Source: Prevotella sp. | GTDB lineage: Bacteria > Bacteroidota > Bacteroidia > Bacteroidales > Bacteroidaceae | Length of the DNA: 39,303 nucleotides | Assembly (NCBI GenBank): GCA_017615355.1 | Contig: JAGAAJ010000093.1 | Location: 1 to 39,303 of the forward strand | Reading direction: 5' to 3' | Shown here: positions 1 to 39,303 of the stretch, in pieces | Position numbering within the stretch: position 1 is the first letter of the stretch | Layout of the letters: every line of letters begins with the position of its first letter | The notes under the pieces: model-generated | What the model saw: only the letters and a program-made list of their open reading frames with translations | What the model was told of the DNA's origin: nothing | Databases searched by the model: none | Program-made: the position numbers and the translations under genes

Positions 1-97
1 CCATCGCGAGCTCAACGTACGAGGCATACAATTCCACCCCGAGAGCGTGCTGACCCCCGACGGGCGGCGCATGATTCAGAACTGGCTGTTTCTGTAA
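1..97 (+). CDS. trpG: Anthranilate synthase glutamine amidotransferase subunit, 3' end only
   Basis: Only the last 31 codons are present, read in the frame starting at base 2 and ending at TAA 95-97. They give a tail containing GIQFHPESVLTPDGR, the conserved C-terminal HPE of class I glutamine amidotransferases, in which His and Glu complete the Cys-His-Glu triad. The family supplies ammonia from glutamine to TrpE for anthranilate synthesis. PabA would end in a very similar way, but trpD, trpC and trpA follow on the same strand, so TrpG is the natural reading. The rest of the gene lies outside the window. Confidence 0.85.
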   Translation, partial: HRELNVRGIQFHPESVLTPDGRRMIQNWLFL

Positions 98-102
98 ACG
101 GC

Positions 103-513
103 GAGCCGCCCGACGGTCTCAGAAAGCGTTCCGGCATGCTGTCGAGCCGCCCGACGGTCTCAGAAAGCGCTCCGGCACGCTGTCGAGCCGCCCGAAAGTT
201 AAAAAAGAGTAAATTTTGACGCTGTCGGGCCGCCCGCCAAGGCCAAAAAGTTAATGGGCGTTATAGCGAGCCGCTCGCCGAGGCCAAAAAGTTAACGGGC
301 ATTAAATCGGGCCGCCCGCGAGAGCCAAAATGTTAACGGGCGTAAAAATGGGCCGCTCGCCAAGGCCAAAAACTTCTCTGGCACGCTGTCGAGCCGCTCG
401 CCAGACAGAAAAACTTCTCCGGCACGCTGTCGGGCCGCTCGCCAGAGTGAAAAATCTCTTCGGCACGCTGTCGGGCCGCCCGACAACCCAAAAAGTAACA
501 AATTCAAAACAAA
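103..513. repeat. Ten tandem 41-bp degenerate repeats between trpG and trpD
   Basis: The motif G(A/G)GCCGC(C/T)CG recurs at 103, 144, 185, 227, 268, 309, 350, 391, 432 and 473. The spacing is 41 bp every time except once (42). Units 1, 2 and 7-9 share a GGCACGCTGTC-like end; units 4-6 share GTTAA(C/T)GGGC. The last unit decays into an A-rich stretch just before the trpD start. Because 41 is not a multiple of three, the frame shifts in each unit, and open frames across it on either strand are not evidence for a protein. The array fills the whole 423-bp gap between trpG and trpD. Confidence 0.9.
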
Positions 514-520
514 TAGCAAT

Positions 521-1531
521 ATGGCACAGACAATGAAAGACATCCTGAACAGGATGCTGAACCACGAGGAACTCTCCCGTGAAGAAATGAAGAACATTCT
601 GATTGGTATCACTCAGAGCGAGTATCCCACGGAGCAGATTACCGCCCTGCTGACGGCTCTGCAGATGCGCGGCGTCACCGTCGACGAGCTGCTCGGCTTC
701 CGCGACGGTATCCTGGAGACGGGCGTTCCCGCCATCCTCAACGCCGACCGCTACATCGACGTCGTCGGCACCGGCGGCGACCGCAAGAACACCTTTAACA
801 TCTCGACCACCAGCTGCTTCGTCATCGCAGGTGCAGGCTATAAGGTTGCCAAGCACGGCAACTATGCCGCCACTTCCGTATCAGGCGCCTCGAACGTCAT
901 CCAGCACCACGGCATCAAGTTCACCGACGACATCGACCGTCTGAATCGCTCGCTCGACGAGGCCGGTATCGTCTATCTGCACGCCCAGCTCTTCGCTAAG
1001 GCCATGAAGTTCGTGGGGCCTATCCGCAAGGCCCTCCAGTTCCCCACCATCTTCAATCTTCTTGGTCCGCTGGTGAATCCCAGCCAGCCGAAGTGTCAGC
1101 TGCTCGGTGTCGCCAACCTCGACCAGATGCGCCTATACAACCAGGTGTATCAGAAAATCGGCATCGACTACGGCATCGTGAACTCCATCGACGGCTACGA
1201 CGAGATTTCGCTGACGGGCGACTTCAAAGTGACCACCAAGAACTACGAGCGCATCTTCAAGCCCAGCGACCTCGGCTTCGACATCGCCAAACCCGAGGAG
1301 CTCGTCGGCGGCGCCACTGAGGAAGAGGCCGCAGCCATCTTCGACAGCGTCCTCGAGAACCGCGCCCTGCCCGCCCAGAAGAACATCGTGCTGGCCAACG
1401 CCGCCTTCGGCATTCAAGTCCTCGAAAAGGGCGAGAAGACCATCGAGGAGTGCATCGCCATCGCCCGCGAGAGTATCGACAGCGGTGCCGCCCTGAAGAC
1501 CTTTAAGAAGTTTGTGGAGTTAAATTCGTAA
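521..1531 (+). CDS. trpD: Anthranilate phosphoribosyltransferase
   Basis: This 336-residue protein transfers phosphoribose from PRPP to anthranilate, the second committed step of tryptophan synthesis in the cytoplasm. The PRPP loop GTGGD is at residues 83-87, followed by NIST (93-96) and KHGN (111-114). The metal-binding Asp-Glu pair lies in DGYDEISLTG. Length and motif order fit stand-alone TrpD with no fused amidotransferase. The ATG at 521 follows an A-rich leader without a Shine-Dalgarno sequence, as expected in Bacteroidetes. It follows trpG after the 41-bp repeat array and is separated from trpC by a short palindromic spacer, so it is probably in one operon. Confidence 0.96.
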   Translation: MAQTMKDILNRMLNHEELSREEMKNILIGITQSEYPTEQITALLTALQMRGVTVDELLGFRDGILETGVPAILNADRYIDVVGTGGDRKNTFNISTTSCFVIAGAGYKVAKHGNYAATSVSGASNVIQHHGIKFTDDIDRLNRSLDEAGIVYLHAQLFAKAMKFVGPIRKALQFPTIFNLLGPLVNPSQPKCQLLGVANLDQMRLYNQVYQKIGIDYGIVNSIDGYDEISLTGDFKVTTKNYERIFKPSDLGFDIAKPEELVGGATEEEAAAIFDSVLENRALPAQKNIVLANAAFGIQVLEKGEKTIEECIAIARESIDSGAALKTFKKFVELNS

Positions 1532-1542
1532 TAACGAAATCA

Positions 1543-1560
1543 CGTTATAACGTTATAACG
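1543..1560. repeat. Perfect 18-bp palindrome between trpD and trpC
   Basis: CGTTATAACGTTATAACG is exactly self-complementary and consists of two overlapping CGTTATAACG palindromes. A second small inverted repeat, TTCGT/ACGAA, straddles the trpD stop codon (about 1525-1538). The 34-bp spacer could form a hairpin in mRNA or be a protein-binding site. There is no T-tract, so a terminator is unlikely. Confidence 0.6.
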
Positions 1561-1565
1561 ACATA

Positions 1566-2315
1566 ATGATGAAAGACATCCTACAAGAAATCGTGGCGCA
1601 CAAGCGCGTAGAGGTGGAACAGATGCGTGCAAAGAAGCCATCCCTGCGTGAGGCTTTGCTGGCATCACCTACGGGCATCATCGCCGAGTTCAAACGCAAG
1701 TCGCCCTCAAAAGGATGGATTAAGGAAGAAGGCCGTGCCGACATCATTCCGCTCTCTTATCAGCAGAACGGTGCCACAGCCATCAGCATCCTTACCGACA
1801 AGAAATACTTTGGCGGACACGACGACTTCATCCGCACGGCTCGCCAGTCAGGCGTTACCATTCCCATCCTCTACAAGAACTTCGTCATCGACGAGTTCCA
1901 GCTCTACGAAGCAGCCCTCTGTGGTGCCTCTGCCGTATTGCTCATTGCCGCCTGTCTTTCAAAACAGGAGTGCGCCAAACTGATGGTGAAAGCTCACGAA
2001 CTAGGCCTTGAGGTTCTGCTGGAGATGCATGACGAATGTGAACTGGAATATGCCGAATTGGAGCCCGACATGTGCGGCATCAACAATCGTCATCTGGGCT
2101 CGTTCGTAACGGATGTAGAAACCTCGTTCCGCCTTGCAGAACGTCTCCCCAAAGAGGCTGTAAAAGTAAGCGAAAGCGGCATCTCTAATCCCGACACCGT
2201 CCGTGCCCTCCGCGCTGCCGGCTTCCGCGGATTCCTCATCGGCGAGAACTTCATGAAGACTCCCAATCCCGGCCAAGCTTTAAACGATTTTATTATTGAA
2301 CTGAAAAAGAAATAA
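1566..2315 (+). CDS. trpC: Indole-3-glycerol phosphate synthase
   Basis: This 249-residue TIM-barrel enzyme closes the indole ring, turning carboxyphenylamino-deoxyribulose phosphate into indole-3-glycerol phosphate. The signature EFKRKSPSKG near residues 40-50 carries the catalytic Glu and Lys. Later barrel motifs GINNRHL and VSESGIS are the phosphate- and substrate-binding loops of the family. Its length is that of a monofunctional TrpC, with no TrpF domain fused. Two ATG codons stand in tandem (1566 and 1569) and either could be used. The trpA start follows after a 2-bp gap, indicating close translational coupling. Confidence 0.95.
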   Translation: MMKDILQEIVAHKRVEVEQMRAKKPSLREALLASPTGIIAEFKRKSPSKGWIKEEGRADIIPLSYQQNGATAISILTDKKYFGGHDDFIRTARQSGVTIPILYKNFVIDEFQLYEAALCGASAVLLIAACLSKQECAKLMVKAHELGLEVLLEMHDECELEYAELEPDMCGINNRHLGSFVTDVETSFRLAERLPKEAVKVSESGISNPDTVRALRAAGFRGFLIGENFMKTPNPGQALNDFIIELKKK

Positions 2316-2317
2316 CC

Positions 2318-3097
2318 ATGAACAAGATAAACCAAGTATTTGCCACTCGCGGCGACCGCAAGCTGTTAAGCCTTTATTTCTGTGCCGGTTGTCCAACGCT
2401 CGACAGTACGGGTGATGTGATTAAAACGATGCAAAGCCGCGGCATCGATTTCATCGAGGTGGGCATCCCCTTCAGCGACCCGCTCGCCGACGGCCCCGTC
2501 ATCCAGAGTGCCGCCACTCAGGCTTTGAAGAACGGTATGACTGTCAGCCTGCTCTTGAAACAGCTGAAAGCCATTAAGGACGAGGTGCAGATTCCCCTCA
2601 TCCTCATGGGCTATCTCAATCCCATCCTCCACTACGGCATCGAACAGTTTTGCGCCGATGCTGCCGATGCTGGCGTCTCAGGCATGATCATTCCCGACCT
2701 GCCCTTTGATGACTATCTCAATCAGGTCAAGCCCGTCGCCGACAAGTACGACCTGCGTGTCATCATGCTCATCACGCCAGAAACTAGCGAGGAGCGTATC
2801 CGCTTCATCGATGACCACACCGACGGCTTTATCTACATGGTCTCGTCAGCCGCCATCACGGGTGCGCAGAAGAGCTTCGACGATGCCAAGCAGGCCTATT
2901 TCCGCCGTATCGACGCTATGCACCTCCGTAATCCCCGCATGATTGGCTTCGGCATCTCCAATGCCCAAACCCTCAAGGCCGCTCAGGACAATGCCGCCGG
3001 CGCCATCATCGGCTCGAAGTTCGTCATCCTCCTCAACGAAGCCGAGGGCGATGCAAACCTTGCCCTCGACCGCCTCTTTGATGCGTTAAGCAAATAG
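2318..3097 (+). CDS. trpA: Tryptophan synthase alpha chain
   Basis: This 259-residue TIM-barrel subunit cleaves indole-3-glycerol phosphate to indole and glyceraldehyde-3-phosphate and channels indole to TrpB. The motif FIEVGIPFSDPLADGPVIQ contains catalytic Glu47 and Asp58, which correspond to Glu49 and Asp60 of the E. coli enzyme. It is the last gene of the operon: a strong hairpin terminator follows 11 bp after the stop. trpF and trpB are not between trpC and trpA nor downstream. Confidence 0.96.
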   Translation: MNKINQVFATRGDRKLLSLYFCAGCPTLDSTGDVIKTMQSRGIDFIEVGIPFSDPLADGPVIQSAATQALKNGMTVSLLLKQLKAIKDEVQIPLILMGYLNPILHYGIEQFCADAADAGVSGMIIPDLPFDDYLNQVKPVADKYDLRVIMLITPETSEERIRFIDDHTDGFIYMVSSAAITGAQKSFDDAKQAYFRRIDAMHLRNPRMIGFGISNAQTLKAAQDNAAGAIIGSKFVILLNEAEGDANLALDRLFDALSK

Positions 3098-3103
3098 GAC
3101 ACA

Positions 3104-3134
3104 AAAAAGGCACGCAAAACCTGCGTGCCTTTTT
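3104..3134. terminator. Bidirectional intrinsic terminator between trpA and infB
   Basis: The perfect stem GGCACGCA (3109-3116) / TGCGTGCC (3122-3129) has a 5-nt loop, AAACC. It is flanked by an A-run on the left and a T-run on the right. It lies between the convergent ends of trpA (3097) and infB (3151), and gives a U-tract downstream of the hairpin on either strand. Confidence 0.9.
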
Positions 3135-3150
3135 CTTTGATAGTTTATTG

Positions 3151-6072
3151 TTACAGCTTCTGCTGCACCTCGATTTCCTGGAAGGTTTCGATGATATCAC
3201 CCTGTTGGATATCATTGAAGTTGACCAGCGAGATACCACACTCGAAGTTCGTGGCCACCTCCTTGACGTCGTCCTTATAACGCTTGAGGGCGTTGATGGC
3301 GCCGGTGAAAATGACAATACCGTCGCGGATAAGGCGTGCCTTGTCCGAGCGGTGCACCTTGCCTTCGGTAACCATCGCGCCGGCCACGGTGCCAATCTTC
3401 GAGATCTTGAAGACCTCGCGCACCTCGACCTGAGCGGTAACCTCCTCCTTGATGACCTTGTCAAGCATACCCTCCATGGTGGAGCGCACATCCTCGATGG
3501 CATCGTAGATGATGGAGTAGGTGTTGATCTCCACGCCCTCGCTGTCGGCCAGCTTGCGGGCAGCCGATGAGGGACGCACCTGGAAGCCGATAATGACGGC
3601 CTTTGATGCCGAGGCGAGCATGACGTCGTTCTCGGAGATCTGGCCGACGGCCTTGGCGATGACGTTGACCTGCACCTTCTCTGTAGAGAGCTTGATGAAC
3701 GAGTCGGAGAGTGCCTCGATGGAGCCGTCGGTGTCGCCCTTGACCACGATGTTGAGCTCGTGGAACTCGCCGAGAGCGATACGGTGGCTAATGTCGTCGA
3801 GACCGATGGTCTTCTGCGTACGCAGACCTTGTTCGCGCTGCAGCTGCTCGCGCTTGTTGGCAATCTCGCGGGCCTCCTGCTCGGTGTCCATCACATTGAA
3901 GGCGTCGCCAGCGGTAGGAGCACCGTTCAGACCCAGAATGATGGCGGGCTGTGCGGGCTTTGCCTCCTGAATGCGCTCGTTGCGCTCGTTGAACATGGCC
4001 TTAATCTTACCGTGGCTGGAGCCTGCGATGACCACGTCGCCCACCTTCAGTGTGCCGTTAGAGACGAGCACGGTGGAGACATAGCCGCGGCCCTTATCGA
4101 GCGAGCTCTCAATGATAGAGCCCGTGGCCTTGCGGTTGGGGTTGGCCTTGAGGTCGAGCATCTCAGCCTCGAGGAGCACCTTCTCCAGGAGGTCTTCGAC
4201 GCCGATTCCCTTCTTGGCGCTGATTTCCTGACACTGGTACTTGCCGCCCCAGTCCTCCACCAACAGGTTCATGTTGGCCAGATCCTCGCGAATCTTCTCA
4301 GGGTTGGCACCCGGCTTGTCAATCTTGTTGATGGCAAACACCATCGGCACGTTGGCAGCCTGTGCGTGGGCGATAGCCTCCTTCGTCGTAGGCATCACCG
4401 AGTCGTCGGCCGCCACGATGATGATGGCGATATCGGTCACCTGTGCACCACGTGCACGCATGGCGGTAAAGGCCTCGTGACCAGGCGTGTCGAGGAAGGT
4501 AATCTGACGACCGTCGGGCAGCGTGACGTTGTAGGCGCCGATGTGCTGCGTGATGCCGCCGGCCTCACCTGCGATGACGTTGGTCTTGCGGATATAGTCG
4601 AGCAGCGACGTCTTACCGTGGTCGACATGACCCATGACGGTGACAATCGGAGCACGTGGCAGCAGGTCGTTCTCGTCGTCCTCTTCCTCGTGGATGGCGT
4701 TCTGCACCTCTGCGCTGACGTATTCGGTCTTGAAGCCGAACTCGTCGGCAACGATATTGATGGTCTCAGCGTCGAGGCGCTGGTTGATGCTCACCATGAT
4801 ACCAATGGACATGCAGGTGCCGATGACCTTCACCACGGGCACGTTCATCATCGTAGCCAATTCTGACACGGTGACGAACTCCGTGAGCTTCAGCACCTTG
4901 CTCTGAGCGGCCTCAGCGGCCATCTCCTCGTTCATGCGCTCGGCCACGGCGTCGCGCTTCTCCTTACGGTACTTGGCGCCTTTCTTGTTCAGGGCGGTCT
5001 TCGAAGTGAGGCGTGCCAACGTCTCCTTGACCTGACGTGCTACATCCTCCTCGCTCACCTCTTGTGCAACGAGCTTGGCGTTCTGCTGGCCCTTCTTCTT
5101 TTTCTTGCCCTCCTGGTTGCGGCGCTGGGCATTCTGGTCCATGCCGAAGTTCTGGTTGCCGTTGCCGCCACCCTTGTTCTTCTTGCCGTTATTCTGCTGC
5201 TGTCCGCCGACGGCCTTTGCGGCTTCTTCGATATCGACGCGGCCTGAGCGGATGCGCTCGCGCTTCTTCTTCTCGCCACCTTGGCCGTTCTGTCCGCCAT
5301 GCATCTGCGCTGATTTCTCCTCGCGCTGCTTGCGTTTCTCCTCCTTCGACTTCTTCTTCGGGCGTGTGCTCTGGTTGATGGTCGAGAGGTCGATCTTGCC
5401 CAGCACGTTTACCTTCGGAGCGAGCTTCTCCTCGCTCTTCAGCGTGAAGATGCTTGGCGATGAAGGGGTAGTCGTCTCCGCAGCCTGTGTTGGCTCGGCC
5501 TCGAAGGATTCCTCACTGACGACGGGCGACTCAGCCTTTACCTCAGGCGTAACGGGCTTCTCTTCAGGAACCACAGTCTTCACTTCAGCTGCGGCAGGCT
5601 GCTCCTCCTTTTTAGGTGCAGGCGTCTCTGCCTTCGGTTCTACGGCCTTGGGAGCCTCCTCCTTCTTCGGAGCTGGGGCCACGGCGGGTTTCTCCACGGG
5701 AGCAGCCGGCGTGGCAGCAGGCTTCGGCTTGTTCAGGCTGCCGAGGTCAATCTTCCCCAGCGGCTTGAACTGCTGTCGTTGCTGCAGCTCCTCCTCGGTC
5801 TTGGTCTTCACCGGTCCTGCTGGCTGAGAATCCGTGCTCACGGGTTTCTTCTCCTTGGGTTTCTTGGGGAAGAGCTTGTCGGCCTGCGTCTTCACGGCTT
5901 TGTCGGTGCTAAACGCCTCCACCAGTGCCTCATACTGCTGGTCGCTGATCTTGGTGTTAGGAGTCGCATCGTCGCGAATCTCGCCCAGACTCGTCTTGTT
6001 CTTCAGATAGTCTACTGCCGTCTGAAGACCAATGTTCAGTTCTGTTAGTACTTTATTTAATCTTATTCCCAT
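3151..6072 (-). CDS. infB: Translation initiation factor IF-2
   Basis: This 973-residue GTPase places initiator tRNA on the ribosome. The N-terminal IF2_N-like helical domain (about 1-60) is followed by a long Pro/Ala/Lys/Glu-rich linker to about residue 390. A second IF2_N segment follows, then the G domain: [12 protein letters not shown] (G1, near 475), DTPGHEAFT (G3), NKIDKP (G4) and SAKKGIG (G5). The EF-Tu-like domain and the C-terminal fMet-tRNA-binding domains complete the protein. The start ATG at 6070-6072 is 12 bp after nusA, and the gene is last in the rimP-nusA-infB operon. The linker has internal low-complexity runs, common in Bacteroidetes IF-2. Confidence 0.97.
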
Positions 6073-6084
6073 TGTCTTTGTCTA

Positions 6085-7344
6085 TTATTCAAATTCTGCC
6101 TTCAGCACGTCGAGCAGGTGGTCGACGGTCTCTTCCTCCAGGTCGGCCTTCTCGATGAGGAGCTCGCGCGGAGCGTTGAGCACCTCCTTGGCGGTGTCGT
6201 AGCCCAGGGCCTTGATGGCGTCGATAACCCACTGGTCGACCTCGTCGCTGAACTCGTCGAGGTAGATGTCCTCATCGGTCTCGCCCTCGTTGACCACGCG
6301 GAACACGTCGATGGTGTACTCGGTGAGCATGGAGGCCAGCTTGATGTTCATACCACCCTTGCCGATGGCGAGGCTCACCTCCTCAGGCTGCAGGTAGACC
6401 TCGGCCTTGTGGTTCTCTGGGTCGAGTGTGATGCTGCTGACCTTCGCAGGCGAGAGTGCGCGCTGAATAAAGAGCTGTGTGTTGGTTGTGTAGTTGATAA
6501 CGTCGATGTTCTCATTGCCCAGCTCGCGGACGATGCCGTGCACACGGCTACCCTTGACGCCGACGCAGGCTCCCACGGGGTCGATGCGGTCGTCGAAACT
6601 CTCCACGGCCACCTTGGCGCGTTCTCCCGGCATACGGGCCACGCGGCGAATAGCGATGAGGCCGTCAGCAATCTCAGGCACCTCGGCTTCAAGCAGACGC
6701 TTGAGGAAGTCAGGGCTGGTGCGGCTCAACATGATGCGAGGATTGTTGTTCTCGTTGGTAACTTCCTTTACCAGAGCGCGAATGGTCTCGCCCTTGCGGT
6801 AGTTATCGTTGGGAATCTGGTCGCCCTTCATCAGGTGCAGTTCGTTGCCCTCATCATCCATGAGGAGCACTTCACGCTTCCACATCTGGTATACCTCGGC
6901 GCTGACGACAGTGCCCACCTTGTCCTTGTACTTCTGGTAGAGGGCATCGTGGTCGAGCTCAAGGATTTTCGAAGCCAGCGTCTGACGCAGGTTGAGGATG
7001 GCACGGCGTCCGAACTTAGTGAAGTCAACGGCCTCACTCACTTCCTCGCCCACCTCATAGTCGGGCTCAATCTTCAGAGCCTCCGACAGTGCAATCTCCT
7101 TATTCTCATCCTGCACTTCATTGTCTTCAACAACGATGCGGTGACGGTGAATCTCGAAGTCGCCCTTGTCGGGGTTTACAATCACGTCGAAGTTTTCGTC
7201 CGAGCCGAACAGCTTGGCCAGCACGTTGCGGAAGCTCTCCTCCAGCACGCTGACCAGTGTGGTGCGGTCGATGTTCTTCGTCTCCTTAAATTCCTGAAAG
7301 GTCTCAAACATGGATTGGCCTTTCTCATTTTTCTTTGTTGCCAT
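6085..7344 (-). CDS. nusA: Transcription termination/antitermination factor NusA
   Basis: This 419-residue RNA polymerase-binding factor modulates pausing, termination and rRNA antitermination. The order is an N-terminal RNAP-binding domain (about 1-130), an S1 domain (near 135-205), and tandem KH domains (about 230-350), with VGACVGVKGSRV and LAIGKGGMNIKLA as the two KH GxxG loops. The chain ends in a short acidic helical tail (DEFSDEVDQ onwards). It is shorter than the roughly 495-residue E. coli protein because the two C-terminal acidic repeats are replaced by this tail, normal for Bacteroidetes. It starts 18 bp after rimP. Confidence 0.96.
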   Translation of the reverse strand: MATKKNEKGQSMFETFQEFKETKNIDRTTLVSVLEESFRNVLAKLFGSDENFDVIVNPDKGDFEIHRHRIVVEDNEVQDENKEIALSEALKIEPDYEVGEEVSEAVDFTKFGRRAILNLRQTLASKILELDHDALYQKYKDKVGTVVSAEVYQMWKREVLLMDDEGNELHLMKGDQIPNDNYRKGETIRALVKEVTNENNNPRIMLSRTSPDFLKRLLEAEVPEIADGLIAIRRVARMPGERAKVAVESFDDRIDPVGACVGVKGSRVHGIVRELGNENIDVINYTTNTQLFIQRALSPAKVSSITLDPENHKAEVYLQPEEVSLAIGKGGMNIKLASMLTEYTIDVFRVVNEGETDEDIYLDEFSDEVDQWVIDAIKALGYDTAKEVLNAPRELLIEKADLEEETVDHLLDVLKAEFE

Positions 7345-7362
7345 TTATGATTTTTGTTTTGT

Positions 7363-7836
7363 TTATTTGAATTCCAGCAGATAGCGCGTCGATTTCACCT
7401 CGTCCATCGAGAACTGGCGGTCGACGTCTACCTTTACGGGGCGCTTCTTTCCCTCGGGTACTTGTTTTTCTTGTGTGGTAATGGTGAACAAGCGGCCGTC
7501 CACCTGCTTCAATGTACCGGTGAGCTTCTTGCCGTCGGCGGTAAGCACCTCTACCTGGTCGCCCACGTGGTTGATGTACTGCTGCTCCACCTTGAAGGGC
7601 TGGCCCAGGCCTGCAGAGCCCACCTCCAGCTCATAGTCGCCCAGCTCGTCGCCCAAACGCTCCTGCAGGAAGCGGCTCAGCTCGGCGCAGTCCTCAATCC
7701 ATACGCCGTCGGCGCAGTCAATCTCAATGACGATGCGGTCGTCGCCGCCTTCCATCTGAATGTCTACAAGGAAGTAGTCGCCCTTCTTGAGCCACTCTTC
7801 CACTTGTGCTTGAATAATCTCTTTCGTAATCATCAA
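7363..7836 (-). CDS. rimP: Ribosome maturation factor RimP
   Basis: This 157-residue protein assists assembly of the 30S subunit. It has the two-domain alpha/beta plus SH3-like layout of the family: VEIDCADGVWIEDCAELSR is the conserved central segment, and LEVGSAGLGQPF corresponds to the usual LEVSSPGLDRPL motif with variant residues. It is the first gene of the conserved rimP-nusA-infB order. The promoter at 7897-7929 drives it through a 60-nt leader that contains a strong hairpin. Confidence 0.93.
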   Translation of the reverse strand: MMITKEIIQAQVEEWLKKGDYFLVDIQMEGGDDRIVIEIDCADGVWIEDCAELSRFLQERLGDELGDYELEVGSAGLGQPFKVEQQYINHVGDQVEVLTADGKKLTGTLKQVDGRLFTITTQEKQVPEGKKRPVKVDVDRQFSMDEVKSTRYLLEFK

Positions 7837-7853
7837 AATACTCTTTTATGAAA

Positions 7854-7884
7854 GAATGAGGAGCTCTCTCGGAGCCCCTCATTC
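7854..7884 (-). promoter_or_regulatory. Leader hairpin of the rimP-nusA-infB mRNA
   Basis: Read on the minus strand, 13-base arms GAATGAGGGGCTC and GAGCTCCTCATTC pair with one G-U wobble around a 5-nt loop, CGAGA. The hairpin starts about 13 nt after the -7 element and ends 17 nt before the rimP ATG. No long U-tract follows it. It could stabilise the mRNA, act as an attenuator or be bound by a protein; which of these is not visible. Confidence 0.7.
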
Positions 7885-7896
7885 CTCTGAACGGCT

Positions 7897-7929
7897 GCAA
7901 AGGTACGCATTTTTTGCCGTTCCACCAAA
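7897..7929 (-). promoter_or_regulatory. Promoter of rimP-nusA-infB
   Basis: On the minus strand there is a -33 TTTG (plus-strand CAAA 7926-7929), a 20-bp spacer, then the -7 element TACCTTTGC (plus-strand 7897-7905). This matches the Bacteroidetes housekeeping sigma consensus of TTTG, 19-21 bp, TAnnTTTG. Confidence 0.85.
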
Positions 7930-8000
7930 TTATTTGATAATATTCTTTAAAAAAGTTGTCAAAAGCTTACTGAAAAGCCTGCCGTCTCGACTTTTTGTCG

Positions 8001-8009
8001 TAACTTTGC
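8001..8009 (+). promoter_or_regulatory. Promoter -7 element of tyrS
   Basis: TAACTTTGC matches the Bacteroidetes TAnnTTTG -7 element. It lies 33 bp upstream of the tyrS ATG, on the opposite strand to the rimP promoter. A TTTG at the expected -33 distance is not evident, so the upstream half is weak. Confidence 0.7.
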
Positions 8010-8041
8010 ACGCTCAAATGAACAATATTAAATAAGCAATA

Positions 8042-9340
8042 ATGAGAAAGAACTTTGTAGAAGAGCTGCGCTGGCGCGGCATGTTGGCACAGATGATGCC
8101 AGGAACGGAAGAACTGTTACAGAAAGAAATGGTGACGGCCTACTTGGGCACCGATCCGACTGCCGACTCGCTGCACATCGGCCATCTCTGCGGCATAATG
8201 ATGCTGCGTCACCTGCAGCGCTGCGGCCATAGACCCGTCATCCTCGTGGGCGGTGCTACAGGTATGATTGGCGACCCCAGCGGCAAGAGCCAGGAGCGCA
8301 ACCTGCTGAATGACGAGACGCTGCGCCACAACCAGGAGTGCATCAAGGCTCAGGTGGCCAAGTTCCTCGACTTCGAAAGCAAGGACGAGAACGCTGCCTT
8401 GATGGTGAACAACTACGACTGGATGAAGGACTTCACCTTCCTCGACTTCGCACGCGAGGTGGGCAAGCACATCACCGTAAACTATATGATGGCCAAGGAA
8501 AGCGTGCAGCAGCGCCTCAACGGTACGGCCCGCGACGGTCTCTCGTTCACAGAGTTCACCTATCAGCTCTTGCAGGGTTACGACTTCCTCTACCTCTACC
8601 AGCACTATGGCGTGAAGCTGCAGCTGGGCGGCAACGACCAGTGGGGCAATATGACCACGGGCACGGAGCTTATCCGCCGCACGCTGGGCAACGATGTCGA
8701 GACCTTCGCCCTCACCTGCCCGCTTATCACGAAGAGCGACGGCAAGAAGTTCGGCAAGACTGAGAGCGGCAACATCTGGCTCGACCCGAAGCGTACCACA
8801 CCGTATAAGTTTTACCAGTTCTGGCTGAACGTCAGCGACGACGACGCCGAGCGCTACATCAAAATCTTCACCTCTTTGGACAAGGAGACGATTGATGCCC
8901 TCATCGAGGAGCACAAGGCCGATCCCGGCCGCCGCATCCTGCAGAAGCGTTTGGCTGAGGAGACCACCATCATGGTGCACTCGCAGGAAGCCCTCGACAT
9001 GGCCATCGAGGCCTCGAACATCCTCTTCGGCAAGGCCACGAAAGAGGCCCTGCAGAAGCTGGACGAGCAGACCTTCCTCGATGTCTTCGATGGCGTGCCG
9101 CAGTTCACCATCCAGAAGGATCAGCTGGGCCAGGTGGCCAGCGAGCTGTTTACCGCTACTGCCAACGTCTTCAGCAGCAAGCGCGAGATTCGCGAGTTCC
9201 TGAAGAGCGGCGCCCTCTCGCTGAACAAGGAGAAACTGGCCGACGACCGCGCCATTACTGCCGACGACCTTATCGACGGCAAGTACCTGCTGGTGCAGCG
9301 TGGCAAGAAGAACTACTACCTCGTCACGGTGGTGGATTGA
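8042..9340 (+). CDS. tyrS: Tyrosyl-tRNA synthetase
   Basis: This 432-residue class I aminoacyl-tRNA synthetase charges tRNA-Tyr. The HIGH motif HIGH is at residues 45-48 in [14 protein letters not shown]. The tyrosine- and ATP-binding segment [12 protein letters not shown] follows, and the KMSKS-type loop appears as KKFGKTESG near residue 236, the usual KFGKT variant of bacterial TyrRS. The C-terminal S4-like RNA-binding domain spans about 365-430. The ATG is 33 bp after a -7 element. The M16 peptidase gene follows after 34 bp with no terminator visible, so the two may be co-transcribed. Confidence 0.97.
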
Positions 9341-9374
9341 AACAGGAGAAACTCATTACTAATACACTAAGAGC

Positions 9375-12188
9375 ATGAAAAAGTTTTTCGTAGCAGCATT
9401 ATTCCTGCTGATGGCCGTCACCACGATGATGGCACAGGAGGCTATGCCGCCCATCCCCGTTGACAAGGATGTGCGCATCGGCAAGCTCGACAACGGCCTG
9501 ACCTACTACATCCGCCACAACGAGTGGCCGGAGCATGTGGCCAACTTCTACATCGCACAGCGTGTGGGCTCCATCCAGGAGGAGGAGAGCCAGCGCGGAC
9601 TCGCTCACTTCCTTGAGCACATGGCCTTCAACGGCTCTGAGCACTTCAAGGGCAACGACCTCATCGAGTTCTGCCGCTCGCTGGGCGTGGAGTTCGGCAG
9701 CGACCTCAACGCCTACACCAGCATCGACCAGACCGTCTACCGTGTCTGCAACGTACCCACCACACGTCAGTCGGCCCTCGACTCATGTATGTTCATCCTC
9801 AAGGACTGGAGCAACGGTCTGCTCTTAGAGAAAGAGGAGATTGTGAAGGAGCGCGACGTGGTGCACAACGAGTACCGCTTGGGTGAAGGTCCCAACCAGC
9901 GTATGATTGAGCGCGCCCTGCCCAAGGTGTACCCCGGCTCGAAGTACGGCGTGCGTATGCCCATCGGTCTGATGAGCGTCATCGACAACTTCAAGCCGAA
10001 GGAGCTGAAGCAGTATTACCAGAAGTGGTATCGTCCTGACAACCAGGCCATCATCGTCGTTGGCGACATCGACGTCGACCACTTCGAGGCAAAGATCAAG
10101 GAGCTGTTCGGCGGCATCAAGGTCAGCCCGAAGGCTCCGAAGGTCATTCCCGAGGAGGTGCCCGACAACGAGGAGGCTATCTATGTCTTCGAGAAGGACA
10201 AGGAGCAGCAGATGAACCAGATTCTGCTTTTCATGAAGCACGACAACACCAAGCCTGAGGAGAAGAAGAACATGGACTATCTCATTGAGATGTACGTGAA
10301 GGCCGTGCTCTCGAACATGTTCAACGCCCGTCTGCAGGAGCTGACCAACGATCCCGACTGTCCCTTCCTGCAAGCCATGGGCGACGACGACGACTATCTG
10401 CTGTCCTCGACTAAGGGCGCCTTCCAGATGATGGGCGTTCCCAAGGAGGGTCGCGACATGGAGACGCTCACCGCTATGGTGCGCGAGGCACGCCGTGCTG
10501 CTGAGTTTGGCTTCACCGCCACCGAGTATGAGCGCGCCAAGGCCGACTACCTCAGCGCTTTGGAGAAGCAGTACACCAACCGCGCCAAGATTACCAACGA
10601 TCAGTTTGGCAATGACTACCGCGACAACTACCTCTCCAACGAGCCGATTCCCTCCATTGAGGATTTTTATCAGATCATGCAGGCCATCGCTCCCAGCATC
10701 CCCGTCGATGTCATCAATATGGCCCTGCCCGAGATGATTAGCAACACCGACAAGAACTTTGTCGTCATGGAATGGGCACGCGAGGCCGACGGCCTGACCT
10801 ATCCCACCGAGGAAGACATGAAGGCTGCTGTGGCCAAGGCCCGCGCCGAGGAGATTGCTGCATACGTGGACAATGTGAAGGACGAGCCCCTCATCAGCGA
10901 GATGCCTGAGAAGGGAAGCATTGTCAGCGAGACCACCGACAAGCTGTTCGGCTATAAGGAGCTGAAACTCAGCAACGGCGCTACCGTTATCCTCATGCCC
11001 ACCGACTACAAGGACGACGAGGTGCAGATGAAGGCTTGGGCCGACGGCGGCAAGGGCCTCTACGGTAGCAGCGACTTCTCCAACCTGAAGGTGTTTGACG
11101 AGGTCATCGGCATGAGCGGCCTCGGCAACTTCTCCAGCACAGAGCTGCAGAAGGCACTGGCAGGCAAGGTGGCCAACGCCGATCTCTCGCTGACTGAGCA
11201 GCGCCAGTATTGCACGGCACACTCCACACCGAAGGATATGGAGACGATGTTCCAGATGGTCTACCTCTACTTCACCCACGTCAACAAGGATGAGAAGCAG
11301 TTCCAGAACCTGATGACGCAGCTGGAGATGGCCCTGAAGAACAAGTCCCTGTCGCCCGATTTGGTTTATACCGACTCGCTTGCCGCTACGCTCTACGGCC
11401 ACAATCCCCGCTACAATAACATCGACATCACCGACCTGCCCAACGTCGACTACGACCGCATCCTCGAGATTGCCAAGGAGCGCTATCGCAACGCCGGCGT
11501 CTTCACCTTCGCCTTCGTGGGCAAGTTTGAGGAGGAGGCCATCCGTCCGCTCATCGTGCAGTACATCGCCTCGCTGCCTGCTACTGGCGAGAAGGCCGAC
11601 AAGCCAGTCGACGTGCAGACCATCGTCAAGGGCGAGGTGAAGAACCACTTCACTATGAAGAGCGAGAGCCCGAAGGCCATCGACGTGGAGATGTGGAGTG
11701 CCGAGGCACCCTTCAACCTCGACAACATCGTGAAGATCGACGCCGCTGGACAGCTCCTGCAGATGATTTATCTGAAGACCATCCGCGAGGACGAGAGTGC
11801 CGCCTACAGCTGTGGTGCCGCAGGCAACTTCAACCTGCGTGGCTCGAAGCCCTTGATGCTGCTGCAGGCCTACTGCCCGATGAATCCTGACAAAAACGAG
11901 ATTGCCCTGCGCCTCATCCGCGAGGGTATCGAGGGTGCTGCCAAGAGCATCGACCCCGAGCAGCTGCAGAAGGTGAAGGACTACATGCTGAAGCAGATTG
12001 ATTTGGATGCCAAGACCAACAGCTACTGGATGACCGTCATCGACCATTGGCGCACCTTCAAGCTGGACCGTCACAGCGACTACAAGAAGACCGTCGAGGC
12101 CTTGACGCCCGAGTCGCTCAGCCGCTTCATCCGTGAAAAGATGCTGGGCAGCGGCAACCACGTAGAGGTGGTCATGCTGCCTGAGTAA
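9375..12188 (+). CDS. Secreted M16 family zinc metallopeptidase
   Basis: This 937-residue protein has a Sec signal peptide (MKKFFVAALFLLMAVTTMMA, cleaved before QEAMPP), so it acts in the periplasm or beyond. The inverted zinc motif HxxEH is H78-F-L-E81-H82 in AHFLEHMAFNG; the third zinc ligand is probably Glu159, 77 residues further on, as in M16. The two-lobed layout, an active N-terminal half and an inactive C-terminal half repeating the fold, matches PqqL-like peptidases common in Bacteroidetes. The substrate cannot be read from the sequence. It follows tyrS closely, which probably reflects shared transcription rather than shared function. Confidence 0.92.
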   Translation: MKKFFVAALFLLMAVTTMMAQEAMPPIPVDKDVRIGKLDNGLTYYIRHNEWPEHVANFYIAQRVGSIQEEESQRGLAHFLEHMAFNGSEHFKGNDLIEFCRSLGVEFGSDLNAYTSIDQTVYRVCNVPTTRQSALDSCMFILKDWSNGLLLEKEEIVKERDVVHNEYRLGEGPNQRMIERALPKVYPGSKYGVRMPIGLMSVIDNFKPKELKQYYQKWYRPDNQAIIVVGDIDVDHFEAKIKELFGGIKVSPKAPKVIPEEVPDNEEAIYVFEKDKEQQMNQILLFMKHDNTKPEEKKNMDYLIEMYVKAVLSNMFNARLQELTNDPDCPFLQAMGDDDDYLLSSTKGAFQMMGVPKEGRDMETLTAMVREARRAAEFGFTATEYERAKADYLSALEKQYTNRAKITNDQFGNDYRDNYLSNEPIPSIEDFYQIMQAIAPSIPVDVINMALPEMISNTDKNFVVMEWAREADGLTYPTEEDMKAAVAKARAEEIAAYVDNVKDEPLISEMPEKGSIVSETTDKLFGYKELKLSNGATVILMPTDYKDDEVQMKAWADGGKGLYGSSDFSNLKVFDEVIGMSGLGNFSSTELQKALAGKVANADLSLTEQRQYCTAHSTPKDMETMFQMVYLYFTHVNKDEKQFQNLMTQLEMALKNKSLSPDLVYTDSLAATLYGHNPRYNNIDITDLPNVDYDRILEIAKERYRNAGVFTFAFVGKFEEEAIRPLIVQYIASLPATGEKADKPVDVQTIVKGEVKNHFTMKSESPKAIDVEMWSAEAPFNLDNIVKIDAAGQLLQMIYLKTIREDESAAYSCGAAGNFNLRGSKPLMLLQAYCPMNPDKNEIALRLIREGIEGAAKSIDPEQLQKVKDYMLKQIDLDAKTNSYWMTVIDHWRTFKLDRHSDYKKTVEALTPESLSRFIREKMLGSGNHVEVVMLPE

Positions 12189-12199
12189 TATTGAGTGAA

Positions 12200-12338
12200 T
12201 TTTCTGAGGAGGCTCCGCAGATTTTTCCCAAGCCTAGGGAATTTTCTGAGGAGCCTCCTAATTTTTGTCCCAAGCCTTGGGATTTTTGTCCCAGGCCTTG
12301 GGACTTTTTTCCCAGGCCTTGGGATTTTTCTGGGAAAT
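12200..12338. repeat. Array of 21-bp repeats with palindromic cores between convergent genes
   Basis: A 13-bp core of the form CCCAAGCCTTGGG or CCCAGGCCTTGGG starts at 12227, 12269, 12290 and 12311, all multiples of 21 bp apart. The slots at 12206 and 12248 hold a different core (GAGGAGGCTCC, GAGGAGCCTCC). Each core is separated by a T-rich run (TTTTTG or TTTTTT), and a last degenerate unit runs into the end of the GH92 gene. Each palindrome followed by a T-run resembles a small terminator. Since 21 is seven codons, open frames with heptapeptide repeats appear on both strands and should not be read as proteins. Confidence 0.88.
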
Positions 12339-15300
12339 TTAGAAAGAAGAGGGAAGGGCAAGCTCACCGCCCCGTAGCAGGTCGTCGTGCATAAGGATGG
12401 GTTTGTCGAGCAACCGACCGTTGAGGCGATACTGATTGTCAGTTGATTGCCGGATGATAAAGGGCTTGCGGCCAGGCTGGTTGAGGGTGACCTGCTGGAA
12501 TTGTGCACCGCCCAACACATACTGTGGCGTGCCCGGACAGACGGGGTAGAAGCCTAAGTTTGCGAAGACCTGCCACGCCGACATCTGGCCCGCATCGTCA
12601 TTGCCGCTGAGGCCGCCCGCTGTGTCGTTGTACTCGGTTTGCAGGATGTGTGTCACCTGCTGGCGTGTCTTCTCAGGCTGTCCGGCCAAGGAATAGATCC
12701 ACGCTATCTGATGACAAGGCTCGTTGCCGTGCCAGTAGCGGCCCTCGCTGAACATCGAGTCGAGGCGTGCCACAAAGGCTTCGCGCCCACCCATCAATGT
12801 GATCAGTCCGTCAATATTCTGCGGCACGTACCACGTATAGTGGCACACAGCACCCTCGGTAATAAAGGGCTGACGGCTGGTGAGGTCGGTGTTGTTGAGC
12901 CAAAGCCCCCCTTCAATTCCCCCAAATGGGGAAAACTTTTTCTTCTCTTTGGGCGCAAAACGCCCATCGGCCCAGCCGGTCTTGGGGTTGATGACGTTGC
13001 GCCAATTCTCGCTCCGCCGCATCAGCTCCTTGTAATCCTCCTCCAAAGAAAAGTCACTAAACACTAAACTCTTATCACTCAACAGTGCATTGGCCAACTG
13101 CGCTACGCAGAAGTCATCATACGCATATTCTAATGTACGCGAGGTCTGTTCTTGCTGATGAAAGGCTTCTTTGACGGAATCCTCCAGGGGTATGTAGCCG
13201 TATTTGAGATAAGAGTCGAGGGCGCGGCGACCCATCCCGTTTTGATATTCCTCGATGGAATGGGGCTTTTTGAATGCATTCTGGCGTAAGAAGCGATAGG
13301 CCGTAGTCGCGTCGAAGTCTCGGATGCCCTTCACGTAGGCATCGGCAAGGACGGACGCAGCGTGGTCGCCGATCATCGCCGCCGTGTAGCTGTTCCAGCA
13401 GGGGAAGATAGGCATCCAGCCGCCTTCCTGCGCCATTCCCACCAGCGACTGCATCATCTCTGCGCTCTCCTTGGGCGCGATGATGCAGAGCAGCGGGTGC
13501 AACGCACGGTAGGTGTCCCAAAGGGAGAAATCGCCGTAGCGGACGGCCCCCTCCTGATTCTCGGGAACTATTCTCTCTCCCTCGGGGGGAAGAGGGGAGC
13601 TAAATTTCGGATAGCTGCCGTCGCAGTCGCTCATCTCACGGGGCAGGAAGGAGGCGCGGTAGAGGGCACCATAGAATTGGTTGACGCGCGCCGTATCGGG
13701 GTCGACGATGTCGATGGTGTGCAGACGCTGCGTCCACAGGTCTAGGCACCGTTGCTCCATCTGCTCAAAGCAGAGGTTGGCGGTCTCGGCCTGCAGATTT
13801 CGCTCTGCGCCCTCTTGGCTGGTGAACGATGTGCCCATGCGAAACACGATGGAATGGCCTTTTTTTGCATCAAACGTCAGGCTGACGGTCTGTCCTTTCT
13901 CTTCCCAAGCGACGGGAGCCTCTTCGTAGCGCAGCACGAAATGACCGCTGAAGCCTGCAGGCTCGCCCCAACCCTGATAGATGCGGTGCACAGGGTTGTA
14001 GCCGTAGGCCTCGTGCTGCTCGCCGTCGATGCTGACGCGGCCTTCCTGCTCGTCGCTGTTTGCCTCAACGGCGATGGTGATAGGCCCGTCTTTGAGGGGA
14101 GTGACACGAAGCATCGCAGTATGGCTGAGGCCCGTCAGCTCCAAGCGCACCTGTTCTTCAGGAAGGGTGACGGCGTAGTAATGAGGGTGGGAGGTCTCCT
14201 CAGAGTGGGAGAAGGTGGTGGAATAAGCCTCATAAGCCCCATGAGACCTATTAGCCCCATGAACCTTTACCGTAAACGACCCGTAGTCCTGCGTACAGCC
14301 GCCGACGAGCCAATGGCTGGCGCGGATGCCTTGGAAGAGGGTGTCCTGAGCGTAGTAGGGCGCCACGCATTTCTGTTCGGTGCCACGTGTCTGCGGCGTC
14401 CAGAAGGTCTGGCCGTTGGGCACCAGGACAGCGGGTAGCGTCTGTCCGTGCTCCTCGCTGCCCTTTCCGAAGAGGCCTGCGGAAAGCGTGTTCGCAGGGG
14501 CCGTTCCCACCATCGTGTTCAGCGCCGTCAGTTGCCGCTGATGCTCCAGGTCATGGATGCGTCGCGCCATCGCGGCCTTTACCTCTGTCCAACTATAGAG
14601 GGGTGAGAGGATTCCTGCTGACGCGCCTACCCGTAGCCTTTGAGGGGTGAGAGGTGAGAGATTTCCTTTTAGGCGGCAGGGTTTCTCGTTATGCAGGAAA
14701 AGCACAAGGATGGAGTCATTTCTCTCACCCCTAAAAAACACCATCTGCAGGTTGGCAGCCATTGGCACGATGTCCTCCATGTTTGCGCTGGGCAGTTGCA
14801 GTTGTAAGAGTGTGAGCAGGCGGAAGAGTGCCGTATCATGGCCGAAACGCAAAGAAGCGCCGCGACCGCCAGAGGCAATCATGCTGTCGGCCTCCGCCAC
14901 AATGTTCTGCCACAAGGCGATGCTCGAGCGTGCCGCGATGCCGTCATTGACGATGGTGTCGCCGTTGATGAGGGTCATCCGCTCGTTGTTCGCATCGTGT
15001 ACGGCCTGCATCTCCTCAGGCGAAAAACAGTCCCAGAGGCTGATGTCGAGGGGGATGTCCTGCATATCGCTGGCAATGGTGTGCAGCTCGCTGAGCAGTT
15101 TGAGGGCATCGGCAGGGCTGATGGCGGCAGGGTCCTTGAACAGCGCCGCGAGAAAGCGGTCGGTGCTGATATCGGGCTGTCGCTGGCTGCGGGCAGAGAG
15201 CATCTTCAGCTCTGGCGACTCATAATTGATATAGGCCATATCCTCGGGACGAGTCTCGATGGTAAAAGAGGAACGAGGAGAGAGGGGAGAGAATGAGTTC

Positions 15301-15794
15301 AGCTGCTCGCAGAAGGCGAGCATTGAGGCGCGGCAGCGGGGCGACGTGCTCGAACGTGCCAGTATTCTTGTGTCGTCAGGAAAACTGTCGACCGCGCTGG
15401 AGGCAAACACCTCGGGATACCGCAGCACCATGCGACGGGCGATGCCGCGATGCTGCGTGGCACCCAAGGGCGTCAGGGCTCCGGCATGGCCGAGGGCGTT
15501 GGCGCAAATCTTCTTCAGCCGGCTACGCACGCTCTTGCCAAAAGAGGTGAGCTTGCCCTTGTCCACAAACCACGCCATCACCCACGTATAGCGCTCCTCC
15601 GAGGGCAGCCAGCGCGAGCCGTGACGGCCATAGTGCGAGATATAGAAAGGTGTGTAGCCCTCAGGGCAGATGCGCTCCGACTCTGTGAAGGGATAGGCAT
15701 AGTAGATGCCGGCGGTTCGCTCGGGCGTAAATGTCTGTGCGCCGATGTTCAAGGAGAAGGTCAGCAGGAGGGCAAAGAGGCTTGTCTTTATCAT
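12339..15794 (-). CDS. Secreted histidine acid phosphatase - GH92 alpha-mannosidase fusion
   Basis: This 1151-residue protein has a signal peptide (MIKTSLFALLLTFSLNIGA). The N-terminal domain (about 22-420) is a histidine acid phosphatase of the phytase/MINPP type: the RHGxR motif is R57-H58-G59-S60-R61, and the acid motif HD lies in FGHDTALF near residue 319. The C-terminal domain (about 420-1151) is GH92, with SLWDTYRALHPL, MIGDHAASVLADAYVKG, WHGNEPCHQIAWIY and the catalytic-base region GLSGNDDAGQMSAWQVF. The catalytic-acid stretch reads EGAVCHYTW where many GH92 enzymes have EGNAWQYTW. The start is the ATG at 15794, because an upstream in-frame TTG falls inside the promoter. GH92 enzymes cut alpha-mannosides; the phosphatase may remove phosphate from phosphomannan or phytate-like substrates. 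Several in-frame low-complexity inserts are present. Confidence 0.87.
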   Translation of the reverse strand: MIKTSLFALLLTFSLNIGAQTFTPERTAGIYYAYPFTESERICPEGYTPFYISHYGRHGSRWLPSEERYTWVMAWFVDKGKLTSFGKSVRSRLKKICANALGHAGALTPLGATQHRGIARRMVLRYPEVFASSAVDSFPDDTRILARSSTSPRCRASMLAFCEQLNSFSPLSPRSSFTIETRPEDMAYINYESPELKMLSARSQRQPDISTDRFLAALFKDPAAISPADALKLLSELHTIASDMQDIPLDISLWDCFSPEEMQAVHDANNERMTLINGDTIVNDGIAARSSIALWQNIVAEADSMIASGGRGASLRFGHDTALFRLLTLLQLQLPSANMEDIVPMAANLQMVFFRGERNDSILVLFLHNEKPCRLKGNLSPLTPQRLRVGASAGILSPLYSWTEVKAAMARRIHDLEHQRQLTALNTMVGTAPANTLSAGLFGKGSEEHGQTLPAVLVPNGQTFWTPQTRGTEQKCVAPYYAQDTLFQGIRASHWLVGGCTQDYGSFTVKVHGANRSHGAYEAYSTTFSHSEETSHPHYYAVTLPEEQVRLELTGLSHTAMLRVTPLKDGPITIAVEANSDEQEGRVSIDGEQHEAYGYNPVHRIYQGWGEPAGFSGHFVLRYEEAPVAWEEKGQTVSLTFDAKKGHSIVFRMGTSFTSQEGAERNLQAETANLCFEQMEQRCLDLWTQRLHTIDIVDPDTARVNQFYGALYRASFLPREMSDCDGSYPKFSSPLPPEGERIVPENQEGAVRYGDFSLWDTYRALHPLLCIIAPKESAEMMQSLVGMAQEGGWMPIFPCWNSYTAAMIGDHAASVLADAYVKGIRDFDATTAYRFLRQNAFKKPHSIEEYQNGMGRRALDSYLKYGYIPLEDSVKEAFHQQEQTSRTLEYAYDDFCVAQLANALLSDKSLVFSDFSLEEDYKELMRRSENWRNVINPKTGWADGRFAPKEKKKFSPFGGIEGGLWLNNTDLTSRQPFITEGAVCHYTWYVPQNIDGLITLMGGREAFVARLDSMFSEGRYWHGNEPCHQIAWIYSLAGQPEKTRQQVTHILQTEYNDTAGGLSGNDDAGQMSAWQVFANLGFYPVCPGTPQYVLGGAQFQQVTLNQPGRKPFIIRQSTDNQYRLNGRLLDKPILMHDDLLRGGELALPSSF

Positions 15795-15811
15795 GGTTAG
15801 TTCATTTTTGT

Positions 15812-15820
15812 GCAAATTTA
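15812..15820 (-). promoter_or_regulatory. Promoter -7 element of the phosphatase-GH92 gene
   Basis: On the minus strand TAAATTTGC fits TAnnTTTG. It sits 17 bp upstream of the ATG at 15794, which implies a very short leader and excludes the upstream TTG as start codon. Confidence 0.6.
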
Positions 15821-15904
15821 CAAAATATTTCCTGAACGCGATGCTGCAGACAAAAAAAATCTCACTTAGTTTTGGAAAAACTAATGTTTATGGAAAAAAA
15901 GTTG

Positions 15905-15913
15905 TACCTTTGC
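15905..15913 (+). promoter_or_regulatory. Promoter -7 element of the aldo-keto reductase gene
   Basis: TACCTTTGC matches the Bacteroidetes -7 element and lies 24 bp before the ATG at 15938. It sits inside a longer open frame that begins at 15872, which argues that translation starts at 15938. No TTTG stands at the right -33 spacing. Confidence 0.7.
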
Positions 15914-15937
15914 CGCGTCAATCACAAAGAGAAGAAT

Positions 15938-16915
15938 ATGGAGCATTACACCGCCAATACTTCGCGCTACGACAGCGGGATGCAGTACAATAGATGCGGC
16001 ACGAGCGGCGTGCTGCTGCCCAAGGTGTCGCTGGGCTTCTGGCACAACTTCGGCAGCGTCGACCCCTACGAGCGCTCACGCGAGATCACCCGCTATGCCC
16101 TCGATCACGGCGTGGTGCATTGGGACTTGGCCAACAACTACGGCCCTGCCTACGGCTCGGCTGAGGAGACGATGGGCCGACTGATGGACGACGACTTCCG
16201 TCCCTACCGCGACGAGCTGTTCATCGCCACAAAGGCGGGCTACGACATGTGGCCTGGCCCCTATGGCAACTGGGGTTCGCGCAAGTATCTCATCAGCTCG
16301 CTCGACCAGTCGCTCCGCCGTATGCACCTCGACTACGTAGACCTCTTCTACTCGCACCGCTACGACCCTGAGACGCCGCTCGAAGAGACGCTGCAGGCAC
16401 TCGTCGACATCGTCCGTGCCGGCAAGGCCCTCTATGTGGGCATCAGCCGCTGGCCGTTGGAGGCCACGCGCTTCGCCTACGACTATCTGCGCCAGCGCGA
16501 CGTGCCCCTGCTCATCTATCAGGGCAAGCTGAATATGCTCGACCGGGAACCGATGGAATCGGGCATTTTGGACTTCTGCGCAGAAAAAGGCATGGGCTTC
16601 ATCTCGTTCTCGCCCTTGGCACAGGGACTGCTCACCGACCGCTATCTCTCCTTAGACAGTTCTCGTGGAAGTTCTCGAGGATTTGCAATCCCCGAGGGCA
16701 GCCGCATGTCGAAGGGAAAATTCCTCAAGGAGTCGATGCTCACGCCCGAGCTGCTTACTCAGCTGCGCCAATGGAACGACGAGGCCACAGCCCAAGGGCA
16801 GACACTCGCCGAGCACGCCCTCCGCTGGATCCTCCAGCAGCGCGGCGTCACCAGCGTCCTCGTAGGTGCCAGCTCGACTGGACAACTGGAAAAGAACCTC
16901 AAGGCAGTTATATAA
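15938..16915 (+). CDS. Aldo-keto reductase, YghZ / L-glyceraldehyde 3-phosphate reductase type
   Basis: This 325-residue NADPH-dependent oxidoreductase carries the AKR catalytic tetrad: Asp63 and Tyr68 in DLANNYGPAYGS, Lys99 in TKAGYDMWPGPYG, and His140 in YSHRYDPE. The sequence closely follows E. coli YghZ, which reduces L-glyceraldehyde 3-phosphate and methylglyoxal-type aldehydes. It stops right after LEKNLKAV, roughly 35 residues before the usual YghZ C-terminus, and no matching codons are visible in other frames downstream. The missing tail lies after the last barrel strand, so the fold may survive. The pyridoxamine kinase gene follows after 56 bp. Confidence 0.9.
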   Translation: MEHYTANTSRYDSGMQYNRCGTSGVLLPKVSLGFWHNFGSVDPYERSREITRYALDHGVVHWDLANNYGPAYGSAEETMGRLMDDDFRPYRDELFIATKAGYDMWPGPYGNWGSRKYLISSLDQSLRRMHLDYVDLFYSHRYDPETPLEETLQALVDIVRAGKALYVGISRWPLEATRFAYDYLRQRDVPLLIYQGKLNMLDREPMESGILDFCAEKGMGFISFSPLAQGLLTDRYLSLDSSRGSSRGFAIPEGSRMSKGKFLKESMLTPELLTQLRQWNDEATAQGQTLAEHALRWILQQRGVTSVLVGASSTGQLEKNLKAVI

Positions 16916-16971
16916 AAGACAATCTGAACAACCAAAACAACAGTTGTCCAAGTTGTCTTCAAAAAGAAACA

Positions 16972-17787
16972 ATGAAGCAGATACTCCTCATCAACGATAT
17001 TGCCGGCTACGGCAAGGTAGGTATGGCGGCCATGCTGCCCGTGCTGTCGTATATGGGCATACCGGCGTTCTGCCTGCCTACGGCGCTGGTGTCCAACACA
17101 CTGAACTACGGCGAGTTCACCCAGATGGACACGACGAACTACATGCGCGAGACATTCCCCATCTGGAAGCACCTGGGGTTCCACTTCGACGCCATCTCCA
17201 CAGGCCTGATGTTCAGTCGCGAGCAGGCCGAGTTGGTGGAGGCCTACTGCCGCGAGCAGGCCGCAGAGGGCTGCACCATCTTCGTCGACCCCGTGATGGG
17301 CGACGGCGGCGAACTCTACAACGGCATCGACCAGCGGCAGGTGGAGCTGATGCGCCGCATGGTCAGCGTGGCCCATCTGGCAAAACCCAACTACACCGAG
17401 GCCTGCTTCCTCGCCGGCGTGCCATGCAGCAAGAGCGGCATCACCGTCGACGTGGCCCGGCGCCTTCTCGACAGCATCCTGCTGCTGGGTGCCCGCTCCG
17501 TCATCATCACCAGCTGCATCATCGACGGCAAGAACCAGGTGTGCGGCTACGATGCCGACCAGCAGGAGTATTTCTTCCACGAGTATGAGGAGATTCCTGG
17601 ACAGTTCCACGGCACGGGCGACATCTTCTCGGCTGTGCTCATCGGCAGCCTCCTCGGTCAGCAGCTGCCCCTGCCGCAGGCCACGCGCCGAGCAATGGAC
17701 GTGGTGAGCCAGATGATCGACCGCAACCGCGACGTCACCGACCACAACTGCGGCATCTTCATCGAACGTTGCTTAGATATATTATAA
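16972..17787 (+). CDS. pdxY: Pyridoxamine/pyridoxal kinase
   Basis: This 271-residue ribokinase-fold enzyme phosphorylates pyridoxal or pyridoxamine in vitamin B6 salvage. The N-terminus ILLINDIAGYGKVGMAAMLP is the typical substrate-binding start, FVDPVMGDGG is the central phosphate/Mg loop, and FHGTGDIFSAVLIG near residue 214 holds the catalytic GTGD. An open frame extends 200 bp upstream into the previous gene, but ATG 16972 matches the family N-terminus. rbfA begins 1 bp after its stop, so the two are translationally coupled. The symbol could equally be pdxK; family assignment is firm, naming is not. Confidence 0.88.
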   Translation: MKQILLINDIAGYGKVGMAAMLPVLSYMGIPAFCLPTALVSNTLNYGEFTQMDTTNYMRETFPIWKHLGFHFDAISTGLMFSREQAELVEAYCREQAAEGCTIFVDPVMGDGGELYNGIDQRQVELMRRMVSVAHLAKPNYTEACFLAGVPCSKSGITVDVARRLLDSILLLGARSVIITSCIIDGKNQVCGYDADQQEYFFHEYEEIPGQFHGTGDIFSAVLIGSLLGQQLPLPQATRRAMDVVSQMIDRNRDVTDHNCGIFIERCLDIL

Positions 17788-17788
17788 T

Positions 17789-18124
17789 ATGCAAGAGACA
17801 AGACAGAACAAAATCGCAAGGCTGTTGCAGAAAGAGCTCAGCCAGATATTCCAGGAACAGACACGCTCCATGCACGGCGTGATGGTCAGCGTGACACAGG
17901 TGCGCATCAGTCCCGACCTCGGCGTCTGCACAGCCCACCTCAGCATCTTCCCCTCGGAGAAGGGCGAGGAGCTGCTGGCCAACATCAACCGCAGCAATGC
18001 CCAGATACGCTACACCCTGGGCCAGCGCGTGCGTCATCAGCTGCGCATCATCCCCGAGCTGCGCTTCTTCATTGACGACTCGCTCGACTACATCGACCAC
18101 ATCGACGAACTGCTGAAGAAGTAA
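17789..18124 (+). CDS. rbfA: Ribosome-binding factor A
   Basis: This 111-residue KH-fold protein binds the immature 30S subunit and is needed for 16S rRNA 5'-end maturation and cold adaptation. The N-terminus KIARLLQKELSQIFQ, the central VSVTQVRISPDLGVCTAHLSIF and the C-terminal LRIIPELRFFIDDSLDYIDHIDELL follow the family closely. It starts 1 bp after the pyridoxamine kinase stop and ends 22 bp before the permease gene. In many bacteria rbfA follows infB; here it is about 12 kb away in a different operon. Confidence 0.95.
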   Translation: MQETRQNKIARLLQKELSQIFQEQTRSMHGVMVSVTQVRISPDLGVCTAHLSIFPSEKGEELLANINRSNAQIRYTLGQRVRHQLRIIPELRFFIDDSLDYIDHIDELLKK

Positions 18125-18146
18125 TAAAGCACAATTAAGGATAACA

Positions 18147-19562
18147 ATGAAGTTTCCTATATACATAGCAAAACGCTATTTAAAAATACGTTATCTCTTC
18201 ATTTGTGTCATCTGTGATGCATTGCTGATAGCCTGTGCAATAGGATTCTTGTTGGCAATTGTTCTGGGTATTGCTATAAAACCTCAACTGCTTCTATGGG
18301 CTGTTTACTCAACTATTCTTGCAATTCCACCAGCTTTGATTCTTTACTTTTTAGTAAAGAAAAATAAGCTTAATATTATCAATATCATCAGCAGCATCTC
18401 AACGCTCGGCGTCGCCGTAGCCTCGATGGCGATGGTGGTGACGCTGAGCGTGTTCAACGGCTTCAGCGACCTCGTGGCCTCGCTCTTCACCAACTTCGAC
18501 CCGCAGCTGGAGATCACCCCTACAGAGGGCAAGACGGCGCCTGCCGACGACCCCGTCCTCACCAGCATCCGCCAGCTGCCCGAGATAGAGGTGGCCACCG
18601 AGTGCGTCGAAGACCAGGCGCTGGCCGTCTATAAAGACCGTCAGGCGATGGTGACCGTGAAGGGCGTGGAAGACAACTTCGAGCAGCTCACCCATATCAA
18701 CGACATCCTGCAGGGCGACGGCCATTTCGAGCTGCATGCTGCCGAACTGCAGTACGGCATCCCAGGCATCCGCCTGGCTGAGGCGCTGGGCATGGGCTAC
18801 CGCTACGACACCCTCTTCATCTATGCACCGCGACGTGTGGGACAGCTCGACCTCAACGACCCCGAGGACGGCTTTGTACGCGAATCCGACGGCAACGTGC
18901 CCATCCTCTACTCGCCTGGCGTCATCTTCAGCGTGCAGCAGTCGAAATACGACAACCGCTACATCCTCACCAGCGTCGGCTTCGCCCGTCGCATCTTCGA
19001 CCAGCAGGGCATGCTCTCGTCATTGGAGCTGCGCCTGAAGCCCGGCAGCAACTTCGAGGCCGTGAAGAGCTACATCAAAGAGCTGGCTGGCACGAAATAT
19101 CAGGTGCGCGACCGCTACGAGCAGCAGGACGACACCTTCAGCATCATGAAGATCGAGAAGCTCGTGGCCTACCTCTTCCTCACCTTCATCCTCATCGTGG
19201 CCTGCTTCAACGTCATCGGCTCCCTCTCGATGCTCATCATCGACAAGCGCGACGACGTCAGCACCCTGCGCGCCCTGGGAGCCAACGACAAGCAGATCTC
19301 CCGCATCTTCCTGCTCGAAGGCTGGCTCATCGCCGCCGTAGGCGCCGTCATAGGCATCCTCATCGGCCTCCTGCTCTGCTGGCTGCAGCAGCAGTACGGG
19401 CTCATCGCCCTGGGGCAGTCCGAGGGCTCCTTCGTGGTCAATGCCTATCCCGTCAGCGTCCATCCCTGGGACATCGTCATCGTCTTCCTCACCGTGATGG
19501 CCGTCAGCTTCCTCGCCGCCTGGTATCCCGTCCACCATTTCTCCCGTCGCCTGCTGTCGTGA
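18147..19562 (+). CDS. FtsX-like ABC transporter permease of the LolC/LolE type with an N-terminal insertion
   Basis: This 471-residue inner-membrane protein resembles LolC/E permeases, which release lipoproteins from the inner membrane with the LolD ATPase. The conserved start KFPIYIAKRYL (2-12) normally runs directly into NIINIISSISTLGVAVASMA, the first transmembrane segment, here at 76-95. Between them lie about 60 extra hydrophobic residues (13-72) with two predicted membrane segments, encoded by DNA much richer in A+T than the rest of the gene. A periplasmic domain (about 110-330) and three C-terminal membrane helices (about 337-360, 392-415, 442-463) follow normally. It is the last gene of the pdxY-rbfA cluster. 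The ATPase partner is not in the window. Confidence 0.85.
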   Translation: MKFPIYIAKRYLKIRYLFICVICDALLIACAIGFLLAIVLGIAIKPQLLLWAVYSTILAIPPALILYFLVKKNKLNIINIISSISTLGVAVASMAMVVTLSVFNGFSDLVASLFTNFDPQLEITPTEGKTAPADDPVLTSIRQLPEIEVATECVEDQALAVYKDRQAMVTVKGVEDNFEQLTHINDILQGDGHFELHAAELQYGIPGIRLAEALGMGYRYDTLFIYAPRRVGQLDLNDPEDGFVRESDGNVPILYSPGVIFSVQQSKYDNRYILTSVGFARRIFDQQGMLSSLELRLKPGSNFEAVKSYIKELAGTKYQVRDRYEQQDDTFSIMKIEKLVAYLFLTFILIVACFNVIGSLSMLIIDKRDDVSTLRALGANDKQISRIFLLEGWLIAAVGAVIGILIGLLLCWLQQQYGLIALGQSEGSFVVNAYPVSVHPWDIVIVFLTVMAVSFLAAWYPVHHFSRRLLS

Positions 19563-19584
19563 GGGTGCGACTCTCACCTTTTTC

Positions 19585-19610
19585 GTACCTTTGGCTTGCG
19601 CCGAAGGTAC
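19585..19610 (+). terminator. Hairpin after the LolC/E-type permease gene
   Basis: Arms GTACCTTTGGC (19585-19595) and GCCGAAGGTAC (19600-19610) pair over 11 bp with one G-U wobble around a TTGC loop, followed by TTTCGTTCG. It lies 22 bp after the stop codon and before the tRNA promoter, where an operon terminator is expected. The T-tract is short and interrupted. Confidence 0.55.
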
Positions 19611-19647
19611 TTTCGTTCGAAAATGCTAAAGAAATATCAGTTTTTCT

Positions 19648-19679
19648 TTTGCATTTTGCTCACTTATTCGTACCTTTGC
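19648..19679 (+). promoter_or_regulatory. Promoter of tRNA-Arg(CCU)
   Basis: TTTG (19648-19651), a 19-bp spacer, then TACCTTTGC (19671-19679) is a full Bacteroidetes promoter. It ends 16 bp before the mature tRNA 5' end. Confidence 0.85.
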
Positions 19680-19695
19680 AGCCGCAATAGCTGAT

Positions 19696-19767
19696 GCCCT
19701 GATAGTTAAATGGATATAACAAGGCTCTCCTAAAGCTTAGTTCCGAGTTCGATTCTCGGTCGGGGTA
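19696..19767 (+). tRNA. tRNA-Arg (anticodon CCU)
   Basis: The 72 bases fold as a cloverleaf: acceptor GCCCTGA with TCGGGGT (two wobble pairs), D stem GTTA/TAAC, anticodon stem AGGCT/AGCTT with loop CTCCTAA giving anticodon CCT, a 4-base variable region, and T stem CCGAG/CTCGG with loop TTCGATT. The discriminator is A and CCA is not encoded. It reads AGG arginine codons. tRNA genes are common integration targets, and an integrase gene lies 0.9 kb downstream, but no second copy of the tRNA 3' end was seen in the window. Confidence 0.95.
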
Positions 19768-19902
19768 CGAAGAGATTTTCGCAAGTTATGTTATACCAGC
19801 GGGTTATATCTTCATTCCCTTTTCAATGACGTTAATATGTCGTTAATTTGGCGCGGTAAAAAGCCAAATTTCGTTCATGTGTTAATGAGTGTAAAACCAA
19901 AT

Positions 19903-19934
19903 TTTGCGCATTCGGTGTTTGTTTGTACCTTTGC
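19903..19934 (+). promoter_or_regulatory. Promoter of the candidate 6S RNA
   Basis: TTTG (19903-19906), a 19-bp spacer and TACCTTTGC (19926-19934) form a complete Bacteroidetes promoter. No open frame of interest follows; the predicted start falls at the first base pairs of a long self-complementary RNA. Confidence 0.85.
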
Positions 19935-19935
19935 C

Positions 19936-20112
19936 ATTGGTTACAAATCGCAGTAATCTGCGTCGCGGGGGAGGCGGTTATCTCCTTACCTTATTAATGA
20001 CATAAGAGCTGCATGTGGCATTTTTTGCCCGAGTAGTTTCTTTACTTATACCAATGAGGCGGCTGCCCTCCTGAAATTCAGGCTCCCTGCGAGACTGCGA
20101 TTTGTAACCAAC
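19936..20112 (+). ncRNA. ssrS: Structured RNA, probable 6S RNA
   Basis: A perfect 18-bp inverted repeat closes the region: TTGGTTACAAATCGCAGT (19937-19954) and its complement (20094-20111). Inside it, CGCGGGGGAG can pair with CTCCCTGCG. A small hairpin CCTGAAATTCAGG stands on the 3' side of the internal region, as in E. coli 6S RNA, where a similar hairpin sits in the 3' strand of the central bubble. The length (about 177 nt), long closing stem and strong dedicated promoter all fit 6S RNA, which binds the housekeeping RNA polymerase by mimicking an open promoter. The call rests on architecture, not on an alignment; another structured RNA is possible. Confidence 0.6.
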
Positions 20113-20384
20113 GGGATGTGCAGCCGTCTAACTGTGTCAGAGTGTTCCGGCTCTTCCGGACAAAGTAAAGAGATTGAGAATATGATAGAGGTTTTTGTCA
20201 GAAAAGAGTGCAATACAACCATAAAGGAATGTGCTGCACAGATCCGTGGTTTTGTGCAATAATTGGGCTCCTTGAGGGCAAAACGGTCGTAAAAGTGTTA
20301 AATCAAGAGTTTGTTGTAAAAAATTATAGAGACAGACCTTGTTCATATTTACTTTTGCTGAAAAATTTCAAAACCACATTAATT
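20112..20384. other. Intergenic stretch between the probable 6S RNA and the mobile element genes
   Basis: No convincing gene is seen. It contains a short TCCGG/CCGGA hairpin (about 20144-20158) that could terminate the upstream RNA, then A+T-rich DNA. The -7-like element TACTTTTGC at 20350-20358 stands before the excisionase-like gene. The left end of the mobile element probably lies in here, but no att repeat was identified. Confidence 0.4.
20350..20358 (+). promoter_or_regulatory. Promoter -7 element of the excisionase-like gene
   Basis: TACTTTTGC fits TAnnTTTG and lies 27 bp before the ATG at 20385. The longer open frame from 20208 would run through it, so translation from 20385 is favoured. 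Confidence 0.6.
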
Positions 20385-20666
20385 ATGAAGAAAATAGAAG
20401 AACGTATCGAAGAGCTGGAGACCATGGTCTACCAGTCTAAGAATGTGCTTACATTCAACGAAGCAAGTAAGTTCATTGGTATTAGCAAGAGCTATCTTTA
20501 CAAGCTCACGTCAGCAGGTCTTATCCCCCACTACAAGCCATCGGGCAAGATGATCTTTTTTGAAAAGTCGGCATTAGAGAGGTGGATGCGACAAAATCCC
20601 ATATCAACGATTGAGATGGTTGGAGATATGGCAAATGACTATATCATGAACAATCCCCTTGGATAA
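20385..20666 (+). CDS. Excisionase-like helix-turn-helix protein
   Basis: This 93-residue protein starts with a short helical segment and carries a MerR/excisionase-type winged helix: LTFNEASKFIGISKSYLYKL is the recognition helix-turn-helix, and HYKPSGKMIFFEKSALERWM the wing. Such proteins accompany tyrosine recombinases in Bacteroidetes integrative and mobilizable elements, where they direct excision or regulate the element. The integrase gene follows after 15 bp, so the two form a unit. The start is chosen at ATG 20385 because a -7 element lies just upstream. Confidence 0.8.
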   Translation: MKKIEERIEELETMVYQSKNVLTFNEASKFIGISKSYLYKLTSAGLIPHYKPSGKMIFFEKSALERWMRQNPISTIEMVGDMANDYIMNNPLG

Positions 20667-20681
20667 TAAAAACTGACAACG

Positions 20682-21860
20682 ATGAAAGAGACAAGAGGAA
20701 AGAACAAGAACCTAATAGAAGCTGGCAATCCCAGACTTTTAAAGCGAGCATTGAAAGGAGGAACTGAATACTACCTTTATCTGGAGTATCACTATGGTTA
20801 TAACCATGAGAACGGTTCTTCCATCAGACGAGTCGAAAGCTTATCGCTGCGCATCATGGCATCGCCCAAAAAGGCTGCTGATAAACAGCGGAATAAGGAA
20901 ACCATAGAACTGGCAAAGCGCATCCGCTATGAGCGTTCTCAGGAGTTCCTGGAAAGTAAGGAAGGCTATCGTCTTCGAAAAGACCAGTCCGTCAATTTCC
21001 TCTCTTATTTCGAGGCATACATCAAAAAATACAATAAAAAGGATGTACGCGTGTTAGAGATGGCTTTGCGTGACTTCAAGAAGTTTCTCACGGAGCAATA
21101 CCCTTACTACGCCCAGCGCATTGAACCGCGCCAGATGACTAAGCAGATGATGGAAGCCTTTGCCAAATTTCTTTTGGAGCATCATCGTGGTACTGGTGTA
21201 GCCTCTGTCTATAGGAGATTCAAAAAAGTGGTGAACCGAGGCGTAGCAGAAGGATTATTCAAGGATAGCCCTTGCAAAGGCATCATTGTAGACAGCAAGG
21301 AAGATATGCTGGTGAAAGACATACTCAGTGAAGAAGAACTGAAAAAACTCTTCGCTACCCACTATGACCGTGAAAATCGTGTCATCCGTCGGGCTTTTGC
21401 CATGACATGCTTTTCTGGCATTCGCTTCTGTGACCTAAAAGTCCTGACGTATGGTGATGCAGACTACGAAAACCGTGTTATCTCCTTCCGTCAACGCAAG
21501 ACCGATGGACACAGCAAGAAGAGCGGCGTGGTGATTCCTCTCAATGATATGTTGCTCGAAATCATTGGGCCGAAGCCAACCGATGCAACTGATGACACGC
21601 TAATTTTCCCTCTGCCCTCCATGGAATCTTGCCTGAAGTCATTGCGTTTTTGGGTGAAACAGGCTGGCATCAAAAAGCACATCACCTGGCACTGTGGGCG
21701 ACACACCTTCGGCACCCAGTTGTTGGCCAACGGTGCAAACATCAAGGTTGTAGCTGATCTTCTCGGTCATTCATCGCTGAAATATGTTAACACCTATGTT
21801 CGAGCTGTAGACGAGCAAAAGAAGAAAGCGCTAGACAGTCTTCCCAAAATTGAACTGTGA
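20682..21860 (+). CDS. int: Tyrosine recombinase / integrase of a Bacteroidetes mobile element
   Basis: This 392-residue site-specific recombinase has an N-terminal arm-binding region, a SAM-like core-binding domain (about 100-205) and a catalytic domain (about 215-390). The catalytic residues are visible: Arg248 in SGIRFCDL, His337 and Arg340 in WHCGRHTFG, His363 in LGHSS and Tyr372 in YVNTYVRAV. All five are intact, so the enzyme looks functional. It belongs to the type that integrates NBU-like and other mobilizable Bacteroidetes elements at a specific site. It lies directly behind an excisionase-like gene and before the DUF3987-type gene. Confidence 0.93.
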   Translation: MKETRGKNKNLIEAGNPRLLKRALKGGTEYYLYLEYHYGYNHENGSSIRRVESLSLRIMASPKKAADKQRNKETIELAKRIRYERSQEFLESKEGYRLRKDQSVNFLSYFEAYIKKYNKKDVRVLEMALRDFKKFLTEQYPYYAQRIEPRQMTKQMMEAFAKFLLEHHRGTGVASVYRRFKKVVNRGVAEGLFKDSPCKGIIVDSKEDMLVKDILSEEELKKLFATHYDRENRVIRRAFAMTCFSGIRFCDLKVLTYGDADYENRVISFRQRKTDGHSKKSGVVIPLNDMLLEIIGPKPTDATDDTLIFPLPSMESCLKSLRFWVKQAGIKKHITWHCGRHTFGTQLLANGANIKVVADLLGHSSLKYVNTYVRAVDEQKKKALDSLPKIEL

Positions 21861-21925
21861 TGAAACTAGAACAGAGAAATTACGTGGAGGAGCCGCAGAT
21901 GCGACGAACCTTCCATAGATGATGA

Positions 21926-21951
21926 AGTCCTGGGCATTTCGGCTCAGGACT
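21926..21951 (+). terminator. Hairpin after the integrase gene
   Basis: Arms AGTCCTGGGC (21926-21935) and GCTCAGGACT (21942-21951) pair over 10 bp with one wobble around ATTTCG. There is no T-tract after it. It may be an mRNA 3' stem or part of the element's recombination region; the role is uncertain. Confidence 0.4.
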
Positions 21952-22068
21952 CCACAAAAGCGCATCGGGAAGGTGCTAACTTTTCTACTCTTGGTCGGGT
22001 GCAAAGTTACGCATTTTTCCTGTACTATCCAAATATTCAAAGATAAACTTACCACTGTTACAGAAAAA

Positions 22069-23562
22069 ATGTGTTCAATAAACATTACTGAAGTGCTGGA
22101 ATATGCACAGCGGTTTCGTGGGGCCTTCCCGGAATTGCCCATGGACGGACTTACAGTCGAAGTCAAAGGTATTATCAGGCAGTTAGCAGCTGAGAAACAT
22201 GTCCCGACAAATTATGTCCTAGGAGCCGTATTAACTTCATTCGGGTGTGTCTTGGGCCGTAAGGTCGTCATAAGGGACGGTGCCTACTGGAACTATCCTA
22301 ACTTGTATTCATGTCAGGTGGGTTATGCCGGAAGCGGAAAGACTCCTTCTGTCCAGCATGTGTTGAAGCCCATCAAGGAGTTTGACGCGAAGGAAAAGAA
22401 GGAATACGTGAGGGAATTGCGCAGGGCGAAGGCAGACGGAAGTGAACAGCCTCCATTCAACTGTATCATTGTGTCGAACATTACGACGGAAAAGCTGTTC
22501 CGTATTCTCGACAAGAAGCAGAATGACCGGTTCAACACTGGCCTGCTCCTGCATTCCGGTGAATTGCTCAGCCACTTCGGCAACCTTGACCGTTACAACA
22601 GTGGCAATTCACGTCCCTTTTATCTCGATATGTACAGTTGCCAGGATATCAGTGTTGACAGAATGTACGATGATGAGGGTGTCCTCATTGAAAAGCCGTT
22701 TCTCAGCATCCTGGGTGACATTCAGCCAAGGGAGCTGAGGAGGATGTTTCCCGAGAACGACAGCAGCGGCTTCTTTTCACGCTGGTGTTTTTTCCTATCC
22801 AATGGGAAGTCGGAGCGTGTGCAAGAGAACGCCGTCTATATGAATCATTGGTGTGACACTATAGAAAGAGCAATAGAGATGCCTTCCATGGAACTGACAT
22901 TCTCAACAGAGGTTCTCCCCCTGTTGGAAAGCAACGATCAGGAACGCGAGATGCTTTGCGACTATCTGGCAGAATCCAACTCAGAGCTGGCAGAGTATAT
23001 TATCAAGCAGAACTATACGGTGCGAAGGATAGCGGGCATCGTGCACTCGTTGAACTCGATAGTAAAAGGATATGTTCCAAACCCTGAAATAGGAAAGGAT
23101 GTCTATGAGTATGCAGAGAATCTCGTCTCTTTCTTCATACGTGCAGCAGCTGTCGTTCAGCAAATGCGATCCGTAAGTAGTGTTGACAAACTGACAAGCA
23201 AGGCTCTGATACAAAAGGTGAACGAGAAACACCCCATCAAGAATATCTCGCAGTTTGCCGAATCGATAGGAGTGAGCAAGCAGTACGTCTCATCATGCAT
23301 CCTACGCAAGGACACGACGAGGTCGGAAAAGCACGAGCGTATGCTCGAGGATGCTTATTACAAGTGGGCTGAATACATCGTGAAGAACCATCAGACCTTA
23401 TTCTATTCGGTTGGCCGTTTGCCCACCATGGAGGAGGTTGAAAGCTGGCTGGTGTATGATGATGAAGTCATCAAGGCAACGCTGAAGAAGATGGAAGTCC
23501 ACCATCCTTCTGGGTATACCATCCTGTTCTCGCAGTTTGTGTCACAAAAACCTAAGTTGTAA
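22069..23562 (+). CDS. DUF3987-type P-loop ATPase of a mobile element
   Basis: This 497-residue protein has the Walker A sequence GYAGSGKT at residues 85-92, followed by a long region rich in charged residues, with ILGDIQPRELRRMF as a candidate Walker B/sensor region. The layout resembles DUF3987 proteins, which are found next to integrases and mobilization genes in Bacteroidetes elements and are thought to be replication-associated. Towards the end, ISQFAESIGVSKQYVSSCI looks like a helix-turn-helix. The open frame extends to 21919, but the ATG at 22069 starts just before the conserved part and is preferred. The direct function is unknown. Confidence 0.7.
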   Translation: MCSINITEVLEYAQRFRGAFPELPMDGLTVEVKGIIRQLAAEKHVPTNYVLGAVLTSFGCVLGRKVVIRDGAYWNYPNLYSCQVGYAGSGKTPSVQHVLKPIKEFDAKEKKEYVRELRRAKADGSEQPPFNCIIVSNITTEKLFRILDKKQNDRFNTGLLLHSGELLSHFGNLDRYNSGNSRPFYLDMYSCQDISVDRMYDDEGVLIEKPFLSILGDIQPRELRRMFPENDSSGFFSRWCFFLSNGKSERVQENAVYMNHWCDTIERAIEMPSMELTFSTEVLPLLESNDQEREMLCDYLAESNSELAEYIIKQNYTVRRIAGIVHSLNSIVKGYVPNPEIGKDVYEYAENLVSFFIRAAAVVQQMRSVSSVDKLTSKALIQKVNEKHPIKNISQFAESIGVSKQYVSSCILRKDTTRSEKHERMLEDAYYKWAEYIVKNHQTLFYSVGRLPTMEEVESWLVYDDEVIKATLKKMEVHHPSGYTILFSQFVSQKPKL

Positions 23563-23732
23563 TTGACAAGTTGACGCTCAAATCTCGGAAAGCGCCAATC
23601 TACAAAGGCGTTTTCCGAGATTTGTTTGTCAACCAAGCGCAAATAAAGGAAAACGGGTTTAGTTGACACCCGAAACCTGCTTTCCCCCTTTATATGAAGG
23701 TATTTCCACAAATTCCCATGTCAACTTGTCAA
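23563..23732. repeat. Nested inverted repeats between convergent mobile-element genes
   Basis: Perfect 13-bp inverted repeats TTGACAAGTTGAC (23563-23575) and GTCAACTTGTCAA (23720-23732) bracket the whole gap between the DUF3987-type gene and the winged-helix gene. Inside is an 18-bp stem with one G-U wobble (23579-23596 with 23607-23624, 10-nt loop). TTGAC-type cores recur, as GTCAAC near 23628 and GTTGAC near 23663. The inner stem could be a bidirectional terminator. The outer arms and repeated cores are more like binding sites. Confidence 0.75.
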
Positions 23733-23735
23733 CTA

Positions 23736-24188
23736 TTACACAGAAGTTTTGTTTTCTGGTGAAACAGGCTTGACCATCCTCTCAGGCTTTACGACAGGCC
23801 TGACTGCAGGGTCAATGGTGAAGAAGCGGTTCTTGACCGTACCCTGGCCTGTAAACCATACCGAGAGGCACTTCAGGGTGTGAACGGTGGTACGGTTCGA
23901 AGCCTTGGAGCTGAGGATGTCCATCTGGTTGAACTCCCAAATGATGCGGGTGGCCGTCTTACGGTCACAACCCCATGTCTCAGCCAGTTCAACTTTGGAG
24001 GCCATGAACTGGCCAGTATACAGGTATACCGAGAAGTTTTTCCTTTTCTCCTTTCTCGGATCCTTCGCGGCCATGCGCAGGAAAGTGACGAAACACTTCA
24101 TCCTGCTTATTCCCTGGCTCTCGTCAGCCAGATAGTCTATTTGTGCATCGTTGAGGGTGATGCTGTACCTTACATTGGTATATTCCAT
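23736..24188 (-). CDS. Hypothetical winged-helix-like protein of the mobile element
   Basis: This 150-residue protein is not a family I can name. The middle contains KVELAETWGCDRKTATRIIW, with the spacing of a helix-turn-helix, followed by residues that could form a wing (NQMDILSSKASNRTTVHTL). The tail is Pro- and Val-rich and looks disordered. It lies 77 bp after the relaxase gene on the same strand, so it is probably co-transcribed with it and may regulate replication or transfer of the element. The start ATG (24186-24188) has no competing upstream start. Confidence 0.6.
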   Translation of the reverse strand: MEYTNVRYSITLNDAQIDYLADESQGISRMKCFVTFLRMAAKDPRKEKRKNFSVYLYTGQFMASKVELAETWGCDRKTATRIIWEFNQMDILSSKASNRTTVHTLKCLSVWFTGQGTVKNRFFTIDPAVRPVVKPERMVKPVSPENKTSV

Positions 24189-24265
24189 ATTTCTATAGTT
24201 ATTGAAGTAAATAAGGAGGCGGGCATGTCGTGCCCCACCTGTAATTCATTATCACACGTAAGATT

Positions 24266-26173
24266 TTATCTCCTGTACCCACGCTTCCGTTCCTGGCGCG
24301 GTTCCTCACCGTCATCCGGCTCCAACATGTTCCTTGCCATGAGCAGGCAGCGCTTGCCGAATGTCAGGCTGTCCTCGTCTTTCTTGCGACCCCATCCTGA
24401 TTCAGGTGAGGAACCGCCTCCGCCTGAGGAGTCCATAATCGTCGTGGCGGCATCCATGTAGCCGAAGAACAGGCAGACTGCTGCAGCTGCGACATCATTG
24501 GCACAGTCGGCGATTCCGACACCCTGCTTTCCAAGCTGCACGACGCCATCTTCTGCTGCCAACTGCAGCACCTCGCCTTTCATGGAGAGGGAAAGGGGGC
24601 GATAGGCACTGGCGAAAGAAATCAGGTCCATGCCGCAGCCAATTCGTTCCTTTGCCGTCTTGCCCGTTGAGAGCGGCTTTCTGATGATATCCTTCTCTGC
24701 ACCCGTGAGCCAGTCGCGGTTGTCGTCCCTCTCGCAGAGGGTCTTGATGGCCTCCCACATGCCGTTCCACATCGTGCCCATCACGCGTAGAGCCTTCTCT
24801 TTCTCTTCCCTGTCTATAGCGTGCCATACTTTCTCTTCCTCCAAGCTACGCTCAGTCTGGCTCAGCTTTTCTTTGGTGCTGCCGAGTTTCTGGCTGGCTT
24901 CCCAGTATTTCCGATACCGCTGGCCGACCGATTCTGCTGTTGGTTCCATCTGGGGTTGCTTCATCCCGGCAGCGGTGTACATATCCCTGACGAATCTCCT
25001 CTTTCCTTCCTTTATACCACGTTCTTCTGACACCATCGCCTCGGCAGTCCTTTCCTCAAGTGCCGCTTCCAGTTCCCTGATTCTCGATTCAAGTCCGGGC
25101 ACGCGTTCTGCTATCGGCTTGAGGTGCTCAATGGTGGCCCGTAGCTGTCGGTCGGTTTCCTGAAGCTGTCTGATGGTTTTCTTCTGTTCGGCATTCAGGC
25201 GGTATTCGCCAAACCAGCGGTTTTCCACCTTTTCCAAGTCAGACTGCAGCTCGTTCATCTCAGCCAGTTTGCCGTTCAGTTCCTCTGTCGCATGGTCAAG
25301 TTTCGACTGCTTGCCGGCAATCTTCTCGTCTATCTCGGACAGCTCCTTGTCTTTCTTGTTCTTCTCGGTATAACCCTCGATGAGGTCAGCCTCTATGCTC
25401 TTCCGCTCTCTCGTCAGATTGTCAATCATGGTCTGCAGGCTCTTTACCTTCTTCACGGAGTTGGCAAGCTCCAAGGAGATGCGCTGGCTCTCCATGACCA
25501 TCTTGTAGGTGTCGGAATCGAGGTACTTCCGCTTCGAGGGAGTTCCGCGCTCCATGTCGAGTGCCTTGGCCAATTCGTCCTCCATTGTCCGCATCACCTT
25601 ACGGTCGAGGTTGATGCAGCGTGCCTCGTCGTGGTCGAACCAGTCGAAGAGCACATGGGCGTGGTAGTTGGGCTTCCAGTATTCATAGTTGCCGAAAGCA
25701 TTGAGTCGTTTCCACTCCTTGCCGTCGTTGCGCTCATACATCTCTTCGCATTGTCCCTGTTTCTCATCGAGTTCTGCCCAGTGGCCTTCGTCCATGTGAA
25801 TGTAGATGCCCACGGGGCGGATGCCGTAGCTTTGGTGACACCAGTCGGCCCAGGCCTTCACCTGCTCTATCGTAGTGTCCTCCTTGATGACCACCACGGC
25901 CTCCTTCACCGGCTCTGCGTTCTTGGGCAAGGTCTTGTGCATCTTGTACTCGCCGTACTTGCCCTTGACGGTTCTCTCCTTGGCTGCGTACTCACGCTCG
26001 GCCTGCTTCTGCATCTGGTAGACCGATTTCTTGTCCTCCACCTCCCAGATCCACTTGGTTCTGTCCTCCGGCTGCAGTTCGGGCCGGGGATGTTCAAGGT
26101 GCTTCTCCCGGCGGTTGTGCCGCTCGGCGTTCACGGCCGCCGCCTTGATGTGCTTTGAAGTTTTCTTTCCCAT
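24266..26173 (-). CDS. Mobilization relaxase, MobV-like with split active-site motifs
   Basis: This 635-residue protein has an N-terminal relaxase domain (about 1-215). HMDEG at residues 126-130 and YHAH at 170-173 in KPNYHAHVLFDW correspond to the HxDE and HxH metal-binding parts of MobV/Pre-type relaxases. In MobM of pMV158 these sit together (HMDESTPHMH), while here about 40 residues separate them. A long coiled coil follows (about 225-430), then a C-terminal region with a Gly/Ser-rich stretch. Such enzymes nick DNA at oriT to start conjugative mobilization by a helper element. The start at 26173 lies 10 bp below a -7-like element. Confidence 0.8.
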   Translation of the reverse strand: MGKKTSKHIKAAAVNAERHNRREKHLEHPRPELQPEDRTKWIWEVEDKKSVYQMQKQAEREYAAKERTVKGKYGEYKMHKTLPKNAEPVKEAVVVIKEDTTIEQVKAWADWCHQSYGIRPVGIYIHMDEGHWAELDEKQGQCEEMYERNDGKEWKRLNAFGNYEYWKPNYHAHVLFDWFDHDEARCINLDRKVMRTMEDELAKALDMERGTPSKRKYLDSDTYKMVMESQRISLELANSVKKVKSLQTMIDNLTRERKSIEADLIEGYTEKNKKDKELSEIDEKIAGKQSKLDHATEELNGKLAEMNELQSDLEKVENRWFGEYRLNAEQKKTIRQLQETDRQLRATIEHLKPIAERVPGLESRIRELEAALEERTAEAMVSEERGIKEGKRRFVRDMYTAAGMKQPQMEPTAESVGQRYRKYWEASQKLGSTKEKLSQTERSLEEEKVWHAIDREEKEKALRVMGTMWNGMWEAIKTLCERDDNRDWLTGAEKDIIRKPLSTGKTAKERIGCGMDLISFASAYRPLSLSMKGEVLQLAAEDGVVQLGKQGVGIADCANDVAAAAVCLFFGYMDAATTIMDSSGGGGSSPESGWGRKKDEDSLTFGKRCLLMARNMLEPDDGEEPRQERKRGYRR

Positions 26174-26182
26174 AGTTGTAAA

Positions 26183-26190
26183 CAAATCTA
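26183..26190 (-). promoter_or_regulatory. Promoter -7 element of the relaxase gene
   Basis: On the minus strand TAGATTTG matches TAnnTTTG and lies 9 bp before the relaxase ATG at 26173. This would give an almost leaderless mRNA, so the call is tentative. Confidence 0.4.
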
Positions 26191-26248
26191 AGTTAAAGTC
26201 AGGTGAGACAACTTGTGTCGAACTGACGGCTTTATGACGTGCTTGCAC

Positions 26249-26740
26249 TTGTCGGGTGCAGGAGCCTCCTGTCGCACGGGGTTGACAGAATTTCCCTTGG
26301 GGAATATTCGCAACCCTTAGTGTGCTATTTCCAGATAGATGCTATCTGGTCATTGGCGGCAAGCCGCAGTAGGGATGTCTCTTTCCGGCTGCGAAATTAA
26401 AGGATACTTTTTCAGGTGGGAAATCCGGGAAAGACAAACTCTTGATTTAACAGTTTGATGACCAGTTCGGATGATAAAGATGTTAACATCACGTTTAAAA
26501 CATTGGTTTGTAGCGACCGCTACGAATCATTCCCTCAACCGCTGCAATGGACGTTGCAAATATTTGCGTCAAGCGCAGTTAACTCGCCAATAGCCTCCTT
26601 GTCCCAAGGAAGTGACTAATACGCAGTTTCAAATGGTAGGCACTCCTTGTCTTGCCTAGCTGCACATAAAAGAGCAGGTTCAGCGGTCTTTTGTAAGACA
26701 TTGAATTCATTATCAGGAATATCTATTTACAAGTCAATTA
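26249..26740. other. Hairpin-dense non-coding region upstream of the relaxase (oriT or element end candidate)
   Basis: No credible gene is seen on either strand. Several small perfect hairpins occur: TGCAC/GTGCA (about 26244-26260), TTCCC/GGGAA (about 26292-26304), CCAGATAG/CTATCTGG with a 3-nt loop (26331-26349), GCGGC/GCCGC (26356-26367), CCTTG/CAAGG (about 26598-26610) and GTCTT/AAGAC (about 26687-26700). Relaxase genes usually have their nick site (oriT) just upstream, among inverted repeats, so this is the likely place. The right end of the mobile element may also be here. Neither was pinned down. Confidence 0.45.
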
Positions 26741-26770
26741 ATGTTTAGTAACAACTTTTTTACTAAACAT
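26741..26770. repeat. 11-bp inverted repeat next to the ATPase promoter
   Basis: ATGTTTAGTAA (26741-26751) and its exact complement (26760-26770) are separated by 8 bp. The right arm touches the -33 TTTG of the ATPase promoter, so this is a plausible operator for a dimeric regulator. Confidence 0.65.
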
Positions 26771-26801
26771 TTTGTTACTTTGTTTTTTTTTTGTATCTTT
26801 G
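26771..26801 (+). promoter_or_regulatory. Promoter of the AAA+ ATPase gene
   Basis: TTTG (26771-26774), a 19-bp spacer and TATCTTTG (26794-26801) form a complete Bacteroidetes promoter. It overlaps an open-frame extension starting at 26791, so the real start must be the later ATG at 26827. Confidence 0.85.
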
Positions 26802-26826
26802 TGCCGAATTTCTAAAAACTATAGAC

Positions 26827-27957
26827 ATGGAAGAGAATCCTTTTGTATTTGGTAAAGCTGTTGAGGGCAGTTATTTTACGAATAGGACCAAGGACACAGA
26901 GCATCTGGAGGCCAATCTGACACACGGCATTAATACCATCCTCATTTCTCCGCGTCGATGGGGAAAGACATCGCTCGTGAAGAAAGTCATGGCCAATATC
27001 GTTAGACCGGACATCAAAATCATATATATTGATGTATTTTCATGTAAGTCTGAGTATGATTTCTATAAGGTGTTCGCATCTACCATTATCCAGCAGACGT
27101 CTTCCAAAATTGAGGAATGGATAACTACTGCCAAGGAGTTCCTTTCCAGAGTTATAACTAAAGTGGCATTCAGTCCTGACTCAATACAAGAGTATTCCCT
27201 GTCTTTTGAGTTTCCTGTCAAGGATGATGCAGAGGATATACTGCAGCTGCCAGAGAGGATTGCCCAAAAGAAGGGTATTCACATTGTCCTATGTCTCGAT
27301 GAATTTCAGCAAGTTGCCGAGTTCCAGGACTCAATGACGTTCCAGAAAAAACTTCGCTCAGTATGGCAACACCAGCAAAAAGTTTCATATTGTTTGTTTG
27401 GTAGCAAGCGTCATCTGATGACTGAGCTGTTCAGCGATTCCAGCAATCCATTCTACAAGTTTGGCGACATGATGTTCCTGAAGAAGATACCGACAGAGGA
27501 ATGGATACCTTTTATCTGTCATAAGTTCCAAGAAACATGCAAGGTCATTACCGAAAAGCAGGCAGAGCGCATCTGCAAGGTAACAGAGGATTTGTCATCC
27601 TATGTACAGCACCTCTCTTGGATTGTCTGGTATAAGGCAAAGTCAGTAGTTACCTATGAAATGGTAGAGGAGTCCATCGAAGAGTTGCTGGAGCAGAACA
27701 AGGTTTTCTTCCAAAGAGAAGTTGAAGGTCTTACAGAACTACAGCTGAATCTTCTGAAAGCGATTGCAAATGGCGTGGATACTGGATTCACCAAGAAAGA
27801 GGTCATCAAGAAATACCATCTTGAAAGCTCTGCCAACGTCCAGGGCATCAAGAAGTCTTTACTAAAGAAAGACCTGATTGATATTGATGGTTCTGTAATA
27901 ACCTATAACGACCCACTCTTCAAGTTGTGGATAAAAAAGAACATCCCTAACATATAG
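26827..27957 (+). CDS. AAA+ / archaeal-type ATPase of unknown role
   Basis: This 376-residue P-loop protein resembles the ATPase_2 family, numerous in Bacteroidales and archaea. Walker A is SPRRWGKTSL (41-50) and Walker B is IVLCLDEFQQ with Asp158-Glu159. A C-terminal winged-helix-like region (about 300-370) contains FTKKEVIKKYHLESSANVQG. The N-terminus ENPFVFGKAVEGSYFTNR is the usual opening of this family. It has its own promoter with an inverted repeat. It lies between the mobile element and the fructan PUL; membership of the element is possible but not shown. The cellular role of these ATPases is unknown. Confidence 0.8.
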   Translation: MEENPFVFGKAVEGSYFTNRTKDTEHLEANLTHGINTILISPRRWGKTSLVKKVMANIVRPDIKIIYIDVFSCKSEYDFYKVFASTIIQQTSSKIEEWITTAKEFLSRVITKVAFSPDSIQEYSLSFEFPVKDDAEDILQLPERIAQKKGIHIVLCLDEFQQVAEFQDSMTFQKKLRSVWQHQQKVSYCLFGSKRHLMTELFSDSSNPFYKFGDMMFLKKIPTEEWIPFICHKFQETCKVITEKQAERICKVTEDLSSYVQHLSWIVWYKAKSVVTYEMVEESIEELLEQNKVFFQREVEGLTELQLNLLKAIANGVDTGFTKKEVIKKYHLESSANVQGIKKSLLKKDLIDIDGSVITYNDPLFKLWIKKNIPNI

Positions 27958-28004
27958 ATGTATTGACAAATACCTATTTAACCCAAATGGTACAGCTAAA
28001 CAAT

Positions 28005-29585
28005 ATGCGAAAGATTATATTATTCATCATTGTAGTTGCAGCTATGCTTACCTCATGTTCCGGAAGCAAAGTAAAATACCGTATCGGTGTGTCGCAGTGC
28101 TCCGTTGATATCTGGCGTGACAAGCAGAATGCCGAGCTGAAGATGGGAGCCTATTTCCATGACAACGTAGAACTGAAGTTTGCTGCTGCCTATGATAGCG
28201 ACGAGCGGCAGGTGCAGCAGATTGACAGTCTGGTAAATGATGGCATCGACTTGCTGATTGTGGCACCGAATCAGGTGCAGACCATCTCGCCGGCCATCGA
28301 CCGCGCCTACGATAAGGGTATCCCTGTCATTGTGTTTGAGAGGAAGACCAACTCGCAGAAATATACAGCCTTCATCAGTGCCGACAACTATGAGATGGGC
28401 CACGTGATGGGCGAATACATCGTTTCGCGCCTTGGTGGCAAGGGCTCGGTATTGGAAATAAAGGGATTGGAAGGCTCGTCACCCGCTATAGAGCGCCATA
28501 ACGGTTTCATGGACGCCATCAAGGATGCACCTGACATCGAGGTGGTGGCCTCACTACAAGGCGACTGGACGGAGCCGACGGCCTATAAGGTCACCCAGCA
28601 GTGGCTCGCTGATCATAAAGATGTATCCATAGATCTGGTGTTCGGCGCTAATGACCGTACGGCAATGGGTGCCCGCAAGGCTCTTTTGGAAAGCCCACAG
28701 CTAAAGGCTAATAGCCAGAATCTACTTTATTGCGGCATCGACGGTTTGCCAGGTGAAAACGGCGGCATACAATTGGTGCGCGATTCGTTGCTAGACGCTT
28801 CGTATATCTATCCAACTCACGGTGACCAGATCATCGACTTAGCCATCCGCATACTCGATGGCCAACCCTATGACAAGGAGACGATGATGATGTCGGCTCT
28901 CGTCACCCGCGACAATGCCAAGGTGCTGCTGATGGAGAGCGAGGAAATCATGCGGCAAGCCAGCCAGCTGGACTTATTGCACGAGAAGGCCGACAACTAC
29001 CTGCACAAGCTCGACACGCAGCGTGTCATCAACTGGCTGGCTATCGGTATCATCGTGTTATTGGTCGTGGTATTCGTACTATTCTACCTCTATCACCTCC
29101 GCAAGATTGCCCTGCAGCGTGAACGCGTGGTGAATACCTTGTGGAATATGAAGCCAGAAGACCTTCCTGTTCCAACAGAAAGTCCTGAGTCAATAAAGAA
29201 TTCTGAGCCTACAAAGAACAGCGACACAGCAGAACCAACAGATACGCCCGAAGAGGATGAGCCTGCCGCTGTGTCACTGTTCATCACCTGTTTCAAAGAG
29301 GTGGTCGAGGCAAGGCTCGAAGACAGCGATGTGAGTGTGGAAGATCTTGCTGCTGACATGAACCTCAGTCGCGTACAGTTGTATCGTAAAGTGAAGGCCA
29401 TCTCAGGCTCGTCGCCTGTCGAGCTGCTACGCACCGCCCGCCTGAACCGGGCCTACCAGCTTCTGCTTACCACCGATAAGAGCGTATCTGAGGTGGCTTA
29501 CGCCGTCGGTTTCACCGCTCCCTCTTACTTTACAAAGTGCTTTAAGGAGGAGTACGGAATGGTGCCTGGCGACGTGAGGAAATAG
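28005..29585 (+). CDS. Transmembrane sugar-sensing AraC-family regulator lacking kinase and receiver domains
   Basis: This 526-residue protein begins with a signal sequence ending in a lipobox-like LTSC (Cys18). Residues about 25-320 form an RbsB/LacI-type periplasmic sugar-binding domain (GVSQCSVDIWRDKQNAELK, then LIVAPNQVQTISPAID). One membrane helix spans about 342-364. A roughly 57-residue Pro/Glu/Ser/Thr-rich linker leads to an AraC DNA-binding domain (428-524) with LAADMNLSRVQLYRKVKAI and SEVAYAVGFTAPSYFTKCF. The sensor and DNA-binding ends resemble hybrid two-component regulators such as the fructose sensor BT1754, but the histidine kinase and receiver are absent with no frameshift. 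It lies directly upstream of the fructan susC and probably controls it. The start at 28005 is chosen because it gives the signal sequence. Confidence 0.88.
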   Translation: MRKIILFIIVVAAMLTSCSGSKVKYRIGVSQCSVDIWRDKQNAELKMGAYFHDNVELKFAAAYDSDERQVQQIDSLVNDGIDLLIVAPNQVQTISPAIDRAYDKGIPVIVFERKTNSQKYTAFISADNYEMGHVMGEYIVSRLGGKGSVLEIKGLEGSSPAIERHNGFMDAIKDAPDIEVVASLQGDWTEPTAYKVTQQWLADHKDVSIDLVFGANDRTAMGARKALLESPQLKANSQNLLYCGIDGLPGENGGIQLVRDSLLDASYIYPTHGDQIIDLAIRILDGQPYDKETMMMSALVTRDNAKVLLMESEEIMRQASQLDLLHEKADNYLHKLDTQRVINWLAIGIIVLLVVVFVLFYLYHLRKIALQRERVVNTLWNMKPEDLPVPTESPESIKNSEPTKNSDTAEPTDTPEEDEPAAVSLFITCFKEVVEARLEDSDVSVEDLAADMNLSRVQLYRKVKAISGSSPVELLRTARLNRAYQLLLTTDKSVSEVAYAVGFTAPSYFTKCFKEEYGMVPGDVRK

Positions 29586-29612
29586 CTGAATAATTTCTCA
29601 ATACTAAGAATT

Positions 29613-29671
29613 ATCGTTCATTCCATCGCAAAAATGTTACATTGCAACATTATTTGCACGGGATGAACGAT
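29613..29671 (+). promoter_or_regulatory. Candidate PUL operator upstream of susC
   Basis: ATCGTTCATT at 29613 and AAATGTTACA at 29632 recur with the same spacing upstream of the orphan secreted protein at 37817. The arm ATCGTTCAT (29613-29621) is repeated in inverse at 29663-29671, and a degenerate inverse half-site (TTGCAACAT) lies at 29642. The first base is exactly 88 bp upstream of the -7 element at 29701. It is the natural binding site for the AraC-type regulator encoded just upstream. Confidence 0.7.
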
Positions 29672-29700
29672 ATTTTTAATGCTTCAAACCATATAGTTAA

Positions 29701-29709
29701 TACTTTTGC
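29701..29709 (+). promoter_or_regulatory. Promoter -7 element of the PUL operon
   Basis: TACTTTTGC fits TAnnTTTG, 55 bp before the susC ATG at 29756. There is no TTTG at -33, as expected for an activator-dependent promoter. The same nine bases form the -7 element at 37905. Confidence 0.75.
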
Positions 29710-29755
29710 ATCAGAATTCAACAAACAGAGTATTAACCAAAAACGAAAAAAGCAA

Positions 29756-32700
29756 ATGGAAAGACTAAGGAGATTTCTACTGAGCGCGTTGCTCACTTTT
29801 GCAAGTACATTATTGTACGCGCAAAGTGAGATAACAGGAACGGTGGTCGATGAGACCGGTGAGCCAGTTATCGGTGCCACTGTCATGGAGAAAGGTACCA
29901 GCAACGGAACTGTTACCGACTTCGACGGCAACTTCAAACTGAAGGTTGCTGCCGGAACGATGCTTGTTGTGACTTACATCGGCTACGATCCGGTGGAAAT
30001 GGCAGCTGCCTCAGGCATGAAAGTGCAGATGAAAGAGGACCAGTTGCAGCTGAACGAGGTGGTGGTGACGGGTTACACCACGCAGCGCAAGGCTGACCTG
30101 ACAGGTGCCATCTCAACGGTGAGTCCTTCGGATCTGGCAAAGCAGAACGAGAACAACCCCATCAAGGCTATGCAGGGCCGCGTGCCGGGCATGAACATCC
30201 AGGCCGACGGTAACCCATCAGGTGCTGCCAGCGTCCGTATTCGTGGTGTCGGTACACTGAACGACAATGACCCTCTCTACATTATCGACGGTGTGCCTAC
30301 GAAGGCCGGCATGCACGAGCTGAACGGCAATGACATCGAGTCGATCCAGGTGCTGAAGGATGCTGCCTCGGCCAGTATCTATGGATCGCGCGCTGCCAAT
30401 GGTGTCATCATCATCACTACTAAGAAGGGCAAGGATGGTACCGTGAAAGTGAACTTCGACGCCAGCTTGGCTGCCTCACTCTATACGAACAAGATTGAGA
30501 CGATGAACGCTTCGGAGTGGGGGCGTGCCTACTGGCAAGCCTCGGTGAATGACGGGCTGAACCCCAACAACAACAATTTGGGCTACAACTTCGACTGGGG
30601 CTACGACAGCAAAGGCAATCCTGTGTTGAACAAGCTGACGATGAATATGTTTCTCGATGAGAATGCCTCTGTGCGCACGGGTGATACCGATTGGTTTGAC
30701 GAGATTACCCGCACGGGCATCGTGCAGCAGTACAACCTCTCGGTGAGCAATGGTTCTGAAAAAGGCCACTCGTTCTTCTCAGTGGGCTACTACGACAATA
30801 AGGGTACCATTAAGGAGAGTCAGTTCAACCGCTTGTCGGCCCGTGCCAACAGCGAGTATAAGCTGTTCGACGGTTTGGTGACCATCGGCGAGAACTTCAC
30901 GATGAACCGCACACAGGGTACTGACGCTCCTGGCGGCATTCTGGAGAATGCCTTGGAGTTCAATCCCAATTTCCCCATTTATGCTGAGAACGGTGAGTAT
31001 GCACAGGCCCTTGGCGCTTATTCTGAGCGTGAGAACCCGCTGAGCCTGCTCTATAACAATAAGGATAACCAGTACACCCAGTGGCGCTCATTCGGCGATG
31101 TGCACCTGAGCATCACCCCGTTCAAGGACTTCATGATCCGCACTACACTAGGTATGGACTATAGTCAGAAGCAGCAGCGCTTCTTCACCTACCCCATTGC
31201 CAATGGTAAGGTGATGCGCACAGAGACGGCTGCCGAGAGCAAGCAGGAGCACTGGATGCGCTGGATGTGGAATGCCATTGCCACTTACAACCTAGAGGTT
31301 GGCCTTCATCGTGGCGATGCCATGATTGGTATGGAGGTTAACCGTCAGGACTATAATTGGAACAGTGCCAAGCGTTATGAAATGAGTATTCTCAATACAG
31401 ACTATATGTGGCCGTCAGCAGGAAGTGGCCGTCAGTTGGCAGAAGGTTCTGGCGACGGTTTCTCGCTGGTCTCATTCTTTGGAAAAGTAAACTATACCTA
31501 CGCCGAAAAGTATCTGGCCTCGCTGACCATGCGTCGTGACGGTTCGAGCCGCTTCGGTAAGAATAATCAGTATGGTACATTCCCTTCAGCAAGTGCCGGT
31601 TGGAGAATCAGTGAGGAAAAGTTCATGGAAGGCCTCAACTGGCTGGACAACATGAAGTTGCGCTACTCTTGGGGACAGACTGGTAACCAGGAAATCTCGA
31701 ACACTGCCCGCTATACGCTCTACAAGGCTGTGGTGACCACTGGCCTCTGGGGAAGCGGTCAGGCAGGTACCTCCTACGATATCGCAGGCAGCAATGGCGG
31801 CTATGCCCTGAACAATGGCTATGTGCGTACACAGCGTGGCAACGAGGATATCAAGTGGGAGACAACCACCCAGCATAACATTGGTATCGACTTCGCCATG
31901 CTGCACAATGAGATCTACGGCAGTTTCGACTGGTTCCACAAGCTCACTACCGACATCCTGCTGCCTATGGACGGTATTGCCGCCATGGGTGAGGGTGCCT
32001 CGCAGTGGATTAATGCCGGTGAGATGAAGAACATCGGTTGGGAGCTGTCGGTGGGCTATCGTCACAAGCTGGCCAACGGCTTCTCGTGGGACATCAACGG
32101 CAACGTCAGTCGGTACTCTAACGAGATCACCAAATTGCCCGAGACGGTGGCTGCCAAGGGCACCTTCGGTGGCAATGGCGTGAAGAGCGTCATCGGTCAT
32201 CCTATGGGTGCACAGGTGGGCTACATCGCCGATGGCATTTTCAAGAGTCAGGAGGAGATTGACAACCACGCCGTGCAGGAAGGTGCCGGACTGGGACGCA
32301 TCCGCTACTTGGACCTGAACGGTGACGGACTGATTAGCGAAGCCGACCAGGACTGGATCTACGATCCGACACCCGCATTCACTTGGGGCCTGAACGTCTA
32401 CTTAGAATACAAGGATTTCGATTTCACCATGTTCTGGCAGGGTGTGCAGGGTGTGGATGTTGACTGCCGAGGCTATAAGTCGCAGACTGACTTCTGGGCC
32501 AACAACAACATCAATGTGCCTTATCTGAACAAGGGTGTCCGCGTTCTCGACGCATGGAGCGCAGCCAATCCTGGCAGCGACATCCCAGCACTGACCACCA
32601 CCGACTCGAACAATGAGGGCCGCGTATCGTCCTACTACATCGAAAACGGTTCTTTTGTCAAGTTGCGTACCATCCAGTTGGGCTACAATGTGCCTAAGAC

Positions 32701-32863
32701 CTTCTCCGACAAGCTGCGGATGGACCGCATCCGCCTCTATGCCTCTGCCCAAAACCTGTTGACCATCAAGAGCAGCAAGTTCTCTGGTGCCGACCCCGAG
32801 AATCCTGGATTCGGCTATCCTATTCCTCTGAATATAACATTCGGTCTGAACGTAAGCTTCTGA
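29756..32863 (+). CDS. SusC-like TonB-dependent outer-membrane transporter
   Basis: This 1035-residue protein imports oligosaccharides through the outer membrane. A signal peptide (MERLRRFLLSALLTFASTLLYA) is followed by a carboxypeptidase-regulatory-like domain (about 24-95: SEITGTVVDETGEPVIGATV), a TonB box region LNEVVVTGY, the plug (AISTVSPSDLAK onwards, with IRGVGTLNDNDPLYIIDGVP) and a 22-strand barrel ending in FGLNVSF with the terminal Phe of outer-membrane proteins. It pairs with the SusD-like protein encoded 38 bp downstream. The ATG at 29756 gives the signal peptide; the upstream in-frame start at 29642 lies in the operator. Levan is the likely cargo from the neighbours, which is an inference. 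Confidence 0.95.
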   Translation: MERLRRFLLSALLTFASTLLYAQSEITGTVVDETGEPVIGATVMEKGTSNGTVTDFDGNFKLKVAAGTMLVVTYIGYDPVEMAAASGMKVQMKEDQLQLNEVVVTGYTTQRKADLTGAISTVSPSDLAKQNENNPIKAMQGRVPGMNIQADGNPSGAASVRIRGVGTLNDNDPLYIIDGVPTKAGMHELNGNDIESIQVLKDAASASIYGSRAANGVIIITTKKGKDGTVKVNFDASLAASLYTNKIETMNASEWGRAYWQASVNDGLNPNNNNLGYNFDWGYDSKGNPVLNKLTMNMFLDENASVRTGDTDWFDEITRTGIVQQYNLSVSNGSEKGHSFFSVGYYDNKGTIKESQFNRLSARANSEYKLFDGLVTIGENFTMNRTQGTDAPGGILENALEFNPNFPIYAENGEYAQALGAYSERENPLSLLYNNKDNQYTQWRSFGDVHLSITPFKDFMIRTTLGMDYSQKQQRFFTYPIANGKVMRTETAAESKQEHWMRWMWNAIATYNLEVGLHRGDAMIGMEVNRQDYNWNSAKRYEMSILNTDYMWPSAGSGRQLAEGSGDGFSLVSFFGKVNYTYAEKYLASLTMRRDGSSRFGKNNQYGTFPSASAGWRISEEKFMEGLNWLDNMKLRYSWGQTGNQEISNTARYTLYKAVVTTGLWGSGQAGTSYDIAGSNGGYALNNGYVRTQRGNEDIKWETTTQHNIGIDFAMLHNEIYGSFDWFHKLTTDILLPMDGIAAMGEGASQWINAGEMKNIGWELSVGYRHKLANGFSWDINGNVSRYSNEITKLPETVAAKGTFGGNGVKSVIGHPMGAQVGYIADGIFKSQEEIDNHAVQEGAGLGRIRYLDLNGDGLISEADQDWIYDPTPAFTWGLNVYLEYKDFDFTMFWQGVQGVDVDCRGYKSQTDFWANNNINVPYLNKGVRVLDAWSAANPGSDIPALTTTDSNNEGRVSSYYIENGSFVKLRTIQLGYNVPKTFSDKLRMDRIRLYASAQNLLTIKSSKFSGADPENPGFGYPIPLNITFGLNVSF

Positions 32864-32901
32864 GAAAAGTAAAAAGGTAAAAAAGTAAAAAGGTAAAAGT
32901 T
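32864..32901. repeat. A-rich short repeat between susC and susD
   Basis: The spacer consists of AAAAAGGTAAAA and AAAAAGTAAAA units repeated about four times, with no hairpin potential. It looks like a low-complexity repeat; an unstructured A-rich leader would favour translation of susD in Bacteroidetes. Confidence 0.7.
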
Positions 32902-34650
32902 ATGAAAACTAAGATATTCAATATAGTATGTGCTGGCCTGATAGGCTTTAGCTTCACGTCTTGCTCTGATTTCCTGGAAGAGCAGGTGCCTCAGGCTACA
33001 CTGACTCAGGACGAAGTCAAGGATGCCAAGTACATTGACAATGTTATTATCTCTGCATACGCAGGACTGGTGTCCATCGAAGATATGAATGCCTCGTTCT
33101 CGCTTTGGAACTACGATACCCGCTCTGACGATGCCTACGTGGGTGGTGCCGACGCCAGCGATGGCGGTCCGTTCCACAATCTGGAAAAGGAAGTGGGTAT
33201 CAACACCACCGACTGGCCTTTCGCCTCAATCTGGGGAAAGATGTATAACTACCTGTCGCGTGTGTCCCTCTCTTTGGACATCCTCGCCACAGCCGACCAG
33301 AACGATGCTAAGATTCAGCAGCGCACGGCCGAGATGAAGTTCCTGCGTGCCTATGGACACTTCCAGCTGAAGCGTCTATTCAAGAAGATTCCTTTTGTCA
33401 ACAAGCCCAACATGCAGGAGGAAGATTACAATAACCTCTCAAATACCGAGTACACCAACGACGAGGGCTGGCAGCAAATTATCAACGACCTGGAGGATGC
33501 ATATAACGTACTGCCTGTGACGCAGAAAGAAAAAGGCCGTCCCACCAAGGCTGCCGCCGCTGCCTTCTTAGCCAAGGTATATCTCTACAAGGCATATCGT
33601 CAGGATGATGCCAATAGCAACCAAGTGACTGGCATCAACACTGAAGACCTGCAGAAGGTGGTCGAATACACCAATCCTGCCATCTATACGGCAGCCGGCT
33701 ACGGACTGGAAAACGATCTGCACAACTTGTTCCGTCCTGAGGAGCAGTACGAGAATGGTAAAGAATGTCTCTGGGCTATCCAGTATTCTAGGAACGATGG
33801 CACGGAATATGGCAACGTGAACTTCTCAAATCGTCTGATTGTGCCCTGTATTCCGAAGGTACACGACTCAGGCTGCGATTTCTACAAGCCCTCACACAGC
33901 TTGGTCAATGCCTACCGCACCAATAGCGACGGTCTGCCCATGCTCGACAACTTTGCCTCTGTTGACTATACCGTTGGCAGCAACGAGACCGTTGACCCCC
34001 GCCTCTTTGTGACGGTTGGCGTGCCTGGCACTCCCTATATGTTCAACACTGCTTACATGATGAGTGAGAGCAACACTTGGAGCCGCTCTGGTGGTGACTA
34101 TGGCTACTTCGTATCGCTGAAGCAGAACGTTGACCCCGATCTCACCAATATTTACCTCTTCAACTGCGACAACCAGTGGGCATCATCGATGAACCGCGTG
34201 GTGCTGCGCTATGCCGATGTGCTGCTGATGCGTGCCGAGGCACAGGCTCAGCTAAATAACACCACCGAAGCTATCACACTGGTCAATCAGATTCGTAATC
34301 GTGCTGCCGGCATGACCACAAACAGTGTTGTAGCAGGCTATCCCAACAAGTATGGCGTACACTATGCCGTGGGCAAGTATAATGGTTCCTACAGCAAGGA
34401 ACAAACCATGAAGATCATCAAGATGGAACGTCGTCTGGAGCTGGCTATGGAGTGCGAGCGTTTCTTCGACCTCGTACGCTGGGGCGATGCTGCCACCGTT
34501 CTCAATAAGTTCTATACGGATGAGAGTGAGACGATGAACTTCCTGAAAGGATCTTCGTTCACGGCTAACAAGAACGAGTACCTGCCCGTTCCATTCGAGC
34601 AGATAGCAGCTTCTAACGGACACTATACGCAAAACTGCGGACAATGGTAA
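32902..34650 (+). CDS. SusD-like surface glycan-binding lipoprotein
   Basis: This 582-residue lipoprotein forms the lid of the SusC transporter and binds the glycan at the cell surface. The signal ends at a lipobox with Cys21 (FTSC), followed by SDFLEE. The SusD/RagB fold is shown by FLRAYGHFQLKRLFKKIPFV, KGRPTKAAAAAFLAKVYLY and the C-terminal MKIIKMERRLELAMECERFFDLVRWG. Its position directly after susC and its length are typical. Confidence 0.94.
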   Translation: MKTKIFNIVCAGLIGFSFTSCSDFLEEQVPQATLTQDEVKDAKYIDNVIISAYAGLVSIEDMNASFSLWNYDTRSDDAYVGGADASDGGPFHNLEKEVGINTTDWPFASIWGKMYNYLSRVSLSLDILATADQNDAKIQQRTAEMKFLRAYGHFQLKRLFKKIPFVNKPNMQEEDYNNLSNTEYTNDEGWQQIINDLEDAYNVLPVTQKEKGRPTKAAAAAFLAKVYLYKAYRQDDANSNQVTGINTEDLQKVVEYTNPAIYTAAGYGLENDLHNLFRPEEQYENGKECLWAIQYSRNDGTEYGNVNFSNRLIVPCIPKVHDSGCDFYKPSHSLVNAYRTNSDGLPMLDNFASVDYTVGSNETVDPRLFVTVGVPGTPYMFNTAYMMSESNTWSRSGGDYGYFVSLKQNVDPDLTNIYLFNCDNQWASSMNRVVLRYADVLLMRAEAQAQLNNTTEAITLVNQIRNRAAGMTTNSVVAGYPNKYGVHYAVGKYNGSYSKEQTMKIIKMERRLELAMECERFFDLVRWGDAATVLNKFYTDESETMNFLKGSSFTANKNEYLPVPFEQIAASNGHYTQNCGQW

Positions 34651-34689
34651 AAGATAAAGTTGATAGTTATAGTTTAAAGATTAAAGAAT

Positions 34690-36087
34690 ATGAAGACAAA
34701 GATATTAAACATTATTGGTTTCATCTGCATTGTCTGCGGTTTCGCAGCTTGCTCTGACGATGACCACACGGGCAGCATCGATGTCAGTGGAGAATGTCTG
34801 GTACAGGAACTCGTGCTTAACGGACAGTATCCTGCCACTATCAATACAGAGAAACGTCTCATTAAGGTGAAGGTGCCTGTTGACTTTACTGCAAAGGACA
34901 ATATGGAGATTACCAGCCTCACCGTTTCTGCTGGTGCAAAGAGTAACTTCAAGGTGGGCGACCATATCAATCTTGTGGCCGATAAGACCCTGCACATCAC
35001 AAATGGTGATCTTGTCATGGACTACCAGGTAGCAGTACGCAACGACGAGGCCGTTATGACGCTCTTCCTCTTAGAGGGCGTAAAGGGTGCCATCAACCAA
35101 GCTGATAAGACCGTGACCGTCTCTGTGACTGCCAACAGCGGTGTGGATCTTGCCAACGCCACCTTCGAAGTGGAGTGCAGCGAGGATGCCATATGTAGTC
35201 CAGCCAGTGGCACGAAGGGCAATTTTACAGAGCCTTTCCAGATTACCTTGACTGACAACACCGCCTCGAACACTTATACCGTTTATGCCGTCATGATTGA
35301 CAAGCCCAAGGCATTGTTCGTGGGTGAGGCAGAGAATGTGGAAATGCTCAACGACGAGGAGAAGGCTGCCGCCAAATGGCTCACTGGTAACATCGCCGGT
35401 TCGGCTTATGCATCTTGGAGCGATGTGGCCAATGGCAATGTATCACTCGATGAATGTAAGTTCATCTTCTTCCATCGCCATTGCTCGTCTTATGGTAACT
35501 ACAACGGCTTTGCTGAGGCTGAGAAGGCTGCTATGTCGGCATTGGCCAAGATGAAGGAGTGCTGGCAGCGTGGCGTGGGCTTCGTATTAGGACGTTCTGC
35601 TGTCAACTTCGCTATTGCCCTGGGGGCTATGCCTCAGGATGCCTATCCCAACAATGTGTGGGGCGGCGGTGGCGGTGAGGGCTCCGACCTGATGGGCGAT
35701 GATCCCTGGCACTTCTATGCCTACGACATCAACCACCCGCTGTGGCAGGGCCTGAAGACCTATCCCGGTGCTGCTGAGAATGCCGTCTATACGCTGGATA
35801 AGGACTATACCATCTGCAACACCACGTCACAGTTCGGATTCTGGGGCGAATACGAGGGTCGCGAGGGTGCCGTTGAGGCGAAGACCGGCGGGCGTGCCCT
35901 GGGTGGCGACAACAGCGTATCATCGTGGGAGCTGAAGGCTGCCAACGGAGAATATGGTAAGGGCGGTGTCATCTGCTTCGGTTCAGGACTCTTCGACTGG
36001 AACTCACCTACGTCGTATGTATCGAACTACCACGACAACATGGGAACCATCATGCTGAATGCCTACCACTATCTGACAGGAGAATAG
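34690..36087 (+). CDS. DUF4960-type surface glycan-binding lipoprotein (BT1761-like)
   Basis: This 465-residue lipoprotein has a lipobox ending in Cys21 (FAAC) followed by the acidic SDDDH, a pattern that sends lipoproteins to the Bacteroidetes surface. Two Ig-like repeats follow (about 35-110, 115-205; CLVQELVLNGQYPATI and MTLFLLEGVKGAINQADKTV are the repeat starts). The C-terminal domain (about 210-465) resembles DUF4960, which in the B. thetaiotaomicron levan locus belongs to the levan-binding protein BT1761. It contains many aromatic residues (WGGGGGEGSDLMGDDPWHFY). The order SusC, SusD, DUF4960, GH32 matches that locus. The family call is from memory. Confidence 0.78.
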   Translation: MKTKILNIIGFICIVCGFAACSDDDHTGSIDVSGECLVQELVLNGQYPATINTEKRLIKVKVPVDFTAKDNMEITSLTVSAGAKSNFKVGDHINLVADKTLHITNGDLVMDYQVAVRNDEAVMTLFLLEGVKGAINQADKTVTVSVTANSGVDLANATFEVECSEDAICSPASGTKGNFTEPFQITLTDNTASNTYTVYAVMIDKPKALFVGEAENVEMLNDEEKAAAKWLTGNIAGSAYASWSDVANGNVSLDECKFIFFHRHCSSYGNYNGFAEAEKAAMSALAKMKECWQRGVGFVLGRSAVNFAIALGAMPQDAYPNNVWGGGGGEGSDLMGDDPWHFYAYDINHPLWQGLKTYPGAAENAVYTLDKDYTICNTTSQFGFWGEYEGREGAVEAKTGGRALGGDNSVSSWELKAANGEYGKGGVICFGSGLFDWNSPTSYVSNYHDNMGTIMLNAYHYLTGE

Positions 36088-36115
36088 GCCCCCACCTAAC
36101 CTCCCCGAGGGGAGG
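36088..36115. repeat. G/C-rich palindromic repeat, first copy, between the SGBP and GH32 genes
   Basis: The element GCCCCCACCTAACC, then CCTCCCC/GGGGAGG around a GA centre (36100-36115), begins directly after the stop codon at 36087. A copy in the opposite orientation lies at 36205-36238 inside the GH32 gene, and the two could pair across the GH32 start codon. Confidence 0.75.
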
Positions 36116-36162
36116 AAACATATAGACTATCCATTGACAAATAATAAAAACAGAATAACAAT

Positions 36163-37794
36163 ATGAAAAAGCAAATCATATCATTAGTAGTTTACATGGT
36201 AACTGCTCTCCCCCTCGGGGGAGTTGGAGGGGGGCTTCTCTGCTCCTGCTCTGACGACGAGGTAATTGGCGATCCCGCCAAGGACTGGGCAGGAACCACC
36301 ACGTTCTTCACCCCTACCGACGAGACAGGTTTTTCTACCTACTATACGCCTGCCATCGGACGTTGTGGCGACCCCATGCCGTTCTACGACCAGAAGGCTG
36401 GCGACTTCAAGGTACTCTATCTGCAGGAGTATACCAACAACATGACCTATCGTTTCCACCCTATCTGGGGAGTGTCGACCACCGATGGCTGCAACTACCA
36501 GTCATTAGGCGAAATACTGCCCATGGGAGCCAACGACTACCAGCAGGACGCTGCTCTGGGTACGGGATGCTGCTACTACAACGAGAAGGACGGCCTTTAT
36601 TACATCTATTATACAGGCCATAACGGCAACAGCAAGTATCGCGAGGCAATCATGCGTGCCACTTCGCCTGACTTCAAAACCTGGACACGCGACGAGCTGT
36701 GGCAGCTCAATGGCCCTGACTACGGCTATTCGGCTACCGACTTCCGCGACCCGCAGATCTTTGTGGCCGAGGACGGACAGTACCACATGGTTATCACTAC
36801 CCGTCCCGTCAATGGCGGCGACCCCAAGTTTGCTGAGTTCAAGTCTACTGAAATGAAAACGTGGGAACATGTAGGTCAGTTCAATATGGTGTGGGACCGT
36901 GTACTCGAATGTCCTGACATCTTCAAGATGGGCGACTATTGGTACTTGGTCTACAGCGAAAGCTATAAGGCCTCATGGAGCCGTAAGGTGAAGTACATGA
37001 TGGCTACGTCGTGGGAGGCACTGAAAGCCTGCTTCAATGATCCGGGTGCAAACTGGCCAAAGGACGGCAAGGAGGGTATTCTCGACAGCCGCGGTTTCTA
37101 TGCCGGCAAGACCGCCTCAAACGGTACCGACCGCTACATCTGGGGCTGGTGTCCCTTCCGCTCGGGTGGCGACATCCACGAAATGAACACCAACGTGGGT
37201 GCTGGTGATGGTAACGAGCCCAACTGGTCTGGTGCGCTGGTGTGCCACAAGATTATCCAACACGCTGATGGAACACTCACTGTGGGCGAGGTTCCTGCTA
37301 TGGCAAACAAGTACAACCAGGCTCAAAGCCTTAACGTAATGGCCAGCAGCGGCTACAGTAACGGTAACCTCTCTGGTGACGATGCCTACGTACTCTACAA
37401 TCGCCTGGGTACTCATAACCACATCTCATTGACCATTAAGACCTCGAACAACTGGGACAAGTTCGGCATTTCGCTGGTTCGAGGAACAGACTCAAAGAAA
37501 TACTACACGATGGTTTTTAATCCTGAGAACGAAAACTGGCGCAAGGTGAACTTTGAACAGGAAGGTGAGGAAGGCAAGGGCTTCGTCGAGGGTATCGACA
37601 GCTACGGCTTCTCCCGTCCAGACGATAACGTATACAAGATAGATATCTATACCGACAACTCAGTCATGGTGATGTACGTTAACGACAATGTCTGCTACAC
37701 CAATCGCATTTATGGCATCCAGAAGAATTGCTGGAGTATTAACAACTACGGCGGCTCGGTTACCGTCTCAGACGTAAAGGTCAGCCAGTATTGA
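36163..37794 (+). CDS. GH32-type fructan hydrolase, surface lipoprotein (endolevanase candidate)
   Basis: This 543-residue protein has a lipoprotein signal with Cys29 (LCSC) followed by SDDE, consistent with surface export. The five-bladed propeller of clan GH-J (about 45-375) carries three acidic residues at the expected places: Asp70 in CGDPMPFYD (nucleophile), Asp196 in FRDP (stabiliser) and Glu249 in LECPD (acid/base). A beta-sandwich follows (about 385-543). The nucleophile motif differs from the usual NDPNG. By position it corresponds to the endolevanase BT1760 of the B. thetaiotaomicron levan PUL. Residues 15-27 of the signal peptide are encoded by a G-rich palindromic repeat. Confidence 0.8.
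   Translation: MKKQIISLVVYMVTALPLGGVGGGLLCSCSDDEVIGDPAKDWAGTTTFFTPTDETGFSTYYTPAIGRCGDPMPFYDQKAGDFKVLYLQEYTNNMTYRFHPIWGVSTTDGCNYQSLGEILPMGANDYQQDAALGTGCCYYNEKDGLYYIYYTGHNGNSKYREAIMRATSPDFKTWTRDELWQLNGPDYGYSATDFRDPQIFVAEDGQYHMVITTRPVNGGDPKFAEFKSTEMKTWEHVGQFNMVWDRVLECPDIFKMGDYWYLVYSESYKASWSRKVKYMMATSWEALKACFNDPGANWPKDGKEGILDSRGFYAGKTASNGTDRYIWGWCPFRSGGDIHEMNTNVGAGDGNEPNWSGALVCHKIIQHADGTLTVGEVPAMANKYNQAQSLNVMASSGYSNGNLSGDDAYVLYNRLGTHNHISLTIKTSNNWDKFGISLVRGTDSKKYYTMVFNPENENWRKVNFEQEGEEGKGFVEGIDSYGFSRPDDNVYKIDIYTDNSVMVMYVNDNVCYTNRIYGIQKNCWSINNYGGSVTVSDVKVSQY
36205..36238. repeat. G/C-rich palindromic repeat inserted in the GH32 signal-peptide coding region
   Basis: CTCCCCCTCGGGGGAG (36208-36223) is a palindrome, followed by TTGGAGGGGGGC. 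The whole element is an inverted copy of the one at 36088-36115. It is read in frame as ALPLGGVGGGLL inside an otherwise ordinary signal peptide. Confidence 0.8.
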
Positions 37795-37812
37795 TAGTAC
37801 GTATAATTTGAT

Positions 37813-37858
37813 AAAAATCGTTCATTGTTAAACAGAAATGTTACAGTGAACGATTTTT
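37813..37858 (+). promoter_or_regulatory. Second candidate PUL operator, upstream of the orphan secreted protein
   Basis: Perfect 12-bp inverted arms AAAAATCGTTCA (37813-37824) and TGAACGATTTTT (37847-37858) flank AAATGTTACA. From 37817 the sequence matches the susC operator from 29613: the first ten bases and the AAATGTTACA block are identical and equally spaced. The distance from 37817 to the -7 element at 37905 is again 88 bp. Confidence 0.75.
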
Positions 37859-37904
37859 GTTTTCATATGAAACATGTTTTATAGTCTTTATTGGGATTCC
37901 TAAC

Positions 37905-37913
37905 TACTTTTGC
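37905..37913 (+). promoter_or_regulatory. Promoter -7 element of the orphan secreted protein
   Basis: TACTTTTGC is identical to the -7 element before susC. There is no -33 TTTG at standard spacing, again suggesting activator dependence. It lies 52 bp upstream of the chosen start at 37957. Confidence 0.75.
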
Positions 37914-37956
37914 AACATCAAAACAAAACATGTTCAACTATTTTAAAACAATGATT

Positions 37957-38826
37957 ATGAAGAAAGTATTTTTACTCATGTGCCTGACGGCAACCACTAC
38001 TATTGTTTCAGCTACCGATCTGTGGGAAGGTACTCACGCTGTGAACTGGGACAACACACTGACTATCGAAGCCACAAAGTTCGCTGATGCACAAGTTGGC
38101 CAGAAAATTGTCATAGAGTTTACTAACGCTACAGGAGAGGTCATCGAACTTCATAGCAACGGAGGCATGCTGCCCGGTACACGCTATGAACACCATCTCT
38201 ATGCCGACCAGAGCTCTATGGAGGTATTCATCACAAAAGGCATGCTTGCGCGTCTGAAGGAATCTGGAATGGAAATCTGTGGCACTGGCTTTACGGCAAC
38301 CAAGGCATGGTATGGCGACGGTAAGGACAATGTCGATGACAATACCGTTTGGTCTGGTTATTTCTGGATGGACTCATGGAGTACTTTAGAGGTTGCAAAG
38401 ACCTCTTTCGAAGGTATCAACTGGAGCGACTACAAAGCCATTCGCTTCTATTCAGAGGCAGGGCGCACGAATTATGTTATCAATGTTCTCACGTCATGGG
38501 GCGACGGTGGCAAGCTTGGCGACCAGAACACAATGACCATGACAAACGATTTTGCCGAACTCAATATTGAGAGTGTCGATATGGCCGCAAAACTGGCCGA
38601 TGTGGACAGACTAATGGTTCAGTGCAACAAGGAAGACGGTGATCCCTTCAATTTCACCGCCATTGTACTCGTAAAGAATGAGAGCACGGGAATCGAGTCG
38701 ATGTCAGAGGTCAGAAGTCAGATGCCTGATGTGTGGTACACCCTCGATGGCTGCCGAATTCAAGGTCAGCCCACGAAGGCCGGACTCTATATAGTAAATG
38801 GTAAGAAGATTTTCAAAAAGAGTTAG
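37957..38826 (+). CDS. Secreted two-domain protein of unknown function, co-regulated with the PUL
   Basis: This 289-residue protein has a signal peptide (MKKVFLLMCLTATTTIVSA). Two similar beta-rich domains follow: the first opens with LWEGTHAVNWDNTLTIEATKF, the second (about 133-245) with VWSGYFWMDSWSTLEVAKTSF, suggesting a tandem duplication of a carbohydrate-binding-like fold. Exposed aromatic residues are frequent. The C-terminus WYTLDGCRIQGQPTKAG with a final IVNGKKIFKK resembles tails found on many secreted Prevotella proteins. I do not recognise a family. The start could also be ATG 37951 or 37930. An operator and promoter nearly identical to those of susC suggest it binds or handles the same glycan; function is inferred only from that. 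Confidence 0.75.
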   Translation: MKKVFLLMCLTATTTIVSATDLWEGTHAVNWDNTLTIEATKFADAQVGQKIVIEFTNATGEVIELHSNGGMLPGTRYEHHLYADQSSMEVFITKGMLARLKESGMEICGTGFTATKAWYGDGKDNVDDNTVWSGYFWMDSWSTLEVAKTSFEGINWSDYKAIRFYSEAGRTNYVINVLTSWGDGGKLGDQNTMTMTNDFAELNIESVDMAAKLADVDRLMVQCNKEDGDPFNFTAIVLVKNESTGIESMSEVRSQMPDVWYTLDGCRIQGQPTKAGLYIVNGKKIFKKS

Positions 38827-38905
38827 TTGTTAGTTATATATTCATAGAGGAGGGTAGTTAGTATTTTCTGCAAGGTAAAAGATGTTTTTTCAGGTAAATC
38901 TTTGC

Positions 38906-38936
38906 GAAGGCGCAGCTCGTGATGAGTTGCGCCTTC
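38906..38936. terminator. Hairpin between the secreted protein gene and the GH28-like gene
   Basis: Arms GAAGGCGCAGCTC (38906-38918) and GAGTTGCGCCTTC (38924-38936) pair over 13 bp with one wobble around GTGAT. It lies between two convergent genes, where a shared terminator is expected, although no T-tract follows on either strand. Confidence 0.6.
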
Positions 38937-38989
38937 ATAACTTGACGGACTGCGGGGGAGTGGCTGAAACATAAACGCACTTTGGACAA

Positions 38990-39303
38990 CTATTTGATCA
39001 CGTCTTCAAGGATGATATCTGGGCGCTCGTCAGGACTTAGAAGCTCGAACTCCACGTTGTGCAATTTGAGTCCATCCACATGACGGGCAAAGAGTCCGTA
39101 GGCTGGCGTAGGCCCTGCCCAACGAGGTTCGGGATAGTTGGTGCCCTGTTCGCGGTAAGGTATTGTCACCTTTTTACCGCCACCCCTGTACTGAATGCGA
39201 ATGTTGCTTAACGAAACGTTCTTGATGGGCGTACCCTCCATGCCGGTAATAATGATGCCTGCCAGCGAGTCGCAGTCGTCGGCTATCACATTATTGATAT
39301 AGA
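38990..39303 (-). CDS. GH28-like (polygalacturonase family) enzyme, C-terminal part only
   Basis: The frame stays open to the window edge, so only the last roughly 103 residues are seen. Motifs such as GIIITGMEGTPIKNVSLSNI, IQYRGGG, YPEPRWAGPTPAYGLFARHV and LHNVEFELLSPDERP match the final coils and tail of Bacteroidetes GH28 right-handed beta-helix enzymes acting on pectin. The catalytic Asp residues lie upstream, outside the window. It is convergent with the fructan locus, and is probably a separate pectin-related gene. Confidence 0.8.
   Translation of the reverse strand, partial: YINNVIADDCDSLAGIIITGMEGTPIKNVSLSNIRIQYRGGGKKVTIPYREQGTNYPEPRWAGPTPAYGLFARHVDGLKLHNVEFELLSPDERPDIILEDVIK

Follow-up and report, generated by a model that had tools for sequence, protein, structure and literature searches.

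The gene at positions 28005 to 29585 of a 39,303-nucleotide stretch of Prevotella sp. DNA (GCA_017615355.1, contig JAGAAJ010000093.1; hereafter the window) probably specifies a one-component regulator that spans the membrane and activates the fructan PUL beside it. In this reading, which we hold at a probability of about 70%, the protein goes back to a hybrid two-component system (HTCS) of the BT1754 type that lost its HisKA, HATPase, and receiver domains through internal deletion.

Domain architecture of the regulator

The regulator frame begins with ATG and encodes 526 amino acids with no internal stops (it and the features that follow, except the operator, lie on the plus strand). A signal peptide (28005..28058) ends in the lipobox LTSC (Cys18). 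It precedes an RbsB-like periplasmic sensor domain at approximately residues 25 to 320 (28077..28964), which is matched by Pfam Peripla_BP_4 at residues 51 to 287 (3.8e-46). The closest solved chain is 2x7x_A, "SENSOR PROTEIN" (E = 5.5e-80, residues 24 to 342), which we take to be the fructose-binding sensor domain of BT1754. Hydropathy marks a single hydrophobic segment between the sensor and AraC domains, a transmembrane helix at residues 341 to 361 (29025..29087; Kyte-Doolittle mean, 2.84). The cytoplasmic linker that comes next (29088..29285) carries the juxtamembrane motif RERVVNTLWN (29118-29147) and then an acidic tail rich in Ser, Thr, and Pro; the 63 linker residues after the helix include 13 D/E and 7 K/R and occupy the position held by HisKA, HATPase, and REC in complete relatives. 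The AraC-type DNA-binding domain (29286..29582) closes the protein, with HTH_18 at residues 448 to 526 (1.9e-21). HisKA, HATPase_c, and Response_reg have no match in the protein, all of these Pfam searches being at E up to 0.001.

Pfam, the 2x7x_A match, and hydropathy thus agree with the first-pass annotation, which had described an RbsB-like domain joined by one helix and an acidic linker to an AraC domain, with the relay domains absent. It had also held that the frame is intact, and this too stands: the same unbroken architecture recurs in many loci, among them isolates (the complete chromosome of Prevotella communis E15-14, and P. aff. ruminicola Tc2-24), and dN/dS is low, so we reject a broken gene or an assembly join. 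The lipobox, listed there as an oddity, is instead a family trait, its Cys being kept almost throughout the three classes of relatives defined below (81/83 K0, 32/32 KR, and 34/35 FULL, by alignment column); it is no peculiarity of this regulator.

Reduced and complete relatives

The window protein is matched in at least 283 of 398 genomes of the genus (E of 1e-30 or better, any architecture), and its sensor in 135 of 399 genomes of the family (1e-40). A scan of genome contigs yielded 102 relatives, and 79 distinct loci were kept. The 266 sensor ORFs in fetched loci carry AraC alone (159), HisKA-REC-AraC (41), or HisKA-HATPase-REC-AraC (47), the others having no AraC domain (2), none of the four domains (4), or a short sensor match (13); loci were picked partly by frame length, so these class counts are not frequencies. 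The tree input of 248 ORFs (18 left out, L041 taken back in) was thinned at 85% to 150, comprising 83 proteins with sensor and AraC domains and no relay domains (K0), 32 that retain HisKA and receiver and lack only HATPase (KR), and 35 complete HTCSs (FULL).

Pfam, applied to 57 of the 83 thinned K0 proteins, found Peripla_BP_4 and HTH_18 in 57/57 and HisKA, HATPase_c, or Response_reg in 0/57 (E, 0.001). A HATPase model of our own, built from 35 long ORFs that turned out to include two KR proteins, matched 35/35 FULL, 0/32 KR, and 1/83 K0 proteins, the last at 1.6 bits (E = 3.5). Pfam likewise found HisKA and Response_reg with no HATPase_c in the four KR proteins given to it (L060, L061, L188, L252). 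Because a regular expression for the HisKA motif missed 11/32 KR and 12/35 FULL proteins, an alignment column was used instead. The KR proteins (L060, L061, L063, L162-L190, and others) are HATPase-less HTCSs with conserved phospho-His and phospho-Asp residues. KR and K0 regulators lie side by side or clustered in L183 (5038-7218 and 8576-10177), L190, contig C7 of genome G059, and contig C8 of genome G338.

The K0 linkers fall into four types and four singletons (L248, L253, L255, L256). Type A comprises 57 proteins, the window's included (52 by one pattern and 5 more by a second), type B 9 (EREAFxxVV), type C 7 (a remnant of the start of HisKA), and type D 6 (a heptad coiled coil), which with the singletons gives 83.

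The adjacent PUL and a predicted operator

Downstream of the regulator lie genes for a susC-like TonB-dependent transporter (29756..32863; TIGR04056, E = 9.6e-273), a susD-like lipoprotein (32902..34650; Pfam), a DUF4960 protein (34690..36087; Pfam, E = 1.4e-85) that we presume to be a surface fructan-binding protein, and a GH32 enzyme with a BT1760-like C-terminal domain (36163..37794; Pfam), a gene set that identifies a fructan PUL. Among the 25 thinned K0 loci whose downstream sequence extends for 7.5 kb or more (window included), homologues of the window genes follow on the same strand within 8.2 kb for susC in 24, susD in 23, and the DUF4960 and GH32 genes in 10 each; the K0 loci without those DUF4960 and GH32 homologues may serve other substrates. 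Queried with the window SusC, a susC gene lies on the same strand within 1.5 kb downstream in 59/65 K0, 19/28 KR, and 3/15 FULL loci, the flanks of the FULL loci being shorter. Kinase-less proteins with Peripla_BP and AraC domains therefore do recur beside susC, a question raised by the first-pass annotation. A possible integrated element occupies positions 19696-27957, just before the PUL: a tRNA-Arg (cct) precedes a tyrosine integrase gene, a DUF3987 gene, frames that Pfam does not recognize, and the gene of an AAA-type ATPase. Copies of the tRNA end at least 14 nt long, which could have marked its borders, were not found within the window.

The interval from the regulator stop to susC contains a 59-bp inverted repeat (29613..29671), a predicted operator in which two direct-repeat units lie in opposite orientation (ATCGTTCA, 21 bp, TGTTRCA). 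It came to light in an alignment of 30 loci (27 K0, 3 KR). Its outer arms occur in such an arrangement once in the window's own genome and 0 times in the reversed control. Downstream, TACTTTTG (29701..29708) resembles TAnnTTTG, which we take to be the Bacteroides -7 box consensus. A matrix was built from 38 units in 19 gap-free rows among 21, leaving out nine rows (three KR and six broken, gapped, or permuted). Units of at least 13 bits occur within 700 nt downstream of the regulator in 60/82 K0 regions (training rows included), 17/32 KR, and 7/34 FULL, no KR or FULL row having entered the matrix, and none occur in 560 kb of mononucleotide-shuffled sequence. The 22/82 K0 regions with no operator at this cutoff include those of two near relatives of the window protein (L008, L023) and of 11/13 type C and D proteins.

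The two boxes of a unit are offset by 21 bp in 113/119 pairs (87/89 K0, 22/23 KR, and 4/7 FULL), close to the published spacing of HTCS sites, which excerpts of PMC3878776 describe as direct repeats whose tandem sites have a mean separation of 21 bp. A box pair common to K0, KR, and some FULL loci suggests that loss of the relay left the predicted DNA output in place, at least in the main lineages; types C and D are mostly without the site.

The inverted repeat could instead be a transcription terminator, or serve as both, a reading we consider unlikely while granting it some weight. As plus-strand RNA it folds into a strong hairpin (z = -6.0) followed by ATATTTTT. In L027, L028, and L051 the arms of the predicted operator are permuted, with the inner and outer half-sites of one arm swapped, and the permuted form of L028 folds equally well (z = -6.0) ahead of TTTTTT; we accordingly dropped permuted arms as an argument against termination. 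A terminator would leave unexplained why K0, KR, and some FULL loci preserve the 21-bp box pair, even where the hairpin is weak (L162, a KR locus; z = -1.6) or only one unit is present. A terminator scan calls none, which is weak evidence since the scan wants short loops. Part of the conservation of the site may still be due to termination.

Proposed signaling without a receiver

In HTCSs the receiver locks the DNA-binding domain until phosphorylated; its S/CHIP motif touches an Asp and a Lys of that domain and blocks DNA, and when the contact is broken the domain binds DNA without phosphate, according to excerpts of the work of Gao, Wu, and Stock (PMC11253607). The S/CHIP motif is kept in 30/32 KR and 32/35 FULL proteins. 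At the contact-Asp position, which a pattern located from the published 39-residue spacing, an acid (D/E) is present in 34/35 FULL and 29/32 KR proteins, 6/27 of the window clade, and 28/56 other K0 proteins. These counts fit release of the window clade from a contact that vanished with the receiver; the other K0 lineages are equivocal. The contact Lys (K462 in the window protein) is kept in at least 90% of 57 aligned K0 proteins, as would be usual in a recognition helix.

A regulator that has lost its receiver, and the lock with it, would have to be controlled through the geometry of its dimer. We infer that the clamshell sensor would be dimeric and anchored to the inner membrane by the N-terminal lipid and the C-terminal transmembrane helix. 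Closure of the sensor on a sugar in the periplasm would then change the distance or rotation of the two transmembrane helices, so that the two AraC domains could occupy boxes 21 bp apart and, independently of phosphate, activate susC. The two opposed box pairs suggest two dimers per predicted operator.

Over 57 pairs of K0 genes, dN/dS has a median of 0.089 and a maximum of 0.207, rough values because most pairs have a dS that approaches or exceeds 1 and the pairs are not independent, some loci being one gene fetched twice. By these estimates the reduced form is under purifying selection. Eight sensor residues are invariant in the 57 aligned K0 proteins (W37, R38, R113, R164, W188, N216, D217, D246), and several of them, we presume from RbsB, line the pocket. 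Candidate ligands are fructose and close fructan products. Position 112, which aligns with an Asp of 2x7x, is Asp in 35/35 FULL proteins, D in 16 and E in 16 KR, and E in 56 and D in 27 K0; the window protein has Glu112 in place of the Asp of FULL proteins, which leaves fructose itself uncertain as the ligand.

It is rather improbable that the protein is instead a constitutive activator, or one controlled by its own expression level, with AraC always bound and the sensor idle or merely tuning stability. Loss of the contact acid in most of the window clade would favor such an activator, given that an HTCS DNA-binding domain freed of its receiver contact needs no phosphate to bind. An idle sensor, however, would be expected to decay, and this one retains its eight invariant residues and looks selected, with dN/dS of 0.065 to 0.097 in 13 pairs that include the window protein (8 distinct; rough, with high dS). 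We therefore prefer a ligand-gated one-component activator.

The KR class and kinases in trans

Phospho-His, phospho-Asp, and receiver Lys are conserved in all 32 KR proteins. The residue after the phospho-His is E in 21, Q in 9, and R in 2 KR proteins, compared with E in 25 and D in 10 FULL proteins. An acid next to the phospho-His assists autophosphorylation, and its loss in 11/32 KR proteins suggests that these no longer act as kinases. Retention of both phosphorylation sites in 32/32 proteins without HATPase points to a donor in trans for KR.

A kinase in trans might also serve K0 proteins, for example through mixed dimers with a full HTCS, so that phosphotransfer would still be involved; KR and K0 genes do share a locus in L183 and L190. 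We regard this as quite improbable, because K0 proteins lack any phosphorylatable domain, the stretches flanking 83 K0 genes contain no separate HATPase ORF, and no other regulator with the same sensor is present in most of the good genomes inspected. In 8 of 10 good genomes, selected for having a K0 gene, that gene (503 to 564 aa) is the sole sensor-AraC gene of its sensor family; the other two (G059, G338) have K0- and KR-length frames, and FULL-length frames are found in 0/10. The window's own genome (89.7% complete) contains five Peripla_BP_4 frames, the window's of 544 aa and the others of 342 to 382 aa. The kinase-receiver fragment elsewhere that the first-pass annotation had weighed against its own proposal was not found, as judged by HATPase ORFs beside the 83 K0 genes and by sensor-AraC genes in those eight genomes. 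In the stretches covered around the 32 KR genes a separate HATPase ORF occurs near one, in L165 (564 aa, minus strand).

Descent from an HTCS

Across 295 genomes of the order, 35 of 43 matches outside the window's own genome have frames of at least 815 aa, the other eight measuring 679 to 713 aa (3), 519 to 581 aa (4, one with a stop), and 315 aa (1), all judged by length alone. Since full-length frames prevail elsewhere in the order, K0 and KR appear to be reductions. Distances between K0 and non-K0 proteins are correlated for the sensor and AraC domains (rho = 0.77; 0/200 permutations as high), and the sensor-nearest non-K0 protein is among the ten AraC-nearest for 49/83 K0. The two domains evidently share one history, which argues for internal deletion. 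The seven type C linkers match a profile of the start of HisKA, six at 14.7 to 20.3 bits and the seventh at 8.3, against a best of 8.0 bits among 1,660 shuffles. Fusion of a periplasmic binding protein to a stand-alone AraC gene, with no relay ever deleted, would suit the type A linkers (the window's included), which have no recognizable HisKA remnant, yet we reject it as very improbable given the type C remnants, the prevalence of full-length frames, and the shared domain history, to which the window protein itself conforms, its nearest non-K0 protein being the KR protein L060 by sensor and AraC alike (75% and 75%). Trees, domain history, HisKA remnants, and order-wide frame lengths all support HTCS descent. 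The initial proposal, that an HTCS at a fructan PUL has lost its kinase, ATPase, and receiver, is supported by the domain scans, trees, and HisKA remnants in one lineage, and by the common ancestry of both end domains and the predicted operator shared with unreduced relatives.

The number of losses is less direct to count. In a tree of 96 sensors, built after near-duplicates and rows on long branches had been removed, the K0 label has to change 14 times, 9 of these changes being forced by starred branches, and a single K0 clade is rejected (p-AU = 5e-7). Most K0 proteins nevertheless have RERVVNTLWN in common though their sensors fall among KR sensors, and one linker type shared by proteins so scattered probably reflects recombination between paralogues. 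We therefore rejected a loss count from the sensor tree alone: type A is itself scattered over many branches (21 rows need 15 changes), a pattern more easily explained by recombination than by the motif having arisen many times. Counting by linker types instead implies at least four separate origins of K0. Loss of the relay several times in related bacteria suggests that it is dispensable in this sensor family.

Comparison with known systems

With BT1754 (HTCS_Fru) of Bacteroides thetaiotaomicron the regulator shares a homologous sensor, a transmembrane helix, an AraC domain, and a fructan PUL neighborhood; it differs in the Asp-to-Glu change in the sensor and in its position directly upstream of susC. 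It has the periplasmic ligand-binding sensor and C-terminal AraC-type DNA-binding domain of an HTCS and lacks the HisKA with its phospho-His, the HATPase_c, and the receiver with its phospho-Asp, so that sensor, transmembrane helix, and DNA-binding domain stand in one chain with no relay domain, as in a transmembrane one-component regulator. SusR-like proteins of Bacteroidetes are also membrane proteins with a periplasmic sugar sensor and a cytoplasmic DNA-binding domain, and SusR activates sus operons; excerpts of PMC3878776, from whose description we compare it, give its DNA-binding domain as having no significant similarity to known families and its tandem sites as 67 or 77 bp apart, in contrast to the HTH_18 of the regulator.

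ToxR, CadC, and TcpP signal across the membrane to DNA in a single protein without phosphotransfer, as the regulator would, and the full-length membrane form of CadC binds DNA (in excerpts of PMC5936718). Their domain order is the reverse, with an N-terminal DNA-binding domain that is a winged helix and not AraC (HTH_18 in the regulator), and they have no sugar-binding sensor. SusR is the nearer functional precedent, and ToxR and CadC are analogies only. XylR of Escherichia coli also combines periplasmic-binding-protein-like and AraC domains; it is cytoplasmic, with no signal peptide, lipobox, or transmembrane helix, unlike the regulator, which is anchored by a lipobox signal peptide and a transmembrane helix.

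Relay loss in a wider setting

The window's genome holds two further regulators with reduced relays. One, of 840 aa (G000:C127:27548-30070; L283:1049-3571), has a Reg_prop propeller, an AraC domain, and a transmembrane segment recognized by eye, with no HisKA, HATPase, or receiver match in Pfam at E up to 1; it is a kinase loss with a different sensor. Among 60 genomes of the genus it is matched in 8 besides its own (1.3e-82 or better; 817 to 878 aa, by length only). The other, a propeller HTCS of 1,287 aa without HATPase (G000:C116:4485-8348; L284:986-4849), has a weak HisKA-like stretch without the His and a receiver Lys at the expected phospho-Asp, both by eye, and is apparently relay-dead.

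In the open-licence literature searched, to which most subscription journals do not belong and which was seen in part, we found no HTCS described as lacking its kinase or its HATPase. An inulin PUL of Segatella copri is reported, in excerpts of PMC11784079, to be without a contiguous HTCS gene. PUL annotation that relies on the HTCS signature may label K0 loci as "without regulator."

The usual scheme has two-component systems growing out of one-component ones. The same promoter boxes stand beside K0, KR, and FULL forms in some loci, and we advance tentatively, at slightly less than even odds, the view that the phosphorelay has been dismantled several times in one family by way of an ATPase-less His/Asp state, the KR form, with control at bottom conformational. 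If so, the relay would be an added, removable lock, the evolution from one-component to two-component systems would also run backwards, and KR proteins would either rely on the ATPase of other receptors or have a passive switch in their His-Asp pair. K0 proteins, at about 520 residues, could offer small single-gene sugar sensors for engineering. The FULL, KR, and K0 forms have their sensor family and type of output domain in common and, in the main lineages, a predicted operator as well; they would constitute a natural deletion series in which the contribution of each relay domain can be tested.
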